Shown: positions 1-64,000 of the stretch, piece after piece
Layout of the letters: each line of letters begins with the position of its first letter
Numbering within the stretch: the stretch's first letter is position 1
Assembly: GCF_027923765.1 (NCBI RefSeq)
Contig: NZ_AP026709.1
Coordinates: forward strand, 1,235,501 to 1,299,500
Source of the DNA: Pseudodesulfovibrio nedwellii
GTDB taxonomy: Bacteria > Desulfobacterota > Desulfovibrionia > Desulfovibrionales > Desulfovibrionaceae
DNA length: 64,000 nt
Direction: 5' to 3'
Program-made: the position numbers and the translations under genes
Notes under the pieces: generated by a model
What the model was told of the DNA's origin: nothing
The model's database searches: none
What the model saw: only the letters and a program-made list of their open reading frames with translations

Positions 1-1190
1 CGATTAGCCGTAATACCGGATACGCACTTGTCTGCCAAAGTCCGGCTGGCGCGTTGCAACATGTTCATGGACTGAAACAAAGAATACCCAATAACCGGTT
101 CCATAACATTCAATTCAAGCTGACCGGCTTCGGAAGCCATTGAAATTGTAACATCATTACCGACAACAGCAAAAGCTACCTGATTGACAACTTCAGGAAT
201 CACCGGATTTACCTTGCCCGGCATGATGGACGATCCCGGCTGCATTGGTGGCAGGTTGATTTCGTTAAAACCGCACCGTGGTCCACTGGAAAGCAAGCGT
301 AAATCGTTACAAATTTTTGACAATTTGACTGCCACGCGTTTAAGAACGCCGGAAAGCTGGACATACGCTCCGGTATCCTGAGTGGCCTCGACAAGATCAG
401 GCGAGGAAACAAGCTGTAACGTTGTTGATTCGACAAGCTTTTCCGTCACTGTCCGAGTATAATCAGGATGAGCATTAAGCCCTGTGCCAATGGCCGTGGC
501 TCCCATATTAATCTCATGCACAAGATGCTGGGCCTCATCCAGCCGTTGCACATCTTCACCAACCATGACAGCCCAAGCGGAAAATTCCTGTCCAAGCGTC
601 ATGGGTACTGCGTCCTGTAACTGGGTCCGCCCCATCTTAATCACATCCGAAAACTCTTTGCCCTTAGCTGCAAAAGCCTTCTTCAAATGACGCATGGCGT
701 CCATCAACTCACGGACTTCCAGGATCAGAGCAATATTCAAAGCTGATGGATATACGTCGTTCGTGGACTGAGACATATTCACATCGTTCAAAGGGTGCAA
801 ATGGTCATAATCCCCCTTTTCATATCCCATAAGCTCCAAGGCTCGATTGCAGATAATCTCATTGGCGTTCATGTTGGCTGAGGTACCGGCTCCGCCCTGC
901 ATGACATCCACCACAAACTGTTCGTGCAACTTCCCAGATAGGATCTCCTCGCAAGCGCGGGAGATGGCCCGACTCTTCTGCTCATCCAGTAACCCAAGAG
1001 AAGCATTGGCATCCGAAGCCGCTAATTTAACATAGGCTAAAGCGTTGATAAGCCTCGGATAATGAGACATGGCAATTCCGGAAATATGAAAATTATCAAG
1101 AGCTCGCTGGGTCTGCACACCATAATATGCATCCTTCGAAACTTCTATCTCGCCCAGGCTGTCGTGTTCGATTCTGTATTCTTTGCTCAT
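1..1190 (-). CDS. aspA: Aspartate ammonia-lyase (3'-truncated by window edge)
   Basis: Interconverts L-aspartate with fumarate and ammonia in the cytoplasm; in sulfate reducers it feeds fumarate and aspartate pools. Reading the minus strand from the ATG at 1190 gives MSKEYRIEHDSLGE, then the family's conserved blocks: GGAGTSANMNANE (about residue 100), the substrate-binding segment SQSTNDVYPSA (about residue 140), and the fumarase/aspartase signature GSSIMPGKVNP near residue 325. About 396 of the usual 465-470 residues lie inside the window; the C-terminus is beyond base 1. It is divergent from typA across a 167-base gap. The GSS signature is shared with fumarase class II and argininosuccinate lyase, but the N-terminal blocks fit aspartase best. 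Confidence 0.92.
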   Translation of the reverse strand, partial: MSKEYRIEHDSLGEIEVSKDAYYGVQTQRALDNFHISGIAMSHYPRLINALAYVKLAASDANASLGLLDEQKSRAISRACEEILSGKLHEQFVVDVMQGGAGTSANMNANEIICNRALELMGYEKGDYDHLHPLNDVNMSQSTNDVYPSALNIALILEVRELMDAMRHLKKAFAAKGKEFSDVIKMGRTQLQDAVPMTLGQEFSAWAVMVGEDVQRLDEAQHLVHEINMGATAIGTGLNAHPDYTRTVTEKLVESTTLQLVSSPDLVEATQDTGAYVQLSGVLKRVAVKLSKICNDLRLLSSGPRCGFNEINLPPMQPGSSIMPGKVNPVIPEVVNQVAFAVVGNDVTISMASEAGQLELNVMEPVIGYSLFQSMNMLQRASRTLADKCVSGITAN

Positions 1191-1357
1191 GGTTCGCTCC
1201 ATGGTCAGGGTGTTACGGCAACCCCGAACCTATATGATTATTCCGGAGATTTGAATGCCATTTCGGCAACAGAGGCAATATATCCTTGCCAGAGCCATCC
1301 AATTCGGGTACCCCCAGCCTGCGCTTCAAGCGCCCATTACATATTATTGGAGAGACA

Positions 1358-3202
1358 ATGAGCAACACAGTACAGAACACCGAGCTTCGCAATATCGCCA
1401 TCATAGCCCACGTTGACCACGGCAAAACCACCTTGGTGGATGCCATGTTCAAACAGTCGGGCCTCTTCCGCGAAGGCCAGAACGTGGATGAACGAATCAT
1501 GGATTCCATGGACCTGGAACGCGAGCGCGGCATCACCATCGCCGCCAAGAACTGCTCGGTTTGCTGGAAGGAAACGAAGATCAATATCATCGACACCCCC
1601 GGCCATGCCGACTTTGGTGGCGAGGTTGAACGTTCCCTGTCCATGGCCGACGGCGCCATCCTGTTGGTTGACGCATCCGAAGGCCCGCTGCCCCAGACCC
1701 GCTTCGTCTTGAAGAAAGCACTGGAACAGGGTCTTTCCCTCATGGTTGTTATCAACAAGGTTGACCGCCAGGACGCCCGCCCCGACGAAGTACTTGACGA
1801 AATTTATGACCTGTTCATCGATCTGGATGCCAACGAAGACCAACTGGACTTCCCGCTGCTTTATGCCATTGGCCGTGACGGCATCGCCATGAAGACCGCA
1901 GAAGAACGCGGAGAAAACCTGCACATCCTGCTGGACATGATCGTGGACAAGGTCCCTGGCCCGTCCCACAACCCGGATGAGCCTTTCCAGATGCTCGTCT
2001 CCGACCTTTCCTATTCCGACTATCTGGGTCGCCTTGCCATCGGCAAGATCCATCATGGTATAGCCCAGTCCAACGACCAACTCATCTGCCTGGCCGACAA
2101 CGACAAGGTTCTTCCGCTCAAGGTCACCAAACTGCAGACCTATGATGGACTGAAAGTTGTCCCCACCGAAGTCTGCTCTCCCGGTGACATTGTTGTTGTC
2201 GCGGGTATTGAAGACGTTCATATCGGTGATACCATCTGCACCAAAGAATCTCCCAAGGCACTGCCTCGCATCACTGTTGATGAACCTACCGTATCCATGC
2301 GGTTCGGCATCAACACTTCTCCGCTGGCAGGCAAGGAAGGCAAGCACGTTCAGACCAACAAGATCAAGGAACGCCTTCACAAGGAAACCTTGCTCAATGT
2401 AGCCATTCAGGTAGAAGACTCCGAAAACCGCGACGCATATCTGGTCAAGGGACGCGGTGAATTCCAAATGGCCATTCTGGTCGAACAGATGCGCCGTGAA
2501 GGTTTTGAGCTGTCTGTAGGCCGTCCTGAGGTCATCATCAAGGAAGAAAACGGCAAGAAGATGGAGCCCATCGAACACCTGTTCGTGGACTGCGACGAAG
2601 ATTTCATGGGTATCGTCACCGAGAAAATTCAGACACGCAAAGGCCGCATGACCAACATGGTCAACAACGGCACTGGCCGCGTCCGCCTCGAATTCTCCGT
2701 GCCTTCCCGCGCTCTCATCGGCTACCGCGACGAATTCCTGACCGATACCAAGGGTACCGGCATGATGAATTCCTATCTTGAAGGATACGGCGAACATCGC
2801 GGCGAGTTCAGCTCCCGCTACACTGGCTCTCTGGTAGCTGACCGTGCAGGCAAAGGCGTTGCCTACGGTCTGTTCAACCTGGAACCGCGTGGCCGCATCT
2901 TCATCGTTCCCGGCGACCCCATCTACGAAGGAATGATCATCGGCGAGCACAATCGCGACAATGACATCAATGTCAACGCGAGCAAGGAAAAGAAGCTCAC
3001 CAACATGCGCGCATCCGGTAAAGATGAAGCGGTTATCCTCACCCCGGTCAAGCCCATGACCCTGGAATACGCCCTGAACTTTATCAAGGACGACGAACAG
3101 GTCGAGGTCACTCCCATCTCTATCCGACTCAGGAAGTTGGAATTGTCCGCTCTGGTTCGCCACCGCGAAGAAGGCAAAAAGAAAAAGCCTAAAGAACAGT
3201 AA
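1358..3202 (+). CDS. typA: Ribosome-associated translational GTPase TypA/BipA
   Basis: 614-residue translation-factor-type GTPase that binds ribosomes and helps 50S assembly and stress or cold adaptation. The GTPase domain begins at once: AHVDHGKTT (P-loop, about residue 18), RERGITI (switch I), [14 protein letters not shown] (G3) and NKVDR (G4). Domains II and III follow, then the TypA-specific C-terminal region with [15 protein letters not shown] and a lysine-rich tail. The start at 1358 is preferred over an in-frame start at 1286 because family members begin a few residues before the P-loop and a GGAGAG ribosome site lies just upstream. Length is normal for the family. A hairpin terminator follows. 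Confidence 0.97.
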
Positions 3203-3226
3203 CTCGCATCAAACAATACACACATC

Positions 3227-3257
3227 AAAGGGAAGTCCAAACGGGCTTCCCTTTTTT
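3227..3257 (+). terminator. Rho-independent terminator of typA
   Basis: A 9-bp stem (AAAGGGAAG/CTTCCCTTT) with a short loop, followed by a run of T, lies 25 bases after the typA stop codon. Confidence 0.85.
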
Positions 3258-3382
3258 ATTGCGCACTGTCCCTCTTCATCACCACAATGACGATTCATAC
3301 ATATGACAACACAATGAAACATGCATGTGCCTCCATATATATTCGACAAAAAACCACTTTTTTTATGGGAAAATAGGATTAG

Positions 3383-4321
3383 CTATTGCCTGCTTTGAAA
3401 AGTCACGTAGAGCATCAGCCCAACCATGGTCAAAGCTATTCCACCCCACCCCAAGATACCGGGCATGACGTGCCCCAAAAGTATCGCTTCTCCTGCCAGA
3501 GAAAATACAACCTCCATTGACTGAGTGCAATCAGCGGCAGCGAGTTCCGCGGTACTACGGGCATGATGTCGTGCGTAAAGGAAAAGTGAAGTGGCGATAA
3601 CACCGGAACACGCTGCGACAATGGCTGTCTGCATAACCTGCCCAGCGGACGGAGGCGGTGGCGTGGTAACCGCGATAAGTATCACCCAGAGCGGTAAAGA
3701 CCCGAGGGTCAACAAAAGCACACGGCAAAACGGATCATCCATGACCGGATGATCAATGGACGGCACGAATGATTTCTCGCCCTTGCGTGCTTCCCAGACC
3801 AACTGGTTGCCAAATGGATAGGCAAAGGCCGCTACCAGCACAGGCAATGCGCCCCACAGTACCTCACGCAAACCAGTGGCTGAGGCCTGTTCCAGATTCA
3901 CTAGAATCACACCTATGAATATAATTACCGTCAGAGCCAATGCTTTGAGTGGCACCTTGCGACCAAAGGCCAACAGGACCAATGGGGTTGCGAGAATAGT
4001 AGTCTGCCACGTGGCGGCCACGACCCAGCCCGGAGCAAAGACGGAACTAAAGGTAATGAGCGCATAAAAAACACCGAAACCGACAGAGCCGGCCACAGTC
4101 CAAAATATCCAATGCCGAAAAAAAATTTTGATCGCATCAAGCCCGAGTCGAGCCTTACCCATAATTACAAGCCAAACACCAAGAATCGCCAGCATCCAAA
4201 AATAACGCAGACTTGCAGACCAAACCCAATGACCACCCTCAAGAGACATGGCCCGATTAAATACAAAAGTAGAGCTGAAAAAAAAGGCCGCTATGACCCC
4301 GATGAATATAATTCGAAACAT
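3383..4321 (-). CDS. DMT-superfamily exporter, multidrug resistance EmrE-like family
   Basis: 312-residue very hydrophobic protein with about ten predicted membrane segments, beginning with a first helix right at the N-terminus (FIGVIAAFFFSSTFVFNRAM). The 'FNRAM..EGG.W.W..SLRY' start and the internal duplication of five-helix units fit the drug/metabolite transporter superfamily, most likely the 'putative multidrug resistance efflux transporter' (EmrE-like) Pfam family. The substrate is unknown. It lies 10 bases after the DUF202 gene on the same strand, so the two are probably cotranscribed. The start codon overlaps no other gene. Confidence 0.75.
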   Translation of the reverse strand: MFRIIFIGVIAAFFFSSTFVFNRAMSLEGGHWVWSASLRYFWMLAILGVWLVIMGKARLGLDAIKIFFRHWIFWTVAGSVGFGVFYALITFSSVFAPGWVVAATWQTTILATPLVLLAFGRKVPLKALALTVIIFIGVILVNLEQASATGLREVLWGALPVLVAAFAYPFGNQLVWEARKGEKSFVPSIDHPVMDDPFCRVLLLTLGSLPLWVILIAVTTPPPPSAGQVMQTAIVAACSGVIATSLFLYARHHARSTAELAAADCTQSMEVVFSLAGEAILLGHVMPGILGWGGIALTMVGLMLYVTFQSRQ

Positions 4322-4331
4322 GCGACGTTAT

Positions 4332-4709
4332 TTACCAAAAGACATACAGGAGAGCGCCACAAAGAATAAAACCGAACAGCACAACTTCCGGGAAAACATA
4401 CAGTCCTCCCCCGGAAAATCCGATTTCCTTTTCCAATTGATAATACCGCCATCCGGCGAATAGCATCAATAATGGACCGCCAATAAAAGCGAGTTTGCCG
4501 AGCACTCCCAAGTCGGAAAGCACAGCCTCGGCCACGGCGCTATGCCCAGACGCGAGGAAAACATCAACTTTCTCCAGCAGGAAACCAAAAGTCATGAAGG
4601 CAAGTGATGTCCGACACCACGCGAGAAAGGTGCGTTTGTTGGCAAGTCGGGTTCTATTCTTGGCAAGCCTGTTGCGCTCACGGGCTAATTCCATCTGTTC
4701 ATCGTTCAT
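4332..4709 (-). CDS. DUF202 (YidH-like) inner-membrane protein
   Basis: 125-residue protein with a charged N-terminus (NDEQMELARERNRLAKNRTRLANKRTFL) followed by three membrane helices: AWCRTSLAFMTFGFLLEKV, LAFIGGPLLMLFAGWRYY and VVLFGFILCGALLYVF. The sequence 'LA..RT.LAW.RTSLA...FGF' is the hallmark of DUF202/YidH. The biochemical role of the family is not established. It is the first gene of a probable two-gene operon with the EmrE-like exporter, 10 bases apart. Confidence 0.8.
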   Translation of the reverse strand: MNDEQMELARERNRLAKNRTRLANKRTFLAWCRTSLAFMTFGFLLEKVDVFLASGHSAVAEAVLSDLGVLGKLAFIGGPLLMLFAGWRYYQLEKEIGFSGGGLYVFPEVVLFGFILCGALLYVFW

Positions 4710-4849
4710 AATGCTCCCGTTAATATGCTAATCTGAACGATCTCTAGCAAAAAAATACTGAAAAGTCGCGCCCCACCATGTTGACTTTGTTTGGCAGGTC
4801 GGTAAAATTAATAGACTACTCGTTGCACATTCAACAATCCAAATTTGCC

Positions 4850-5776
4850 ATGAAAATACCCTTCGTCAAGCAGTCGACCATTGATTACTACCAAAGCTGT
4901 CGAAAGCAGGGGGTATCCCTGTTCGATTTCATTCACGGATATGTCTATGGACGCTGGTGTTACAATTACATCGGTCTAGCCGGAGACAAAGAGCCATGGT
5001 GGCGGTATCTCTGGGCGCCACTGATCCTTATCATCAACAAGCACACGCCCCTTTTATCAAACGATAAAAATCGGACTGGCGACTCTAACCAGCAAAAAGC
5101 GACATGGGGTGACTCCTATCACGGTAAACCTTTGCCGCTGGATGAAGCCGTCAAAATGGTCAAGATAAACCGTGCAGTGAACACCGAAGTTTCAGAGCAA
5201 GTGCTCCCGTATACCCGCGCCCGAGACATAGTACTCAACAATCCGGAAAAAATTGTTCTGTTGGATTGCCCCTGTCGATCCGGCATGAAAAACCCATGCA
5301 CGCCCATCGACGTCTGCATCCTCATCGGTGACCCGTTTGCCACTTTCATGCTGGAACACCATCCGGACAAGACCCGCCAAATCACGGCGGATGAAGCCGT
5401 CCGAATCATTAAAGCGGAACAGGCTCGCGGCCATGTCTCTCACGCCTTTTTCAAAGATGTCATGCTCGGTAGATTCTACGCCATCTGCAACTGTTGTTCA
5501 TGTTGCTGCGGGGCCATGAAGGCCCAGAGTCACGGCCTGAACATGCTCTGTTCATCCGGTTATCTAGCTGAAGTCAACGCAGACAATTGCGTCCGATGCG
5601 GTCTGTGCGCCGAGAAATGCCAATTCAAAGCTATTGGCTTCAATAAGGAGTCCGCCTTTATTCGCGAAGACAAATGCATGGGATGCGGCGTCTGTGTGCA
5701 GGTGTGTTCCAAGGATGCACTTTCGCTCAGATTGGCTCCGGAAAAGGGCACTCCCCTTCTCGTAGACTCCATCTAA
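4850..5776 (+). CDS. 4Fe-4S ferredoxin-domain protein
   Basis: Iron-sulfur protein of about 308 residues, probably an electron carrier or redox partner. The C-terminus has two classical 4Fe-4S motifs, CVRCGLCAEKC and CMGCGVCVQVC. Upstream there are extra cysteine clusters: CPCRSGMKNPC, and CNCCSCCCGAM, an unusually dense run of cysteines that could hold a third cluster. The N-terminal region has no recognisable domain and no clear membrane anchor. An in-frame ATG at 4778 would add 24 residues (MLTLFGRSVKL...); neither start has a good ribosome site, and the shorter form is chosen because MKIPFVKQSTIDYYQ looks like the domain start. It stands alone, with a terminator behind it. Confidence 0.75.
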   Translation: MKIPFVKQSTIDYYQSCRKQGVSLFDFIHGYVYGRWCYNYIGLAGDKEPWWRYLWAPLILIINKHTPLLSNDKNRTGDSNQQKATWGDSYHGKPLPLDEAVKMVKINRAVNTEVSEQVLPYTRARDIVLNNPEKIVLLDCPCRSGMKNPCTPIDVCILIGDPFATFMLEHHPDKTRQITADEAVRIIKAEQARGHVSHAFFKDVMLGRFYAICNCCSCCCGAMKAQSHGLNMLCSSGYLAEVNADNCVRCGLCAEKCQFKAIGFNKESAFIREDKCMGCGVCVQVCSKDALSLRLAPEKGTPLLVDSI

Positions 5777-5788
5777 TAAACAAAAAAA

Positions 5789-5820
5789 GGCTCAGGGAAT
5801 ATTTCCCCGAGCCGTTTTTA
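5789..5820 (+). terminator. Rho-independent terminator
   Basis: GGCTC/GAGCC-based hairpin followed by a T run, 12 bases after the ferredoxin-like gene; it also faces the convergent gene ending at 5837. Confidence 0.75.
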
Positions 5821-5836
5821 CGTACACTCCAACAGC

Positions 5837-6217
5837 TTATTCAGGCCGGATATTCAACGGGATGACATGCAGTTCCCGCGAAAGTTCTCGCGTTGCACCA
5901 AACTTCCAAACAGCAGTTTTTTTACCGACAGCATTGGCTACGGCATCCGCAACACCCTGCACATTAATAATAGGGTGCCGGGCAAAAACTTCAGGCAAGC
6001 CATAAGTCAGGTTACACGCCAGACACTTACCAGGACGCTGAAGAAGTCTCATCTCGAAATTGAGACAGGAGTCACCATCCCCAACATACGCAAGCGCAAT
6101 ATCGTAACTCCCCTCTTGCGCATCCCCAAACAGTGCCTCGAAAAACGCATCCGCCCGTTCTTCGGGAAAAATTGTCAGCAACAGGTCGTCAGTAAAGATT
6201 TCACCGTACTGGCTCAT
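5837..6217 (-). CDS. Conserved hypothetical protein, 126 aa
   Basis: I do not recognise a named family. The protein is soluble and compact, starting MSQYGEIFTDDLLLTIFPEE and ending LHVIPLNIRPE. It has a central segment with two close cysteines (CLNFEMRLLQRPGKCLAC, three Cys in total) that could bind a metal, and an alternating alpha/beta pattern. The start at 6217 follows a GGGGGACAA purine stretch that can act as a ribosome site. Its reading frame is clean and lies between two well-defined genes, convergent with the ferredoxin-like gene. Confidence 0.65.
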   Translation of the reverse strand: MSQYGEIFTDDLLLTIFPEERADAFFEALFGDAQEGSYDIALAYVGDGDSCLNFEMRLLQRPGKCLACNLTYGLPEVFARHPIINVQGVADAVANAVGKKTAVWKFGATRELSRELHVIPLNIRPE

Positions 6218-6314
6218 TCATTGTCCCCCTCGTACATGGTTGAGATAATCCACTTTGAAGAGATGCTGTTTACAAAAAAAAAGTCTATTCAGCAAGCCTC
6301 GGTCTGTAATCTAC

Positions 6315-7601
6315 TTATTTCAGCACTGCGAACAGAGCCACACCCGAAGCAAAAAAGATAAAACATGGCCATACGAGCTTTCTCCATGTACGAGCCAAAT
6401 CACACTGGAAATATTCACAAGTCAGTATAAAACAGATATGAATTGGCGAAATCATGACTCCGGTAAACCCGGAAAAAGTCCCCAGTACAATATATCGAAT
6501 GGTCTGATCTTGCATACCAAGAGACTCAAGCACACCAAGCAGAAGCGGAAAAGTTGCACCAACAAAAGCCACATTGATGCCTGCGACTAACCCCACAAGA
6601 AATGGTAAAAACACAGCAGACGCAAACAGTGCAGCCTCACCACCGGCCACACGGGCCATTTCACTGACCACACCAGCAGCCTGCATAATGTCCTTGAAAA
6701 TAAAAATCGCGACAATAACAAAAACCATAGACCAAAGACTCTTCTTGGTCAGCACTTCTCGGAAAAACGGGAGTCCCAACTGTGTATTCTGCAACAACAC
6801 ACACAGCACAGCGGAAGCCAAAGCCACAACCACACCCAACTCAAAAGGAATAGCGGGAAAAAATGTAGCAATAATACTCTCAAGCCCAATAGCACCACCA
6901 ATGGCGGTCAAGAGCGGTAACCCCTCCTTGAAAGCCGCCTTCTTGCTCCGTTTAGTGGGCAAATTTTCTACAACCAGTTCACTCGCATTAAGGACTCCAG
7001 GCCGCAGGAAGAACCACCACCCTGCAAGCAGCATGATAGGGGTTCCTGGCCAAGTGTAGGAAATAAGATCCAATATCTGGATATCAGCCAACCCAAGTGT
7101 CAGGATAATACCGGGATATAACGGCCAGACCAATTCCCACACATGTCGAAACCAATAATTGACCACGGCTCGATCAGAATTGCTGATTCGCATGTCTTCA
7201 GACACTGTTTTAACCATGGGAGCGGAAAAGACAGCCCCGCCAGGCATAGGCAGCAACCCGATAAGGGCTGGAAAAAAGATAAGCCGCAATCTTGGACTTG
7301 TCAGGAATCCAGACAATGCGCTCATGAGTCGTTTGGACTGTCCAGACCGTTCCATTGCATCGGAAAGAATAAGAATCAGCCCGACAATAGCTATGAGAAA
7401 ATGGAACTTTTCCTGAGTCAGGGCCATGACGCTCGCTTTGGCAAGTGGGACAGGCGCGAGTCCAAACATGAACCCCATAACAGCCCCACCCATAAGAATG
7501 GACAGACCGAGACCGACTTTAAACCGCATACCAGCCAGCATGATAACAAAAGCGAACAGGACCTTGAGAAATGGTGCAAGTGTGGTAATGAGAGATTCCA
7601 T
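6315..7601 (-). CDS. DUF401 family integral membrane permease
   Basis: 428-residue polytopic membrane protein with roughly 10-12 hydrophobic helices. The N-terminus (TTLAPFLKVLFAFVIMLAGMRFKVGLGLS...) and the blocks LMPGGAVFSAPMV, RAVVNYWFRHVWELVWPLYPG and FSGFTGVMISPIHICF fit the DUF401 family, which resembles gluconate/H+ symporter-type permeases and is common in Desulfovibrio and archaea. The substrate is unknown; an organic anion is plausible from the resemblance only. It is monocistronic and divergent from the gene at 7763. Confidence 0.8.
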   Translation of the reverse strand: MESLITTLAPFLKVLFAFVIMLAGMRFKVGLGLSILMGGAVMGFMFGLAPVPLAKASVMALTQEKFHFLIAIVGLILILSDAMERSGQSKRLMSALSGFLTSPRLRLIFFPALIGLLPMPGGAVFSAPMVKTVSEDMRISNSDRAVVNYWFRHVWELVWPLYPGIILTLGLADIQILDLISYTWPGTPIMLLAGWWFFLRPGVLNASELVVENLPTKRSKKAAFKEGLPLLTAIGGAIGLESIIATFFPAIPFELGVVVALASAVLCVLLQNTQLGLPFFREVLTKKSLWSMVFVIVAIFIFKDIMQAAGVVSEMARVAGGEAALFASAVFLPFLVGLVAGINVAFVGATFPLLLGVLESLGMQDQTIRYIVLGTFSGFTGVMISPIHICFILTCEYFQCDLARTWRKLVWPCFIFFASGVALFAVLK

Positions 7602-7762
7602 GGAGAGTATCCTTAGGGAACTTTATTTCTATTATGGGGAATTTGCATACGCCGATTTGACGTGAAAGAAAATGGATTTCTCCTAGCCCCTTGCCCGTCG
7701 AAGGACATTACGATACATTCCGATTTACCGAAAAGATTGAAGAACAGTGGAGATTTTCCGAA

Positions 7763-8236
7763 ATGAGCATGACGCCCAAGCAGATACGAGAACATATTTT
7801 TGCCATCATCATCAATAAGGTGGAAGAACAGGACGAAAACAAACGTCTTGAAGCGCTGAACGAATTCATGGCCGTGACTGGAACGTCTGGCAACGCTTCC
7901 GAAAAAGTAGCCAGCCTCATTCCACCTATCATGCACGATCTCTATGAAAAATGGATCATCATGTTCATTGACCGGCTTTTGGAAACCGTAGATGCCAAAA
8001 ACATTGAGTTGCTCTGTGACGGTTGTGAAAACAACAATGCCGCGCTGATACTCGCTTACATCATGTTTTTGGAATCCGAGCGTATGGAAAAACAGATCGA
8101 TAAGGATCTAACAGAACATGGCCTGACCGCATCCGGCAACGAAGATCTCGGAGATGTCGCAGCCAACTACATCCGCGCCCAGATGACCAAGATAGCCCAA
8201 CAAGCGAGCGACGATAAAATCAAAGGGCACTGTTAA
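7763..8236 (+). CDS. Conserved hypothetical helical protein, 157 aa
   Basis: All-helical soluble protein beginning MSMTPKQIREHIFAIIINKVEEQDENKR. I recognise no family. It has a pair of cysteines (CDGC, about residue 90) and ends in a charged tail. The ATG at 7763 has GGAG 10-12 bases upstream; an in-frame ATG at 7691 would add 24 residues but lacks a ribosome site. A terminator hairpin shared with the convergent TPR gene lies downstream. Confidence 0.65.
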   Translation: MSMTPKQIREHIFAIIINKVEEQDENKRLEALNEFMAVTGTSGNASEKVASLIPPIMHDLYEKWIIMFIDRLLETVDAKNIELLCDGCENNNAALILAYIMFLESERMEKQIDKDLTEHGLTASGNEDLGDVAANYIRAQMTKIAQQASDDKIKGHC

Positions 8237-8263
8237 TTATAGCCCAATATCAAAGACCAATCA

Positions 8264-8303
8264 AAAGCCCCGTCCTGCAACAGGATTGGGGCTTTATTTT
8301 TTT
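8264..8303. terminator. Bidirectional terminator hairpin
   Basis: Interrupted stem AAAGCCCC...GGGGCTTT with an inner TCCTG/CAGGA stem, followed by T-rich sequence on the plus side, between two convergent genes (7763-8236 and 8322-8852). Confidence 0.8.
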
Positions 8304-8321
8304 TAATCAAATAGCTTCATA

Positions 8322-8852
8322 TCAGCCAACAGCGTCGCCAGCATCCTTGATCGCCGCTTCCACGGCCTCGGCAATGACTTCGGGTGGATCAGTAACACCC
8401 GTTTCCAACAAACCAAGTTGCAAGTTTAACTCACGTTGAACCACCACGGCCTTGATGTTGAAATATTGTGTCCAAAGCCCCGGAGCCTTTTCCGGTTTCC
8501 CGAGCCTAACCAACGTTAATCCCAGATATAAAAACGCATCTTGATATGAACGGTCGATACGTAAAGCACGCTCAAACTCCACTTTGGCTTGGCGATATTT
8601 ACCAATCTTGTACTGACAGACTCCCAGCCGGTAGCGCACGTCAGCATCATTCTGATCTGACTTGAGGCATTCCTTATATTTATCACGCGCTGCCTCAAAC
8701 TCTCCGTCCACGTAGAGACCGTTGGCCTCCTTGATCGACTCCACACACTCTGCGGTGGATGCCACAAGCTGATCCGGGTCCTCGTTCTTGAAACGACGAA
8801 CCGCTCCAAACAAAAAGTTACGACGAGCTTTATCTATTTTTTTTTCGGCCAT
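8322..8852 (-). CDS. Tetratricopeptide repeat protein
   Basis: 176-residue soluble protein with about three TPR units: ANGLYVDGEFEAARDKYKE, ADVRYRLGVCQYKIGKYRQ and QDAFLYLGLTLVRLGKPEKA. The N-terminal segment (MAEKKIDKARRNFLFGAVRRFK) is basic. TPR arrays are protein-protein docking surfaces; the partner is unknown. The ATG at 8852 has a near-perfect GGAGGA ribosome site, so the longer in-frame start at 8906 is rejected. It is divergent from the AOR operon, with only 93 bases between the two start codons. Confidence 0.85.
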   Translation of the reverse strand: MAEKKIDKARRNFLFGAVRRFKNEDPDQLVASTAECVESIKEANGLYVDGEFEAARDKYKECLKSDQNDADVRYRLGVCQYKIGKYRQAKVEFERALRIDRSYQDAFLYLGLTLVRLGKPEKAPGLWTQYFNIKAVVVQRELNLQLGLLETGVTDPPEVIAEAVEAAIKDAGDAVG

Positions 8853-8945
8853 GTATCCTCCGGCGATCAAGAATACCCATTTAACCTGTGGGGTCAAGGC
8901 GCTCAACCGGTTGCCTTTTCAGGCGGTTCATGGAATCTTCAAATC

Positions 8946-10697
8946 ATGAAAGAATGCTTCGGCTGGACAGGCACAGTCCTGCTTATTGATCTGACCACCA
9001 AAGAGGTCACCCTTGATCACCCGGACCCCGCGATATACCGCAAATACATTGGCGGGAGAGGACTGGCTGGACACTACCTCTCGCCGCATGCAACACGGGA
9101 ATGGGCCGACCCAACCCTACCGATCCTCATATTTACCGGCCCCTTGACCGGCACGCTTGCCCCCACCTCCGGGCGTGGCACCATCATGTCCCGCTCCCCT
9201 TTAACAGGAGCCATATGTGACACCTCGGTCGGTGGCAGGCTCGCCACTCAGCTTAAATACGCCGGATACGACGGACTGATTATCACCGGAAAAAGCGACA
9301 CGCCTTGTGGCATCGAAATTCTGGATAGCGAAGTCCAAATTACACCATCAAATCTCCATGGTGCGACATCAAATGAAGTCTTCACACACCTTGAATCATC
9401 CATACTGACAGGAGCTTCCGTGGCCTGTATTGGTCCGGCAGCTGAGAATGGCTCTCGTCTCGCTTCCATCATGGTTGACAGGCACCACTCAGCTGGCAGA
9501 GGCGGACTCGGCCTTATATGGGCTGAAAAAAACCTCAAATATCTCATGGTAAAAGGCACTGGGGAAACCCATGTGCACGATATGGACGCCCTCAAGGAAA
9601 CACGAGAAGACATCTTCCGGCTCACTGCGGCATCCCCGGTCCTCATGGGACAACATGGATTTTCTTGCTGGGGCACTGGTTCTCTCTTCGACCTCATGGA
9701 CTCCCGAAGCATGATGCCCACTGACAATTTTCAAAAAACGCGCTTTCCCAATGCCCACCAGCTCAATGCCGCCGCGTACAAAAAAAAGTTCGTCTCCCAA
9801 AAGCACGGCTGCAGCGGTTGTCACATCTTGTGTAAAAAAATCGCACAGGATGGACGACCCATACCTGAATATGAAGCCATGGCCCACTTTACTGCCCTTA
9901 TCGGCAACCACAATATAGACTTGGTTCTCGATGCCAACGACGTGTGCAATCAACTCGGTATGGACCCCATTTCCGTCGGTTCGACCCTTGCCTGCCATCG
10001 CGAAATCACCGGGCAGGAGTACACCCAAAAATCGTTAATGAATGCTCTGCATAAAATGGCTCAAGGCGACGACCTCGGACACGGTTCTTTTTTCTTTGCC
10101 AATACGTGCGGTCGATCGGAAACATCCATGTCCGTCAAAGGAATGGACCTCCCAGCTTATGACCCACGCGGAGCCTACGGTATGGCCCTAGCCTATGCCA
10201 CTAGCACACGAGGAGGATGTCATCTACGGGCTTATCCCCTCAGCCACGAGGTCTTGCGTAAACCCGTTGCCACCGACCGATTTTCATTCAGCGGCAAAGC
10301 TCGCATTATCAAAATAGCTGAAGACATCAATGCGATCGTGGATTCTCTGACAGCATGTAGATTTACCTTTCTCGCGGCCAGTCTGGAAGAATACACCAAG
10401 GCTTTCATAGCTGTTACTGGCGTACAGATATCAGGGCAGGACCTGTTGGAAACCGGAGAGCGCATCTATTACAATGAAAGGATTATGAACGCTGCCAATG
10501 GATTCTCGGCCAGTGACGATGACCTCCCAGCCCGTTTTTTTACTGAGCCGGGCACTTCCGGTGGTGGCGTAGATATCCCCCCTCTTGACCGCACAGAATT
10601 TCTCGCGGCACGGGCCAATTACTATCGAGTTCGAAAGTTGGATGAGAACGGCAACCCCACCCCTGAAATCACAAAACGACTTGGACTGGATCAATGA
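8946..10697 (+). CDS. Aldehyde:ferredoxin oxidoreductase family protein (tungsto/molybdopterin)
   Basis: 583 residues, cytoplasmic. The family oxidises aldehydes to carboxylates using a bis-pterin tungsten or molybdenum cofactor and a 4Fe-4S cluster. The N-terminus is diagnostic: GWTGTVLLIDLTTKEVT, then YIGGRGLAGHYL, GPLTGTLAPTSGRG and CDTSVGGRLATQLKYAGYDG. The cluster ligands are CSGCHILC in the middle and probably the cysteine in LTACRFTF near the C-terminus, which matches the C-x2-C-x3-C...C layout. Length is slightly short of the usual 600-620. Its stop overlaps the start of the next gene (ATGA), so the two are translationally coupled. The true substrate cannot be told from sequence. Confidence 0.92.
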   Translation: MKECFGWTGTVLLIDLTTKEVTLDHPDPAIYRKYIGGRGLAGHYLSPHATREWADPTLPILIFTGPLTGTLAPTSGRGTIMSRSPLTGAICDTSVGGRLATQLKYAGYDGLIITGKSDTPCGIEILDSEVQITPSNLHGATSNEVFTHLESSILTGASVACIGPAAENGSRLASIMVDRHHSAGRGGLGLIWAEKNLKYLMVKGTGETHVHDMDALKETREDIFRLTAASPVLMGQHGFSCWGTGSLFDLMDSRSMMPTDNFQKTRFPNAHQLNAAAYKKKFVSQKHGCSGCHILCKKIAQDGRPIPEYEAMAHFTALIGNHNIDLVLDANDVCNQLGMDPISVGSTLACHREITGQEYTQKSLMNALHKMAQGDDLGHGSFFFANTCGRSETSMSVKGMDLPAYDPRGAYGMALAYATSTRGGCHLRAYPLSHEVLRKPVATDRFSFSGKARIIKIAEDINAIVDSLTACRFTFLAASLEEYTKAFIAVTGVQISGQDLLETGERIYYNERIMNAANGFSASDDDLPARFFTEPGTSGGGVDIPPLDRTEFLAARANYYRVRKLDENGNPTPEITKRLGLDQ

Positions 10698-11857
10698 AAC
10701 GCCTGTGCGATAAATACGCCACAAAGCTGGTGACCCAAGGTCTGGCCGCACCCAATGATCCCATCATAGGCGGCCTTGATGCCGAGTTAGTGTGGAATAG
10801 ACCTGATCCGCGTATTGAAGAATTCACCAAGCTGTTCGACGTATTGTCCATCAATTCGCTGGTCTTTTCAAAACCAGCAGAACCGTATGCAACCATCCTC
10901 GATTTCCTGGCCGGGCGCACTAAATCGGCCATCCGTCCTGAAGACACCGAGACTCGCACATTTCTACACGACATCCCGATTTGTCGAGAATTTACGGCTT
11001 CGGCCATGGAAGTCAATCTCAAGAAACGCAAGGCTGTCATTATTCCCGGCGAAGGCATTATCTCCTGCGGCACGGTCAGCCCTGAACAAGGATTTGTTTT
11101 CTACTCGTCCACCATATTCGCCTGTTTCGTACTCTTTTTTTCAGACTACCTGAACAAGTTACGCAACAAGACTCTCGACGATGAATACCGCGAAATATTT
11201 CAGCGTGTTGTAAAGAATCTGCCACAACCACACACTACATTACCTCAGCAAGTATCCGGTCCTTTTACCGATGAGGATACGGTTCTCGCGGCCATGGCTG
11301 AAAGCGGACGTCATGTGGTCGGGTATGGATTGGTCGACTCCTTTTTCGGCAACATATCCTACAAGCTTAATGGCACCGTCTACATTTCACAGACGGGGAG
11401 TTCTCTAGAAGAACTTGAAGGCTGCATCGACCCATGTCCTATGGATGGAAGTGCAACCACTGGCCTGACAGCTTCTTCGGAACTCTCGGCACACGAAGAC
11501 GTATACCGTCGTTCTAATTACCGCTGCATCCTCCACGGCCACCCTAAATTTTCCGTCATTATGTCCATGTATTGTGACAAACAAGACTGTCCAAACCGAG
11601 GGAAATGTCACATAAAATGTACTGAGTGTCGTACTGTAGAAGGTATCCCAATCGTTCCCGGTGAAGTTGGAACTGGTCCCACAGGACTCTGCAACACACT
11701 GCCACCTGCCATAGCTTCATCAGGCTCGGCAATTGTCCATGGACACGGACTGTTCACAGCCGGTTTAAATGATTTTAACAAAGCCTTTGAAAGACTACTC
11801 GACATTGAAAACCAATGCCGAAAGCACTATTTTAACATGGTAAAATCCTATGAATAA
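10694..11857 (+). CDS. Class II aldolase/adducin-domain protein with novel N-terminal domain
   Basis: 387 residues. The C-terminal half (about 195-380) is a class II aldolase/adducin fold: HVVGYGLVDSFFGNISYK, HEDVYRRSNYRCILHGHP, and IVHGHGLFTAG, supplying the histidines that bind the divalent metal. Between them is an unusual cysteine cluster, CDKQDCPNRGKCHIKCTEC, which could hold a zinc or iron-sulfur site. The N-terminal 190 residues do not match anything I know; they include a hydrophobic stretch (FVFYSSTIFACFVLFFSDYL). It is coupled to the AOR gene by an ATGA overlap and overlaps the CPBP gene by 8 bases. The pairing with AOR suggests aldehyde or sugar-phosphate metabolism (inference). 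Confidence 0.8.
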   Translation: MKRLCDKYATKLVTQGLAAPNDPIIGGLDAELVWNRPDPRIEEFTKLFDVLSINSLVFSKPAEPYATILDFLAGRTKSAIRPEDTETRTFLHDIPICREFTASAMEVNLKKRKAVIIPGEGIISCGTVSPEQGFVFYSSTIFACFVLFFSDYLNKLRNKTLDDEYREIFQRVVKNLPQPHTTLPQQVSGPFTDEDTVLAAMAESGRHVVGYGLVDSFFGNISYKLNGTVYISQTGSSLEELEGCIDPCPMDGSATTGLTASSELSAHEDVYRRSNYRCILHGHPKFSVIMSMYCDKQDCPNRGKCHIKCTECRTVEGIPIVPGEVGTGPTGLCNTLPPAIASSGSAIVHGHGLFTAGLNDFNKAFERLLDIENQCRKHYFNMVKSYE

Positions 11858-12743
11858 CCAGAGAGAGTCACTGCAAATCAAACCTCTTTTGTTGTTCATA
11901 GCACTCACTTTCGGAGCCACTTGGGCTGTGGAATTCTTTCTTATCTCAAACGGCATGCGCTTCGACAGCCTGACAGGCATGTCCAGTCCAGCGCTCTGGC
12001 TCATGGCAGTCATGTGGATCCCGGGCGCATCAGCTCTGCTGGTCACTGCATTTGTCGAAAAGAAAAATTTTGCAGATCTACGCGACTTCCTAGGTCTGCG
12101 TCTGGGGACATCACTGGGTGCGTATTTTTTGACTATCCTTCTCGTTCCCACGCTTTTCGCTGGAATATATCTGCTCTCTTGGGGACTCGGATTCGGTGAT
12201 TTCAATCCGCAAATTCCCGGCGTCGAAACAGGCGAAACAAATCTGGAAAGCGTCCTGCAAGTCATGCTTCCCATGTCTATTGTTCTAGGACCATTCATCA
12301 ATCTCATTTTCGGATTAGGCGAAGAAATCGGCTGGCGTGGCTTTATGTTACCGCGCCTCATACCTCTGGGTAAACCCTTGGCATACTCGCTGCTCGGCAT
12401 CCTCTGGGGGATATGGCATGCCCCGCTAATTCTGGCCGGATTCAATTACCCCGGCTACCCTGTGGGCGGCATAGTCATGATGTGCATCCTCTGCTTCGCG
12501 TTCGGACTATTCCTCAATGAAATGACCCTGCATTACGACTCGTCAATTCTGGCTGGATTCATCCACGGAGCAGTCAATGCTCAAGGCTATGGCGTCTGGC
12601 TATTGCTCTTCCCCGACGTTCATCCGCTTCTCGGCGGCTCAGTCGGTTTAACTGGAATAATTGTCTGGTTGATTACAGGATTACTTTGCTCGATCATTTT
12701 GAAACGACTCGCCCCTCCTCTCTCCACCCCCCAACCGAACTAA
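11850..12743 (+). CDS. CPBP family intramembrane metalloprotease (CAAX protease/Abi)
   Basis: 297-residue membrane protein with about eight helices. The catalytic motifs of the CPBP family are present: EEIGWRGFMLPRL (EExxxR), GILWGIWHAP (histidine) and GFIHGAVNA. Members cleave prenylated or membrane substrates, or act in bacteriocin self-immunity; the substrate here is unknown. The start overlaps the end of the aldolase-like gene by 8 bases, so it is the third gene of the AOR operon. A strong hairpin follows it. Confidence 0.9.
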   Translation: MNNQRESLQIKPLLLFIALTFGATWAVEFFLISNGMRFDSLTGMSSPALWLMAVMWIPGASALLVTAFVEKKNFADLRDFLGLRLGTSLGAYFLTILLVPTLFAGIYLLSWGLGFGDFNPQIPGVETGETNLESVLQVMLPMSIVLGPFINLIFGLGEEIGWRGFMLPRLIPLGKPLAYSLLGILWGIWHAPLILAGFNYPGYPVGGIVMMCILCFAFGLFLNEMTLHYDSSILAGFIHGAVNAQGYGVWLLLFPDVHPLLGGSVGLTGIIVWLITGLLCSIILKRLAPPLSTPQPN

Positions 12744-12771
12744 TTTTTTTTCCTGTCTTTTCCCAAAAGTA

Positions 12772-12795
12772 AAGCCCCCGATAAATCGGGGGCTT
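12772..12795. terminator. Terminator hairpin after the AOR operon
   Basis: Perfect 11-bp inverted repeat (AAGCCCCCGAT and its complement) with a 2-base centre, just after the CPBP gene. There is a T-rich tract before it rather than after it, so strength and direction are uncertain. The stretch to 12988 has no gene. Confidence 0.6.
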
Positions 12796-12807
12796 CTGCT
12801 CGATGCG

Positions 12808-12930
12808 TTCGTAGGGAGGTTGCCGAAATACGGGCCTCTACCAAAGGATAAAGTTTGATTGAAGGTTGCCTGGAAACACTTTCCGATTCAAAGAATCACA
12901 AGGTTTGTAGGGCGTTACCTGAAAACACTC
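12808..12930. repeat. Three imperfect repeats of about 20 bases in an intergenic gap
   Basis: Units begin near 12811, 12859 and 12908, about 48 bases apart; the last two share GTT-CCTG-AAACACT with 14 of 16 bases alike, and the first is more diverged. They fill the gap between the AOR operon terminator and the rubredoxin gene. Function unknown; they may be protein-binding sites or chance. Confidence 0.3.
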
Positions 12931-12988
12931 CTTTGACTGATTTAACCATACGCTATTGGCGTCTGATTGCAAGAGGCTTTATTCGGTT

Positions 12989-13144
12989 TTACAGTTTTTC
13001 GAAGTATTCCTTTTCAGCGCCACATTCGGGGCAAGTCCAATCATCAGGCAAATCTTCGAACTTTGTGCCAATGGCAATATTGTTCTCAGCGTCACCTTCA
13101 GCCGGATCATACACATAGCCACAAGGGCATTCCCACTTATCCAT
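12989..13144 (-). CDS. rub: Rubredoxin
   Basis: 51-residue one-iron electron carrier. The two knuckles [13 protein letters not shown] and [11 protein letters not shown] give the four cysteine ligands of the Fe(SCys)4 centre, with the usual [11 protein letters not shown] signature. In sulfate reducers it passes electrons to oxygen- or superoxide-reducing enzymes such as rubredoxin:oxygen oxidoreductase. The start at 13144 has a GGAGGT ribosome site 8 bases upstream; the longer frame (to 13180) lacks one. Length is typical. Confidence 0.95.
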
Positions 13145-13241
13145 GATTGATACCTCCATGGTATTGCTAGTTGTGTACATGGTAGCAGAAAAAGCAGTCG
13201 TTTCAAGCTCTTTATTGGGAACCAGTATTATTTATAACACT

Positions 13242-14228
13242 CTAAAGGAGTGGCAATTGATCATCTTCCATACGCATCTTGAGATGTTGGTATGCCTTTG
13301 CCGTAGCCACGCGACCACGTGGGGTACGCTTCAAAAAACCGCACTGAATGAGATACGGCTCATAAATATCCTCGATGGTACGTACTTCCTCGGCGCAAGC
13401 TGCGGCAATAGTTTTGAGACCAACCGGACCGCCGTTGAAATTCTCCACCATAAGCGAAAGAATCTTACGATCCATGTTGTCCAATCCATACTGATCAACA
13501 TCCAGTCGTTCCAAAGAAGATTCGGCTTGCTCTTTGGTAACAATGCCATCGCCATGTACCAAGGCATAATCACGGACCCGCCGAAGCAATCTGTTGGCGA
13601 TACGCGGAGTGCCACGAGCTCGGCGCCCGATAGCCAAGGCTCCTTCAGGATCTACTTTCACGTCAATAATAGTCGCAGACCGTTCAACGATCCGTCCCAG
13701 TTCTTCGGGACTATAAAATTCTATACGGAAAATGCAGCCGAAACGGTCTCGTAAGGGAGAAGTAAGCAAACCGAGTCGCGTGGTCGCACCAACCAAAGTA
13801 AAAGGCTCAAGATCAAGCTTGACCGTGCGAGCACCGGGACCGGAGCCGATAACCAGATCAATCTGAAAATCCTCCATGGCCGGATACAGCACTTCCTCAA
13901 CCGTGGCGGGCATACGATGAATTTCATCGATAAACAAAATATCCCCACGCTCCAAATTGGTCAGAATAGCCGCCAAATCACCGGACCGCTCAATAACGGG
14001 ACCGGAGGTAGACACCATATTCACGCCCAATTCACTCGCCATGATACGTGCCAGTGTCGTCTTGCCCAACCCGGGATTGCCGTAAAAAAGGGTATGATCC
14101 AAGGAGCGTTCTCGCTCTCGAGCCGCCTTGATGAAGACGTCGAGATTACTACGCAAGTCCTGCTGCCCGATAAATTCACCAAGGCTTCTGGGCCGAACGT
14201 TTTCCTCTGGGAGTGTACACTTGCTCAT
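13242..14228 (-). CDS. ruvB: Holliday junction branch migration helicase RuvB
   Basis: 328-residue AAA+ motor that drives branch migration of Holliday junctions with RuvA. It shows [18 protein letters not shown] at the N-terminus, Walker [13 protein letters not shown], Walker [11 protein letters not shown], the sensor region [20 protein letters not shown], and a C-terminal winged helix ([22 protein letters not shown]). Length is typical. The start overlaps the ruvA stop by four bases, so the pair is coupled. Confidence 0.97.
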
Positions 14229-14839
14229 GAGCGTGCCGCGTTGATTTTCTTAAGCACTGCACGGATACCACCGGCAGCGTCGAGGTCGGGTTCTTCGTCA
14301 AAAACATCAATGATCATAGGACGAACTTCATCTTCAGCGTATCCCAGCCCTTTCAGTCCGGCAAGCGTATCAAGGTATTCGCCCTGCGGTCCTTGCGGTG
14401 TGGAAGAGATGGTCGCGCCGGTAGTAGGCTTGAGCTTGGCGACCTTATCCTTGAGATTCCACAAAATCTGCTTGGCAGATTTCGGACCTATACCCGGCAC
14501 TGTGGACAGCATAGTCACATCTTCCCGGAAAGCAATCTCGCGCAGATGGTCAGCGTCAAACATGGACAAAATGGCCATGGCTTTTTTCGGCCCCAGCTTG
14601 TCGATGGAAATAAGTGTGCGGAACAGATCCAAATCGTCGGCGGTCAGAAACCCAAACAGATCAATGGCTTTCTCTGCTACCTGAGTGTGGATGAAGATTT
14701 CTATGTCTCCCCCCTTCCCAGGCAATTTGGCAATGACCGACGTAGGCGCGGCCACTTCATACCCAACACCTCCGGGTGTCAAAACGACCAGTCCCTTTTC
14801 GTTGGCGGACAACACTGTTCCCTGCAAATATCCGATCAT
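14225..14839 (-). CDS. ruvA: Holliday junction DNA-binding protein RuvA
   Basis: 204-residue protein that forms the tetramer holding the four-way junction and recruiting RuvB. It begins [19 protein letters not shown] (OB fold), contains the helix-hairpin-helix segments [19 protein letters not shown] and [16 protein letters not shown], and ends with the RuvB-binding UBA-like domain ([13 protein letters not shown]). The ATG at 14839 has GGAGGA 8 bases upstream, so the 39-residue N-terminal extension in the same frame is not used. It is followed directly by ruvB. Confidence 0.96.
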
Positions 14840-14997
14840 GAAAATCCTCCGTTGCAGGTATGTAGCGCATTCACGCACGCAATTCAAAGAGAATACACGG
14901 CTGAATAATGCCCGGTTCTCCCAATTATCATGGAAAAAGACCGCATGCCTTGTCATAGTATGTTATGAAGAATTATTTAAAACCATGAGGGAACGCC

Positions 14998-15642
14998 ATG
15001 AAACACAGAATCATTATCGCCTGCATGTTCACCATGCTTGCCATACCAATAAATACGGCTCTGGCCCAAGGTGAACCGATCTTCACTCAAGAGGAGCTTA
15101 TAGGCTTGGTTGGCGAAGCCGTTGTTCAAGAAACAACAGAGGCCTCGGATGAAGTTCGCAAGGCAAAGGAAATCCTTGATGCTATGCGCAAAGAAGGCAC
15201 TGTTGCCGAACAGCAACAAGCTCAGACAAACGTTGAAAATGCTGAAAAAAAATTCACGAAAGCCCAAGGGAAACTCGATGAAGCCCGAGTGGACGCCTTC
15301 GCCAGAGAAAGCGGGAAATCCCCTGCCGACATTCAAGCCATGCGTGATTCCGGCATGGGCTGGGGGCGCATAGCCAAAGAAACGAACGTTCATCCCTCGA
15401 CCAGCGGCAAAGGGAAGGGGAAAACGAAAAACAAAGGAAAAGGGAAAGGGAAAAATTCTGGCAACTCGACATACGCTGATTCCGATGACGATATGGATGA
15501 AAACGAAACCACAACTTATGAGACTGACACGAACAACCAAAATGACGAGGAACTGGACGAAGCATCCCAAAATCAAACTCAGGGCAAAGACAAAAGCAAG
15601 GGAAAAAGCAATAAGTCCAAAGGAAAGGATAAAAAGAAATAA
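14998..15642 (+). CDS. Exported lysine/glycine-rich low-complexity protein
   Basis: 214 residues. A signal peptide (MKHRIIIACMFTMLAIPINTALAQ) predicts export. Residues 25-110 form a charged helical, coiled-coil-like segment (EVRKAKEILDAMRKEGTVAEQQQAQ). Then come two blocks of short Lys-Gly repeats (GKGKGKTKNKGKGKGK and GKDKSKGKSNKSKGKDKKK) separated by a very acidic stretch (DSDDDMDENE). No known family. The polycationic blocks suggest binding to polyanions at the cell surface (inference). It lies opposite to and between ruvA and ruvC, with a strong terminator behind. Confidence 0.75.
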   Translation: MKHRIIIACMFTMLAIPINTALAQGEPIFTQEELIGLVGEAVVQETTEASDEVRKAKEILDAMRKEGTVAEQQQAQTNVENAEKKFTKAQGKLDEARVDAFARESGKSPADIQAMRDSGMGWGRIAKETNVHPSTSGKGKGKTKNKGKGKGKNSGNSTYADSDDDMDENETTTYETDTNNQNDEELDEASQNQTQGKDKSKGKSNKSKGKDKKK

Positions 15643-15658
15643 GCCGCTTACACTTCAC

Positions 15659-15696
15659 AAGAAAGGCTCACCCCATTCGAGGTGAGCCTTTCTTGT
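15659..15696. terminator. Bidirectional terminator
   Basis: Perfect 14-bp stem (AAGAAAGGCTCACC and its complement) with an 8-base loop, and T-rich sequence on both sides, between the convergent lysine-rich gene and ruvC. Confidence 0.88.
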
Positions 15697-15713
15697 AATA
15701 AAAATCCAACCGA

Positions 15714-16220
15714 CTACAGACCAATCAGCTTACGCATACGCCGTTCGTTCAAATGACATATGGCAATAGCGAGGGCGTCGGACGCATCTTCGGGCCAATC
15801 AGGTTTTTTCTCGCCAAGCGTATTCGCGACCATAAAAGCGACCTGCGACTTGGGAGCATTACCCACTCCCACAAGATTCTTCTTGACCTTGGTAGGTTCA
15901 TATTCCCCCATCGGAATGCCGTTTGTGGCGCAGGCTGCCATGCAAGCACCCCTCGCCTGCCCCAGTTTCAGGGCGGACGAGGGGTTCTTGGATACAAACA
16001 CATTTTCGATGGCGGCCTCTGCCGGTGCAAACTTTTCGATAAGCTCTTGAAGCCTGTCAAAAATCACACCCAGCCGAACGGCCATATCTTTTTTGACCGG
16101 TGTACGAATAGTGCCGGTCTCCACCAGTTCGACCTGCCCGGATATTTCCCGGACGATACCGTAACCTGTAACCCGTGTTCCGGGGTCCAAGCCAAGGACG
16201 ATCAAACCTTTATCGCTCAT
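15714..16220 (-). CDS. ruvC: Crossover junction endodeoxyribonuclease RuvC
   Basis: 168-residue Holliday junction resolvase. The RNase H-like fold is clear: VLGLDPGTRVTGYGIV gives the first catalytic Asp, AAIENVFVSKNPSSALKLGQARG the Glu region, and WPEDASDALAIAICH the C-terminal acidic pair and His. Length is normal. It starts 2 bases after the yebC stop and forms an operon with yebC and rlmE. Confidence 0.96.
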   Translation of the reverse strand: MSDKGLIVLGLDPGTRVTGYGIVREISGQVELVETGTIRTPVKKDMAVRLGVIFDRLQELIEKFAPAEAAIENVFVSKNPSSALKLGQARGACMAACATNGIPMGEYEPTKVKKNLVGVGNAPKSQVAFMVANTLGEKKPDWPEDASDALAIAICHLNERRMRKLIGL

Positions 16221-16222
16221 AC

Positions 16223-16966
16223 TTACTCTTCGTCGAACAATTCGTCCGGGAAGTCAGCATTGAGGTAAACTTTCTGAGTATCATCGTTGTCTTCCAAAGC
16301 TTCAAACAAGGTCATAACTTTCTTGCCGTTGGAAACATCCACTGGCACGAGATTTTCCGGGACCTGATCCACTTCGGCGGACTGGTATTCCATGCTTGCG
16401 TCCACAAAAGCCTGCTGAACGGCCATAAAATCACCGGGTTCCGTCTGCACAGTGAAAGTATCACCATCATCGATGATATCTTCGGCACCGGCTTCCAGAC
16501 CGACTTCCATCAAATCATCTTCAGTGTATTTTTCCTTGTCAAAAACAATGACGCCCTTCTTGTTGAACATGTACGATACGGCACCGGCCTCAGCCATGTT
16601 GCCGCCGTGCTTGGTGAAGGCGTGGCGAATTTCAGCCACGATACGATTCTTATTGTCAGTAGCCACTTCAACCATCATGGCAACGCCACCGGGGCCATAC
16701 CCTTCGTACAGGATCTCCATGATATCGCCACCGGCCAGTTCGCCGGTACCTTTCTTGATGGCGTTCTCAATCTTATCTTTGGGCAGATTCACTTCCTTGG
16801 CCTTCTGAATGGCCAAACGCAAAGTGGAGTTATCCTCTGGATTACCGCCACCGGCCTTGGCAGCCAGGATGATATCTTTGGCTGCTTTGGTGAAAAATTT
16901 CGCGCGCTTAGCGTCCTGACGACCTTTGCGATGCTGAATATTTGCCCATTTACTGTGTCCGGCCAT
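16223..16966 (-). CDS. yebC: YebC/PmpR family DNA-binding regulatory protein
   Basis: 247 residues. The N-terminal signature [23 protein letters not shown] is invariant in the family, followed by [28 protein letters not shown]. Members bind DNA as regulators, and recent work also links the family to translation of difficult peptide stretches. It is conserved next to ruvC in many bacteria, as here. The start at 16966 has a GGAGG ribosome site. Confidence 0.95.
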
Positions 16967-17019
16967 GTTTCCTCCTGAATATTCTCAACAAATTCTTTTT
17001 CTATTGCAGACCGAATAGC

Positions 17020-17619
17020 TTACTCTTCTATTCCCCGAAAGCCAAGCGCGACAATAAATATTTCCTTACTTTCAGCGCGAGAACTATGAGGTTTGAAATT
17101 CTTTATCTTGCCAAAATGCGGCCTGATTTCATTCCGATAATCATTTATCTCGCCACCTTCAAAAATCTTGACCGCGAAGTTGCCGCCTTTCTTGAGGTAT
17201 TTTCTCGCAACCTCAAAAGCGCGTTGGCACAATTCCAAAGAATTTGCCTGATCCGCGAACTTGATTCCGGTTGTCTTTGGCGCCATGTCACTGATAATGA
17301 CATCGAACGGCGCAAGCGGCTCTATGGCTTCCAACAGTTCCGGCGAATCCGAAAAAACATCGGCCTGTAAAAAAGTGATATTATCCGCAAAGGAATGTTT
17401 GGTGGACTGAAGGTCCACGCTGAGCACACGACCCTGCTTACCCACTTTTTCCCCGGCAAACTGTGTCCAGGAACCAGGGGCTGCACCAAGATCGAGCACG
17501 GTCTGTCCCGGCTTAAAGATATGGAACCGTTTATCCATCTCTTTAAGCTTGTAGACCGAGCGGGCGGCGTAATTTTCCTTTTTGGCTCGTTTGAAGTACT
17601 TATCCTGATATTGTTTCAT
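17020..17619 (-). CDS. rlmE: 23S rRNA 2'-O-ribose U2552 methyltransferase RlmE/FtsJ
   Basis: 199 residues. The SAM-dependent methyltransferase methylates U2552 in the A loop of 23S rRNA during late 50S assembly. Evident are [31 protein letters not shown] (motif I, broken here by its position near residue 35-50), [11 protein letters not shown] (catalytic Asp in the K-D-K-E tetrad) and [10 protein letters not shown] (catalytic Lys). The ATG at 17619 follows a GGAGCG ribosome site; the longer frame to 17763 is not supported. It heads the rlmE-yebC-ruvC group. Confidence 0.93.
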
Positions 17620-17679
17620 GGCAACGCTCCTTAAGTCCGGCGTGGAGCGATTCCTAGCCGAATACGCCGAAAAAGCCAA

Positions 17680-19209
17680 GTGAACCCTGTGCCTCGACCC
17701 CGTTATCAGACCATAATCGATGAAATCGGCATGAAAAAGTCCATGCCCACGTCCAAAGAACAATTTGAATGGTACGTCAATGACGGTCCTGAAGATTGTC
17801 CGATTGTTTTTCTTGGGCTTGGCCCTGAACCGGACAAGATTCCAAAATGGTTTGGTTTATCAGACACAGACACGCTGTATTTTGTGGAATGTCAGGACTT
17901 CGTAGACCAGACCGACAACAACTGGAATGGAGCCATACCTGACAATTTTACCCGTATCGCCGCCGATGTATTTACCGCCGAGATCGCAGCAAACTCGCAT
18001 GTAATCCGATACCTGCCCGTCCAAAGAGCATTTCCGTCCTTCTATGGGCCACTTACGGCGCGGTTACTCCTGTGCAAATCATCATTCCCCGCCCCGTCAA
18101 AAATTGTTTGGCTTCCAATCACAGAGGACGATCTGCTCGGCAAAGAATTAGGCATTGCTTTCGAAGAAGCCGGATACACCGTCAAATTCATTGATCATGA
18201 AGCCTTGGGAAAACACCCCGGAGCTGTACTGCCAGAACTGCTTGAAGATGGGACGCCTAATCTTTTCTTTTCCATAAACTTCAAAGGAATCGATCATTTC
18301 GGCCTCTGCAGCCACATTCTCCATGAAGCAGGCGTTCAGGTCGCGGTCTGGATGGTAGATAATCCATTTAACGTACTTCCTACCGTCAAATCTGATTATT
18401 GGAAAAACATCAAGTTATTCGTCACGGATCACAGTTTTATCGGTCCGCTCATCGAAACTGGCGCTCGTTGGGTGACACACCTGCCTCTCGCCGCCAGCCC
18501 ACACTTTTTCGAAAACACCGGCCAACTCCCCGACCATGCTCATGGCATTGAGGACGCCCTTGTCTTCGTTGGCCGCTCAGCATTCCCGGACAAAGAAAAA
18601 TTTTTTGCAGGAATCAGCGTAAATCCCGCCCTCCTCACCACGATTCACGAAGCCGACGAAGCACACCGTTTCGACTATTTGTGGTGGCGCGAACAGATGA
18701 AAGACGTACAGCTCTGGCCCGGCAATCAGGTTCGTCAAATCGGTGCAGGGACAGAACTAACCAGCTCAAGATGGAAAAGCGACTGCCTGCACGCTGCCGG
18801 AGACATCACCATCTTCGGCGATGATGGGTGGAAAATCCTTGAGAACGCGGACGTACGCCCGGTAGTCGACTACTACGCACACCTCCCCGCCATCTATCGC
18901 ACAGCTCCAGTCACACTCAACGTCACCGGCATGCAACTCCCGGCGGGCCTGACTCAGCGCCATTTCGACGTCTGGTGCGCAGGCGGCTTCCTGATCTCGG
19001 ACACCAACCCCGGCCTACAAATCTTCCCGAAAGAACTGGTCGAACAAGTAACCTATACTCACCCGAACGAAATACGCGATCTATTCCTTCGCTACCGCGA
19101 AGAAACAGAGACCAAACGCAACCTCCGCCAAGCATGGCGCGAATGCATCCTGCACGACCATACCTATCGTAATCGAGTCGACACCATACTCACAGCCCTG
19201 AATTTGTAA
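17680..19209 (+). CDS. DUF3880/CgeB-type glycosyltransferase
   Basis: 509 residues, probably a cytoplasmic GT-B fold sugar transferase. The middle part ([50 protein letters not shown]) fits DUF3880, and the C-terminal part ([21 protein letters not shown]...[13 protein letters not shown]) fits the glycosyl-transferase 1_2 domain that follows it in CgeB-like proteins. In Desulfovibrio such genes often act in flagellin or surface-glycan modification (family knowledge, not shown here). The start is either GTG 17680 or ATG 17731; neither has a strong ribosome site. It is divergent from rlmE and the last host gene before the tRNA. Confidence 0.75.
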
Positions 19210-19268
19210 CCCACCCGCATAAAAGGGTTGTTTCGCCTTTCGAAAAGGAGTAACAATCCATCCCCAAC

Positions 19269-19344
19269 GGGGACGTAACTCAGCTGGGAGAGTGCTACCT
19301 TCGCAAGGTAGAAGTCGGGAGTTCAAATCTCCTCGTCTCCACCA
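19269..19344 (+). tRNA. tRNA-Ala(CGC), integration target
   Basis: A full 76-base cloverleaf with encoded CCA. The acceptor stem GGGGACG pairs with CGTCTCC and contains the G3-U70 wobble that identifies alanine tRNAs. The anticodon stem CTACC/GGTAG holds the loop TTCGCAA, giving anticodon CGC. The T arm has GTTCAAATC. Its last 26 bases, plus the following A, are repeated exactly at 56938-56964, so this is the attachment site of the island; the tRNA stays intact. Confidence 0.95.
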
Positions 19345-19345
19345 A
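19319..19345 (+). other. Left attachment site (att core)
   Basis: 27-base sequence covering the 3' end of tRNA-Ala and the next A, identical to 56938-56964. It marks the left border of the integrated element. Confidence 0.93.
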
Positions 19346-19354
19346 AAAATAATT

Positions 19355-19387
19355 ATCCTTTCAGCATATTAGCTGAGAGGATTTTTG
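19355..19387 (+). terminator. Island-supplied terminator behind tRNA-Ala
   Basis: 11-bp stem (one G-U pair) with a 6-base loop, then a T-rich run, starting 11 bases after the tRNA CCA. It replaces the host terminator that integration moved to 56974-57007. Confidence 0.8.
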
Positions 19388-19400
19388 CTTTTGTTCATTT

Positions 19401-19424
19401 TGTACAACTCCTGTACAACTTTTT
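19401..19424 (+). promoter_or_regulatory. Paired TGTACAAC boxes, candidate integrase arm site (left)
   Basis: Two copies of TGTACAAC 11 bases apart followed by TTTT(T). The same 24-base arrangement, with one mismatch, occurs at 56787-56810 near the other end. This symmetry fits arm-type binding sites for the island integrase. Confidence 0.6.
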
Positions 19425-19486
19425 CAATCAGCACTCACCGTTAGCAAATAGACAATCTCGATACTTTTGATGTTTTTTTCGATACA

Positions 19487-19526
19487 AAAAAAAGAACCGA
19501 TAACTCTAGCTACGGTTCTTTTTTAT
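19487..19526 (-). terminator. Terminator for the small membrane-protein gene
   Basis: AAGAACCG/CGGTTCTT stem with a 13-base loop; on the minus strand it is followed by a long T run, 4-40 bases past the stop at 19530. Confidence 0.75.
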
Positions 19527-19529
19527 AAG

Positions 19530-19712
19530 TTAACGCACGATCAACCTTCCATCGTCATCCCCTTCTTCTTCGATTTCATCCTCCAGTTCATCCACCTCGT
19601 CCTCATCATATTCCACAGAACGAGGTCTTCCATCCTCATCCAGAGCGTAAACGCCAGTTACAGCAAGGATGCCAACGGCTACTCCACCAATGAATGTCCA
19701 AAAGTCTCGCAT
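19530..19712 (-). CDS. Small membrane protein with acidic tail (copy 1)
   Basis: 60 residues: MRDFWTFIGGVAVGILAVTGVYAL is one membrane helix or signal anchor, followed by a very acidic, presumably soluble tail (DEDEVDELEDEIEEEGDDD). A GGAGAAA ribosome site precedes the ATG. A clear paralogue with the same helix and a different acidic tail lies at 34799-34972, which supports both as real genes. Function unknown. It is the last gene of the leftward cassette that starts at 23635. Confidence 0.7.
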   Translation of the reverse strand: MRDFWTFIGGVAVGILAVTGVYALDEDGRPRSVEYDEDEVDELEDEIEEEGDDDGRLIVR

Positions 19713-19726
19713 AGATTTCTCCTATT

Positions 19727-20062
19727 TTAGATTTCAAAAACAGCACCACACCGATTGCAGCGGCACTCGCAAATGACATGACGATCGACGTGTTCGCCAA
19801 CCTGATTGCCGACAGCAGCTCCGGTGAAAAATCCGGTAATTGCTCCGACCAGACTTCCACCAATGGCACCTACGACTGTTCCAACGACTGGAACAACGGA
19901 ACCAATTGCAGCACCAGCAGCGGCTCCTGCGGATGCGCCTGTGTATCCAGCGGCTGCACCGATGGTTCCACCGACAGCTGTTCCAACTTTTTGGCCGGTA
20001 TTAGCTAACACGACATGAGCCGAACTTTCACAATTCGGGCACACAAGAGTCTCTTCACTCAT
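19727..20062 (-). CDS. Glycine-zipper protein between two zinc-ribbon halves
   Basis: 111 residues. The N-terminus MSEETLVCPNCESSAHV and the C-terminus CECRCNRCGAVFEI each carry a Cys pair, together making a plausible split zinc ribbon. Between them is a long glycine/alanine zipper (GGTIGAAAGYTGASAGAAAGAAIGSVVPVVGTVVGAIGGSLVGAITGFFTGAAVG) typical of membrane-inserting or oligomerising hairpins. Sequence shown in parts only; the zipper spans about residues 27-87. Function unknown; its place next to the VWA gene suggests a partner role. Confidence 0.7.
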   Translation of the reverse strand: MSEETLVCPNCESSAHVVLANTGQKVGTAVGGTIGAAAGYTGASAGAAAGAAIGSVVPVVGTVVGAIGGSLVGAITGFFTGAAVGNQVGEHVDRHVICECRCNRCGAVFEI

Positions 20063-20085
20063 ATTTCCCTCGGGATTATTTGTAG

Positions 20086-21675
20086 TTATTTGAGCAGCGC
20101 ACTACGAAGCATTTCAAACATGGCTGGTGCCAGTTCAGGCAAATCATTGATAGTGCGGCTGTGGTTAGGAAGAAGTTTGGTGATGGCTTCAGACATGATG
20201 CCCAAGCCGTAAATCTCGACACCGAAACGTTTACCTTCTTCAATAGCATTGAAAGCCACGTTGAAGGAATCTGGATCTCCGTCGGTCAAGATCAAGACGA
20301 TCTTTCTGGACTCAGAAAGCGGTACAACTTGCTGCAAAGTCCACCAAAGCGATTCACCAAGAGGTGTACAGCCTGTAGCACTTATAGCGAAGTTAGAATG
20401 TACCCGCTCGCCATGTCCTAAAAGAGAACAGACTGTCGGTCCGTTATTGTTTTCGTTACCACCATCAACCGAAGTTCCTGCAGGAAAAGCAGTCACGCCA
20501 ACGTTAATGCCGTCGATAGCATTCAGAGCCGTGGCAACTGCATGGCAAACCTGCGTGGTCAGCTTGATGCGCCTACGCATTGAGCCTGAGCAATCCAGAA
20601 GGATGTGGACGGCAGTATTGATGCCCACCTGTTGCCCGGCCCTTTTGAAAACGCGAGCATCTGCTACCGACAACCGGTGTAGTTGTCTTGAGTCCAGGCG
20701 CCCATGACGACCAACCTTACTTCGCGTCAGCACGGACGATTGCAGCAAGCCTTGAAGCTGCGTCCGTAAGGCAGTCGATGCCTTCCTCGCTATGGCTGCG
20801 TCTTCTGATGGGATTGGTTTCGTGGCCTTGGTTCCGAGTTGGGCAACCCGCAGGACTTCACCAATATCCTTCGGCGTCTCCTTGCGTAGATTGTCCGCCA
20901 ACACTTTGCCGAGATCAGTAGGCAAATCGGTTTCATCTGCATCAATCAACTTCTGCAGTTGTTGGCCTGAATCGGTAAAAACAGCGTCTGAAGGGTGTCC
21001 ACCAGGGGCACCCTTTTTAGCCGCCTTTTCCGATCTCGACCCCCCATTTTCAGGGGGCAAAACAGCCGTTTGTTCCTTAAGGATAGAAACGACCTCTCTT
21101 GCGTACAAAATGCAATCTTGGGTCGAATCGCAATATGCATGAACCTTGTGAAGGACATGATTCAGCTGATCAATCAAACCTGGATAATGAGCCTCAACAA
21201 GTTTTCCGACTTCATCTCGTTGACTATTCAGCGAAGAAACGTCCCAAGCACGAACCGACAACAACAGCCAATTCAGGATTGCCATGGCTGGGTCAGAATT
21301 TTGCTCAGCGTCATTGCTGAACAGATGCTGAATCAACCAGTTGAAGTTTTGCCTACAACCTGGAAACAACCGGGCCAGCTTATGCTCAACCCGCCAATCC
21401 TCGAAGGCGTTCCAGACATGCATCTCAAGCGGTGTCAGATTCGCAAGACGCAACCAATCGAAGCGAGTTTCTCGGATATGGGCTGCTTCGTGATCGATAT
21501 AGCCTCTGGCCAAACCGATGAGTGTTTCATCGCAATCCAGCGGGAGTGCAGGCAGATGGATAGTGTTCCCATCCGTATACGCGCCCTTGCCACCAATGAT
21601 GACTTTTACACCGTATTTCCGTCCAAGAACGGAGGCCACCATGGGCAGTGATTTCATGAGAAGTTGGTTCTTCAT
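20086..21675 (-). CDS. CobT-like VWA-domain protein
   Basis: About 529 residues. The N-terminal part has an HExxH-like motif (IDHEAAHIRETRFD, about residue 65) as in CobT-type proteins. The C-terminal VWA domain has a full MIDAS: LLDCSGSMRRRI (DxSxS), the Thr in GCTPLGESLWW, and LILTDGDPDSF. In cobalt chelatase, CobT pairs with the AAA+ protein CobS; here it lies in a row with a CobS-like ATPase and DUF3150, an arrangement known from SXT/R391-type and other mobile elements, where the role is not settled. Start ATG 21675 (a GTG at 21687 is also possible); it lies 5 bases after the DUF3150 stop. Confidence 0.82.
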   Translation of the reverse strand: MKNQLLMKSLPMVASVLGRKYGVKVIIGGKGAYTDGNTIHLPALPLDCDETLIGLARGYIDHEAAHIRETRFDWLRLANLTPLEMHVWNAFEDWRVEHKLARLFPGCRQNFNWLIQHLFSNDAEQNSDPAMAILNWLLLSVRAWDVSSLNSQRDEVGKLVEAHYPGLIDQLNHVLHKVHAYCDSTQDCILYAREVVSILKEQTAVLPPENGGSRSEKAAKKGAPGGHPSDAVFTDSGQQLQKLIDADETDLPTDLGKVLADNLRKETPKDIGEVLRVAQLGTKATKPIPSEDAAIARKASTALRTQLQGLLQSSVLTRSKVGRHGRLDSRQLHRLSVADARVFKRAGQQVGINTAVHILLDCSGSMRRRIKLTTQVCHAVATALNAIDGINVGVTAFPAGTSVDGGNENNNGPTVCSLLGHGERVHSNFAISATGCTPLGESLWWTLQQVVPLSESRKIVLILTDGDPDSFNVAFNAIEEGKRFGVEIYGLGIMSEAITKLLPNHSRTINDLPELAPAMFEMLRSALLK

Positions 21676-21680
21676 GCTGA

Positions 21681-22649
21681 TCACCACAACCCATGGCTGT
21701 CGATCAAATGCTGCTGCACAGGCTCAGGGATATAATCGGCTTTAACCGCAGCCTTCCCTTCTTGTAAGGGAGGAATCGTATCCGCAACCAGTCCAGTCAG
21801 AATGTCGGTTGTATCCTGTCCGCTCAGAATCTTCTGACCATGGGCTACCATTGTCGCAGGATCACGAAGCATCGAAACGACGCCCTGAAGCATAACCAAT
21901 GCGCTTCCATGGATGTATCCACGTGAAGGCATCCGATTGAACGCCGCATCCAAGAGGTCCATGATTGGCACAACTCGCGGTTCGACAAAACTCAACCCCG
22001 ACAGCTTGGTGTGGATGGAGCGTAAGGGAGACAAGGCTTTGTGTGTCACCTTATCCTTACCTTCAAAGCATCGATGCCAGGTATCCGTTGCCGCCTTAGC
22101 CACTTCACCGAACAGCGTGCTACCCAATCCATTTACTTCGTCCTGCAACCCTTGGTGTACGGCATTATCTACAGGCGGCAGCAGTTTAAACAGTTGCCAT
22201 TTGAAGCCGATACGACTGCGCACGTAATCCGCACTGACTGTAGAACTGCCGATCAAATTTTCCCAACCTGGATGCTGAACGATCCAATCTCGTACTGCTT
22301 CGTCATATCGATTGAGGAACTGTTCTTTTGCAGCCAAGAAGTCATCACGAATCGCGGTCAGTTCCGACACGATGTCATCAGCACTGTCTTCAGGAATCGC
22401 CCAGCCACCAAGGAAGCGGACTCCAGTTCTGTCCAGCAAATTGACGGCACGAGCCTTGAGTGTACCGAAGATACGCAATTCCTGTGGGTTGCAAATCTTC
22501 TTACTGCCAAGCGAAGCAAGCTCTTCTGGAGGTAAATCAACACCACCGAAGTCAGCCGGTGTCAGTTTCTTCCGAGCCGTCCAGATGTTTACGTCCAGGT
22601 TCAGGGCCATCAAATTGTCCAGCACAGTGATATCCGTATGGGTATCCAT
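21681..22649 (-). CDS. DUF3150 domain protein
   Basis: 322 residues, helical and soluble. It begins MDTHTDITVLDNLMALNLDVNIWTARKKL, with the 'LN.D..IW.ARKKL..EDF' start typical of DUF3150. The central block YDEAVRDWIVQHPGWENLIG and the region up to LFKLLPP also fit. DUF3150 genes are nearly always next to a CobS/MoxR-like ATPase and a VWA protein in mobile elements, as here, suggesting a three-part complex. Function of the complex is unknown. It starts 2 bases after the ATPase stop. Confidence 0.8.
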   Translation of the reverse strand: MDTHTDITVLDNLMALNLDVNIWTARKKLTPADFGGVDLPPEELASLGSKKICNPQELRIFGTLKARAVNLLDRTGVRFLGGWAIPEDSADDIVSELTAIRDDFLAAKEQFLNRYDEAVRDWIVQHPGWENLIGSSTVSADYVRSRIGFKWQLFKLLPPVDNAVHQGLQDEVNGLGSTLFGEVAKAATDTWHRCFEGKDKVTHKALSPLRSIHTKLSGLSFVEPRVVPIMDLLDAAFNRMPSRGYIHGSALVMLQGVVSMLRDPATMVAHGQKILSGQDTTDILTGLVADTIPPLQEGKAAVKADYIPEPVQQHLIDSHGLW

Positions 22650-22651
22650 AA

Positions 22652-23635
22652 TTACTCCTTGGTTTCTTGTGGGAATAAACGTTGCGCCAGTTCGTGCAGA
22701 ACGGTCCGGGTTTCGGGACTGGCACGATAGCCAAGAGCACGATCAAGCGCGTAGGTCACAGGTTGGATGCCTTGTCTAGCCAATGGTTGAAAGCGAACAG
22801 TCAGATCAGCCCAACGGATCAGGGTACGAGTCGAGAACGTGACTTCGATGGTCTCGCGATAATTGCCGTCGGCTTCTCCCATAAAGAGCTTACGGACCTC
22901 GTTGGCGTAGTCCACCATCTTGGTCCGCACGTCTTTGGGAAGATTTCCGGCCTTACGATGCAACAACTCCCGTTCCGCCTTCGGGCTCGGGTAGCCGATC
23001 TCGCAGAGCCAAAAGCGATCCATGAAAGCCAAGTTCTGACGAAGCGTCCCCTGGTAGAGACCGGTCTCATCAGTCCCGCCATTGGTGTTGGCCGTGGCTG
23101 CAAATCGAAACAACGGATGCGGCTTAATGACTTCGCTACCATTCTCAGGGATGCACAGCGGATCGCCATCCAGGATACCGTTCAAACCCGCAGCGGTTGC
23201 CGGATCAAGCAGATCGATCTCATTGAGCAGGAAAAGCCCGCCGAATTTCATCGCCAGCGCAAGCGGTCCGTACTGGAAGCTCATATTGGAATCCTCTACA
23301 GTCAGATGTCCGACCATATCCGGGAATTCCAACCGTCCATGACCAGTAATGTCAAAGACAGGATAGTTGAGCTTAGCCGCAAGCTGCTTGATAAGGCTTG
23401 TTTTACCCGAACCGGCAGGCCCGAAGACGTACAACGGATCAGACGAATCCATAAACCAGACCACGGCGTCACGACTGGAGTCATGAAACAGGTATGCAGG
23501 ATTAATGTCAGGGGTGAATGAAGACGGTGATTCAAAGCCATGCACTTTACGCTTGGACTTCCTTCCGCTGAAGATTTCACCTGCGTCATGTTCGATAGTT
23601 TGCAAATCTCGCAGTTCCTTGATGATTTCACTCAT
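22652..23635 (-). CDS. CobS/MoxR-like AAA+ ATPase
   Basis: 327 residues. Walker A is FGPAGSGKTSLIKQ, Walker B is GLFLLNEIDLLDP, sensor 1 is FRFAATANTNG, and an arginine-finger region is STRTLIRWADL. This is a single-ring AAA+ chaperone-like ATPase of the CobS/MoxR group, expected to remodel its VWA partner or a protein bound by it. The ATG at 23635 has an AAAGGAG ribosome site; an upstream in-frame start (23668) would read through the leader hairpin. It heads the cassette ATPase-DUF3150-VWA-zipper-small membrane protein. Confidence 0.88.
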   Translation of the reverse strand: MSEIIKELRDLQTIEHDAGEIFSGRKSKRKVHGFESPSSFTPDINPAYLFHDSSRDAVVWFMDSSDPLYVFGPAGSGKTSLIKQLAAKLNYPVFDITGHGRLEFPDMVGHLTVEDSNMSFQYGPLALAMKFGGLFLLNEIDLLDPATAAGLNGILDGDPLCIPENGSEVIKPHPLFRFAATANTNGGTDETGLYQGTLRQNLAFMDRFWLCEIGYPSPKAERELLHRKAGNLPKDVRTKMVDYANEVRKLFMGEADGNYRETIEVTFSTRTLIRWADLTVRFQPLARQGIQPVTYALDRALGYRASPETRTVLHELAQRLFPQETKE

Positions 23636-23656
23636 GCTTTTCTCCTTTGAAAAAGC

Positions 23657-23688
23657 AGAAGCCCACACCTTGTAAGGCGTGGGCTTCT
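23657..23688 (-). terminator. Leader hairpin before the AAA+ cassette
   Basis: Perfect 10-bp stem AGAAGCCCAC/GTGGGCTTCT with an inner CCT/AGG pair; on the minus strand a T-rich tract and then the ribosome site of the ATPase follow at once. It can end transcription from the gene at 23713 or attenuate the cassette. Confidence 0.75.
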
Positions 23689-23712
23689 CTTTTTGCTATA
23701 TTACGGTTCAAG

Positions 23713-24129
23713 CTACATGGCTGCGATAGATACGATAGTACGGATAACCTCTTCCTGATTTGTTTCCCATGCAATATTTTCCAAAGGCTGAGGGGAATCC
23801 TTAAGGCATGCATCGTATTTTTCCCGATACCCCTCATCCGCTACTTCGTTTACGGCATTAAGGATTTCATAACCTGTCATCTCGTATCCAGACCAATTGC
23901 GGTATGAAGAAACCATCTGCTCAGACACCTCTTCGAGGCTCCCCTGTTTAAGCCTGTCGACGACTTCGTCATACAATGCTTTCATGTGAGTCAAGATGAA
24001 TCGCCCTCGTTCCGTTTTGAGAAATTCACTCTCTTCATCGTTTACGTATTTTTCTGGAGTCATCGCAATGGTCCGGGTACGCTTTCCAAATCGGAATTGA
24101 AAATCAGAAAACCTGTTTACAGGTGCCAT
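23713..24129 (-). CDS. Island hypothetical protein, paralogue pair member B
   Basis: 138 residues, soluble, mostly helical. It shares with its neighbour (24157-24651) the block TIAMTPEKYVNDEESEFL..ERGRFIL and MKALYDE, so the two are tandem duplicates that have diverged. No known family. The C-terminus ends in VIRTIVSIAAM, matching LRIAVSLMYM in the paralogue. The frame is clean and a ribosome site (AAAGGAG) precedes the ATG. Confidence 0.7.
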   Translation of the reverse strand: MAPVNRFSDFQFRFGKRTRTIAMTPEKYVNDEESEFLKTERGRFILTHMKALYDEVVDRLKQGSLEEVSEQMVSSYRNWSGYEMTGYEILNAVNEVADEGYREKYDACLKDSPQPLENIAWETNQEEVIRTIVSIAAM

Positions 24130-24156
24130 ATGTAGTTCTCCTTTCGTAATAACTTA

Positions 24157-24651
24157 TTAGTGGGAACGGCTCATGTACATGAGTGAAACCGCTATTCGTA
24201 ATGCATCAGATGTGTCGAATGTGATGGGATGTCTCCCGACCAACTCAACAAGACTGTCAATATTTTCTTCGTATGCTTCACGGAACTCCGAATCTCCGAC
24301 CTCATAGAGAGCCGCAAGTATTTCGCGACCATATATCTCTGTGCCCGGAGAATTATCGTAATCAGATATAATTTCACTACATACGCTTTCCTGTTGACCT
24401 TCTTTGAATCTGGTTTTGAGTTCTTCAAACAATGCTTTCATTTGAACAAGGATGTATCTCCCCCGATCGGAATCAAGGAAACAACTCTCGTAATCGTTCA
24501 CGAATTTTTCCGGTGACATGGCAACCTCGCGGACATGGTCACCGAATGGTATTTTAAAAATAAGTTCTTCATCTTCCGGGGAATTACCAATGGCATTACC
24601 AACGTTCAAAGATGCATTAGTAAAATTGCTTATAATCTTAAGCGCATTCAT
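24157..24651 (-). CDS. Island hypothetical protein, paralogue pair member A
   Basis: 164 residues. The common core with the next gene is EVAMSPEKFVNDYESCFLDSDRGRYILVQMKALFEE and EIYGREILAALYEVGDSEFREAYEEN (quoted in parts). It has an extra N-terminal segment (MNALKIISNFTNASLNVGNAIGN) missing in its paralogue. No family recognised. AAAGGAG precedes the ATG. Confidence 0.7.
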   Translation of the reverse strand: MNALKIISNFTNASLNVGNAIGNSPEDEELIFKIPFGDHVREVAMSPEKFVNDYESCFLDSDRGRYILVQMKALFEELKTRFKEGQQESVCSEIISDYDNSPGTEIYGREILAALYEVGDSEFREAYEENIDSLVELVGRHPITFDTSDALRIAVSLMYMSRSH

Positions 24652-24963
24652 ATTGTCCTCCTTTGTGCTCCGGTTTGTATTGAGGTAAGATATACATGTT
24701 GTCTATTCCGCAAGCTGGAAAGTTCCACGAGGAATAGTTACGTACTTCGATACCTGTTCATGACAAAATATAACGGGATATACTGAGCGCTGGGTCCACG
24801 TAGAGACGAAAAATCCTCGTCTTCAAAGAAGTAATATATATCTGAAATAGAATGAAATGCAGACCCAATTTATTTTGACGAAGAATATATGATTCGGTTA
24901 TGAATAATTGTAAACATGTCCACCAGATAGTCTGAATTATTTTTCTGTTAAAAAGGAACCACC
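24652..24963. other. Gene-free stretch between divergent operons
   Basis: 312 AT-rich bases. They must hold the promoters of the leftward paralogue pair and of the rightward NERD-helicase gene. I see no conserved repeat or hairpin and no convincing small gene. Confidence 0.5.
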
Positions 24964-26805
24964 ATGTCAAATATATTGCCTGACGATGTCGATTTTTTTC
25001 AAACAGAAGGCGAAGAGCGATTCTATAATTTTCTCAAACACGTCGCTAAGCCAGAAGGCAGATTCCTAAGTTGGTATCTTCCCGACCTCAAAGGCAGAGA
25101 GCCTGATTTCATCATGTTCAGCAAGGATGTGGGGCTAATAATATTTGAAATTAAAGACTGGGCTCTCAACCAGATTATCGAAGCTAACCCACAATATTTC
25201 GTTCTCAATATTGCAGGTAAACCTGAAAAACGAAAAAATCCTCTTTTCCAAGCCAAGGAATATTTTTCTTACTTAATCGAAAAGCTAACAGACGACGGAA
25301 GACTCCTCTCTCGTGAACCTGAACACTACGGGAAACCGAGAATCCCGATAAGTTACGGTGCCGTTTTCCCTAACATCAACAAATTCGAATTCCTTGAGAA
25401 GGGGCTCGGAGACGTTATCCCTGCGGATAAGACACTGTTTTGGGACGACATGCATTCTTCTTCCGATATTTGTACAGATCCGTCCGGCAGGAAATTCTCG
25501 GAAATGCTCAAGCAGATGTTTCCCCCCGTCTTTCTTTTCCAACCAACAGGCAAGGACTGTGAAATTCTTCGAAATGTGATCTTCCCTGTTATTCGTATGA
25601 AACTTCCAAACAGAACAGCAGAAAATGATTACGAAACAGACAAGACGCGCCTTCAGCAGTTGGACTACAATCAAGAAGCAATTTCCAGAAAAATGGACGA
25701 AGGGCACAGGATCGTCACAGGCCCTTCCGGCAGCGGAAAAACGCTCATACTAGTACATCGAGCAGCTCAACTTCTGAAATACAACCCAAAGGTCAAACGA
25801 ATTCTTTTCGTTTGCTACAATCTAACCTTGGCAAACTACATACGCAGACTCTTAGCCGACAAGAAGCTTCCTTTGGGGAAATCAGGAATAGATGTATTCC
25901 CCTTTTACCAGCTTTGCTCTCGTATAGTTCATGAAACAGTGGATAATGATGGTGAAGGAAAGGATTATTATGAACTCATCCTACAAGAAGCGATGGAGCG
26001 ATGCCAAGAATGCGATCTTCAATATGATGCCATTTTGATAGATGAAGGTCAGGACTTTTCCGATGACATGCTAAAGGTCGTCATGGGACTGTTGTCACCA
26101 ACTTCAAAAAGCCTGACGATTGCCATGGACAAAGGACAACGAATTTATCAACGTAGGATGTCTTGGAAAGAAATTGGCATTGATGCAAGCGGACGAACTC
26201 ACCATTTGGACTGGGTATACAGAAACACAGAAGAAATAGCTGGTTGGGCTGCCCGATTCATGGGAGAAGCTGTCAATCAAAATCACAATAGCACTCAGCA
26301 CGAACTACTCCCCAATCTCTTGGGACATCATGGACCAGCACCTTCAATGCCTCTTTGTGGCGACTTTAATGAAACATCTTCAACCATCATCCAGAAAGTG
26401 AAAGAATGGTTGGGAAAAGGATATCCGGCATCTGAAATCGCAGTGCTTTACACAACGAGCAAACCGACAACCATTCCAGATTTACATATTCCCACCCATA
26501 TCAAAGATGCACTGGAAGAAAACGGGATTCTCTGCCAGTGGATTTCAGAGGACGCAAGAAGCAAAGAGGCCTACGACGTAACTACGGACAAAGTATCCAT
26601 TTCAACCATCCACAGCGTCAAAGGTCTCGATTATGCTTGTGTTCTATTAGTAGGTGTTGATTTCATTGATCTTGATCGCATAGGTAAAGAGCAGGCACGG
26701 AATCTAATTTATGTCGCCATGACTCGAGCACGGACCGAACTAGTAATCCCTTGGGTTCAAGAAACGAAGCTGACGTCCCGGCTCCAAAAGGCTCTACAAA
26801 TTTAG
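24964..26805 (+). CDS. NERD-domain UvrD/RecB-type DNA helicase
   Basis: 613 residues. The N-terminal NERD nuclease-related domain (residues 1-200) shows GREPDFIMF and LIIFEIKDW, the D...ExK core of a PD-(D/E)XK fold. It is followed by a superfamily 1 helicase: Walker A GPSGSGKTLILVHRAA, motif II ILIDEGQDFSDDM, motif V STIHSVKGLDYACVLL and motif VI NLIYVAMTRARTELV. Such fusions act in DNA repair or in defence; the role here is inferred. AAAGGAACC precedes the ATG. Strongly AT-rich compared with the host genes. A terminator follows, so it is its own unit. Confidence 0.88.
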   Translation: MSNILPDDVDFFQTEGEERFYNFLKHVAKPEGRFLSWYLPDLKGREPDFIMFSKDVGLIIFEIKDWALNQIIEANPQYFVLNIAGKPEKRKNPLFQAKEYFSYLIEKLTDDGRLLSREPEHYGKPRIPISYGAVFPNINKFEFLEKGLGDVIPADKTLFWDDMHSSSDICTDPSGRKFSEMLKQMFPPVFLFQPTGKDCEILRNVIFPVIRMKLPNRTAENDYETDKTRLQQLDYNQEAISRKMDEGHRIVTGPSGSGKTLILVHRAAQLLKYNPKVKRILFVCYNLTLANYIRRLLADKKLPLGKSGIDVFPFYQLCSRIVHETVDNDGEGKDYYELILQEAMERCQECDLQYDAILIDEGQDFSDDMLKVVMGLLSPTSKSLTIAMDKGQRIYQRRMSWKEIGIDASGRTHHLDWVYRNTEEIAGWAARFMGEAVNQNHNSTQHELLPNLLGHHGPAPSMPLCGDFNETSSTIIQKVKEWLGKGYPASEIAVLYTTSKPTTIPDLHIPTHIKDALEENGILCQWISEDARSKEAYDVTTDKVSISTIHSVKGLDYACVLLVGVDFIDLDRIGKEQARNLIYVAMTRARTELVIPWVQETKLTSRLQKALQI

Positions 26806-26848
26806 ACGTTTTTCCCTCACTTACTCCAGTGTGTTGCCGAAAAGTTAT

Positions 26849-26886
26849 GGTGTGACTTCTTCTAATTGAGGTCACACCCTTTCTTT
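26849..26886 (+). terminator. Terminator after the NERD-helicase gene
   Basis: 8-bp stem GGTGTGAC/GTCACACC with a 14-base loop followed by a T-rich run. Confidence 0.8.
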
Positions 26887-26944
26887 ATCCCATTGCGCGG
26901 TTCAATTATTTTGTCTGCAACTTTCCTTCTCTTGGAAAAGTACG

Positions 26945-27646
26945 GTGTTATCTCTTTTCCTCATGCACATTCTTAAGTTTAAAGAGATCGCCCCCTTATG
27001 GCCCAATTGGGCTTGGCTAGCATTTGGATTTATCCCCATCTATTTTTGGAAGCATCATTCCTTCTCTTCCTGTATGCGTACACCACTTTCGCGAAACTTA
27101 AGAGCCTTAGTTGTCATAACAGTTTTGAGTTTTACACTCATCCTTCTTTTCTGCAGGCATTCTACAGAAAAGCACCGAAGTCACGCTATACAAGAGTCTC
27201 CAATATCACACCCACTTTCCCAAAGAGATCGAGAATTCGTGATCAGGTGGCTTCAATCCATGAGTAACAAATTTGAAGCTACCAACATGACATTCTTCAG
27301 TCTCCCGATTTACCGCAATGAAGCCAATGGGAGTCTTTTGGGCTTTATCGCATTTAAAAAACAAAAAATCATTTTCGCTTCAGGTGTTAACCAAGTTCAA
27401 GAAGCAACATATGGAATCTTCAGCCACTTCATCTACGCCAATGACGAAATTTACCTAGAAGACTGTCTCACGACAACAGGGCGCTACGACGACCAAACTG
27501 ATACATTTAAATTCCAGTCAGGCAGTAAGAATTATACTCTGTGCAATATAGATGCTGGTGCGCAAGGGAAGTATAGGCGGATAGCAACATGTTTATGCGA
27601 ATTGAAAAATGGGGAATTTAGGGTGAACCAAATTCTTTCCAATTAA
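26945..27646 (+). CDS. Hypothetical protein with two N-terminal membrane helices
   Basis: 233 residues. Two membrane segments at the N-terminus (APLWPNWAWLAFGFIPIYFW and ALVVITVLSFTLILLF) are followed by a soluble domain of about 165 residues that I do not recognise (DREFVIRWLQSMSNKFEATNM..., ending GEFRVNQILSN). The start is unsure because the ATGs at 26964 and 26945 region lack a strong ribosome site. It sits between the NERD-helicase and the WYL regulator, all on the plus strand, and may belong to the same defence-like cluster. Confidence 0.55.
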   Translation: MLSLFLMHILKFKEIAPLWPNWAWLAFGFIPIYFWKHHSFSSCMRTPLSRNLRALVVITVLSFTLILLFCRHSTEKHRSHAIQESPISHPLSQRDREFVIRWLQSMSNKFEATNMTFFSLPIYRNEANGSLLGFIAFKKQKIIFASGVNQVQEATYGIFSHFIYANDEIYLEDCLTTTGRYDDQTDTFKFQSGSKNYTLCNIDAGAQGKYRRIATCLCELKNGEFRVNQILSN

Positions 27647-27827
27647 CCTAGGACTTATCCTCAACATTCACAGTCCATCAAATACGATTTGCGGAAAAGA
27701 CTAATGAAACAACTGTTAGAAAAATGCGACCAACTCTATTGATTTTAATATGTTTTCATGGTCAAAAAAACAACTCACTCGACATCTATTCATATTTGGA
27801 TTTGTCAATCTGACACAGGAGCTTAAC

Positions 27828-28760
27828 GTGGTTAATAAAAACTCATTGGATTCACATGGAACAAAGCTCCTGCGCCTATTCCAAAAACTTATGCTTGAAG
27901 GAAGACGGCACTATCAAAGCGACCTTGCAGAATATCTTGATTGCTCACCGCAAACAGTTATGCGTCTTATCGGAGAGATAGAAGGGACTGTAGGCACTGG
28001 TCTTGAAATTGGGACGGAAAATCGCCGCCGATACTACCAACTCAAATCTCTCGCATCTAGACGTACACTGGGGTTAGAATTCGAGGAACTTCGTTACCTC
28101 GCCATCTGCCATGACTTGGCATCGCCTCATCTGCCTCAACAAATTTCAGCAAGAGTCGAAAAAACGATATTTGAGCTTTCAACCCTCATGGCAGATCCTG
28201 ATTACGCTCGCAGAAATGACGCACAACAGCAGCAGATAGGATTCAAGTCCAAAGGATACATAGATTACACCGGGCATTTCAAACATATCGAAAGCCTCAT
28301 AGACGCTGCTCAAAAACGCAACATCTGCCTTGTTGACTACAAAGCCAACTCCCAAAAAGAAGCAAAAAACTATTTTTACGCTCCTGGTCGCATCATCACC
28401 ATGAATGGCGCTCTTTACGTGCGCGGCCATAAGGTATCAAAAGGGCTAGCAGAAAAGGAACGAGCAACGACTTTCGCCATTCACAGAATCCAAGATGTCA
28501 CACAGACAGATAAAACTTTCAATTTTGATGCGACAATCGACGATGAGGGCTCATTCGGCATGAGTTGGCACGAACCCAAACGCTTCCGCATCGCCTTTGA
28601 CGAGAAGACTGCAGACTACGTACGAGAACGGACATGGAGCGAAGACCAGAAAATTGAAGACCAAGAAGACGGTGGACTTATTTTGGAATTAACGACGGTC
28701 AGTGAACGAGAACTCATGGCCTGGGTGTGGAGTTTTGGAAAATTGGCGACGCTATTATAA
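27828..28760 (+). CDS. WYL-domain transcriptional regulator
   Basis: 310 residues from the GTG at 27828, chosen because CAGGAG lies 6 bases upstream; the longer frame to 27750 has no ribosome site. The N-terminus has a winged helix (LLRLFQKLMLEGRRHYQSDLAEYL and SPQTVMRLIGEIE). The C-terminus has a WYL domain: NFYAPGRIITMNGALYVRGH and a WCX-like end (MAWVWSFGKLATLL). WYL proteins are common repressors of phage-defence operons, sensing ligand or nucleic acid. It stops 13 bases before the dynamin gene and so is probably the regulator of that operon. Confidence 0.85.
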   Translation: MVNKNSLDSHGTKLLRLFQKLMLEGRRHYQSDLAEYLDCSPQTVMRLIGEIEGTVGTGLEIGTENRRRYYQLKSLASRRTLGLEFEELRYLAICHDLASPHLPQQISARVEKTIFELSTLMADPDYARRNDAQQQQIGFKSKGYIDYTGHFKHIESLIDAAQKRNICLVDYKANSQKEAKNYFYAPGRIITMNGALYVRGHKVSKGLAEKERATTFAIHRIQDVTQTDKTFNFDATIDDEGSFGMSWHEPKRFRIAFDEKTADYVRERTWSEDQKIEDQEDGGLILELTTVSERELMAWVWSFGKLATLL

Positions 28761-28773
28761 ATAGAGGTAACAT

Positions 28774-31194
28774 ATGAACCAACGAGTAGAAGATATGCAT
28801 GAGCAAAACATCGAATTAATGAGGAAAGAGGCGATTCGCCTCATTGAATGGGAGATTGAGTTACTTGAGGAGCTTAGAGATAAAAAAATTGTCACTGAGG
28901 CTCAACAAGAAAATGCGAAAGCAACATTCACTCTTCCGAAAATAATCAAATACATCGAAGTGCTGCAAGGAGAACAGCACAAGCTAAAAAATCTCGAAAT
29001 AACTTTGGCGATTGTCGGCACAATGAAAGCTGGCAAGTCGACGACGATTAATGCGATTGTCGGTTCTGAGATTCTCCCCAGTCGGAATAGGCCTATGACA
29101 GCCTTGCCGACTCTCATCAAACATAAGCCAGGACAAACCATCCCTGTCCTCCGGTTCCCTAACAAAAAACCGGCACATGATTTTTGCTGTAGTATCGCAG
29201 CGAAAGACAATCGTGAAGAACTTGAAATCAAAGACCCTGATCTTGCAAAAACAATGGATGATATTTGTAACGGTTGGAAAATCAAGGAAGAGTACACAGG
29301 GGCAGAGGAAATTTTTCAATTCCTTCGTCAGCTAAATGACCTCGTCAGAGTCTCAAATATTACCGGTATCCCCTTTCCCTATGATGAGTATAACAAAATC
29401 CAAGAATTGCCGGAGATTGAAGTCCAATTTGAAACACTAAGAGATTCAAACAATCTTGGTGAATTCATACTTCTTGATACTCCAGGTCCGAATGAGGCTG
29501 GCATGAAAGCACTCTCTAGGATGATGGAGGATCAACTTCAAAAGGCTTCTGCCGTTTTGACTGTTATGGACTTTACTCAGTTGAAGTCAGAAGCTGATGA
29601 CTCCGTCCGAAACATTCTGAAAAGTATTTCTGCTTACACGAAAGGGCGTTTATTCGCGTTAGTAAACAAGTATGACCAAAAAGATCGAAACAGCATCGAT
29701 TTAGATTCCATGAAGGAATTAATCTCAGAATCACTCATGGACGGGGAAATAGATAAGGATAAAATTTATCCTGTCTCTTCCAAATATGGCTACCTGGCCA
29801 ATTGTGCACTCAGTGCGGTCAATGAGGCGCAAAAAACGACGACTGCACTCGCGCTAACTGAAACTCCATGGCATGTGGATTTTGCTGACCTGGCTTTTAG
29901 AAGATGGAAGAAAGAAGATCTGGCCGACCTGGAAAAAGTTAGATCGGCTGCCATCGACTTATGGGAAGACTCTCTTTTTGCCGCCCCTCTAGAAGAAGTC
30001 ATCCAAAAGTCGCATGCCGATGCTGCCTCGATTGCCTTAAATTCCGCAGCGAGTAAGCTTTCAAAAATAATAGGAGAGTTTGAAAAACACTTGGCCGTAC
30101 GTGGTCGCTGCATTGTTGCAGATGTGAAGACAATTCAGACTATGATTGATGCAATGCAAAATGACATTGATCAAGTGGATCAACTTAAGGCCGCTGCTGA
30201 GGAGTCCAAAAAAACATCTATCTCTCAATTGACCAACGAATGCACTTCCTTGTACAAGGAAGGGGAGTGCAAAACAGTTGAGGTCATTCGCAATTATTTT
30301 CAAACAGGAAAAGCCGAAGAAGAAAAAAGGAGCAAAGAACGTAAGCAGGAACAACAAAAGGCAAAAACGGGTTTTGCTAGTTCTATTGAAAAGTTAAGAA
30401 GCAAACTTAGTGGAAACAAAGAAAGACATATTTCAGGTCCCAATTTTGATCCCAAAGTACCTAAAATTCGTTTTGAAAAAGACGAGAAGCATGAAGCAGT
30501 GAAATTTGTTGGAGATGTCTCTGAGGCATTGGAAGGTGTCTTGAACAAAACGATGGAAGCGGTAAACAAAACTTTAGACGAAGTCATCCGTGACTTCGAC
30601 GAGAATATGACCAAAGGAATTGCGGAGCCTTCCAATATGTTGCTGAGCGATTTACAGGAAAGGATGAATAAGGAGGGCGTAAAAATATCATTAAGTTTGC
30701 CCAATCTTGACAGGCTTAACTTGCCATTCAGCGGAAAGCAGCTTGTCGCGAAAGTTGAATCCAAAACGGAAAAAGATACAAAACCAGTACCTCGAGAGTC
30801 TACCGGAGGCTCGGTTAAAAGATTTTTTGGAAGTCTTTTGGGTCAAGGCGATTGGGGCTACGACGATGTAACTTATGATAAAGATTTCTACATTGTAGAC
30901 ATAAAAAGACTAGAGAAACAAGCTGCCGAAGAAATTAAAAAGGCATTTTCCAACCTAACGTCCACTGGGATTAAGAAAACAATCGAAAAACCGCTCGCCA
31001 AGAGCTTGAATGACTTTTTTATCGAGCTTTCCGAGATTGTAGAAAACATTCGAGGCGACCTGCTTCAAGGCCTTGAAGACAGTCAAGAGAAGAGTAGTGA
31101 AAAACAACGACTGCTCAAAGAGATCCAACAGTTGCAGGAAGTCACTCCGGAATGCAAGGAAGACACAGAAAAGCTGAGCGAAAGGCTTCAATAA
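28774..31194 (+). CDS. CrfC/RdcA-like dynamin-family GTPase
   Basis: 806 residues. The GTPase domain matches E. coli CrfC (YjdA, RdcA): LAIVGTMKAGKSTTINAIVG (P-loop, 79-98), RNRPMTALPTLI (G2), LLDTPGPNEAG (G3) and VNKYDQKDRNS (G4). Long helical, dynamin-like stalk regions follow, with a very basic lysine-rich patch around 505-550 and a C-terminal amphipathic region that could touch membrane. E. coli CrfC binds the sliding clamp for nucleoid cohesion, and as RdcA works with RdcB on a diguanylate cyclase. The next gene encodes an RdcB-like protein, joined by a TAATG overlap. Probably membrane-remodelling (inference). Confidence 0.88.
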   Translation: MNQRVEDMHEQNIELMRKEAIRLIEWEIELLEELRDKKIVTEAQQENAKATFTLPKIIKYIEVLQGEQHKLKNLEITLAIVGTMKAGKSTTINAIVGSEILPSRNRPMTALPTLIKHKPGQTIPVLRFPNKKPAHDFCCSIAAKDNREELEIKDPDLAKTMDDICNGWKIKEEYTGAEEIFQFLRQLNDLVRVSNITGIPFPYDEYNKIQELPEIEVQFETLRDSNNLGEFILLDTPGPNEAGMKALSRMMEDQLQKASAVLTVMDFTQLKSEADDSVRNILKSISAYTKGRLFALVNKYDQKDRNSIDLDSMKELISESLMDGEIDKDKIYPVSSKYGYLANCALSAVNEAQKTTTALALTETPWHVDFADLAFRRWKKEDLADLEKVRSAAIDLWEDSLFAAPLEEVIQKSHADAASIALNSAASKLSKIIGEFEKHLAVRGRCIVADVKTIQTMIDAMQNDIDQVDQLKAAAEESKKTSISQLTNECTSLYKEGECKTVEVIRNYFQTGKAEEEKRSKERKQEQQKAKTGFASSIEKLRSKLSGNKERHISGPNFDPKVPKIRFEKDEKHEAVKFVGDVSEALEGVLNKTMEAVNKTLDEVIRDFDENMTKGIAEPSNMLLSDLQERMNKEGVKISLSLPNLDRLNLPFSGKQLVAKVESKTEKDTKPVPRESTGGSVKRFFGSLLGQGDWGYDDVTYDKDFYIVDIKRLEKQAAEEIKKAFSNLTSTGIKKTIEKPLAKSLNDFFIELSEIVENIRGDLLQGLEDSQEKSSEKQRLLKEIQQLQEVTPECKEDTEKLSERLQ

Positions 31195-32108
31195 TGAGCT
31201 GTCTCACCCCGATATTGAAAGAGGCGGGCTTGGCGGACACGATAGACGTGATGCCTGGCCTGCACCAGAAAATCGTTCTTGATGTGGTTAACAGCATTAA
31301 CGTTGCGCAAGATGTTGAACGGGTCCAGAGCAACCGTAGTAGGATACGTCATCGGCTTATGGATTCGATTACAGGAGCTGGGGGCAGACGGCAAAACGCG
31401 ATTAATGAAAATCACACCGAAGCCATACGCGGACTTTTTGACTTTGCTGTTGAACTGACGAAGTCAATTGAGCTCACCAACTCTGTGACGACTCAAATAA
31501 ACAAACAACTTGTTGAGGTTCACAAAAACATCAAAGACCTAGCCCTAGGCGTCTGTGAAATTAATGACAGGCTTGAACAGTTTATAGGCTGGAGCGAGCA
31601 ACGAATTGGTCAACTTGAAGAAAGACTTAAAGAGACTTCCATTGAACATTCTGCTCACACTCATCTTGAACGGGCTTTCGCCAAATGGGCTGCCGGACGT
31701 TTAAATCAGTATTCACCGATAACTCAACTTTATCTGGTTATTGACGATTTGTACTGGGGAGATTTTGGCGAATTGTGCAAAAGATACCCGGACTCACAGG
31801 CCTGCAAGAACAACATAGGGCATGCTCAGGACAAGTTGCTAATCCAACTCCATACAATTATGGAAACCGAAAGCCAAATCGAACTACCAAAGTGGGTTAC
31901 AGGTAGTCACAACATCCCTCCAAAAGAGCAACAGTCGCTTAGTTACATGGGAGACTGGGCAACTAAACACCTGCATTTTCCTCGAACTGCGACAAATATT
32001 TCTGGGTCGCCGACGGTAGGTGTTCCCCTTCAATTTGATTGCGCATTCGCTGTGACTAGGATGTGGAAGCAATCCATGGAGATACGCTTGAATGACAAAA
32101 TCAACTAA
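31194..32108 (+). CDS. RdcB (YjcZ)-like partner of the dynamin GTPase
   Basis: 304 residues from the ATG at 31194, which overlaps the dynamin stop (TAATG). It is a helical, partly coiled-coil protein (NSVTTQINKQLVEVHKNIKDLALGVCEINDRLEQFIGWSEQRIG, quoted loosely) with a conserved C-terminal block HLERAFAKWAAGRLNQYSPITQLYLVIDDLYWGDFG, as in the diguanylate cyclase regulator RdcB family. In E. coli RdcA and RdcB jointly activate DgcE; no GGDEF gene lies in this window. The patatin gene starts inside its last 17 bases. Confidence 0.72.
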   Translation: MSCLTPILKEAGLADTIDVMPGLHQKIVLDVVNSINVAQDVERVQSNRSRIRHRLMDSITGAGGRRQNAINENHTEAIRGLFDFAVELTKSIELTNSVTTQINKQLVEVHKNIKDLALGVCEINDRLEQFIGWSEQRIGQLEERLKETSIEHSAHTHLERAFAKWAAGRLNQYSPITQLYLVIDDLYWGDFGELCKRYPDSQACKNNIGHAQDKLLIQLHTIMETESQIELPKWVTGSHNIPPKEQQSLSYMGDWATKHLHFPRTATNISGSPTVGVPLQFDCAFAVTRMWKQSMEIRLNDKIN

Positions 32109-33195
32109 ATTTGGTCTAGTTCTCTCCGGCGGAGGTGCAAAAGGCGCTTACCAAGCAGGAGTTATAAAGGCTCTCGCCGAGTTAAACATCACTATTGATA
32201 TTGTATCAGGAGCGAGCATCGGAGCTTTGAACGGAGCCATGGTTGCCTGTGCTCCAGATTTAGAGGAAGCAGCCGTTCGTTTAAAAGAGCTCTGGAAAAA
32301 GATAGGAGAAGACTCGCCGCTAACTCTTAACAAGTCTGCGCTTTTGAAGCTCTTACTTCCACTCACTTCGATAGTTGGAAATACAAGCCCATTAGGAGCT
32401 GTGTCCAATTTCTTAGCTTTCTTTCCTAGCGCAGATCGCGAAGTCGACTTGCTCAGCAACTCTCCCATTAAGAACATTCTAGAACAAAACATTAGTGTCG
32501 AATTGCTCAAAAAGGGACTTCCTCTTTATGTTTCTGTTTATCCCAGTTCTGGTAATCTCCAGACTCTTATTGAAGCACTGGCTGCATCGATGAGTGTTGT
32601 GGATACGGACAAATCGCATTTTTATCATGTGCAAAGCCTACCACATGAAGAGCAGATAAAAGCACTTTTAGCGTCATCTGCTCTCCCTGGCCTCCTTCCT
32701 GCACAAAAGATCAATGATCAACAGTACCATGATGGCGGAATCGGCGGCTGGAGGTCCACACAAGGAAATACGCCGATTACTCCTCTAATTGAAGCCGGGT
32801 GTACCCACGCCATAGTAACCCACCTTCGAGACGGCTCTATGTGGCGACGGCAAGATTTCCCAGAATTAAATGTGATAGAAATACGCCCCCGAAGCAGCAT
32901 CCAACGCGGAAGTGTCATCCCAGATGTGCTGGGATTTGATCCAAGCAAAGTTTCTTCGTGGATTGAACAAGGATATGAAGACACTCATTTAAGCTTGGCC
33001 CCAATGATAAAGGGAACAAATGCGATTAACTCTCTGACTGCTTCTCAACAGGCTCTTCTTGACTCTCACCAAGCTACTCAGGAACCTTCTGCAGCCAAAA
33101 ATAGTGCAATGGACAAATTTAAACGCCGTGTTGGGGCGTCTAAAGCTAAAGGCCTTCATCCCTTGCAAGGGAGTACAAAGACTCTTGAAGAGTAG
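32092..33195 (+). CDS. Patatin-like phospholipase
   Basis: 367 residues. It starts with the patatin oxyanion loop LVLSGGGAKGAYQAGVIKAL, then the nucleophile elbow GASIGALNGA (GxSxG) and the catalytic Asp motif YHDGGIGGW. No signal peptide or membrane helix, so a cytoplasmic lipase that attacks the inner leaflet is likely. The C-terminal 40 residues are basic and low in structure (KFKRRVGASKAKG). The ATG lies 17 bases inside the RdcB-like gene, so expression is coupled. Patatin effectors kill the cell in several defence systems (CapV in CBASS), which suggests an effector role here (inference). Confidence 0.9.
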   Translation: MTKSTKFGLVLSGGGAKGAYQAGVIKALAELNITIDIVSGASIGALNGAMVACAPDLEEAAVRLKELWKKIGEDSPLTLNKSALLKLLLPLTSIVGNTSPLGAVSNFLAFFPSADREVDLLSNSPIKNILEQNISVELLKKGLPLYVSVYPSSGNLQTLIEALAASMSVVDTDKSHFYHVQSLPHEEQIKALLASSALPGLLPAQKINDQQYHDGGIGGWRSTQGNTPITPLIEAGCTHAIVTHLRDGSMWRRQDFPELNVIEIRPRSSIQRGSVIPDVLGFDPSKVSSWIEQGYEDTHLSLAPMIKGTNAINSLTASQQALLDSHQATQEPSAAKNSAMDKFKRRVGASKAKGLHPLQGSTKTLEE

Positions 33196-33213
33196 CTGGT
33201 GATTGATAGACCA

Positions 33214-33399
33214 TTAGTAGAACAAAAGCCCGATATCTTTACTTCCGCATTTCGGGCACTGTAGTTCCTGTTGCTTTTCCTTAGCAGCGGGCCAAGGGAA
33301 GGTTTTCCTAAAGATTTTTCTTAAGAGGTTGCTTTGTAAAAAAAGATGACCACATTCTCGGCAAGCATAGTCCGAAGCACCTGGCGGTTTAATAGGCAT
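33214..33399 (-). CDS. Small zinc-ribbon protein
   Basis: 61 residues from the ATG at 33399: MPIKPPGASDYACRECGHLF, a basic helix (LLRKIFRKTFPW), then LQCPKCGSKDIG. Two CxxC pairs make a zinc ribbon. GGGG lies about 9 bases upstream of the ATG, and the longer frame to 33465 overlaps the preceding gene. Convergent with the patatin gene. Confidence 0.65.
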   Translation of the reverse strand: MPIKPPGASDYACRECGHLFLQSNLLRKIFRKTFPWPAAKEKQQELQCPKCGSKDIGLLFY

Positions 33400-33403
33400 A
33401 AAA

Positions 33404-34054
33404 TTACCCCATACGGACACTATGGTCCATTCTCTGGAGAGATTCTTGGTCGACTTCAAGCCCAACAGGCGGCTTCACTCCTTGAAAAGCAATAGGGCCA
33501 CGCACAAGAGTGTTCTCAGGCAATCGCGAAAGACACATTGGCCGCTTGCAAACCACTACATCTGGCCACATATCGCCTTTGCAAGTCAAAACGAGACGCC
33601 CATCATTTATGTCGGCTTCAACCTTGTGACCATAAGCCATACGAGCCGCTTCACACCACTCTTTCAAAGTCAAAGACTCTCCTTCATCGACCCTACGCAG
33701 CAACTCCGGCACCTGTATAAATGTATATCCACTAAAATGCGCCTTTAATTTTGGAACAGGCTCTATTTTAAACGCACCTTTTCTATTTTCGTCATAGCTG
33801 TAATGGACACATTCTACGGCCTGTACCCCATTGGAAATCTTGCACAGACAACCTCTTTCATCAACGAATAGTGTCCCGGTACAAATGTTTTTCGGAATCT
33901 CGTAAAGAGGTTGACTCTCCTCAGAATACCGGCCCACATATAGCTCTAGGTCTACATATATTTGCCGAGTCGAATATTTCCAATGCACTACTACGTCTTC
34001 ACTCTTGGCCAATTTCGCCATAAAGGCTTCATCGGCTGAAGTCGGATTACACAT
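33404..34054 (-). CDS. Island hypothetical protein, second paralogue pair, member B
   Basis: 216 residues, soluble. Its C-terminal half resembles that of the upstream gene: SLTLKEWCEAARMAYGHKVEADINDGRLVLTCKG against SLTREQWVKLFSEVFTGYKVSLDRDHRIVIDSSKG. The N-terminal strand pattern (HWKYSTRQIYVDLELYVG) also matches. No known family. An AAAGGAG site precedes the ATG, which lies 8 bases inside the upstream gene. Confidence 0.7.
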   Translation of the reverse strand: MCNPTSADEAFMAKLAKSEDVVVHWKYSTRQIYVDLELYVGRYSEESQPLYEIPKNICTGTLFVDERGCLCKISNGVQAVECVHYSYDENRKGAFKIEPVPKLKAHFSGYTFIQVPELLRRVDEGESLTLKEWCEAARMAYGHKVEADINDGRLVLTCKGDMWPDVVVCKRPMCLSRLPENTLVRGPIAFQGVKPPVGLEVDQESLQRMDHSVRMG

Positions 34055-34709
34055 AAAATCCTAGCTCCTTTGAAATGTTAATATCCTTACATAGTAGGCT
34101 GTCCAAATTCATGGGAGCAATCCCTGCAAATTCAATACGGTGGAGAACTGTCAACATCTCAGGGATACAAATTAACTCGTCTGGCCTATCGATAACCCTA
34201 AACCCATGACCTCCTTTTGAAGAATCAATGACAATTCTATGATCTCTATCAAGGCTAACTTTGTAGCCAGTAAACACTTCACTAAAAAGTTTTACCCATT
34301 GTTCGCGCGTAAGTGAGGTTGGATTCAATCTGGCTTGTGCAATCAAAGGATGGACATAAGTGAATTTAGTTTTCCACTCGCCTCGAACCTGTCCTTCGCG
34401 CTCAGGGAAACAACTAAAATGATGAAGACTGTCAATGCTTATTCCAGCGGGGAGATCAAAGGCACTAGTCCACTCCGTCAAAACAAAATCCGATACGCGG
34501 CAGTCTGACGGAAGACAGTTAAACAGGAGTTTATCAACTGGAGCCCATTCTCCCCAATAAATAGTTTGGATAAAAAGCTTATCGACTTTGTAATCCCAAA
34601 AGCAGTGAATCCCTAGTTTTTTCAGTTCGCGAACCAGAAGATGTCTGTCAGAGCTGTCCCCTTTAGTTTGCACGTCCAATTCTTGGTTAAGGTAGTCCGA
34701 AATAAGCAT
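34047..34709 (-). CDS. Island hypothetical protein, second paralogue pair, member A
   Basis: 220 residues, soluble, beta-rich in the first half (KLGIHCFWDYKVDKLFIQTIYWGEWAP). Related by divergent tandem duplication to the next gene, with which it overlaps by 8 bases. No family recognised. The two genes and the zinc-ribbon gene probably form one leftward operon. Confidence 0.7.
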   Translation of the reverse strand: MLISDYLNQELDVQTKGDSSDRHLLVRELKKLGIHCFWDYKVDKLFIQTIYWGEWAPVDKLLFNCLPSDCRVSDFVLTEWTSAFDLPAGISIDSLHHFSCFPEREGQVRGEWKTKFTYVHPLIAQARLNPTSLTREQWVKLFSEVFTGYKVSLDRDHRIVIDSSKGGHGFRVIDRPDELICIPEMLTVLHRIEFAGIAPMNLDSLLCKDINISKELGFYV

Positions 34710-34758
34710 GTTGTGGTAAGCCTCACAATGGTTGCTATATATTTAAGCTTTGTTCCCT

Positions 34759-34790
34759 GTAGTGACGGAAGATTAAGCCTCCGTCACTAC
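34759..34790. terminator. Hairpin between small membrane-protein gene and hypothetical operon
   Basis: Perfect 11-bp stem (GTAGTGACGGA and its complement) with a 10-base loop. No T run, so terminator function is weakly supported. Confidence 0.5.
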
Positions 34791-34798
34791 GGTTGAAA

Positions 34799-34972
34799 CT
34801 AGCACGCCGCTTCTTCCGGCTCCTCTGTGCTGTGTTTAACATTGGAATCGCATTCATCATCGTCATCACAATCGACAAAGGAAAGGCTCTCAGCCTCTTC
34901 TAATGCATACACGCCTGTCACAGCCAATACGCCAACAGCAACGCCACCGAAAAAAGTCAATAAGTCACGCAT
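34799..34972 (-). CDS. Small membrane protein with acidic Cys-containing tail (copy 2)
   Basis: 57 residues, too short for many gene finders: MRDLLTFFGGVAVGVLAVTG then VYALEEAESLSFVDCDDDDE and a C-terminal EEPEEAAC. The first 24 residues match copy 1 at 19530-19712 almost exactly, while the acidic tail differs and has three Cys. GGAGAAA lies directly before the ATG, as in copy 1. The strict conservation of the helix and loss of similarity after it suggest the helix is the functional part. Confidence 0.65.
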   Translation of the reverse strand: MRDLLTFFGGVAVGVLAVTGVYALEEAESLSFVDCDDDDECDSNVKHSTEEPEEAAC

Positions 34973-35107
34973 AATTTCTCCTTGTTTGAATTACATGGTG
35001 GGAAATGGAATTCCCCTCCTCATTTAGTTCAAGATAATTGAGAACTATTCCAAGAAATGGAAACTTGAGAGAAAATTTGTATGGGGGATGAAAAAATAAT
35101 ATACGAA

Positions 35108-35148
35108 CGTCAGTGGCTTATTCTGGGATTTAGAATAAGCCACTGACG
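35108..35148 (-). terminator. Long perfect hairpin after the Cas4-like nuclease gene
   Basis: 17-bp perfect stem with a 7-base loop, 8 bases past the stop codon at 35156; on the minus strand a T-rich tract follows about 10 bases later. Confidence 0.75.
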
Positions 35149-35155
35149 GCGGAGC

Positions 35156-36376
35156 CTAAGCTACTGACTTTAGAATTTTATTGATTTTCCCAATATACAA
35201 GCGCTCATGAGGCTTGCCAGTCTTCTCACATTGCTCCAAAGCATCTTGAGCCGTAAGGTCGTCGATCAACTCCGTCAAAGTATCCATCACTAGAGATCGA
35301 TCCAATGTCTTTCGACCTGAAACCGTTGCAACCCGAAAACGATGGCCTCCAACGGATACCCAGTCCTGAGATCCAATCGAACGATACGTCTGTCTGATAC
35401 GCTCTTCAGCCTCAGCAATACGCTTTTCTATGGTTGTTTTGCTCTCCTTGAGTATGGCGAGTTCTTCCAGCTCAAGCCCACAAGCAGAGTCCGATGGGAT
35501 GTTCACATCCTGGAACTTCGGACAGTCCTTGTTGACGTCACACCAATCGCATAACGGGTGAAAGCCTCGGCAGTAATCGAGATCGTTTAACTCCAAAGTA
35601 CCGGAACGGACATCTTCCATCGTTCGCCAAATTCCTACCGCTGTTTGTAAGCAGGCCTCCAGCATGCTCTTCTCCGGTTGATACGGCCCAAACGGTTTAA
35701 CCTTGGCCATGGATATGGATATGGAAAGTACCCAGCCTTCAATGTCTACATCCTCAGGGGATTCTGGGAGATCCACGCCGAAGATCGAACGCACAGCTTG
35801 TGGGAATGTGGCCTTTTTAACTCCTGCTTCCGTTACGGAAAAGCACGGCTTGTTCCAATAGGATTTCAACAATCCCACCTGGCCATAGAGTTGCGCTTCA
35901 TACGACGCATACAACGACTCCGGGATACGCTCATTACTCTTGAGTTCCAGAATCCGTACAGCAGGACGATCTCCGCCCCAAACCAGGGTAAAATCCAAGT
36001 GCGCCTTCATAGGCACCCCACTGTGTTCAACGGAGATCTCAAGCTGTGGGATCAATTTAACGCCAGCAGCTTGCAGAGCCTTTTGAACTCCATCTTCCTG
36101 CCAATGGCCACGTTGTAGGATGATCTGGCGACCGAGAACGTGGGCCAAGTCACCCTGAGCGAGCTCACCTATGGCGGCTGAGACGGGAATGGCAGATGCT
36201 CCAAGCTTACTCGCTACGGCTGATCGCATACATTCCATCCCTTTTCCGATGTCAGACATACCGATGTACTGACTACGATCTCCAAGCTCACTGGCTGTTT
36301 TATACTCAGCGTGTGCCAGAAGCCCTTGAGTCAACAATCGCAACAGACCTTGTGCCTTGATGTCATCACGCTGCAT
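35156..36376 (-). CDS. Cas4/RecB-type PD-(D/E)XK exonuclease with Fe-S cysteines
   Basis: About 406 residues from the ATG at 36376, placed 7 bases after GGTGGAGG; the open frame runs further upstream but only over the ERF gene. The nuclease core is AHLDFTLVW and VRILELKSNERIP. A cysteine near the N-terminus (GMECMRSA) and C-x6-C-x2-C-x5-C near the end (YCRGFHPLCDWCDVNKDC) look like the Fe-S cluster layout of Cas4/AddB nucleases. It probably resects DNA ends for the ERF annealing protein encoded just upstream, as Exo does for Bet in SXT-type elements. Confidence 0.75.
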   Translation of the reverse strand: MQRDDIKAQGLLRLLTQGLLAHAEYKTASELGDRSQYIGMSDIGKGMECMRSAVASKLGASAIPVSAAIGELAQGDLAHVLGRQIILQRGHWQEDGVQKALQAAGVKLIPQLEISVEHSGVPMKAHLDFTLVWGGDRPAVRILELKSNERIPESLYASYEAQLYGQVGLLKSYWNKPCFSVTEAGVKKATFPQAVRSIFGVDLPESPEDVDIEGWVLSISISMAKVKPFGPYQPEKSMLEACLQTAVGIWRTMEDVRSGTLELNDLDYCRGFHPLCDWCDVNKDCPKFQDVNIPSDSACGLELEELAILKESKTTIEKRIAEAEERIRQTYRSIGSQDWVSVGGHRFRVATVSGRKTLDRSLVMDTLTELIDDLTAQDALEQCEKTGKPHERLYIGKINKILKSVA

Positions 36377-37046
36377 CTGCATACCTCCACCAAACTTTAC
36401 GAGTGCCATCCCAACGGAAACCGGCTTTACGAAGGAATTCCTTCTTGGGATGAGTATCACCAGTTGCCAAGACACATTGCTTGCCGTCATTGGCTGTACC
36501 TTTTCGATACTGAACGCCATCAAGACGTGGTAGATTAACTGCCCCAGGGGCATTACCCTTGGCCATCGATAATGGCTGTGCAGCGGGTGAATTGTTCCCG
36601 CAGTTCCGGGACTGGAAAACTCCATTTTGCGGTTCTCTCTGCTGAGAGGCCATTTCACCATCATCATCGTTCTCCGTCACAATCCCGATCAACGCGGATA
36701 ATCCATATCGACGTGCATAGGTCATAGCCGAGCCATATCCTTGTGGATCATTTTTGGGTAACGGCATGGTCAACAATGAGGCTTGCCATTGACCTGTTTC
36801 AGCATGGACGATCTTGGTTACAAGACCGAGCTGGTTCAATTCGACAGAAACCGGATACTGGGTCAGCCAAATACCGTGCTGAAGAAGAGCATCACGACAT
36901 GCATTCATGACCGAGTGAAGCGTTGCATAGCGACTGTTGGTAAAAGTGTTTTCAGCATCCTTGAGCGCAGGTGACAACGTCTGCTGCACCTGGATCATAG
37001 CCTCTACCAATTCCGTAATTTCAGGGGAACACATCTGGGATTCCAT
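36366..37046 (-). CDS. ERF-family single-strand annealing recombinase
   Basis: 226 residues. The ERF signature is NSRYATLHSVMNACRDALLQHGI and YGSAMTYARRYGLSALIGIVTENDDDG. Members promote RecA-independent annealing in phages and mobile elements. The C-terminal 60 residues form a separate small domain (GKQCVLATGDTHPKKEFLRKAGFRWDG...). Its last 11 bases overlap the start of the nuclease gene, so the two are coupled. It has a leader hairpin just upstream of its ribosome site. Confidence 0.85.
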   Translation of the reverse strand: MESQMCSPEITELVEAMIQVQQTLSPALKDAENTFTNSRYATLHSVMNACRDALLQHGIWLTQYPVSVELNQLGLVTKIVHAETGQWQASLLTMPLPKNDPQGYGSAMTYARRYGLSALIGIVTENDDDGEMASQQREPQNGVFQSRNCGNNSPAAQPLSMAKGNAPGAVNLPRLDGVQYRKGTANDGKQCVLATGDTHPKKEFLRKAGFRWDGTRKVWWRYADAA

Positions 37047-37453
37047 ATTACCTCCTTAAAAAGAGAAAACCCCAGTACTGCTTTTCGCGGTACTGGAGAC
37101 AATTAGTTAATTTGAAGCTAAAAAGGATTAGTCTTCACTGAGGTAATATATGTCTTAAATATTTTGAGAAGCACAGTGACAATGGGATATTGGGACAACA
37201 GCAGATTTATAAGTACATGCCATCTAACCCAGCACGCTCCTTCAAAGCATACACCACTCTTGTCAGGCTATGGTTTACTTTTCCCCACAACGAAGATTCT
37301 TTGCAGTTTTCATCATGAAATGAATATGTTGGAATATGTTGCCGATTTGTGGCAATCTCCCCGCAAGATGTCGAGAACGTTGTTCCATATTCTGGAATGA
37401 TGGTGCGTTATCTACCCTTGAAGATCGTAGAACGCAGAAGGAAAACGTGCTTC
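37047..37453. other. Gene-free stretch between divergent recombination operons
   Basis: About 400 AT-rich bases between the ERF operon (leftward) and the AddB-like gene (rightward). Apart from the leader hairpin I see no gene or repeat; both promoters should lie here. Confidence 0.5.
37072..37096 (-). promoter_or_regulatory. Leader hairpin before the ERF gene
   Basis: 10-bp stem (CCAGTACTGC/GCGGTACTGG, one G-U) then a T/C-rich tract and the AAGGAGG ribosome site on the minus strand. No minus-strand gene lies upstream, so this is a leader structure rather than the end of a transcript. Confidence 0.6.
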
Positions 37454-40093
37454 ATGAGAATACAGGTTGGATATTGTTTTGATGGTGGCAGCTTCCCTGG
37501 CGAATTGGGAGCAGCAGAAGCGGTAGAAGGTGTAGTAACGACTGGCCCGCTTGGTTTGGTCAGTATCCTTGAAACCCGCCTTGGACTGGTCGGTGCCCAT
37601 TATGGGCAGCCGATTCGTATTGCCCGCTACCTTGCGGCAATGGATGCGCTTTGCAAGACTGGTGAACCTTTCTACAAAAAATCCTTTGAAGCTGATGGGT
37701 GGTCTTCGGCGAAGAGTCTTCTTGTATTACGGGATCAGCTTCGATTGTCAGGTTGGGATGGGAGCAATCTAGGCTCCTCGTCGCGATTGACAGATATGGC
37801 GATCCTTGAAGAAGCCAACATATTGCCCGGCCTTGCTGAACGCATTGAAGTCGTTCTCGACTCGCTCGTCAAATACAGCATTTCAGGTGTTTCAGAAGTG
37901 ACGCTGCATGTGCATGAACAAGCGCAATGGCCATCTTGTTGGCGTAGGCTTTTTACAACGTTGGAGCAAGAGGGCGTCAGCATCAGTGTGACTCAGTTCG
38001 ATTTCTCGACGAAAGCACCCACTGACCTGGATGTGCTGCATGGAGCCCTCTGTGATTCAGGCGTTGGCGATGGTTTTTTTAAAGCGGACGGTTCGCTGAT
38101 TTGCTTGAGTGCTTCGACTGCTCTGGAGGCGGCAGACGCTTTGGGAGCGTGGCTTGCTGCTGAAGAAAACAATGAGGGAACCGTAGTCATTATTGCAGAA
38201 TCTGGAACAGAAGTTTTGGATGCCGCCATGCGTAGGCACGGCTTGCCTCGCCCTGGTGGTGGAAGTCGATCCCAATGGCGTGCTGCGTTGCAGTTGTTGC
38301 CCTTAGGGTTAGGAATTCATTGGGCTCCGTTCGACCCGCAGCGGTATCTTGAATTTTTGACTGCACCAATATGCCCTTTGCATCCAGCCATGGCTGGTCG
38401 TCTTGTACGCGCCCTTGAAAAAGAACCTGGCCTGGGTGGAAAGAAATGGCTTGAGGCTGTTGCCAAGTGTGAAGAATGGGCACGAAGGCAGGAGAATGCG
38501 GACGTGTTGCTGGAGGATTTACGTTTTTGGACCGAAGTAAAACGTGTGCCTCCACATACAGGATTGGATGTTGAAACCATCCGTGACATTTGTTTGCGCT
38601 TGAGTGACTGGGCGGCAAAGGGAATCCGGGCTCAAGAAGGGAAACTGATGAGTGCAGTGTCAGGCATGGCATTGGAGCTTGCGGAAGCGGTGGGCGAAAT
38701 AGGCCGACAGGCCATTCCGAAGCCTCAATTGGATCGAATGCTTGATTCAGTCATAGGTGGCGGTGCGGCAGTCTCAGACAAGGCCGAAGCTTCACCGTGG
38801 ACGGTCTTGTCACATCCGGGACAACTCGGCGGTAATGTTGGCACAGTTATTTGGTGGAACTTCACTATGACAGGACTGCCGTCTGGCCGTTTGCCATGGA
38901 CGAATGCCGAGATAGAAGCCCTGAGCAGTGCTGGCGTTCGCATGAAGGATGTTGATTTACAACGGAACTTAGAGCTTTCATCCTGGCAACAGGCTGCGTG
39001 CAATGCCACGAAGAGGCTGATTCTCGTTATGCCGGAACAGGATGGAGGAGAACCCCTAGCTCCCCATCCCTTCTGGGAAAACATAGCTGCCGCAACGAAG
39101 CTTTCCGAAGAGACAGATATTCCATCCATGACGGTTTCGGCTTCACAACTTCGTCGTGGCGACGGCAAGCTGTTGGAGAGGATTATTCCTCTTGAACCCG
39201 TGACGGAGAACGCGGCTCTGACATTTCAGGATCAATGGCAGGCTCCGGCGGGTATCATCGAAAGGCGAGAGAAGGAATCTCCGTCAGGCATGTCAAAGCT
39301 TATCAAATGTCCGCTGGCTTGGGTGTTGAGTCATGTCCTTAAGATCAGCGCAACAGGAAGCCCGACTCTCTGCCAAGGCAATCAGCTTATCGGTTCATTC
39401 TGCCACTCCATAGTCGAGGATTTGATCAACGAGTCTCAGAACTGGAAATCCGACGAAGCCGTATCTAGAGCCACAACCCTATTCGACTCTCGCCTCAAGG
39501 AGATGGCTGCAACGTATCTGCTGCCCGGTATGGAAACTAAGCGAGAGTTTTTAAGATCTAGACTCCGTCGGGCCGTGGGCGATTTGTTCGAACGTATAGA
39601 AGGCGCAGGGCTGTCAGTCGTTGAAAGTGAAAGGGAAGTTGAACGGACGGACGCAGGTGGTCAGACATATCGCGGCTACGTCGATATCAGCCTTGAAGAC
39701 GACAAAGGCAATCCTGTTGTGTGGGATATGAAGTGGACGAACAAAAGCAAATATCGCCGTGAAGAGCTAGAGAAGGGAATAGCTCTGCAACTCGCGGCCT
39801 ATTGCTGGATGCTCGACAAGGACGATTTTCCAGCCTTTGGAGCATACTACATGCTCGCTCAGACCGAACTGATATCTTCACAGGCTCCATGGTTGCCCCC
39901 AGAAGACGTTGTTGATTCTGACTTGAAAGCCACATGGGAAATGGTGCGTGAGCGGTATGACGCCACCATTGACCGACTGATGGCCGGAGACGTGGAGGCC
40001 ATTGCACCCAGCGATGAGGAAAAGGAATTCGATTTCGGCACAGGCTGCTTTTTCTGTGATTACGCAATGGTATGCGGGGTGGGATATGAGTAA
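37454..40093 (+). CDS. AddB-like PD-(D/E)XK nuclease/helicase-like subunit
   Basis: About 879 residues from the ATG at 37454 (MRIQVGYCFDGGSFPGELG); an in-frame ATG at 37349 would add 35 residues that do not look conserved. The C-terminal nuclease has GYVDISLEDDKGNPVVWDMKWTN (D...DxK), an N-side cysteine in LIKCPLAWVLS, and CFFCDYAMVC at the end, i.e. the AddB-type Fe-S cluster ligands. The N-terminal part has no good Walker A, as expected for an inactive AddB-like helicase. It overlaps the AddA-like gene by 8 bases; the pair should form a dimeric end-resection enzyme. Confidence 0.78.
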   Translation: MRIQVGYCFDGGSFPGELGAAEAVEGVVTTGPLGLVSILETRLGLVGAHYGQPIRIARYLAAMDALCKTGEPFYKKSFEADGWSSAKSLLVLRDQLRLSGWDGSNLGSSSRLTDMAILEEANILPGLAERIEVVLDSLVKYSISGVSEVTLHVHEQAQWPSCWRRLFTTLEQEGVSISVTQFDFSTKAPTDLDVLHGALCDSGVGDGFFKADGSLICLSASTALEAADALGAWLAAEENNEGTVVIIAESGTEVLDAAMRRHGLPRPGGGSRSQWRAALQLLPLGLGIHWAPFDPQRYLEFLTAPICPLHPAMAGRLVRALEKEPGLGGKKWLEAVAKCEEWARRQENADVLLEDLRFWTEVKRVPPHTGLDVETIRDICLRLSDWAAKGIRAQEGKLMSAVSGMALELAEAVGEIGRQAIPKPQLDRMLDSVIGGGAAVSDKAEASPWTVLSHPGQLGGNVGTVIWWNFTMTGLPSGRLPWTNAEIEALSSAGVRMKDVDLQRNLELSSWQQAACNATKRLILVMPEQDGGEPLAPHPFWENIAAATKLSEETDIPSMTVSASQLRRGDGKLLERIIPLEPVTENAALTFQDQWQAPAGIIERREKESPSGMSKLIKCPLAWVLSHVLKISATGSPTLCQGNQLIGSFCHSIVEDLINESQNWKSDEAVSRATTLFDSRLKEMAATYLLPGMETKREFLRSRLRRAVGDLFERIEGAGLSVVESEREVERTDAGGQTYRGYVDISLEDDKGNPVVWDMKWTNKSKYRREELEKGIALQLAAYCWMLDKDDFPAFGAYYMLAQTELISSQAPWLPPEDVVDSDLKATWEMVRERYDATIDRLMAGDVEAIAPSDEEKEFDFGTGCFFCDYAMVCGVGYE

Positions 40094-43000
40094 AAATATC
40101 AAATTGATAAGCGCGAGTGCTGGTTCAGGAAAGACCTACTCTTTGACGGAAACCTTCGTGAACAGCCTTGATGAGGGCGTCCGTCCTGAAGGCGTTGTTG
40201 CAACCACCTTCACCAAGAAGGCCGCTCAAGAGATTGGCAGTCGTTTTCGCTCAAAGCTTTTTGAATTGGACCGGACGGAAGATGCACAGCGCGTATTTGG
40301 TGGTTACATTGGTACCGTTAACTCTGTCTGTGGCGCACTTCTCAAGGATTACGCTTTTGAAATCGGGCAATCCCCGACAGTCGAGGTGCTCCCCGAAGGT
40401 GAAGACGGGGCTGTCTTTCGTGTCGCAATTTCAGATGCCATCGGGCGACGTGCCAAGCAGATTGTTCCGCTTGTGCGTTCGTTGGAGATTGAAGGTTGGG
40501 AAGACATCGTCAAAGACATTATCGACAAAGCTAGGTCGAATGCTATTGACCGTAAAATGATGTTGGAAAGTGGAAAGCACTCCTGGGAATTACTCAAGGA
40601 ATTACTACCTGATCCCATTTCTGAAGCCGAAGGCAAAAAGCTTGATTCCGAAATTGTACGGGAATTGGAGCGAACCATTGCTGCTCTTCCGGCAGACGGA
40701 GATACAACCAAAGGCACAATGGGAGCTAAGAAAAACCTCCAAACAATTAGCCGCACATTGTATCGTGGTAGCGTGCCTCATTGGTCCACATGGTCCAAAC
40801 TTTCCAAAATATCACCCACGAAAAAAAGTGCGTATGAAGTTGAAACGCTTCACGAATTGGCAGGACAATTTTTAACCCATCCCCGATTCCATAAGGAAGT
40901 TCGTCAATTCATCACATTGCTTTTCGATTGTGCCTCCGAAGCGGCAGGTCTGTATCAACAATACAAACGGGTTTTGGGTCTTATTGACTTTACCGACCAG
41001 GAAGCTTTGGCCCTGCAAATGGTCGAAGACAAAGACGTAGCCAGCCAATTGCAGGAACGGTTGGACATGGTGATGGTCGATGAATTTCAGGATACCAGCC
41101 CAATTCAACTAGCGTTATTTCTCAAGCTGTCGAAGCTGGTGAAGCAGTCTGTCTGGGTCGGCGACCAGAAACAGTCTATTTACGGATTTCGAGGCTCAGA
41201 TCCAGCTCTGATGGATGCTGTTATCGAGGCCTTGGGTGAACCGGAGACACTGCCGAATAGTTGGCGGACACAACCTGCCTTGGTTGATTTTGCCAGCGAA
41301 TATTTCACGGCAGCCTTTGGACAGTTCGGACTCCCTGAAAAAAGGGTACGACTGACCTCCAAAGTTAAGGCGACCAAGCCGAAGCACCCGCACCTGAAAT
41401 GCTGGCGATTTGAGTCAAAAAACAAAACCAATGACACACTTTGTCTTGCCGATGGCATTAAGTCCATGATCGAAAATGCGCCCGACTATGTGGTCCTTGA
41501 CAAAATCACAAGGGAAGAACGCACACTCAAGGCTGGCGATATCGCAGTCCTCTGCATGACCAATGCGGATTGCCGTGATGTTGCTTCTGTACTGGAAGAG
41601 CATGGTATTCGTGCCGCTATTCCGCGAATCGGACTCATGGTACGTCCTGAGGTCGTTCTTGTTATGGCTGCTTATCGCTACCTTCTTAGTGCTGAAGATA
41701 CTTTGGCTGTGGCTGAGTTGGCCAAGGTCTTCGAACTGGAGGATTGGTTCACAGTTGCCCTGGGAAAAGGGATGGATGCCGTCAAGGACCTGCATCCCAT
41801 GTTCGAACGGATTGATGACGCGCGGCAGGGACTCGCTTCGCTGACACCATCTGAGGTGTTGGATTTAGCCATTGATCTTTCTGATGCAAGCCGCATGGCA
41901 TTAGGTTGGGGCAATCCGGCTCTCAGGCAGGCAAATCTGGATGCTCTGCGCGGTCACGCTTTGGGATATGAATCGACCTGTAAAGCTCGTCGATGCGCTT
42001 GCACGCCTGCCGGGCTTGTTCATCATTTTCACCAATTGGAAAAGAATGAGGCGGACGACCAAGCTGTTGGCGTTGGTGACGATGCCGTGCAGGTTCTGAC
42101 CTATCACAAATCTAAAGGGCTTGAATGGCCTGTTGTCATTTTGACCAGGCTTGATTCCAAGGAGCGCAAAAATCCGTTTGGTTTGAGCATACAGTCCTCC
42201 GATGCTCACTTTGATCTCGACGATCCTCTGGCTGGCCGATGGCTCCGCTATTGGCCCTGGCCTTTTGGGGCACAGAAAAAGATCGCAGACTTTTCTGATG
42301 CAGTTGATGAAAGCGATATTGCCAAGGAAGCCTTTGAACAGGAGCGTCGGGAGCGGTTGCGTCTGCTATACGTCGGCATGACACGGGCTAGGGACTACAT
42401 GATCCTTGCAGCCCGAGAGGAAGGCAAAGGCTCACCAACAGCTTGGCTGGACGGTTATGAAAATGCGGGCGGCAACCAGATCATGTCTTTGCCTGAGATA
42501 TACGGAGTGAGTCAGATAGAAGTGGGCAAGCAATCCTTTCCTGTCGAAACCGTGTGCCTCACACCAACTGAGGAAGGGGGAAAAGCCGCAATCACTCAAA
42601 GTCATGCCCCAGTGCTTCCAGAGAAAACAGCACATCATCCTTTGGCGCGATTCGTGCCAAGTGGCGATACAATAGACGAAGAAAAGGTCTCCGTTGAGTT
42701 CTTTGAACTTGGACCGCCCTTGCTGACTAAGACAACTGACTCCCGCGTAGATTTGGGTGACGCCGTCCATGCTTTCCTAGCTGTGGCAACGCCGGATCAA
42801 GATGATGCTGCTCTCAAAGCAAGAGGGAAAAGGATTGTCAGTAGTCTGAGCCTTAAAGACCTTAATGCAGACATGCTGCTAGAAATTCATCATCGCTTGC
42901 AAGCCTTCATCACGAAGACAATTGACCCGGCAGGCATCGGCGAGGTCCTCACAGAATGGCCGATCCATCTCAAGAGAGGATTACAAAAAGGAAGTGGTTG

Positions 43001-43220
43001 GATAGACATGCTTTCCCGACAGCCGGATGGAGATGTCATCATCGATCATAAGACGTCATTGGGCGGTAGAGATGTGTTGAAAAAAAAAGCGGTAGGATAT
43101 GCTGGGCAATTAGTCACGTATGCTCAAGCTCTTGAAAAAGCCACTGAGAAAAGGAGCAAGAGCTTGTGGCTACATTTTGCATTGTCTGGAGCAGTGGTTC
43201 TTCTTAGCCAGAAAGAATAA
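40086..43220 (+). CDS. AddA/RecB-like UvrD helicase-nuclease
   Basis: 1,044 residues from the ATG at 40086. Walker A ISASAGSGKTYSLTETF is at the N-terminus, followed by motif II MVDEFQDTSPIQLAL, motif III SIYGFRGSDP, motif V LTYHKSKGLEWPVVIL and motif VI LLYVGMTRARDYMIL. The C-terminus has a RecB-type nuclease: DAVHAFLAV, GSGWIDMLSRQPDGDVIIDHKTSLGG. It is coupled to the AddB-like gene. A chromosomal AddAB or RecBCD would be housekeeping; an island-borne pair suggests element-specific recombination or defence (inference). A hairpin follows. Confidence 0.85.
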   Translation: MSKNIKLISASAGSGKTYSLTETFVNSLDEGVRPEGVVATTFTKKAAQEIGSRFRSKLFELDRTEDAQRVFGGYIGTVNSVCGALLKDYAFEIGQSPTVEVLPEGEDGAVFRVAISDAIGRRAKQIVPLVRSLEIEGWEDIVKDIIDKARSNAIDRKMMLESGKHSWELLKELLPDPISEAEGKKLDSEIVRELERTIAALPADGDTTKGTMGAKKNLQTISRTLYRGSVPHWSTWSKLSKISPTKKSAYEVETLHELAGQFLTHPRFHKEVRQFITLLFDCASEAAGLYQQYKRVLGLIDFTDQEALALQMVEDKDVASQLQERLDMVMVDEFQDTSPIQLALFLKLSKLVKQSVWVGDQKQSIYGFRGSDPALMDAVIEALGEPETLPNSWRTQPALVDFASEYFTAAFGQFGLPEKRVRLTSKVKATKPKHPHLKCWRFESKNKTNDTLCLADGIKSMIENAPDYVVLDKITREERTLKAGDIAVLCMTNADCRDVASVLEEHGIRAAIPRIGLMVRPEVVLVMAAYRYLLSAEDTLAVAELAKVFELEDWFTVALGKGMDAVKDLHPMFERIDDARQGLASLTPSEVLDLAIDLSDASRMALGWGNPALRQANLDALRGHALGYESTCKARRCACTPAGLVHHFHQLEKNEADDQAVGVGDDAVQVLTYHKSKGLEWPVVILTRLDSKERKNPFGLSIQSSDAHFDLDDPLAGRWLRYWPWPFGAQKKIADFSDAVDESDIAKEAFEQERRERLRLLYVGMTRARDYMILAAREEGKGSPTAWLDGYENAGGNQIMSLPEIYGVSQIEVGKQSFPVETVCLTPTEEGGKAAITQSHAPVLPEKTAHHPLARFVPSGDTIDEEKVSVEFFELGPPLLTKTTDSRVDLGDAVHAFLAVATPDQDDAALKARGKRIVSSLSLKDLNADMLLEIHHRLQAFITKTIDPAGIGEVLTEWPIHLKRGLQKGSGWIDMLSRQPDGDVIIDHKTSLGGRDVLKKKAVGYAGQLVTYAQALEKATEKRSKSLWLHFALSGAVVLLSQKE

Positions 43221-43230
43221 AAGGAACATT

Positions 43231-43256
43231 TTAAAGAGATCGTTTCTTTAAAACAG
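43231..43256 (+). terminator. Hairpin after the AddA-like gene
   Basis: 9-bp AT-rich stem (TTTTAAAGA/TCTTTAAAA) just after the stop codon. Confidence 0.5.
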
Positions 43257-43332
43257 TTAAGATGGGTGTCTGAAATATGGCTGAAACGGCACTCGTCTCA
43301 AATAATATCAGCCAAATATGAAGGAGAAGATT

Positions 43333-43509
43333 ATGGGAATGTCTTGGAGTTCATCAAAACCATGCCCCAATTGTGGCGTAAAACAAGGACCTGCAAGGAA
43401 ATGTAACAACTGTGGGACATTGGGATGCTATAAGTGCGTTTCTCAAAACAAAGGTGGTACTGCTGAATGTAAGATATGCAGAAAGAGAGGGGGCATCATA
43501 GAGCCTTAA
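43333..43509 (+). CDS. Small zinc-finger protein
   Basis: 58 residues from the ATG at 43333 after AAGGAG: MGMSWSSSKPCPNCGVKQGP, CNNCGTLGCYKCVS and ECKICRKRGG. Three to four CxxC pairs suggest two zinc sites; it resembles LIM- or ribbon-like adaptors but no family is certain. Confidence 0.65.
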   Translation: MGMSWSSSKPCPNCGVKQGPARKCNNCGTLGCYKCVSQNKGGTAECKICRKRGGIIEP

Positions 43510-43528
43510 GAATATATTATTGAAAGAT

Positions 43529-43571
43529 ACAAGTTAAGTAGCATTGCTTAAACATCTGCTGCTTAACTTGT
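43529..43571 (+). terminator. Terminator-like hairpin
   Basis: 14-bp stem with one G-U pair, 15-base loop, 20 bases after the zinc-finger gene; no clear T run. Confidence 0.6.
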
Positions 43572-43604
43572 CCATATGATACTACAAAATACAAGAAGGT
43601 TCCT

Positions 43605-43826
43605 ATGAGTATTCTTTCCATGCCAGCGAGCGTGTCAAAAACAAAAAAGATATGCGCTCATTGTAATTATTGGGGTGGCCCAAGAGAGTTTAAGCCAACA
43701 GTGAAAATAATCTCATATGATCAACACGCTCAAGGGTTATGTGTGCGCCAGGGATCTCCTAAATATAACAATCAATCCGGTGCCACGTCGTATTGTACAC
43801 AATTTCAGATATGGTCAATATTATAG
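43605..43826 (+). CDS. Small cysteine-containing protein
   Basis: 73 residues: CAHCNYWGGPREF, GLCVRQGSP and YCTQFQIW give four cysteines that may bind a metal. AGAAGG lies 6 bases before the ATG. No family recognised. The 230 bases after it are open in one frame but show no convincing gene. Confidence 0.5.
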   Translation: MSILSMPASVSKTKKICAHCNYWGGPREFKPTVKIISYDQHAQGLCVRQGSPKYNNQSGATSYCTQFQIWSIL

Positions 43827-44057
43827 TAACTATTCAAGACAAAGAGAGGCTATCCAAAACAACTTGGGTGGCTTTTGGAATAAGAAGTCAAGGGAGGTGC
43901 TAGTCAATTGCTCACGCATGGCGAAGGCCTTAAGACGGCTACAGGAAAATCAAACCAGTTTTTGCGCTGGCAGGACTGATGATGAGAGAATTAAAAATTG
44001 AAGCACAGCGTCTTAGAAAAGGACAAATGATCACATCATAAATTGGGAGAGCAACCA

Positions 44058-44330
44058 ATGATCGAAATTTCCACCGCATACTCATCTGGCTTCAAGGTGT
44101 ACTCCTCCGTCACAGTCGAGGATATTGAAGACCTCAAGAAGAAACTTGTCGAGTCAGGCCATGGCGTTGTAAGTTTAATTAGAGTAAGTCCTTGGGATGA
44201 TAGTTGGTCTTACGTAAAGTCAGACATACCAGTCGGCGAGATATCTGATGCCGATATTACTTGGTTGAATAAGTGCTCTAATTCCCTTTATAGCGATAGC
44301 CGCTATTTAAAATGCAAGCTAGTTGATTGA
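44058..44330 (+). CDS. Hypothetical protein, 90 aa
   Basis: Begins MIEISTAYSSGFKVYSSVTV at the ATG 44058, with GGGAGAG 7 bases upstream; the TTG at 44043 is rejected. Acidic, soluble, no family recognised. It lies 60 bases before the restriction-modification gene and could be part of that operon. Confidence 0.55.
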   Translation: MIEISTAYSSGFKVYSSVTVEDIEDLKKKLVESGHGVVSLIRVSPWDDSWSYVKSDIPVGEISDADITWLNKCSNSLYSDSRYLKCKLVD

Positions 44331-44390
44331 ATACGACTGCATCGTCGATCGAATTCTAGTTAAAAAAAAGTTAGTGTTTTAGGATAATTT

Positions 44391-45083
44391 ATGACGGAAG
44401 ATACAATGCAAGAGCGGCTGCAAGGGTTCATTGAGTTTTGGAAGACCTTGAAAGGGTATGAAAAAGGAGAGGCTCAACTGTTTTTGGACCACTTGTTTCG
44501 TGCGCTTGGACACGAGGATGGTGTCCACAGTGCGGGTGCTTCTTTTGAAGACCAAATCAAGAAAAAGAAAAGCACTAAGTTTGCTGACCTTCACTGGCCA
44601 GGTCGCGTGCTTATTGAAATGAAAAAGCGCAAAAGCGATTTAGCGAAACACTACGATCAGGCCTTTGATTACTGGACACATCTTACTCCAAATCGCCCAC
44701 AGTACGTTATCTTGTGCAATTTCGATGAGTTTTATGTTTATGACTTTAATTTGCAAGTCGAAGAGCCTGTAGACAAGCTGAAAACCGAAGATATCCTAGC
44801 CCGTTTTACGTCGTTAAATTTCCTGCTTCCAGGCAATAAAACACCCATTTTTGCGAATAACCTCATTGAGGTTACAAGGATCGCTGCGCAGAAAGCCACT
44901 GATGTTTATAAAAGCATCGTGAATCGCGGCTACGATCAAGCAGATAGTCAAAGATTCATATTGCAATGTGTGTTTTGCATGTTTGCAGAAGATTTTGAGT
45001 TGCTGCCAACCGGATTGTTCACAGAAATTGTTGAGGATTCAATTTCGCAAGATGCCGGCTACAGCCTTGACGTTCTCCCGTGA
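44391..45083 (+). pseudogene. MmeI-like type IIG/IIL restriction-modification gene, 5' fragment
   Basis: The first 225 or so residues of a large R-M protein: EAQLFLDHLFRALGHEDG, then KFADLHWPGRVLIEMKKRKSDLAKHY, a PD-(D/E)XK core (D...ExK) typical of MmeI-like N-terminal nucleases. The frame runs into the IS3-family element after GYSL and stops after four foreign residues (DVLP). Joining 44391-45067 to 46312-48490 gives an uninterrupted 951-codon frame, so the insertion is clean and recent. The remaining fragment still holds the nuclease domain alone. Confidence 0.88.
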
Positions 45084-45148
45084 AATAGGCCCAAAGATAA
45101 TGTGAGTTTTTGGCGAAATCGATTATTACAAATCAGGAGGATTTCGCC

Positions 45149-45415
45149 ATGAGAAAATCTAGGTACACTGAAGAACAAATTGCCTTTGCCCTACGCCAGG
45201 CCGAACACGGCACTCCCATCAAAGAAGTCATTCGTAAAATGGGCATTTGCGAACAGACCTTCTATCGTTGGAAAAAGCTATATGGCGGAATGGGCACCAG
45301 TGAACTCCGCAAGATGAAAATGCTTGAAGAAGAGAACCGCAAATTAAAGAGGCTTGTCGCAGATCTAAGCCTCGATAAAGTCATGTTGCAGGATGTGCTG
45401 TCAAAAAAGCTTTAA
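45149..45415 (+). CDS. IS3-family transposase OrfA
   Basis: 88 residues from the ATG after AGGAGG: MRKSRYTEEQIAFALRQAEHGTPIKEVIRKMGI is the helix-turn-helix that binds the terminal repeats; EEENRKLKRLVADLSLDKVML is the leucine-zipper-like dimerisation helix. It ends at a slippery run where ribosomes can shift into orfB. Confidence 0.92.
   Translation: MRKSRYTEEQIAFALRQAEHGTPIKEVIRKMGICEQTFYRWKKLYGGMGTSELRKMKMLEEENRKLKRLVADLSLDKVMLQDVLSKKL
45403..45409 (+). promoter_or_regulatory. A6G slippery heptamer for -1 frameshift
   Basis: A AAA AAG, six bases before the orfA stop, in the frame expected for making the OrfAB fusion transposase. Confidence 0.8.
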
Positions 45416-46278
45416 AGCCTGCTCGTCGGCGCAAACTGGTCGATGAATTCAGAATCAATTACGATGTAAGCATCCGTCATGCTTGCAGAGTGGCATTGAT
45501 TTCACGATCTTTGTACGGTTACCAGCCCAAAACCGATGATCAGGCAGAATTACGCATGCGCATTCATGAAATAGCCGCTGCGCGAGTTCGTTATGGCTAC
45601 AAGCGTATTCATATCTTATTGCTTCGTGAAGGATGGCAAATCAATCACAAACGCGTTTACCGACTCTATCGGGAGGAAGGGCTTACCCTTCGCAGCAAAC
45701 GTCCTAAAAGAATTGTAAGCGCGGCTCATAGGCAGCATGTTGAGAATGCTGAAAATCCTAATGAAGTTTGGTCAATTGATTTCATGAGTGACGCCCTGTT
45801 TGATGGTCGGCGGCTAAAATTGCTGACTGTGGTAGACAATTACACCCGTGAATGCCTTGCCATCAAAACGGGGCAAGGCATCACTGGGGATCAAGTCGCT
45901 GATACTCTGGGATACATTGCAGTCGGTCGATCATTTCCTAGCCGGATCAAATGCGACAATGGACCGGAGTTTACATCAAAGGCCTTGGACAAATGGGCCT
46001 ATGAACACAACGTTGTTTTGGATTTTTCAAGACCTGGAAAACCTACAGACAACGGATATATTGAGTCTTTTAATGGACGTTTGAGAGACGAATGCCTGAA
46101 TGTAAACTGGTTCTTGTCTCTGGACGATGCACAGCGTAAGATCGGGGCGTGGCGTGAAGACTATAATGTGAGTCGTCCTCACACATCTCTGGGCAACTTG
46201 ACGCCGTTCGAATTTGCTAGCCATGCCGGGCAATTGCCCGGCATGGCTGAACCTGAAAAAAGCCAAAAAATCGCATAA
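45409..46278 (+). CDS. IS3-family transposase OrfB (expressed by frameshift)
   Basis: rve/DDE domain: WSIDFMSDALFDGRRLKLLTVVDNYTRECL (first Asp), IKCDNGPEFTSKAL (second Asp) and NGYIESFNGRLRDECLN (Glu). The open frame continues upstream from the first ATG-like codon (45490) to the slippery site with KALKPARRRKLVDEF, so the natural product is the OrfAB fusion. The gene is intact, so the IS may still move. Confidence 0.92.
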   Translation, partial: ALKPARRRKLVDEFRINYDVSIRHACRVALISRSLYGYQPKTDDQAELRMRIHEIAAARVRYGYKRIHILLLREGWQINHKRVYRLYREEGLTLRSKRPKRIVSAAHRQHVENAENPNEVWSIDFMSDALFDGRRLKLLTVVDNYTRECLAIKTGQGITGDQVADTLGYIAVGRSFPSRIKCDNGPEFTSKALDKWAYEHNVVLDFSRPGKPTDNGYIESFNGRLRDECLNVNWFLSLDDAQRKIGAWREDYNVSRPHTSLGNLTPFEFASHAGQLPGMAEPEKSQKIA

Positions 46279-46311
46279 TGCCCAGCCCTAAAACGGGGAG
46301 ACCCTCAGCCT

Positions 46312-48490
46312 TATCACCAGCCTGTTCAATCAAATGGACTCAAAGAAGGGTGCTTTTGAAGGGAAGCTAAAAGGCGTCCCCTATTTCAACGGTGGATTGT
46401 TTAGCAACATCCCCTCAGTCACTCTCAACAAAGAAGAGCTTGAACTGCTAAGGGATGCAGCAATTGAAGACTGGTCACAAGTGAAGCCAGAAATTTTTGG
46501 TACGCTATTCCAGTCGAGTATGGAGGGTGATGAGCGTCATGCATATGGTGCGCATTTTACGAGTGAGGCTGACATCTACAAGATTGTTATGCCAACCATT
46601 GTTCGGCCATGGCGCGAAAAAATTGATAAAGCCAAAACCTTGAAGTCCCTGATTGCCCTAAAAAATGAGATAACGAAATTCAATGTCCTTGACCCTTCCT
46701 GTGGAAGTGGCAATTTCTTATATGTTGCCTATAGAGAATTGAAAAAGATTGAAAGTCTTATCGTTGATAAGATTTATGAGAACTTCGGTGAAAAAAATAT
46801 CAGGAAAGTTGGTCTGTCCCGTGTCAGCACAAACCAGTTTTGGGGAATAGATAATAATCCCTTTGCGGTTGAACTAGCGAAGGTGACATTGCTTTTGGCA
46901 AAGGAAATCTCCATTATCAATCAGAATAAGCACTTCAAGAAGCACGTCCCTTTACCGGACATGTATGAAAAGACTCTCCCCTTAGACAATATCGATGAGA
47001 ATGTCGTTTGTGCAGATGCATTATTCAAAAAATGGCCTGAAGCTGACGCAATCATAGGCAATCCACCATACCAATCGAAGAACAAAATGCTTCAAGAATA
47101 TGGCAGGGAGTATTTAGATAAGTTGCGTGGCTTGTATCCAAAGATACCTGGTCGGGCAGACTACTGTGTTTATTGGTTTAGGAGGGCTCATGATGTGCTC
47201 GAGCAGGGTGGACGGGCCGGTCTTGTTGGAACAAACACCATTAGGCAGAACTATTCTCGAGAAGGGGGATTAGACTACATCGTTAGCAACGGTGGAACCA
47301 TCACGGACGCAGTAGGAACACAGGTCTGGTCCGGCGATGCTGTTGTCCATGTCTCTATTGCCAACTGGGTTAAAGGCAAAGCGAATGGTGAATGCACTTT
47401 AATGAACCAGTTAGGTGATGGGATAGATAGCCCATGGGAATCCTACACACTTGATGTAATCCCTTCCTCGCTTTCACCAAAAGCCGACTTAACATCTGCA
47501 AGTTCGTTGGCCATAAACAATCAAGCTAAATCCTGCTTTCAGGGGCAAACCCATGGGCATAAAGGCTTTTTGATAGATAAAAGTGAAATCCAACAACATC
47601 AAAAAAACGACCAGCTTTCTGATGTTATTTTCCCCTATCTGACCGCTCGTGATATGCTTACGACTTACCCATCTGGGCCCGAGCGTTATGTTATCGACTT
47701 TGGCAATTTTGACATTGTGAAAGCCAGTCAGCACAAAATTGAATTTAAAAAAGTAAAAGAGAATGTCCTACCGGATATAGAAGCAAAGGCGAGGGCTGAA
47801 CGCGACAAGTCTGGTAGAGACACTGGCCCGCGCCAAAACCATCTTAGTCATTGGTGGAAATTTTGGAGGCCTAGGCGAGACATGATAGATACGATTTCTA
47901 GCATGACGCGCTATATAACTTGTGGGCGGGTGACAAAAAGGCCTATTTTTAGCTTTGTTTCATCGAGCATTCACCCCAATGACGCATTGATGGTTTTTGC
48001 TTTTGAAGATGATTATTCTTTCGGCATACTTCAGTCTTCAACTCACTGGCTGTGGTTTACAAATAGGTGCTCAACCCTCAAAGGCGATTTCAGGTACACC
48101 TCTGAGACTGTTTTTAACTCTTTCCCTTGGCCTCAGAAGCCAACCCCCCAAAAGGTAAAAGATGTAGCTGCTGCTGCGGTTTCGTTGCGTAGAATTCGAC
48201 AAGATTTACTCTCCACAAACGAGTGCACTTTACGGGAATTGTACCAGGCCATGGAGTTGCCCGGAAAAAACCCTTTGAAGGATGCTCAGGCCGCACTCGA
48301 TTTGGCCGTGATTAAGACCTATGGCTTTAAGGCGAAGTCAGACATCTTGATTCAGCTGCGCGATCTTAATTTGGAGTTGGCTAAAAAAGAAGCAATAGGT
48401 GAAGAACTCACAGGGCCAGGCGTTCCGAAATCCTTTAAGAAAATTCAGGATATCACGTCTGACGACCGCATCTCTGTGCCTGTGGAGTAG
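46312..48490 (+). pseudogene. MmeI-like restriction-modification gene, 3' fragment
   Basis: Carries the N6-adenine methyltransferase and target-recognition parts: motif I LDPSCGSGNFLYVAY, motif IV IIGNPPYQSKNKM, GAHFTSEADIYKIV before it, and a C-terminal recognition region. The first ATG (46334, MDSKKG) lacks a ribosome site. If transcribed from the IS or from upstream it might act as a nuclease-free methyltransferase, since both catalytic motifs remain. Whether it is made is unknown. Confidence 0.88.
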
Positions 48491-48514
48491 AGTTCATCTC
48501 AGTCGCACTTTTCA

Positions 48515-48817
48515 TCAGTTTCCAAAAAGAAGGTCCTCATAATCCTTGAACCCGTAGTTGATGAAAACGAAGCCTAATTTTCTGGAGACTGTGTGATCTC
48601 TTCCGATTGGAATGATGGACGAAATGGTTTTGATGATTTCACTATCATCTTTACCTACAACTTGTTCTTCGATCAGGATCGCGGAGTGGCCTGTGAACGC
48701 ATCCCAACTCCAGATTTCTAGCAGAACATCCAGATCGTCAATGACTACAGCCTGAGCTCCCAGAACGGTTGTACCGGGTTCCATAGGGCGATCTTTGAAC
48801 AGGTGTTCCTCCTTCAT
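48515..48817 (-). CDS. Hypothetical protein (start uncertain)
   Basis: Up to 100 residues ending TVSRKLGFVFINYGFKDYEDLLFGN. The frame stays open upstream to 49009, but that part is antisense to a DUF6933-like sequence, so the start is put near the ATG at 48817 or 48784; neither has a well-placed ribosome site. No family recognised. Might be a remnant. Confidence 0.4.
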   Translation of the reverse strand: MKEEHLFKDRPMEPGTTVLGAQAVVIDDLDVLLEIWSWDAFTGHSAILIEEQVVGKDDSEIIKTISSIIPIGRDHTVSRKLGFVFINYGFKDYEDLLFGN

Positions 48818-49117
48818 TTCGAGAAGTATTTGGCATATGTGAATGCCAATCCGGCACAGATAGCTCAGGCCAAACTGCTGCTTGGTGGATTCTCGTACCA
48901 TAAGACACACAATCGGAGTGTGCTCGGGACGCTCAACGACATGAAGTACGCCAGTGAATTCATGCTGACCGACCGGCTTGGCCTTTTGCCTGAGACCGAA
49001 GAGGAGCACCGCTGGGTTGCCTCATTTCTGAACCAAACGCCGTGCCGATGTAAAGACCTAAAAGGCGTTGTGTTTCCTGACCGGGAAATCCTCAAGATGA
49101 TTGATCGGGTGGGATAA
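48803..49117 (+). pseudogene. DUF6933-like C-terminal remnant
   Basis: About 104 residues. VFLLHFEKYL and KTHNRSVLGTLNDMKYASEFML resemble the C-terminal half of DUF6933 proteins (…NRSVLGSMND…). The expected N-terminal half is absent: the frame is blocked by a stop at 48719 and the sequence there does not match. Probably a 5'-truncated gene left by rearrangement. Ends in VFPDREILKMIDRVG. Confidence 0.45.
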
Positions 49118-49137
49118 TTTCCAGCCAACCATCGCAT

Positions 49138-49171
49138 AGACTTGAGAGAGGCTTTACCCTCTCTCAAGTCT
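49138..49171. terminator. Strong hairpin between convergent frames
   Basis: Perfect 14-bp stem (AGACTTGAGAGAGG and its complement) with a 6-base loop, between the DUF6933 remnant and the minus-strand gene ending at 49209. Confidence 0.7.
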
Positions 49172-49208
49172 ATCGACAATTCATTTAATCATTTGGTGTT
49201 GGATTAAT

Positions 49209-49622
49209 TTAAGCATCCAAGTCATCCGGATGAGCTTGAGTTAATCCAGGAATCCACGACTCAACAATATATCTTGGTTCAATCGTATTGACTGTCGGCT
49301 CCACTAGTGCCAGCGGACAAGACTCCATACATATTCCATCAATCATAGTTTCGGCAAGACATACGATTGTATCCGGAAAAACATTTAATTGAGGACACCC
49401 AAACTCATCAATAGGGATCAAGATGCTCGTTCTCATAAACCTGTTACCTTCAACTGATTCATAGTATTCTATATTAGATGGAATACTTCTAGGTGGCGTA
49501 AACTTGCAACCAGCCATCAAATCAGGAAGTGCTACTTGAATGACATTGCTTGTACCTTTCGCATGCTTCTGCATGGTCTTTTTAGTTTTCCTAATCACAT
49601 TTTTTTTCTTTTTCTTAGACAT
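49209..49622 (-). CDS. Hypothetical protein with polybasic N-terminus
   Basis: 137 residues. The N-terminus (SKKKKKNVIRKTKKTMQKHAKG) is strongly basic and may bind nucleic acid. The rest is soluble, with four cysteines, including CMESC. No known family. A GAGGT ribosome site precedes the ATG at 49622. Confidence 0.6.
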   Translation of the reverse strand: MSKKKKKNVIRKTKKTMQKHAKGTSNVIQVALPDLMAGCKFTPPRSIPSNIEYYESVEGNRFMRTSILIPIDEFGCPQLNVFPDTIVCLAETMIDGICMESCPLALVEPTVNTIEPRYIVESWIPGLTQAHPDDLDA

Positions 49623-49814
49623 TTCAATTACCTCAATGTAAAATTAATTTTTTGCATTCCTCTAGCCTATTATATGGCCACAGCGAGTAATTAAATATTC
49701 ACACGAGTTCACTGGAGGCTTGTATAAGGTTAATATTGGAAGCGATTGAATAGCCGTCATCGATTCAGCGCCCACGATCTTGCTTGAGTATCTGTGGTCA
49801 ACAACATCTCTTAA

Positions 49815-49970
49815 GCCGGTAGCGGCGGTTTGGGCGCTAAGAAAGCAATGGGTCAACCGCTACTGCCGCTACTCCCCCCAAAGCATATTCCAATGACATC
49901 TATTCTTTTTAAGCATTTTAACCGTGCGATTTACCGCCTTAACCGCCCGACCTGCCGACAGAAAGAAGGC
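49815..49970. other. Candidate replication origin: CCGC-rich short repeats
   Basis: The gap 49623-50009 has no gene. Within it are several related short words: GTAGCGGCGGTT, then AACCGCTACTGCCGCTAC on the other side of a 26-base interval, and after an AT-rich run ACCGTGCG, TTACCGCC and TTAACCGCC. Repeated ACCGC words next to an AT-rich tract, beside a primase-helicase gene, fit an origin. No experiment or match supports it yet. Confidence 0.35.
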
Positions 49971-50009
49971 AGCCTAGGATTATACCCAGACTGCCCTTTA
50001 TTTCACTTA

Positions 50010-52472
50010 TCAAAAAACCTCCCCATTGCTTTTTCCCACATGGGAATTTGCAACAGGTTCAGTTTTTTCATTTGTTATACTAATGATCCGATCACCTCCT
50101 GTCTGTCGGTCAATTTTGATGCCGGACTTTCGAAGGAAAGCCTGGCAACGCGTCAAACGCTTGCCAAATGAAGCTGGCGTTTGCGGCCAAAACTTCAGCC
50201 TGACGATTCGTTCATCCACAACATTTTCAAGATCCTTTAGTAGCTCAGAAGGTGTCCCTTCCCAACCAAAGGCACCTGACATCAGCGCAATGATCGCGTT
50301 GGAGACATGATCTGATTCCAAAGCGAGCCCAATAGACTCGTTCTGATTGCTTCTATAAGCTTCAAGAAAGGCACCGGAATCCCACGGCATGGCATTCTCT
50401 GCCGCTACACACCAAAGAGTGAAATCCGCCATTCTTGGTGACTTTTCGACCTGAACACTTTCTTTATTCTTCAAGGCACATACAACGCCATCGCACAGAC
50501 CACCCAACACCTTAGGAACAGCCTCATTGATAGCGTTGGACAACTCGGATTCTGTCATTCTGCGTTCCGTAGTAATCTCAGGTAGCGTCACTCGAAGACC
50601 TCGATCCACAAGGTCATGACGGCTTGCAACCTGATCAATCCCGTTAAGGACGATAGGACGCATGATTGTAAACAGTGCCTCTTCGTCATTGGTAAACAAC
50701 TTCCGAGCCGAGAAACTGCCGCCAGTCGCCATGCGACACAAGGCATCTGACAACCAGGTTGGCACTCCGGAAAGATTGTCCAGAGTCACGATCCAAGAAT
50801 TGTTAGCGGATATGATCAAGTCTTGTTCATTACGTGGAGCTGCTCGAGTTGGAGCGACCGATGGGTCAAGCAACATTCGTAACAGGCGGGTCGTACTACT
50901 CTTAGCCGAGCCTTGCTCGCCCTCTAGGATTAATACAGGATACGGCCCTGGCGAAAGTACACCTAACAGCCATGCTTCGATCAAAAGCGCATCCTCTTTC
51001 TCAATATTCAGGAGCTTCCGTATCTCATCAACCTTTCCACCCACCTGAGGTTCTGGAAGAGATAGCATTCCTTTAACACGACGAAAGCGAACTGGTGGAC
51101 TGGTCACAATCCTCCATCCATCTGCAGTGATTTCAACGATACGCCACTGTTCATCGCACAGATCAATGTACACAGCGTCATCGAGGTGAGCGATGCGTGT
51201 AAAGACTTTTTTCTTTTTCGCACCACCAAACAATCCGCGAGCAGTGACGAACTGGATCAGATCCTGCGCTGCAGCTGTCTTAAGGTGCTTGTTTGTTTCC
51301 TTGTAGTATCGATAACCGATCAGGTTCTTGAACTCAGAACTATCCACGCGGTAGGTCTCACGATGGTCGTCCACATGGATGTCTGCATAAACCGTCATGC
51401 CATCTTCCGCCGGATAGAAATCGAACGGCTCAATCAGGCTTGAAACCCGCTCGGATTCCGTCTGTTTCACGGCTTCTACACCCTTGGCAGCAGCCCAGAT
51501 CATTCCTGGGAACGGAACGCCGCAATTACACCCACAATCGTAGAGATGTCGGATTTTTTCGCAGCTCATATTAGGCTGAATTCTTTCAATCTTCTTATCT
51601 GTTTTATCGGGATCATATTCGGGATGACTTGAACTCAATTCATGGCTCAACCAATGGCCGAATTCACCAAGTCCTTTCAATACAGACAACATGGCGTGCC
51701 AGAGAGGTTCTTCCAGCGTCTCTGCATTCGCTGAGCAGTACTGTATGAACTTGCACTTCAGAATGAAGTCAGCAGGATTCACGAGGCTGTTACTAGGAGG
51801 CCTGTGAACCATTTCTTTATGCCATCGATATAAAGCGGCTAACGGCTCTGCCAAACGATAAGACGCAGGGGGGATCTCAATATGACGCGGCTCACGCGCT
51901 AATTTAATCAAGTCGTCGTAGCTTTGTGTCGACAGCTCCTCCCAGGTAATAGGAACCTTGTACATACCATTTGGCCGCTGGATATTATCCATCCGCAATA
52001 GCTTTCCTTTCCCCATGCAGTACATGCTGGTGTCCACTGAATTCGGTTGGTCATACCCAATACGCACAGTGATAAACCGCACCATGCTTCCATAAATACG
52101 TGGAAGCAAAGGGTCACCTTCAGTCCCGCCAAACAGATACGACGGGACCATTATATGAAAGCCCTTGGAGCCAGTTATCCAGTAAAGCAACTCTTCCGGA
52201 CGTACGTGATGGCCTAGCAGGTATTTCACAAATTGAATGCAATCCTTCCGGGCTATTTCCGGATCATCTTTGCAGTCAAAATCAATGACAAGGTCACCAA
52301 CCCGATTTGGTTCTTCCTTGCCTTTTTCTGGTTCATGCTCGAAAGCCATAGTCGACAGAAAGGCTGCCCCTTTTTGTCGCACCTGCTCTAGAACATTCTT
52401 ACAGGCCTCAATAATTTTCCAGGGCCCTGGCTTATCGCCGTTCATGGAGGCCCAATAATGAATTAATTTCAT
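50010..52472 (-). CDS. Archaeo-eukaryotic-type primase fused to a helicase-like ATPase
   Basis: 820 residues from the ATG at 52472 (AAAGGAG upstream). N-terminal primase: LVIDFDCKDD (DxD, 64-66), SKGFHIMVP (His of motif II, about 106) and NSVDTSMYCMGKGKLLRMDN (motif III Asp). A cysteine cluster follows (CEKIRHLYDCGCNCG). The C-terminal ATPase has Walker A LILEGEQGSAKSSTTRLL and ITLDNLSGVPTWLSDALCR (sensor/B region as in SF3-like replicative helicases). It should start and unwind the island's replication. It lies downstream of an AlpA-like gene with two hairpins between. Confidence 0.85.
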   Translation of the reverse strand: MKLIHYWASMNGDKPGPWKIIEACKNVLEQVRQKGAAFLSTMAFEHEPEKGKEEPNRVGDLVIDFDCKDDPEIARKDCIQFVKYLLGHHVRPEELLYWITGSKGFHIMVPSYLFGGTEGDPLLPRIYGSMVRFITVRIGYDQPNSVDTSMYCMGKGKLLRMDNIQRPNGMYKVPITWEELSTQSYDDLIKLAREPRHIEIPPASYRLAEPLAALYRWHKEMVHRPPSNSLVNPADFILKCKFIQYCSANAETLEEPLWHAMLSVLKGLGEFGHWLSHELSSSHPEYDPDKTDKKIERIQPNMSCEKIRHLYDCGCNCGVPFPGMIWAAAKGVEAVKQTESERVSSLIEPFDFYPAEDGMTVYADIHVDDHRETYRVDSSEFKNLIGYRYYKETNKHLKTAAAQDLIQFVTARGLFGGAKKKKVFTRIAHLDDAVYIDLCDEQWRIVEITADGWRIVTSPPVRFRRVKGMLSLPEPQVGGKVDEIRKLLNIEKEDALLIEAWLLGVLSPGPYPVLILEGEQGSAKSSTTRLLRMLLDPSVAPTRAAPRNEQDLIISANNSWIVTLDNLSGVPTWLSDALCRMATGGSFSARKLFTNDEEALFTIMRPIVLNGIDQVASRHDLVDRGLRVTLPEITTERRMTESELSNAINEAVPKVLGGLCDGVVCALKNKESVQVEKSPRMADFTLWCVAAENAMPWDSGAFLEAYRSNQNESIGLALESDHVSNAIIALMSGAFGWEGTPSELLKDLENVVDERIVRLKFWPQTPASFGKRLTRCQAFLRKSGIKIDRQTGGDRIISITNEKTEPVANSHVGKSNGEVF

Positions 52473-52496
52473 TAGATTTCTCCTTTTACAAAATGA

Positions 52497-52547
52497 AAAG
52501 GCCGGGGAGCTTATGCTCTCCGGCCTTTCGTGCACCTCATTGAGGTG
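52497..52547 (-). terminator. Leader hairpins before the primase gene
   Basis: A 14-bp stem with one G-U pair (52497-52528) and a small CACCTC/GAGGTG stem (52533-52547), between the AlpA-like stop and the primase ribosome site. On the minus strand a T-rich tract follows the long stem. Confidence 0.7.
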
Positions 52548-52552
52548 AACCT

Positions 52553-52771
52553 CTAGTTTATCTGTTGCATCCACCAATCCAAAAACGGATCACGTACAAT
52601 CAGCACTTTTCTCGCTCCTTGCCGCTTGAAACATTCAGAAGGGATCTTCTTTTGTGCCCTCAAGTTCTGGACAGTCCTCCACCTAATTGCGCCCGAAAAG
52701 AGAGAATCCAATGATGTCCCAGCAAAGACCGGGGGTAGATGTTCAACCAGTTGTTGTTTTAAGTTTTCCAC
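52553..52771 (-). CDS. AlpA/excisionase-like small DNA-binding protein
   Basis: 72 residues: SGAIRWRTVQNLRAQKKIPSECF resembles the winged helix of AlpA/excisionase proteins, with the C-terminal half KVLIVRDPFLDWWMQ. In satellites and integrative elements such proteins regulate excision and replication genes. It lies 80 bases before the primase gene on the same strand. Confidence 0.6.
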   Translation of the reverse strand: MENLKQQLVEHLPPVFAGTSLDSLFSGAIRWRTVQNLRAQKKIPSECFKRQGARKVLIVRDPFLDWWMQQIN

Positions 52772-52930
52772 AGTAATCTCCTTGGTTTGTTTTTAACTCA
52801 TAGGATGTCACCAGTGAATAAAAAATAATTTGAGGATGTCATTCGGCTAGCCTGCATATTTGCGTTAGCGGGCTGGACGTGACATTTAAAAGATAAGTAA
52901 TCGTGAATTATTCAAACAGGTCTGAAAGAT

Positions 52931-55441
52931 ATGAACAACAAACGGTATCGCTATGTTCGTTATGAAAATAAAACCATTTCCCATTTCATAGACAGCCCTG
53001 ATGAATGTGCACGGCAAATCTCTCTGGGGGCAGCGCAATTCAGCGTCCACTCTTATTCCAGCCCTCTGGAGCATGAGGCCCGACCGAAACGAATCTGGGG
53101 GGATTTACACTTGTGTTTTATCTTTTCCACCGAGACCTTCAATTCAGAAAGGCTCTCAAGCCTGCTCAACCTACTCACCATCCACGATATCCCAAACCAA
53201 AGTGTAGCTGCTTACTACATAAACAACGGCGTTGAAGTCATCATTGATGAACGCACCTTCAGGGGCGAAGTCGGGTCGCCTTGTCGTTTCGATTTTGACG
53301 GAGCCATTCAAAGACTGGCCCAAGCTGACTCCCTTTCATACCTAACAATCAACAATGTCCGAGTGACAATGAGCCAGATCCCAGTGGCCACAATTAAAGA
53401 CCCGGAAGCATTGGAACAGACTCGCCATCCGTTATTCGCAACCTGTACTCACTCCAAAAACACAGATGTCGTCACCACTTTAGCCAGGACCTACTATGCC
53501 CACCACTACAAGCTCAAAGGTTTGCAGGACTATATGGTCCCAAAACATGCATACACAGCCAACTGTTCAATATACAATACATTATTAAAGAGAAGTGAAG
53601 CCTCGTTAAATGAACTGGCGATCATATTCGATCTCTTCGGAGGTGACGATGAGTACTTCAAATATCTACTAGACCTTCACGGTCGCCAAAACATCCTTAT
53701 CAACGTCCCGTCCATCCAACTCCGAAAGGCCCGCGCGCACCTAAAATCACGAATGAAGTGTAACAATGTGGAAAAAGCTCTTGGACGCATCGACAAGGCA
53801 TACACCTGCCACCAAAAGTGCGGCGTCTCGACACCTCAGGCGTTCCCGTTCACAGCCGGTCACGATTGCCCGGCTGGATTGATCAAAGAAGACTCTATCT
53901 TTTCCCTTCGGCCTACGGGGCTATATGCCTTCTACCCTGAACAAGACCGTTGGTTCAGAATCATGGACCCGATTTGGGTGAACCGGACCATGCCTGACAC
54001 TCAAGGCGGCCTAGGTGCCCGAGAGATAATCTGTCACGATGTCGATGGTTTCTCCAAAACACTCGTCATTAACCAAAAGGATTTTGACTCCACGACTTTC
54101 TTTTCCATTCTGCAAAATAACCGCGTCCACGTACCGAATGACAACAGGATGAAAGGACAACTTCGTGCCTTCTTGGCTGGCCAATATCCCCGACAACCAC
54201 GCACTGACCAAACAACTATGGTGGACCAATCCGGATGGCAGAACGGCTTTCAGTATATACCGTCAGGCACGCAACACTCACTATCAGCACCATACAAAGC
54301 ACGAAACCAGGCCCTTCCCATCACATATGATGTGCGGCCCTCCCTCAAGGGTCTCCGCAAAACGCAAGATTCCGCATGCCGCCACCTGCTCCTTGGCGCA
54401 CTCGCTTCTATGACAGCCCCGACCCTGGCCCTAGTCAAGACTCCGGGCATTTGTCTGCACTTTCACGGGAGAAGCCAGAGCGCTCGAAACGCACTGCTTG
54501 CTTCCATCTCCAAGGTAGCTGGCCACGCCATCTACTCGCTCCCCGACGCTCTCAAGCACGTGGTAGCGCTAAAGGGACATCACAAGGACTCAACTCTTCA
54601 TATTGCCGAAGTCGAAGACGACGACATCAAAGGGATGCACCGTTTCATCCGCCGCTATTTCCTAGGCAGAAAAGGAAAGGATGGGCCTGTTGCCGGGATC
54701 ATCATCTCAACGGGCAATAGCCCGCTTGGGCAAAAAGGCGGCCACCTGTTCACCCACAACAAAAGAGTCCTCGCGGTTGACGTGGAGTTACCCGAAGACC
54801 ACACGGCAACCTACACTGAACTGCAGCCACTCCAGGACGCACTCATTGAAGCGTTGACAGTGCACCGTGATGAAACTCTCTCCGCTCTCAAAGGGAAAAA
54901 AGAGGAGCTTCTACGCGCCGAGCCTCAAGCCAAAGACCAGGTCGGAAAGCAAGTAGCATCAATCTTCTGGCTGTGCGCAGCTGTGGGAACTTGGTTTCAG
55001 GAACAAGGAAAGCTTAGCTGGTGGAAAGGCAGAACCATTCAGAATCTGTTCAACGAAATAATCGTCAAATACAACCAGCATGAGTGCTTCATTTCAGCCT
55101 TGCATAAGCTATCCCTCATCATGCCGACGAACGCCAAAATCGGTGAGTATAAAATCAAACGACCACGCGAGATGGAAGAAATATCCAGAGGGGAAATTCT
55201 GATCCCTACAGCCGAAATGAGAGAGGTTGTGCCACCTCAACACACGTTACGCCAATGGACGGCCTGGCTTCTGAAGAATACAATTTTGATCCCCAACAAA
55301 GCTGGAAGATTGAGCGCCACCTACTATTCAAAGAAGCAAGGAAAGTCGATCAAAGGCTACTTGGTTAACCACAGAAAATTGCATAAAGTCCTGAATAGAG
55401 CCCAAAAAAATGTTGCCAAATCTAGTTATTTAGTATTCTAA
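52931..55441 (+). CDS. DUF927-like replication protein with degenerate Walker A
   Basis: 836 residues. The C-terminal part follows DUF927: DQSGWQNGFQYIPSG, then CLHFHGRSQSARNALLASIS where the Walker A motif should be (about 508-525; the usual GKT is replaced by ARN), LHIAEVEDDDIKGMHRFIRRYFLGRKGKDG and IIISTGNSPLG. The middle has a Cys/His group (CHQKCG...HDCPAG). The first 350 residues may be a degenerate primase-like region. It is divergent from the AlpA-primase operon and convergent with the integrase. Probably a second, non-catalytic or accessory replication protein (inference). Confidence 0.6.
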   Translation: MNNKRYRYVRYENKTISHFIDSPDECARQISLGAAQFSVHSYSSPLEHEARPKRIWGDLHLCFIFSTETFNSERLSSLLNLLTIHDIPNQSVAAYYINNGVEVIIDERTFRGEVGSPCRFDFDGAIQRLAQADSLSYLTINNVRVTMSQIPVATIKDPEALEQTRHPLFATCTHSKNTDVVTTLARTYYAHHYKLKGLQDYMVPKHAYTANCSIYNTLLKRSEASLNELAIIFDLFGGDDEYFKYLLDLHGRQNILINVPSIQLRKARAHLKSRMKCNNVEKALGRIDKAYTCHQKCGVSTPQAFPFTAGHDCPAGLIKEDSIFSLRPTGLYAFYPEQDRWFRIMDPIWVNRTMPDTQGGLGAREIICHDVDGFSKTLVINQKDFDSTTFFSILQNNRVHVPNDNRMKGQLRAFLAGQYPRQPRTDQTTMVDQSGWQNGFQYIPSGTQHSLSAPYKARNQALPITYDVRPSLKGLRKTQDSACRHLLLGALASMTAPTLALVKTPGICLHFHGRSQSARNALLASISKVAGHAIYSLPDALKHVVALKGHHKDSTLHIAEVEDDDIKGMHRFIRRYFLGRKGKDGPVAGIIISTGNSPLGQKGGHLFTHNKRVLAVDVELPEDHTATYTELQPLQDALIEALTVHRDETLSALKGKKEELLRAEPQAKDQVGKQVASIFWLCAAVGTWFQEQGKLSWWKGRTIQNLFNEIIVKYNQHECFISALHKLSLIMPTNAKIGEYKIKRPREMEEISRGEILIPTAEMREVVPPQHTLRQWTAWLLKNTILIPNKAGRLSATYYSKKQGKSIKGYLVNHRKLHKVLNRAQKNVAKSSYLVF

Positions 55442-55470
55442 AAAAAAGCGTAAGAGAAAGAAGCTTACGC
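55441..55470 (-). terminator. Terminator of the integrase gene
   Basis: GCGTAAG/CTTACGC stem with a 9-base loop; on the minus strand it is followed by seven T. It lies 55 bases past the integrase stop and against the end of the DUF927-like gene. Confidence 0.75.
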
Positions 55471-55524
55471 AATATAGAATAAAAGATAACATTCGCATAC
55501 ACAAAACAAAATCTCAAAGTAAAA

Positions 55525-56784
55525 TCACTCAGATGACCCCTGAGCCTTATGCAACGGCACCACTTTTCCACCAGTTTTCTCAGCAGTTCGACTAGCTTCC
55601 ATCTGCTTGACTGCAGCAACCAAGTCATCGTTAGCCAGATGCCCATATCGCTCGGTCACGTTGATACTGCCATGTCCCATTAGCTTGGAAAGAGCGTAGA
55701 GACTACCGCCTGCTTTGAGGAAATTACTAGCGTAAGAATGCCGTAGACTGTGAAAGACAACCCGCATCTTACGGTCGGTAACACCATCATTCAAACCGAT
55801 CCTGTTTACGGCCTTGTCAAATGAGTTGGAGAGCGCCACAAGCTGCCTGCCGAATCGATCCTTGAAAACGAACTCGCCGGTATTACCAGGAGCCCTTTCC
55901 TGCAGCATAGATTTAGCTCTCTGGGTAACAGGAACCCAACGGCTTTTGTCACTCTTGGTGCGACGTAAATGAAGCGTGTCAGAGTCAAAGTCTACACAAT
56001 CCCAAGTCAGAGCAAACATCTCGCCACGTCTAAGACCGCACTCAATAGAAAGCAAAGCCATATCGTGCAATTGCTGACTTCGTCTGGACAACTCTTCAAG
56101 AAGTTTGTCCTCTTCTCCTCGTGTCAAAAATCGCTCTCGGCGGTTATCCACCTTGGGCATAGTTTTGCGAAAGCTCCGTTTCTTCGCAGGACTTTCACCC
56201 TCAACAAAACCATCCTCTCTAGCCATATTCCAAATCGCATTGAAAGTGATGAAAACGTACTGAATGGTCCGAGGGCTGCGTTTTTTCCTATTCAGATTGG
56301 CCCGGATTCGCTTGAGATACTCAAGTCCAATCTCGCGCATCGGCAGTCCCTCTACAACCGGATCTATCCATATATTTACTTGGATTTTTGTCTTGTCGAC
56401 TGTCTCAGGCCTATTCGCTAGCTCTACTTCTGGGAGATAATACTGCTCGAAATAATCCTTAAACGAAATATTTAGTCGAGCTTGTCGTCTCTGTTCAGCC
56501 TCGCGTTCTGACCGCTCTTCATCACCCTCTGCACGCATCTCAGCAATGGTTCTTGGACCAAATCCTTTCTTACGGTTCTCTTTAAGCTTACAATGAAGCT
56601 CAAACGCTTCGGACGGCTTTATCCCTTCCGATGCCCACCCAACAGCCTCTGTTTTGGTCTTGCCATCAATCTTGTACGTCAGCACATAGTACCGATCAGG
56701 CTGAACACCATGCTTTCTCGTAGCATGCTTCCGATACCTGACACCTTTGAACTCAGTTTTGTGGAATTGAGGCGATTTCGACAT
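55525..56784 (-). CDS. int: Tyrosine-type site-specific integrase
   Basis: 419 residues from the ATG at 56784 (MSKSPQFHKTEFKG). The catalytic set R-K-H-R-H-Y is visible: ECGLRRGEMFALTW (Arg I), FHSLRHSYASNFLKAGG (His/Arg II) and MGHGSINVTERYGHL (His, Tyr). The N-terminal arm-binding and core-binding domains are also present. It is the integrase of this island: it lies 150 bases from the right attachment site and its start is flanked by the TGTACAAC boxes, which could let it repress itself (inference). Confidence 0.95.
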   Translation of the reverse strand: MSKSPQFHKTEFKGVRYRKHATRKHGVQPDRYYVLTYKIDGKTKTEAVGWASEGIKPSEAFELHCKLKENRKKGFGPRTIAEMRAEGDEERSEREAEQRRQARLNISFKDYFEQYYLPEVELANRPETVDKTKIQVNIWIDPVVEGLPMREIGLEYLKRIRANLNRKKRSPRTIQYVFITFNAIWNMAREDGFVEGESPAKKRSFRKTMPKVDNRRERFLTRGEEDKLLEELSRRSQQLHDMALLSIECGLRRGEMFALTWDCVDFDSDTLHLRRTKSDKSRWVPVTQRAKSMLQERAPGNTGEFVFKDRFGRQLVALSNSFDKAVNRIGLNDGVTDRKMRVVFHSLRHSYASNFLKAGGSLYALSKLMGHGSINVTERYGHLANDDLVAAVKQMEASRTAEKTGGKVVPLHKAQGSSE

Positions 56785-56786
56785 TC

Positions 56787-56810
56787 TGTACAACCCCTGT
56801 ACAACTTTTT
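56787..56810 (-). promoter_or_regulatory. Paired TGTACAAC boxes, candidate integrase arm site (right)
   Basis: Same two boxes 11 bases apart as at 19401-19424, one mismatch, at the start of the integrase gene. Confidence 0.6.
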
Positions 56811-56826
56811 AGCGTGACACTCTGTT

Positions 56827-56923
56827 TTTTCTTGTGAGAACATGTGAACTTTAAACCCAGCGTTAACCCCTGTCAACAAAGGGTTTTCAAGTCATTTAGT
56901 GTTTTCTTGTGCAGACCTGTGAA
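56827..56923 (+). repeat. Two 22-bp imperfect direct repeats near the right border
   Basis: Copies at 56827-56848 and 56902-56923 share TTTTCTTGTG at the start and TGTGAA at the end (18 of 22 bases). Possible integrase or excisionase binding sites. Confidence 0.45.
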
Positions 56924-56937
56924 AGTACCACCTTTTT

Positions 56938-56964
56938 GAGTTCAAATCTCCTCGTCTCCACCAA
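56938..56964 (+). other. Right attachment site (att core)
   Basis: 27-base exact copy of 19319-19345. It contains only the 3' end of a tRNA-Ala. Confidence 0.93.
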
Positions 56965-56973
56965 GAAAAGATG

Positions 56974-57007
56974 GGACTTCAAGAATATACTTGAAGTCCT
57001 TTTTTTA
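56974..57007 (+). terminator. Displaced native terminator of tRNA-Ala
   Basis: Perfect 10-bp stem GGACTTCAAG/CTTGAAGTCC, then seven or more T, starting 13 bases after the CCA copy. Before integration it would have followed the tRNA. Confidence 0.8.
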
Positions 57008-57168
57008 TTATTTGAAATATATACCATACTCTCACCTTTACTCCCCACTGCTCTTGGCAAAAAAGCACCTTTCATAAAAAATGGAAAATCCGATAATTTC
57101 CAATCTAAACATTCAACACATATCCAAAAGAACAAACTCGACCCCATGCGACGAGCAAAACAATCCCA

Positions 57169-57636
57169 CTACACTACGACCGTTTTAGCCACGCTTTCTT
57201 TCGCTTTAGCGATGATCCCCTCAATGCAGTCGATTGTGTCCTCGACCATTTTGACGCAGAGCTTGCTTTCACGAAGGCGTTGTTTTCCCTCGGGGGTATG
57301 CATTTCCATATTGTTAAGAGAAAGAATCTTTGAGCATTGGTGGGAGCCGTTGCGCTCGGCAAATCTGGCGAGAAGTGACTGTGTTGCATTGTACGTTGTA
57401 TCTCGGGCGTTGGCATCACTCAAATCATTGGATGCGAGAGCCAAACCGAGCACCATGCAGCCAGCGGCCACTGCGCCGCAGGTCAGACCTGATGCAAAAC
57501 CACCGCCAAACCCTGCGGTCAACTTTCGGGCATCTGTTGAGGATACGCCATATCGCTCGCAATAGGCCTCGAGTACGGCCTGAGCACAGGATGAACCACC
57601 CAACAGAGCGATCACAGCGTTTTCTTTGATATTCAT
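57169..57636 (-). CDS. C_GCAxxG_C_C family protein
   Basis: 155 residues. The family's cysteine pattern is visible, GGSSCAQAVLEAYCERYG and FASGLTCGAVAAGCMVLGLAL, with two more cysteines in the C-terminal half (HQCSKIL, KLCVKMVEDTIDC). The family is putatively redox-active and often lies next to regulators in anaerobes. It stops close to the island border and follows the tetR gene on the same strand, 13 bases later. Confidence 0.82.
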   Translation of the reverse strand: MNIKENAVIALLGGSSCAQAVLEAYCERYGVSSTDARKLTAGFGGGFASGLTCGAVAAGCMVLGLALASNDLSDANARDTTYNATQSLLARFAERNGSHQCSKILSLNNMEMHTPEGKQRLRESKLCVKMVEDTIDCIEGIIAKAKESVAKTVVV

Positions 57637-57649
57637 GATTCATCCTCGT

Positions 57650-58267
57650 TTATGTGGTGGGGAAAAAAAAGAGACCGTGAGCCATTGCATTGACAGTGGC
57701 GTCAATTCGTTCCCATGCAGCATCCGCTCGCAAATCAAGCCCACCGACAGTGCGGGTATGTCGCGATTTCACCAACAATAAATTCACTGCTGCAAAAAGC
57801 ATCAATACGCCGGTGGTCAAATCACACTTCTCCGCGCCGTGCAGTTCCATTTGCTCAAAACATTCCAGCGCAGTCCGCACACGGATATCTTCAAGTCGAA
57901 TCGCCATGTCATGGTGCGCAGTCATCTCCCAAGCCATTATTTCAAGCGTCAACGGACGCTGCCGAATAGCGCGTACATAATTCCTGAAAAAAAACCGGAG
58001 CATTTCCGCGCCACCCACCGGCCTGACCTCGTTTAATGGCGGGATCAATTCCTCAAGAGGCGGCCAATATTCGATTGAATTTCCATACTCGGTAACAAGC
58101 TCAGCCAACCCACCAAAATAACGGTAGATAAGCACCTTATCCACACCAGCTTCCTTGGCGATACGGTTCACGCCGAGTCTTTTGAATCCACCTTCGGCAA
58201 GCACCCTTCCTACGGCTTCGACAATCCGATGCCGAGTCTGTTCCTTATCTTTTTTTATGTGTGACAT
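57650..58267 (-). CDS. TetR/AcrR family transcriptional regulator
   Basis: 205 residues from the ATG at 58267, with AGGAGG upstream (the frame to 58357 is longer but unsupported). The DNA-binding domain is RHRIVEAVGRVLAEGGFKRLGVNRIAKEAGVDKVLIYRYFGG (in parts; helix-turn-helix about residues 28-52). The ligand domain has no recognised type. It is in one operon with the C_GCAxxG_C_C gene. Inverted repeats just upstream are candidate operators. Confidence 0.9.
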   Translation of the reverse strand: MSHIKKDKEQTRHRIVEAVGRVLAEGGFKRLGVNRIAKEAGVDKVLIYRYFGGLAELVTEYGNSIEYWPPLEELIPPLNEVRPVGGAEMLRFFFRNYVRAIRQRPLTLEIMAWEMTAHHDMAIRLEDIRVRTALECFEQMELHGAEKCDLTTGVLMLFAAVNLLLVKSRHTRTVGGLDLRADAAWERIDATVNAMAHGLFFFPTT

Positions 58268-58285
58268 AAGGTCCTCCTGTCTCCA

Positions 58286-58332
58286 TGTCACCACTAGTGA
58301 CATAAAGGCAAAAGCGTTGTCAAACATGACAA
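58286..58332. promoter_or_regulatory. Candidate TetR operators
   Basis: Inverted repeat TGTCAC-CACTA-GTGACA (58286-58302) and TTGTCA-AACA-TGACAA (58317-58332), both directly upstream of the tetR start codon; they share the TGTCA half-site. Confidence 0.55.
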
Positions 58333-58362
58333 AAAAAAGCGAATGTACTGAGTACATTCGCC
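58333..58362 (-). terminator. Terminator of the solute-binding gene
   Basis: 11-bp inverted repeat GCGAATGTACT/AGTACATTCGC followed, on the minus strand, by eight T. Confidence 0.8.
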
Positions 58363-58390
58363 CTACGAAAAGATGTTTTTTGTCAGTACA

Positions 58391-59122
58391 TCAATTTTTA
58401 AAGTTTCTCTTTATGATAGCATCATATGTCCCATCGGCCTTGAGCGTATCAAGAGCCTTCTGCCATTTTTCAATGGTAGTATCCAGCACATCACGAGAAA
58501 AAGCGATCCATGCTGTCGAACCGGCTACTTTGGGACCAATCCGCTCAAAGGAGATTGGATCCAATCCGGCTTCACTCACCATATAAAAATATGTTCGTTC
58601 ACCCATAAGGACTAGATCAACACGCCCTTGAGAGAGTTTCTTATAACTGGAATCATACGTCGGTCCGACATCCAAATTGGTAAAATTTTTCGCCGTCAAC
58701 AATTGATGTGTATATCCATCTTTACGCACAGCAATACGATCAACTTGACGCGCGTCAGCAAGACTTTCAATTTTTAACTCAGTCCCTGTTCGTTTAAAAA
58801 AATAATCACCCTCTCCAAAAATCGGTCCGACCCATTTAAACAGATCCTCTCGTTCAGGAATCCGAACAATAGCAAACAGCGCCTGACGTTTTAAATTCTG
58901 CGTCTGAGTATATGCCCTCATCCAGGGAGCTATTTGAATTGAATTGGTATCACCTATCATGACTTGAATAGCCCGCACGACTTCAGGAGCAACACCACTC
59001 AATTCACCATCCACCTCATAGGCAAGTGGCGGGTAAATAATCACCTGCATATTAATGCTCTCTGCAAAAACATACGATGAAGATAGAAGAAAAATAAATA
59101 ATACAATCAAAATCTTAGGCAC
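58391..59122 (-). CDS. Periplasmic solute-binding-like protein (transporter substrate-binding domain)
   Basis: 243 residues from the GTG at 59122, chosen because GGAG lies 9 bases upstream and the protein then starts with a signal peptide (PKILIVLFIFLLSSSYVFAE); an upstream ATG at 59155 would bury it. The SBP_bac_3-type features are YPPLAYEVDGELSGVAPEVVRAI, ALFAIVRIPEREDLFKWVGP and DLVLMGERTYFYM. No permease or ATPase gene is adjacent, so it may be an orphan sensor or a periplasmic partner for a membrane enzyme. Confidence 0.8.
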   Translation of the reverse strand: MPKILIVLFIFLLSSSYVFAESINMQVIIYPPLAYEVDGELSGVAPEVVRAIQVMIGDTNSIQIAPWMRAYTQTQNLKRQALFAIVRIPEREDLFKWVGPIFGEGDYFFKRTGTELKIESLADARQVDRIAVRKDGYTHQLLTAKNFTNLDVGPTYDSSYKKLSQGRVDLVLMGERTYFYMVSEAGLDPISFERIGPKVAGSTAWIAFSRDVLDTTIEKWQKALDTLKADGTYDAIIKRNFKN

Positions 59123-59257
59123 AAAATATTCTCCATGAAAAGTATCCACCCACAATATCCGATAACAATAATTGAGTCTATTTATTTTAAGTTTTTACAG
59201 GTGAACACATGAACATTTATTCATTTATCCAGACAACGTTGTATTACTAAAACAAAA

Positions 59258-59287
59258 AAAGGATCCCGACTGATGTCGGAACCCTTT
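59258..59287 (-). terminator. Terminator of the phosphomannomutase gene
   Basis: Interrupted stem (AAAGG/CCTTT and CCGAC/GTCGG) followed on the minus strand by a T run. Confidence 0.75.
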
Positions 59288-59310
59288 ATCGGTTACTATC
59301 CTGTAAAGCT

Positions 59311-60666
59311 TTATACTATCCACTCTTCAAGTTTTTCCTCGAACATGCCCTTGATTTCAGCCAACCGCTCCTCTGTTTCCGCCTCAAAACGTAAAACAAG
59401 AACAGGTTGAGTATTGGAAGCGCGGAGCAACCCCCAACCATCAGGGAATATGGCACGAACACCATCGATATCGATGGCCTCAAACTTGGCACTAAAATAC
59501 TCAACGGCCTTGCCAACCACCGTAGGCTTCATCGCTTCGGAACAAGCAACACGAATTTCCGGGGTGGAAAAAGTCTTGGGCCAATCGGCCAAATGATCAC
59601 TCATGGTCTTGTCCGACTTGGCAACGATCTCAACGATGCGAAGCGAAGCATACGTGGCATCATCAAAACCATAATAACGATCAGCAAAAAACATGTGTCC
59701 AGACATCTCACCTGCAAACTTGGCATCAATTTCCCGCATACGGGCCTTGATCAATGAATGGCCTGTTTTCCACATGACAGCGTCACCGCCGTGAGCCTTG
59801 ATATCCTCATACATCAGATGGGAACACTTGACCTCACCAATAATGGAAGCACCGGGGAAATTTTTCAAAATATCGCGCGCATAAATGGCGACCAACTGAT
59901 CACCAAAAAGCAAATCACCCTTTTCCGTGACCACACCAATACGATCACCGTCGCCATCCAGCCCAATACCAAGATCTGCTTTTTCGGCCAAAACAGCCTT
60001 TTGCAAATGCACCATGTTCTTTTCGATCACTGGATCGGGATGATGATTCGGAAACGCACCGTCCGGGTCACAGAACAGACGGACAACCTCCACACCAGCC
60101 AACTCAAGGGCATCTGCGGTAATATTACCACCAGCGCCGTTGCCACCGTCCACAACGACCTTGAGAGGGCGCTTGATTGTCACGTCCGCAGCCAACTCAT
60201 TGATATAACCAGGAACGATATCTTCTGTAGAAATAGTACCAACGCCTTCCGGGAAGACGCCTTTCTTCAGAACTTCGTACACATCCTGAATTTCGTCGGA
60301 ATGAATAGTCGATTTGCCCTGCCATACCTTGAACCCATTATATTCAGCGGGATTATGACTAGCGGTGATCATTACGCCTGCCGTTTCGCCAAGCGTGGTA
60401 ACTGCATAATAAAAAACAGGAGACGAGACCTGACCGATAGAGACAACATCCACACCCACAGCAGTCAGCCCGGCAGTTAAGGCCTTGGCATAGGCAGGGG
60501 AAGAATGACGACAATCATACCCGACAACAGCGACCTTTGATCCATTTTGCAAGAAATAAGTACCACATGCCTTACCAAGCTGCTCCACCCATTCTTCATC
60601 AAAATCCTGATCAACAATTCCGCGAATGTCATATGTTCTAAAAATTTCCCTTACGATCGGCTTCAT
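59311..60666 (-). CDS. Phosphomannomutase/phosphoglucomutase
   Basis: 451 residues from the ATG at 60666 (GGGAGAAAGC upstream). It interconverts 1- and 6-phosphates of mannose and glucose for surface polysaccharide. Motifs: FRTYDIRGI at the N-terminus, the phosphoserine loop GVMITASHNPAEYNG, the metal loop GLDGDGDRIGVV, the sugar loop GEMSGHMFFADRYYGFDDA and the phosphate site RASNTQPVLVLRFEAE. Length and order are those of the AlgC/ManB type. It stands alone. Confidence 0.95.
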   Translation of the reverse strand: MKPIVREIFRTYDIRGIVDQDFDEEWVEQLGKACGTYFLQNGSKVAVVGYDCRHSSPAYAKALTAGLTAVGVDVVSIGQVSSPVFYYAVTTLGETAGVMITASHNPAEYNGFKVWQGKSTIHSDEIQDVYEVLKKGVFPEGVGTISTEDIVPGYINELAADVTIKRPLKVVVDGGNGAGGNITADALELAGVEVVRLFCDPDGAFPNHHPDPVIEKNMVHLQKAVLAEKADLGIGLDGDGDRIGVVTEKGDLLFGDQLVAIYARDILKNFPGASIIGEVKCSHLMYEDIKAHGGDAVMWKTGHSLIKARMREIDAKFAGEMSGHMFFADRYYGFDDATYASLRIVEIVAKSDKTMSDHLADWPKTFSTPEIRVACSEAMKPTVVGKAVEYFSAKFEAIDIDGVRAIFPDGWGLLRASNTQPVLVLRFEAETEERLAEIKGMFEEKLEEWIV

Positions 60667-60930
60667 GCTTTCTCCCGGCTGCACGGTATTTGTAAATGAG
60701 GTATATCCTACAAGACTGTTGCTTGATATCGTTGATTCTCGGTTATTTCAATGGGAATCATAACAGTCATCAGGCACAACACATGGCATATCATATATCG
60801 CAGAAAGACGCCTCCGTCCCAATCTCTTGCTGCAAACCATCAATCAAAAATCTTTTTGAAGAAAAAAAGACAAAAAAAAGGGCCTGCCGCATACGACACG
60901 CCCATGATCCCCACCGCCAAGCGGAAATAT

Positions 60931-61254
60931 TTATTTCTCCCCAAAAACTCCTTGAATAAAATCGTCCAGTGTTTCTCCATCGGATTCACCAATAAGCCGA
61001 TCAACCTCCTCTCCTTTGTTAAAAAGAAGAAAAGTAGGTGTTCCCTTCACGGCAAAACGCTCTTGTGCCGTATGCAGATAATCAGAATCATACAAAAAAC
61101 ACCGCACCCGGTCCTTATGGAATTGTGAGGCCTTTTCCAATATTTCAGCCTGATCGGCGTACCGCTCATTCCGCTTGAGAAATGCAACAAGCAAAGGCTC
61201 GTCACTCTTCTGCAATTCGAAATCAAAAGCTTGTGGTTCTATGGTTCTGACCAT
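60931..61254 (-). CDS. Thioredoxin-fold protein without CxxC
   Basis: 107 residues from the ATG at 61254 (GGGGAAGC upstream). The pattern EPLLVAFLKRN, VRCFLYDSDYLHTAQERFAVKGTPTFLLFNKGEEVDRLIG follows thioredoxin, including the cis-Pro loop GTPTFLLF. The active-site CxxC is replaced by RNERYAD, so it cannot be a normal disulfide reductase. Its only Cys is in VRCFLY. The frame to 61317 is longer but less likely. Confidence 0.75.
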   Translation of the reverse strand: MVRTIEPQAFDFELQKSDEPLLVAFLKRNERYADQAEILEKASQFHKDRVRCFLYDSDYLHTAQERFAVKGTPTFLLFNKGEEVDRLIGESDGETLDDFIQGVFGEK

Positions 61255-61409
61255 AAAAGCTTCCCCATTATAGACTACTCGCCGGAACTCCCCAATAAAA
61301 CTTTGTATCTTTGGCATGGTGATTAGACCATACCAACCAAAAGCAATGAGTGCATTATATCGTCACGTTATAATGATTATAATTTGAAAAGAGTAAGAAA
61401 AACGAAACG

Positions 61410-64000
61410 TCAGGTATCGATGCCCCACGCCTTAAGCTTACGATACAAAGTAGCCCTATGAATACCAAGTTGCCGGGCTGTGCGGGCCTTGTTTCCAACG
61501 TTCTGCTGGAGAGCAGCCAAAATATCCTCTTTGCCGGGCTTACGAGGGACAAAATGCACAGACTGATATTCTGAAATAATTTCAGGCATCATGACAGGAC
61601 TACTCTGACTATTGTCCGTCAAATCTTTACGGATATGTTTGAGAGAAACAGTTTTACCCGGAGCAAGTATACAGGCGTGTTCAAGCGCATGCCGTAATTC
61701 TCGAATATTGCCGGGCCAACTGTATCCCATAAACAAATCCATAACCTCCTGTGAAACGCCTTCAAAAGACTTTCCAAAATGTTCCGAAAACATACCAAGA
61801 AAATGATTAATCAACAGAGGGATATCAGCCTGACGATCTCTCAGAGGCGGCAACGTAACGGGCATAACATTCAAACGATAGTACAAATCTTCTCGAAACA
61901 CGCCCTGCCGGACGGATTCCAACAGGTCAACATTCGTGGCGGCGAGTATACGCACATCTGCTGAATACGTCTTTGATTCCCCAACCCTTTCGTACTCTTT
62001 CTGTTCAAGAAAACGAAGCAACTTGAGCTGAAGCAAAGGAGATATATCACCTATTTCGTCCAAGAAAAGAGTACCGCCCTGAGCGGCCTGAATACGTCCG
62101 ACTTTATCCCTGACCGCACCGGTAAATGCCCCGCGCACATGACCAAACAGTTCACTTTCCAGCAAACTTTCTGACAATGCCGAACAATTCACCTTAACCA
62201 AGGGCTTACCTGCACGCACACCGCCGTAATGCAGGGCTTCGGCGGCCAACTCCTTTCCTGTGCCGGACTCGCCAAGAATAAGCACAATGGAATCCAAAGA
62301 CGAAAGCTGTTCCAAAAGCTGATAAATATCCTGCATGGAAGAACTACGACCAACAATTCCTCGAAACCCATGCCGCTGTTGCAATTGTTTTTCCAGATCA
62401 GCAACGTGGGATACGTCTCGAACAACCAACACAGCCCCATTATGTTGCCTGTCCTGCCCCACCAACGGAGAACAATTGATTTCAACCATGCGCTCGCCAA
62501 TACCCTTGATTTCCAACTCGATCTCATAACCACGCACAGGCTTATCCGTCTTGAGTACCTGCTTGAGTACGCCCACACAGGGATTACCATCGCCCTCAAC
62601 CAAGTCTTCAAGGTCGAGGCCACGCATACGACCTCTATCAAAATTGAACAATGAAGCTGCCGCTCTATTTGACGCCATAATAATCAGATCATTATCCACT
62701 GTCAGAATAGCATCAGGGATAGATTTGAAGGTTGCCACCAAATTCAGACGATACTGCTCTTTTTCCTGATTAGCCCGCCCGAGGGCATTCTCAGCCAGCT
62801 TGCGATCCGTCACATCTCGTCCCACGGCCTGCACACTAAGAACTGCTTTTCTGTCATTAAACACAGCCCGATTGGTCCAATGAATCCACCGGACGTCACC
62901 GCCATGCCGTGTCAGCATAATCTCCCTGTCAAAAACAGGTTGAGCAGGATGGGCATTTTCCAACCAGTTCACAAAATACTGGCGATCAAGGGAGGCGTGA
63001 TGAGCAAAGACATTCGAACCGATAGCCTCTTCCTCATCCTCCCCAAAAAAACGGGCATACGCACCGTTGACAAAATTCAATGTCCCGTCCGCTTTAAACC
63101 GACAAATCAACTCCGTCTGGTCTTCAACCACGGCCCGATACAACCTGGCTCCTTCGCGTAGGGCTTCTTCCACCACTTTGTGCCGTGAAATGTCTTGCCC
63201 AGACATAACACACACCTCACGGGCACCATTGGTATAATAACTCAGAGAAAGTTCTACAGGAAACGAAGAGCCATTCTTGCGTCGCAGATATTCATAAGAA
63301 ATACGTTTTACCCCGGTCTTCATGGCATTCATGGTCTGATCTGGATGATCCACCATGGTCCGAATATCACGTCCGCACATTGCATCAGCCTCAAATCCCA
63401 GCATGCGAACAGAAGCACCATTACAATCGATGACGATGCCGGTTTCCTTGTCTATAAGAAGAATCGCGTCGGTCGCGCCTTCAAAGACGCTCCTATACTG
63501 CTTCTCGGCTGCCGCCAGTCCGGACTCACTCCACCGTTTAGCTGTAACATCACGAACTGTAACGATAAATCCGGTCAAAACTTCATCTTCAACAATCGGC
63601 TTGATGCAGGACTCGACAACGACGCCGCCGCGCTTCTCTTCAATACAGACAGTCTTCATCGTGGCACGAACCTCTGACAACGTTCCTGCTTGGCGTATGG
63701 CGATAAATTCCGGCAAAACCGACAGATAATCGCAACCTGAAATCTGTTCCTCAATGGGATTGACCAATTCTTGAATAAGACCACCGCAATCCAGTATGCT
63801 AGCCTCTTCATCCAAAACAAAAAAAGCCCCGTCATCCATATGGAGCGTGGCGTGAACGATAGTCTGCATACGCAATATTTCTCGAGCATGCCCAGCCGCT
63901 TTAACCATCTTTTTCTTGGCGACAACACCTTGTCTAGCAAGCATCTCCAACTGAAAACGATCCACCGGCTTTTTCAGATAGGATAAAGCCCTATTCATGC
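61410..64000 (-). CDS. PAS-domain sigma-54-dependent activator (5' end beyond window)
   Basis: At least 862 residues. The first residues seen (ALSYLKKPVDRFQL) look like the end of a receiver domain, so the gene continues beyond 64000. Then come about four PAS domains (FVLDEEASILDCGG, DAILLIDKETGIVIDCNGA, RFKADGTLNFVNGAYARFFG, DAILTVDNDLIIMASNRA). The AAA+ domain has GESGTGKELAAEALH, RGAFTGAV (sigma-54 contact) and GTLFLDEIGDISP; it ends in a Fis-type helix-turn-helix (NKARTARQLGIHRATLYRKL). It would activate sigma-54 promoters in response to a PAS signal; targets unknown. Confidence 0.93.
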   Translation of the reverse strand, partial: MNRALSYLKKPVDRFQLEMLARQGVVAKKKMVKAAGHAREILRMQTIVHATLHMDDGAFFVLDEEASILDCGGLIQELVNPIEEQISGCDYLSVLPEFIAIRQAGTLSEVRATMKTVCIEEKRGGVVVESCIKPIVEDEVLTGFIVTVRDVTAKRWSESGLAAAEKQYRSVFEGATDAILLIDKETGIVIDCNGASVRMLGFEADAMCGRDIRTMVDHPDQTMNAMKTGVKRISYEYLRRKNGSSFPVELSLSYYTNGAREVCVMSGQDISRHKVVEEALREGARLYRAVVEDQTELICRFKADGTLNFVNGAYARFFGEDEEEAIGSNVFAHHASLDRQYFVNWLENAHPAQPVFDREIMLTRHGGDVRWIHWTNRAVFNDRKAVLSVQAVGRDVTDRKLAENALGRANQEKEQYRLNLVATFKSIPDAILTVDNDLIIMASNRAAASLFNFDRGRMRGLDLEDLVEGDGNPCVGVLKQVLKTDKPVRGYEIELEIKGIGERMVEINCSPLVGQDRQHNGAVLVVRDVSHVADLEKQLQQRHGFRGIVGRSSSMQDIYQLLEQLSSLDSIVLILGESGTGKELAAEALHYGGVRAGKPLVKVNCSALSESLLESELFGHVRGAFTGAVRDKVGRIQAAQGGTLFLDEIGDISPLLQLKLLRFLEQKEYERVGESKTYSADVRILAATNVDLLESVRQGVFREDLYYRLNVMPVTLPPLRDRQADIPLLINHFLGMFSEHFGKSFEGVSQEVMDLFMGYSWPGNIRELRHALEHACILAPGKTVSLKHIRKDLTDNSQSSPVMMPEIISEYQSVHFVPRKPGKEDILAALQQNVGNKARTARQLGIHRATLYRKLKAWGIDT

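Follow-up and report, generated by a model that had tools for sequence, protein, structure and literature searches.

Bet and Exo of the SXT/R391 elements and IncC plasmids drive mosaic evolution and the spread of resistance. Beside their genes, these elements carry a trio coding for an AAA+ ATPase, a DUF3150 protein and a VWA protein, and bet/exo have been studied without it. Each of these protein families is already known, and the trio is visible in SXT and IncC maps. Bet and Exo of SXT drive hybrid ICE formation (PMC2786100), and SXT/R391 has no gam, an unrelated inhibitor being perhaps encoded and still to be found (Garriss et al., PMC2786100). In E. coli, SXT Bet plus Exo alone are ca. 50-fold weaker than Red/RecET (PMC3118119). 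Hybrid formation, the ca. 50-fold weakness and the lack of gam together leave room for a missing partner. Regarding the kind of machine to which such a trio could belong, Midasin pulls partners off ribosome precursors by its MIDAS. NorQ hexamers twist and stretch NorD via its VWA part (PMC13036017). Plasmid or viral cobS/cobT genes have been taken as cobalamin genes (PMC12023590, PMC8651126), and “peptidase” has been considered a mistaken label for cyanophage cobT (PMC8651126). Within the literature that we searched, the term “DUF3150” appears in no paper.

The window analyzed here is a stretch of 64,000 nucleotides from Pseudodesulfovibrio nedwellii (NZ_AP026709.1, positions 1,235,501 to 1,299,500), in which the trio is followed by two small genes, ZIP and TM. 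According to the reading-frame list, the cassette AAA-DUF3150-VWA-ZIP-TM runs head to tail on the minus strand from 23635 down to 19530. The cassette and its immediate upstream neighbors are the following:

22652 to 23635, minus strand: AAA+ ATPase of the MoxR/CbbQ/NorQ type, 327 aa, Walker A GPAGSGKT (PF07728, 6.6e-17; PF08406 CbbQ_C, 1.5e-14)
21681 to 22649, minus strand: DUF3150 protein, 322 aa (PF11348, 1.8e-99, over the full length)
20086 to 21675, minus strand: VWA protein, 529 aa (PF06213 CobT, 1.8e-8; PF11775, 1.2e-7)
19727 to 20062, minus strand: ZIP, a Gly-zipper protein of 111 aa (PF13488, 7.8e-7)
19530 to 19712, minus strand: TM, 60 aa, a single membrane helix FIGGVAVGILAVTGVYA plus an acidic tail (open reading frame; in many genomes, a member of the family follows the VWA gene)
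23657 to 23688, minus strand: terminator-like hairpin of 14 pairs plus a T run, just upstream of the AAA gene (hairpin scan)
23713 to 24129, minus strand: family-less protein of 138 aa, paralogue of its 164-aa neighbor (open reading frame, domain search)
24157 to 24651, minus strand: family-less protein of 164 aa, paralogue of its 138-aa neighbor (open reading frame, domain search)

The gaps between the cassette genes measure 2 to 23 bases, which suggests one shared transcript, and the MoxR/CbbQ-type AAA+ gene (PF07728 plus PF08406) would be located in the same operon as a VWA protein (PF11775/VWA) with an intact MIDAS. All five reading frames described in the initial annotation exist and lie side by side on the minus strand, four of them with Pfam matches, and its description of the two small products agrees with ours. 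ZIP combines the glycine zipper (PF13488) with a split zinc ribbon, the halves of which lie close to the two ends of the protein (CPNC on the N-terminal side, CRCNRC on the C-terminal side; C8, C11...C102, C105), while TM has one hydrophobic helix and then the acidic tail. Across the alignment of the ZIP family, the four Cys and the Gly-zipper columns are conserved. Searches of the five proteins against PADLOC, PHROGs, and NCBIfam assigned no system. Just after TM, at about 19485 to 19525, a second hairpin was recognized by eye that is absent from the list of the hairpin scan. The 138/164-aa paralogue pair had no counterpart at any other locus examined and was rejected as a member of the conserved system.

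The cassette is located at the tRNA end of a tRNA-borne integrative element of 37.6 kb, delimited by att repeats at the tRNA 3' end and carrying an integrase. The other relevant features of the element are listed below:

19269 to 19344, plus strand: tRNA-Ala (CGC), the last 26 bases of which (19319 to 19344) are one att repeat (ARAGORN)
56938 to 56963, no strand assigned: second att repeat, an exact 26-base copy of the tRNA-Ala 3' end (repeat search, chance expectation 0.00)
55525 to 56793, minus strand: tyrosine integrase (PF00589, 3.4e-27)
36366 to 37046, minus strand: ERF single-strand annealing protein, SSAP (PF04404, 2.4e-34; PHROG Erf-like)
35156 to 36376, minus strand: Cas4/RecE-like PD-(D/E)xK nuclease, partner of ERF (motifs by eye; start codon unsettled, overlaps the ERF end)
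34799 to 34972, minus strand: second TM gene, 57 aa, 47% identical to TM, after the nuclease gene
24964 to 33195, plus strand: cargo that separates the module halves, namely a NERD-UvrD helicase, a WYL regulator, a dynamin-like GTPase, a YjcZ-like protein, and a patatin phospholipase

A genome scan found this ERF gene to be the sole one in the genome. The nuclease displays the motifs GHWQEDG...AHLDF...ELKSN...QLYGQ and a C-terminal Cys cluster; its own sequence falls below the Pfam and PHROG model thresholds, and members of its family match PDDEXK and RecE-like exonuclease models. The element, then, holds an SSAP gene with a partner exonuclease beside it, the nuclease being called from its PD-(D/E)xK motifs by eye. 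Both genes lie 11 to 14 kb upstream of the trio on the same strand, and the about 10 kb between the halves are occupied by the plus-strand cargo and a few unknown genes. Judging from the relatives described below, the trio and the ERF-nuclease pair would be one module that was opened by cargo, with a TM gene after each half. The initial annotation mentions neither the paralogue pair (23713 to 24651) nor ERF, the nuclease, the second TM gene, or the HExxH of the VWA protein. The island has defence-like cargo (NERD-UvrD helicase, type IIG R-M, patatin) and also contains AddAB-like genes (37349 to 43220).

The genome, a single contig of 3.76 Mb, contains a second full five-gene set in identical order at ca. 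3.085 Mb (locus L032), again near a related integrase. Identities between the five members of the two sets are 92, 85, 76, 72, and 70%. The second set is devoid of the upstream annealing protein and exonuclease pair, and its upstream side is cut by IS elements. The five genes also recur in the same order in other genomes.

Gene maps of >100 loci revealed a common plan: (ssb) - annealing protein - exonuclease - AAA - (WGR-like) - DUF3150 - VWA - (radC, primase). Annealing-protein and exonuclease genes were both found within 8 kb upstream, on the same strand, at 63 of the 76 distinct loci that had at least 6.5 kb upstream, and the pair was missing at the other 13, L032 among them; these loci come from DUF3150-seeded searches, so the counts presuppose a DUF3150 gene. 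As annealing protein, Desulfovibrionales loci encode ERF, Methylococcaceae and SXT encode Bet, and Pseudomonas encodes RecT. In the same place, Desulfuromonadales loci have a fourth, unnamed protein type, which from its position may be an annealing protein too. The type switches five times along the DUF3150 tree, the deep branches of which are long and unsure. The nuclease family also varies between loci, and AAA-DUF3150-VWA is constant. Profile scans of 199 genomes of the order for DUF3150, ZIP, TM, and ERF (the last three independent of DUF3150 seeding) detected ERF in 63 genomes and DUF3150 in 60, with both in 54 (hypergeometric 4e-32, phylogeny ignored, as in all co-occurrence probabilities given here), and 77 of the 103 ERF genes have a DUF3150 gene 1.4 to 14 kb downstream on their own strand. 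DUF3150 was present in 1145 plasmid records, 977 of them typed as conjugative. SSAP and exonuclease genes adjoin DUF3150-VWA in pR997 (SXT-type), an IncC plasmid, a P. aeruginosa megaplasmid, and pALVIN02, mostly together with ssb and AAA and often with WGR, radC, or primase. The resemblance of the trio to SXT that the initial annotation had pointed out is confirmed by pR997, with the trio genes beside SSAP/exonuclease. More than any other finding, the partnership with an annealing protein and an exonuclease points to what the trio does. It should be noted that gene linkage speaks for partnership and not for mechanism.

The same scans found ZIP in 40 genomes (24 without weak composition-type matches) and TM in 35. 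ZIP profile matches within long repetitive proteins (e.g., 1127 to 2635 at L035) are composition matches and were left out. A DUF3150 gene precedes 33 of the 37 ZIP genes on the same strand, at a distance of 0.6 to 4.0 kb, and 53 of the 64 TM genes, at 1.8 to 4.3 kb; the chance expectation for such a placement is well under 1%. ZIP is directly adjoined by 21 TM genes, and TM occurs without ZIP in some genera. The initial annotation had paired the two small genes with the trio and had named their chance occurrence in the island as the finding that would speak against it. Since most copies of both are found just downstream of DUF3150, chance occurrence is rejected and the pairing is confirmed. 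ZIP and TM are largely confined to Desulfovibrionales and close kin, and most modules of Gamma- and Betaproteobacteria lack them; in two Gammaproteobacterial modules (L073 and L152), a ZIP-like protein sharing the Cys pattern is encoded immediately before Bet.

The VWA protein of the window has an N-terminal zincin-like motif, HEAAH...E (H62, E63, H66, E92), and a C-terminal MIDAS (D361xS363xS365, T437, D465). HExxH followed by ED ca. 26 residues on was present in all 92 distinct VWA relatives (H, E, H, E, and D all invariant), and the MIDAS DxSxS, T, and D are invariant or nearly so. The family has in this way the sequence signature of an HExxH metallopeptidase, i.e., an invariant HExxH plus a downstream acidic third ligand. 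According to the predicted structure (pLDDT 86.7), the HExxH segment and the E that follows it sit on neighboring helices (50-69 and 82-103). The best structural match of residues 281 to 529 was Rea1-MIDAS (Z 23.1, 2.1 Å, 199 residues, 18% identity), and the C-terminal half matched NorD bound to NorQ with Z 17.9-18.9. A fold search with the whole model returned matches filled by the VWA domain that barely covered the N-terminal part, where no zincin-fold match was obtained. As a peptidase activity is deduced here from motif conservation, the N-terminal domain is possibly a metallopeptidase. HExxH and ED are also found in three phage “CobT” proteins (HEVGH, HEVAH, and HEVGH, with ED after each), the genes of which sit near DNA polymerase, clamp, or SSB genes. 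The conserved HExxH speaks against “peptidase” being a wrong label for cyanophage cobT (PMC8651126). In the one solved CobT sequence compared, the aligned stretch has no HExxH and the remainder aligns. With three phage sequences as the basis, we tentatively suggest that phage “cobT” beyond DUF3150-bearing modules may join the same wider kind. For DUF3150 (model pLDDT 89.5), Foldseek gave no PDB match at E<=0.001 and VIA-align gave generic helical matches alone (Z<=7.6); a few phage proteins in BFVD matched, one of them named DUF3150. Its nearest named relatives are from Pseudodesulfovibrio, Desulfobacterium, and Desulfovibrio. The alignments for structure prediction were built without plasmid-derived rows.

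Linkage, order, coexistence, domains, and invariant motifs are what we observed, and from them we infer a mode of working. The cassette is probably the ATP-driven accessory half of a Red/RecET/ERF-like recombination module, a remodeller and maybe a peptidase, membrane-tethered in this case. The AAA+ protein would form a MoxR-type ring acting via the MIDAS face of the VWA protein, like NorQ on NorD, with DUF3150 as a putative third subunit, either adaptor or substrate-binding. On DNA ends, such a machine could strip or remodel the annealing protein or its partner nuclease, or else a host protein that processes these ends, and the zincin-like domain of the VWA protein would perhaps cleave the target. 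ZIP and TM may tether the machine to the inner membrane in Desulfovibrio-type bacteria.

The distant homology to CobS and CobT is the reason to consider a CobST-type cobaltochelatase pair that feeds cobalamin synthesis. Such a pair is often invoked for plasmids and phages; we find this reading hardly credible for the cassette. CobN (PF02514) had no match in the genome (99.99% complete, one contig), in which control profiles did match, and the NCBIfam equivalog scores were 85.5 bits for CobS (cut-off 558.55) and 32.3 bits for CobT (cut-off 759.05). Given the absence of CobN, the low CobS/CobT scores, and the recombination genes as neighbors, cobalt chelation by the cassette appears very unlikely, and HExxH is intact where solved CobT has none. 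The doubt about cobalt chelation expressed in the initial annotation was thus justified, and it stands together with the small-gene link and the SXT likeness; the annealing/exonuclease partnership and the zincin motif were missing from that reading. Another candidate role is that of a chaperone that, in the manner of NorQD/CbbQO, inserts a metal or cofactor and so matures the partner nuclease or some other metalloenzyme encoded by the element. Such a role would be consistent with CobT and NorD, both metal-insertion factors (NorQD mechanism, PMC13036017), being the nearest solved relatives of the VWA protein, and with the many partner nucleases that are Cas4-like with a Cys cluster. However, the trio is equally often associated with lambda-Exo/YqaJ nucleases, which need no inserted cofactor beyond Mg, and the invariance of HExxH would be left unexplained, so that this role seems quite improbable to us.

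A zincin plus an AAA+ protein would also fit the removal of a host protein. The trio could be the missing RecBCD/AddAB antagonist of gam-less annealing systems, which would remove, unfold, or cut the host end-degrading nuclease and free double-strand ends for the exonuclease and annealing protein of the element. Its location directly after exo in SXT, the gam-less condition of SXT/R391 with a possible unrelated inhibitor (PMC2786100), and the level of SXT Bet plus Exo alone in E. coli, ca. 50-fold below Red/RecET (PMC3118119), point in this direction. However, lambda Bet plus Exo without Gam were grouped with RecET plus Gam as the stronger sets in the same assay (PMC3118119), so the missing Gam alone need not explain the weakness of SXT. 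Moreover, no host target is known and the island has its own AddAB-like genes (37349 to 43220), and we consider such an antagonist unlikely. As for an anti-phage or conflict system of the MoxR-VWA ternary type, traveling as island cargo, MoxR-VWA modules do occur in conflict systems (PMC7159879) and the island carries the defence-like genes mentioned above (NERD-UvrD helicase, type IIG R-M, patatin). But no PADLOC model fits the five cassette proteins, and the genes to which the cassette is linked in conjugative plasmids and ICEs are recombination genes rather than effector genes; we give this explanation little credence.

The reading that we prefer is still that of an ATP-driven accessory half of the recombination module. 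In a wider form, offered only as a tentative proposal, annealing recombination may have a further, ATP-powered MoxR-VWA part with an active zinc-peptidase domain, both in ICEs and conjugative plasmids and perhaps also in many phages. This part would cut or strip the annealing protein or the nuclease, or a host enzyme that processes ends. In some of the bacteria it would work from the membrane via ZIP/TM, and the many “cobS/cobT” genes of mobile elements would belong to it. If true, this corrects the common cobalamin reading of plasmid and phage “cobS/cobT” (PMC8651126, PMC12023590). If the trio is a dedicated partner, both the weakness of SXT Bet/Exo on their own and the lack of Gam can be put to the test. 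As far as the literature searched shows, the quantified partnership with several annealing-protein types, the linkage of ZIP/TM, and the invariant zincin motif are new.

Phage “CobS/CobT” pairs (cyanophages, Rhizobium phages, SSU5) are similar to the cassette in having an AAA+ and an HExxH-VWA protein near DNA polymerase, clamp, or SSB, but have no DUF3150 annotated between them and are usually read as cobalamin genes (PMC8651126). CobT itself has near full-length homology to the VWA protein of the window (profile E 6.7e-35); nevertheless, it has lost the HExxH segment, and here there is no CobN and the CobS/CobT scores are far under the equivalog cut-offs. Residues 281 to 529 of the VWA protein resemble Rea1/Midasin, the AAA+-linked MIDAS of which detaches partners from a particle. 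Rea1 is a single giant eukaryotic chain, without the HExxH domain or DUF3150. NorQ/NorD share with the cassette an AAA+ of the same Pfam pair (AAA_5 plus CbbQ_C), and NorD aligns with the VWA half (Z 17.9-18.9); however, their target is nitric oxide reductase, they have no DUF3150 partner, and the likeness covers the VWA half, with the HExxH domain outside the NorD alignment. SXT/R391 and IncC (L069 and L072) have the same trio genes as the window, on one strand and beside an annealing protein and an exonuclease. In SXT, these are Bet and a lambda-type Exo, with a WGR-like gene separating AAA from DUF3150 and with radC/primase following, whereas in the IncC record the AAA gene is further upstream, before ssb, and no ZIP/TM was seen in either SXT/R391 or IncC. 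In contrast, the window has ERF and a Cas4-like nuclease, no WGR gene, and both ZIP and TM after the trio.

In Desulfuromonadales, one protein always occupies the position of the annealing protein, between ssb and the nuclease:
L033 14097-15053, 318-aa protein without a name, PHROG 10048
It is also found in L034, L123-L127, L133, L141 and L148, and possibly represents a new annealing-protein family. A further VWA gene occurs in one of the compared loci:
L035 14986-15931, strand opposite to the module (annealing protein, exonuclease and AAA+/DUF3150/VWA trio), second VWA gene, truncated, then the glycine-zipper/split-zinc-ribbon gene
This is a decayed duplicate.

Further genes lie in the window itself:
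23713-24651, minus, small-gene pair, paralogous to each other
24964-26805, plus, NERD-UvrD helicase
28774-33195, plus, dynamin-like GTPase, YjcZ-like protein and patatin phospholipase, consecutive
33404-34709, minus, small-gene pair
37349-43220, plus, AddB-like PD-(D/E)xK protein and AddA-like UvrD helicase-nuclease
44391-48490, plus, MmeI-type IIG restriction-modification gene, interrupted

The AddAB-like pair lies in the same element as the ERF single-strand annealing protein gene and is transcribed divergently from it. The GTPase row, preceded by a WYL regulator, looks like a separate cargo unit, and the NERD-UvrD helicase strongly matches PADLOC candidate C3a187 (1e-79). An IS3-like transposase pair (45110-46278) splits the restriction-modification gene. 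No family was found for either small-gene pair, nor any relatives of the paralogous one among the loci examined.

The “cobT/cobS” pairs of phages (L157, L158 and L159) retain the zincin-like HExxH motif and lie near genes for DNA polymerase, clamp or SSB; their role is possibly in replication or recombination, not cobalamin.

Follow-up and report, generated by a model that had tools for sequence, protein, structure and literature searches.

In Escherichia coli K-12 the dynamin-like protein RdcA and its partner RdcB activate the diguanylate cyclase DgcE via the MASE1 domain, probably by promoting dimerisation, with the nucleotide-free form being active, according to the available sections of PMC6510439; a sequence-only reading of the locus studied here had likewise stated that the pair acts on a diguanylate cyclase. 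RdcAB appear only as DgcE activators in the accessible text of PMC13031359 and PMC8669469. Other bacterial dynamin-like GTPases are located on mobile or pathogenicity islands, e.g., LeoABC, for which the accessible part of PMC4159319 presents LeoA as the presumed partner of a second dynamin whose halves are LeoB and LeoC. The sequence-only reading had placed LeoA in a phage defence system, which was not confirmed: the word 'phage' was not found in the available text of that paper. A phospholipase serves as defence effector together with cGAS and a diadenylate cyclase in the CBASS-like system DS-2 (available part of PMC13092281).

For a set of dynamin, RdcB and patatin phospholipase genes no description was found among the open-licence PMC papers listed, a collection with subscription papers mostly outside, where one may exist; the sequence-only reading had likewise named no described system with this gene set. 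The trio was not described in the accessible portions of PMC6510439, PMC13182975, PMC4159319, PMC13092281, PMC10121019, PMC13031359 and PMC8669469. One literature passage calls E. coli island genes 'membrane-modelling'.

Operon structure and integrative island

The window, a stretch of 64,000 nucleotides from the genome of Pseudodesulfovibrio nedwellii, contains an operon of four open plus-strand genes, coding for a WYL regulator, an RdcA/CrfC-like dynamin, an RdcB/YjcZ-like protein and a patatin (Table 1). The intergenic distances of 13, -1 and -17 bases reproduced the earlier description of the cluster; two of the junctions overlap, dynamin and RdcB through the sequence TAATG. Domains were called as Pfam matches scored against curated cut-offs, and the gene identities proposed before were borne out, with WYL, WCX, Dynamin_N, YjcZ and Patatin each above the cut-off. 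The WYL gene starts with ATG at 27750 or with GTG at 27828, the start used in the sequence-only reading; the helix-turn-helix match in the N-terminus of its product is weak and below the Pfam cut-off. A scan for promoter and terminator consensus yielded no more matches than in shuffled sequence. Two short imperfect pairs of inverted repeats lie beside the operon. Chance clustering of the genes was rejected as implausible, because the same gene order was found in distant genomes.

Table 1 Features of the window (positions in nucleotides of the window)
Feature	Position	Strand	Evidence and remarks
Integrative island carrying the operon, 37.6 kb	19346..56964		absent at the same site in a genome of the same species (G314)
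Attachment site, 3' end of tRNA-Ala (tRNA 19269-19344)	19319..19349		
NERD and UvrD-type helicase, upstream context gene	24964..26805	+	NERD 3.3e-7; UvrD_C 1.1e-13; PADLOC C3a187 1e-79
WYL/WCX-domain transcriptional regulator	27750..28760	+	PF25583 3e-10; PF13280 3.1e-5
RdcA/CrfC-like dynamin GTPase, 806 aa	28774..31194	+	Dynamin_N 9.6e-15; NF007368 5.7e-144
RdcB/YjcZ-like partner, 304 aa	31194..32108	+	PF13990 1.4e-28; 100.5 bits, cut-off 27
Patatin-like phospholipase, 367 aa	32092..33195	+	PF01734 1e-30
Tyrosine integrase beside the second attachment site	55525..56793	-	PF00589 3.4e-27
Second attachment site	56938..56968		shares its first 27 bases with the site at 19319..19349

The operon is located on an island in a tRNA-Ala gene, and this island is mobile. 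The empty site of the same-species genome (locus L105) matched both flanks at 99.6 % identity, with positions 1-5797 corresponding to window positions 13553-19349 and positions 5767-12828 to 56938-64000.

Dynamin and RdcB

The dynamin carries K88 in the P-loop, T109 as G2, D235 as G3 and N298-K299-x-D301 as G4, and its Dynamin_N score of 55.4 bits against a cut-off of 27 places it in the dynamin superfamily. K88, T109, D235, N298 and D301 were invariant in 14 aligned rows, K299 nearly so; K88 and T109 correspond to K82 and T103 of K-12 RdcA and were identical in 14/14 rows, in line with the full dynamin P-loop reported before. The earlier match to CrfC/RdcA stood as homology, its confinement to the GTPase domain did not: in the 14-row alignment the window protein aligned with K-12 RdcA over the full length at 31 % identity, and residues 8-804 matched the NCBIfam CrfC model NF007368 with 481.2 bits. 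Judged by these alignments the dynamin is a homologue of CrfC/RdcA and not the same orthologue, because 481 bits are far under the 1146-bit equivalog cut-off. The best PDB match of the predicted fold was BDLP (2j69; Foldseek E 8.5e-13, TM-score 0.26). A tandem dynamin pair of the LeoABC type was rejected, with one Dynamin_N protein in the operon; the trio resembles LeoABC and other bacterial dynamin pairs in having a dynamin-like GTPase on an island of this kind, and differs in consisting of one dynamin, RdcB and a lipase.

The partner gave a profile match to K-12 RdcB (4.4e-19). A model of moderate confidence (pLDDT 76, pTM 0.49) predicts a largely helical protein in which residues 62-166 form one helix; no PDB structure matched this model at E <= 0.001; a sequence search for solved relatives found none. 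PADLOC models had no match to RdcB (best E 0.043), and none matched the dynamin better than 1.5e-4. The window pair thus resembles E. coli RdcA/RdcB in comprising a homologous dynamin and partner in the same order with the same GTPase motif residues. Unlike the trio, the K-12 pair is followed by proP and has no patatin.

Homology of both proteins to RdcA and RdcB would also fit a regulator of c-di-GMP, in which the pair would switch on a diguanylate cyclase, its role in K-12, with the patatin as passenger, and MASE1 proteins are present in three of the seven RdcB-patatin genomes (Acinetobacter, Amphritea and Anabaena). The other four, i.e., the window genome, G157, Actinobacillus and Cytobacillus, the last three being drafts or MAGs, had no match to MASE1 (PF05231), for which E. 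coli and three further control genomes were positive. The K-12 target is thus missing in the window host, and membership as a regulator of a MASE1 diguanylate cyclase (DgcE) was rejected. Since the patatin linkage is kept in far-apart taxa as well, we regard the c-di-GMP role as very improbable.

Patatin

Patatins are lipid hydrolases, and the encoded protein is a predicted phospholipase. Its patatin domain, the sole domain above the Pfam cut-off, reached 107.8 bits (PF01734, cut-off 27.7), and the motifs GGGAKGAY, GASIG with Ser42 (the GxSxG serine) and DGG with Asp214 (the DG[GA] aspartate) are present. The Ser42/Asp214 dyad was invariant in 18 aligned rows; this dyad is intact, where the sequence-only reading had spoken of an intact triad. 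The closest relative of solved structure by sequence was PlpD (5fqu, 9.3e-18), a secreted autotransporter-type lipase; the window patatin differs from it in having the patatin domain only above the cut-off and in sharing an operon with RdcAB.

Patatin effectors of CBASS (CapV family) share with the trio the patatin family and a self-harming defence as proposed output. If the patatin were triggered by a nucleotide signal and not by the GTPase, as in a CBASS-like system, this could account for weak matches to a PADLOC CBASS effector (5.4e-8) and to the CBASS lipase model NF041079, where the score of 29.7 bits is, however, far under the cut-off of 200. No cyclase was found by Pfam among the 24 island proteins scanned, small ORFs being outside the scan; dynamin and RdcB are present instead. 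CBASS membership was rejected on these grounds, and a CBASS-like trigger has a very small probability.

Distribution and mobility of the trio

The order dynamin-RdcB-patatin recurs in Enterobacteriaceae, Acinetobacter, Actinobacillus, Amphritea, Sulfurospirillum, Cytobacillus, Nostoc and Anabaena. It was found in 10 of 80 genome loci retrieved by patatin, plus RdcB-patatin at one contig edge, and on Enterobacteriaceae and Nostoc plasmids; one further plasmid copy has a truncated dynamin beside an IS. YjcZ was present in one of 98 relatives, the own genome, and in 2 of 348 genomes of the class. Of 5426 complete E. coli genomes, 2426 carry the triplet DNA to an extent of 80 % or more, and 5354 have the conserved core RdcA/RdcB. 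All three E. coli triplet copies inspected lie in CbtA/YeeS-type islands, which are not known as purely defence islands. A distant nucleotide search with the window RdcB-patatin retrieved nothing from E. coli, as expected from protein identities of 24 and 43 %.

Of the four genes first read as a set, the core of dynamin, RdcB and patatin recurs, and the WYL gene appears optional. Among 20 loci, a number of them ending a short distance from the operon, it was present in three: the window, Acinetobacter locus L014 (86 bases upstream of the dynamin) and locus L021 (about 2.4 kb upstream). A fixed quartet with WYL was rejected on these loci; where present, the WYL protein probably controls expression. 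Among the 12 closest patatins (E <= 1e-43), three from MAGs (L010, L015 and L018) had no RdcB in locus or genome, with only 0.65 kb available upstream of the patatin in L015. No dynamin of the RdcA-like family was found in Aliarcobacter locus L007 or in locus L133 of G157, and a 397-aa protein upstream of the Aliarcobacter RdcB was unconvincing as a dynamin piece (probability 5.6).

The sequence-only reading had named rare linkage of RdcAB with patatin as the case against it. Mobile copies were linked, with a patatin in 31 of 31 island-type plasmid records among the best 40 of 43 plasmid records. For the conserved Enterobacterales pair the rarity holds, as K-12 and six core-type loci of a 295-genome sample have no patatin. 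A search of 50,697 phage records with RdcB and dynamin retrieved nothing, nor did the dynamin in viral_contigs; a phage-borne module was rejected on this search with the two proteins.

Occurrence on plasmids and an integrative island, overlapping genes and a patatin as toxic effector class would suit a toxin-antitoxin-like module, in which dynamin and RdcB would hold a toxic patatin in check and so guard their carrier element against loss or displacement. The proteins are large, however, unlike a small labile antitoxin, close patatins without the pair exist, and 3384 of 3385 E. coli triplet places are chromosomal. We consider island stabilisation improbable.

Defence context and proposed mechanism

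Several copies of the trio or its parts are in the vicinity of defence genes. Zorya II genes A, B and E are directly upstream of the Amphritea dynamin, with 57 bases from the ZorE stop to the dynamin ATG; Shedu is near the Aliarcobacter copy and Mokosh-like helicases near the Nostoc copy. Neighbours of the trio matched 48 PADLOC models in 89 genes versus 3 in 88 and 4 in 62 genes of control loci from other taxa, the 48 being models, several per single gene and WYL among them, with model identities among the matches listed (25 of 48). Its occurrence in far-apart bacterial taxa and in close to half of the E. coli genomes, with some copies beside known anti-virus genes, makes the trio a probable, so far unrecognised bacterial defence.

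We read the locus as a mobile module of three genes, with the RdcA-like dynamin and RdcB as a probable nucleotide-controlled switch on the co-translated patatin, most likely for abortive defence against phages or other incoming DNA, a reading to which we assign a probability of about 0.5. Gene set and order, overlaps, motifs, mobility, distant recurrence, defence-rich surroundings and the absent K-12 target support it, and the phospholipase of DS-2 is a precedent for patatins as defence effectors. By analogy to K-12, nucleotide-free RdcA bound to RdcB would cluster and so activate its client, which here may be the patatin. Infection might lower GTP or disturb the membrane, and the switch would then release or cluster the patatin; membrane lipids would be cut and the cell would stop before phage release. 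The earlier proposal of a switch and an effector in a mobile defence-like locus thus gained support from recurrence, context and the absent target; neither a phage or lipase phenotype of the trio nor an interaction assay was found in the open-licence PMC papers listed.

The same proteins might serve membrane remodelling or envelope stress, with dynamin and RdcB deforming or tethering the membrane and the patatin trimming lipids there, be it to repair the membrane, release vesicles or turn lipids over, and have no anti-phage role. A BDLP-like dynamin and the lipid hydrolysis by patatins are consistent with such a function, and the accessible part of PMC4159319 connects LeoABC dynamins with the secretion of vesicles by E. 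coli. On the other hand, K-12 RdcA is soluble and cytoplasmic according to the available sections of PMC6510439, and a patchy accessory distribution with defence neighbours is unusual for housekeeping; a remodelling role is rather unlikely.

Implications

We tentatively consider that RdcA/RdcB may be a general mobile GTPase activator cassette with a killing phospholipase as ancestral client. The dynamin-patatin form would be anti-phage, and E. coli RdcAB would descend from it by domestication, with loss of the patatin and with DgcE as new client, a possible though doubtful course of events; the unrooted dynamin tree is compatible with a descent of E. coli RdcAB from the trio by patatin loss. 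If the defence reading is true, the coupling of a phospholipase to a dynamin GTPase switch would be a defence architecture missed by every PADLOC 2.0.0 model, and the triplet DNA in 2426 E. coli genomes makes it directly testable in the best-known laboratory host. For RdcB, this would add a second client and an explanation of its evolutionary origin. If domestication is true, nearly half of the E. coli strains would carry the immune form together with its tamed relative, and the question why a dynamin controls a cyclase in E. coli biofilm signalling would become the question how an immune switch was tamed.

Operon and island

The window spans positions 1235501-1299500 of a genome assembled as one contig of 3.76 Mb. 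Four adjoining plus-strand genes, in the order WYL regulator, dynamin, RdcB/YjcZ and patatin, are separated by 13, -1 and -17 bases, the same gaps that the sequence-only reading had claimed; its gene identities were borne out as well, each Pfam match exceeding its own cut-off. The NCBIfam CrfC model spans almost the entire dynamin (5.7e-144), but the score of 481 bits lies below the equivalog cut-off of 1146 bits. The P-loop Lys and the G2 Thr, which are the residues mutated in K-12 RdcA according to PMC6510439, are kept in 14 of 14 rows compared. In the patatin, Ser42 (in GASIG) and Asp214 (in DGG) are each invariant in 18 aligned rows.

Identical 27-base stretches were found on both sides of the operon. 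In a genome of the same species (G314), window 13553-19349 joins 56938-64000 directly; both matches are 99.6% identical and share 31 bases, so that the island site is empty there. The island measures 37.6 kb, with a lower G+C around the operon. It also carries a NERD-UvrD helicase (PADLOC C3a187, 1e-79), a DUF927 protein and the gene sets in the table, among which the split type IIG gene is a decayed defence gene. A YjcZ match was obtained in 1/98 relatives and 1/395 phylum genomes, each time the window genome itself, and in 2/348 class genomes.

Features of the window and of related loci
Feature	Location	Coordinates	Strand	Remark
Operon	window	27750-33195	plus	four genes
27-base stretch	window	19319		tRNA-Ala 3' end
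27-base stretch	window	56938		adjoins tyrosine integrase
VWA/CobT-like, DUF3150, AAA_5/CbbQ genes in a row	window	20086-23668	minus	MoxR-VWA-like set
AddB-like PD-(D/E)XK nuclease and UvrD/PDDEXK helicase pair	window	37349-43220		ERF recombinase gene adjoining
MmeI-like type IIG restriction-modification gene	window	44391-48490		two pieces around rve-type transposase gene
RdcB, patatin, ~355-aa and ~224-aa proteins, 789-aa P-loop GTPase	L133 (G157, same family)	870-7022
161-aa and 397-aa proteins	L007 (Aliarcobacter)	6224-7909		in the dynamin's expected place beside RdcB-patatin
MMR_HSR1 GTPase with DUF697	L021 (Actinobacillus)	2204-3364		directly upstream of dynamin
'GTPase family protein'	L117 (one E. 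coli copy)	7911-8783		directly upstream of dynamin
RdcB-patatin	L017 (Nostocales)	4347-7112		near TnsA-like nuclease fused to rve/Mu-type transposase

Distribution of the trio

A patatin-profile scan of genome contigs gave at least 80 loci, and the 80 listed were searched with custom-built profiles. Among the matches listed, 10 of 80 patatin loci held the triplet: MAGs of Methylococcaceae (L008), Syntrophomonadaceae (L009, dynamin at the contig edge), Sulfurospirillum (L016), Actinobacillus (L021) and Binatota (L071), as well as Amphritea (L011), Anabaena (L012, L019), Cytobacillus (L013) and Acinetobacter (L014). L017 has RdcB and patatin at a contig edge; the transposase fusion near it is a possible Tn7-like carrier. 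The triplet thus recurs in distant taxa; 69 of the 80 listed patatin loci have the patatin without trio partners. RdcB stands beside 9 of the 12 closest patatins listed (E <= 1e-43); the other three (L010, L015, L018, all MAGs) have no RdcB at the locus and no YjcZ match genome-wide.

The plasmid search with RdcB matched 43 records. Typing of the 40 listed by identity to the query gave 31 of island type (>= 25%) and 9 of K-12 type (< 24%). All 31 listed island-type records contain a patatin (30 in the patatin search, plus Nostoc), while none of the 9 K-12-type records (0/9) was among those of the plasmid patatin search. The order dynamin-RdcB-patatin was seen in E. coli pB39, Nostoc and K. oxytoca; the K. 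pneumoniae locus has a truncated dynamin adjoining an IS, and the Aliarcobacter locus no recognisable dynamin of RdcA type. Of 5426 complete E. coli genomes, 2426 carry the pB39 triplet over 80% or more of its DNA, a figure for DNA coverage and not for intact genes; an IS interrupts one of the copies listed. All three E. coli copies examined belong to CbtA/YeeS-type islands, and one of them has the autotransporter gene cah next to it.

The 789-aa protein of L133 weakly resembles the dynamin profile (6e-5, five-sequence search) and is a Der-like GTPase by PDB search; perhaps a different GTPase was swapped onto the same RdcB-patatin pair. Second GTPases precede the dynamin in two loci (table).

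In K-12, rdcA-rdcB is followed by proP, whereas in the island form RdcB is followed by the patatin. DNA of the core pair is carried by 5354 of the 5426 E. coli genomes. YjcZ matches were found in 8/295 genomes of an Enterobacterales sample (six dynamin-RdcB pairs without patatin, one Actinobacillus triplet, one weak match that is broken by an internal stop and lacks both partners) and in 1/369 of a Gammaproteobacteria sample, the centre genome only. In a midpoint-rooted tree of 21 dynamins, the seven core dynamins that lack a patatin grouped together (support 100/100). Their sister group (99/98) consisted of the island dynamins from E. coli and Klebsiella, and the remaining patatin-linked dynamins branched outside. 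Under this root, a single patatin loss would have led to the core pair; the reading is suggestive only, because the true root is not fixed, branches are long and patatin-linked rows were found via patatin or RdcB.

Defence context

The Amphritea trio is directly preceded by a Zorya II set (ZorA 3.3e-188, ZorB 1.6e-98, ZorE 2e-128), in which the stop codon of ZorE lies 57 bases before the ATG of the dynamin. In Aliarcobacter L007, Shedu SduA (1.8e-90) lies 1.9 kb further upstream than the two proteins that stand in the dynamin's expected place, and two Mokosh-like helicase genes follow the Nostoc trio on the opposite strand. Around 12 RdcB-patatin loci (10 with dynamin), 48 PADLOC models matched among 89 neighbour genes (threshold 1e-10; first 25 models listed); 13 randomly drawn patatin-only control loci gave 3 models in 88 genes and 4 in 62 genes. 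This points to a strong enrichment of defence genes, not calibrated, however, because one gene can match several models, WYL models are counted within the 48, control taxa differ, and the 12 loci comprise neither the window nor Enterobacteriaceae. Of 20 loci, some of which end a short way from the operon, three have a WYL gene: the window, Acinetobacter, where 86 bases separate it from the downstream dynamin, and Actinobacillus, where it lies ~2.4 kb upstream.

Proposed mechanism

According to PMC6510439, RdcA of K-12 associates with RdcB and switches on DgcE by way of the MASE1 domain of DgcE; the GTP-free form is proposed to be active, with GTP as inhibitor. MASE1 had no match in the window, G157, Actinobacillus or Cytobacillus genomes and was matched in those of Acinetobacter, Amphritea and Anabaena. 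The co-translated patatin is therefore the probable natural client of dynamin-RdcB. The predicted dynamin model (pLDDT 79) best matched BDLP, IniA and SynDLP (Foldseek 8.5e-13 for 2j69), with low whole-chain TM-scores of 0.22-0.30. RdcB is predicted to be helical, one helix spanning ~105 residues, and its model matched no solved fold at E <= 0.001; a scaffold or tether role would fit. A GTP drop or membrane disturbance during infection may be the trigger, upon which the dynamin-RdcB complex would cluster or release the patatin, and lipid hydrolysis would halt the cell.

The dynamin-RdcB pair is recognised by none of the PADLOC 2.0.0 models, and a search of open-licence papers found no description of the trio. 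Dynamin, RdcB and patatin are known as parts; together they would form a defence-like module with a patatin effector and a new type of switch. We give a probability of about one half to the trio being a GTPase-controlled phospholipase defence.
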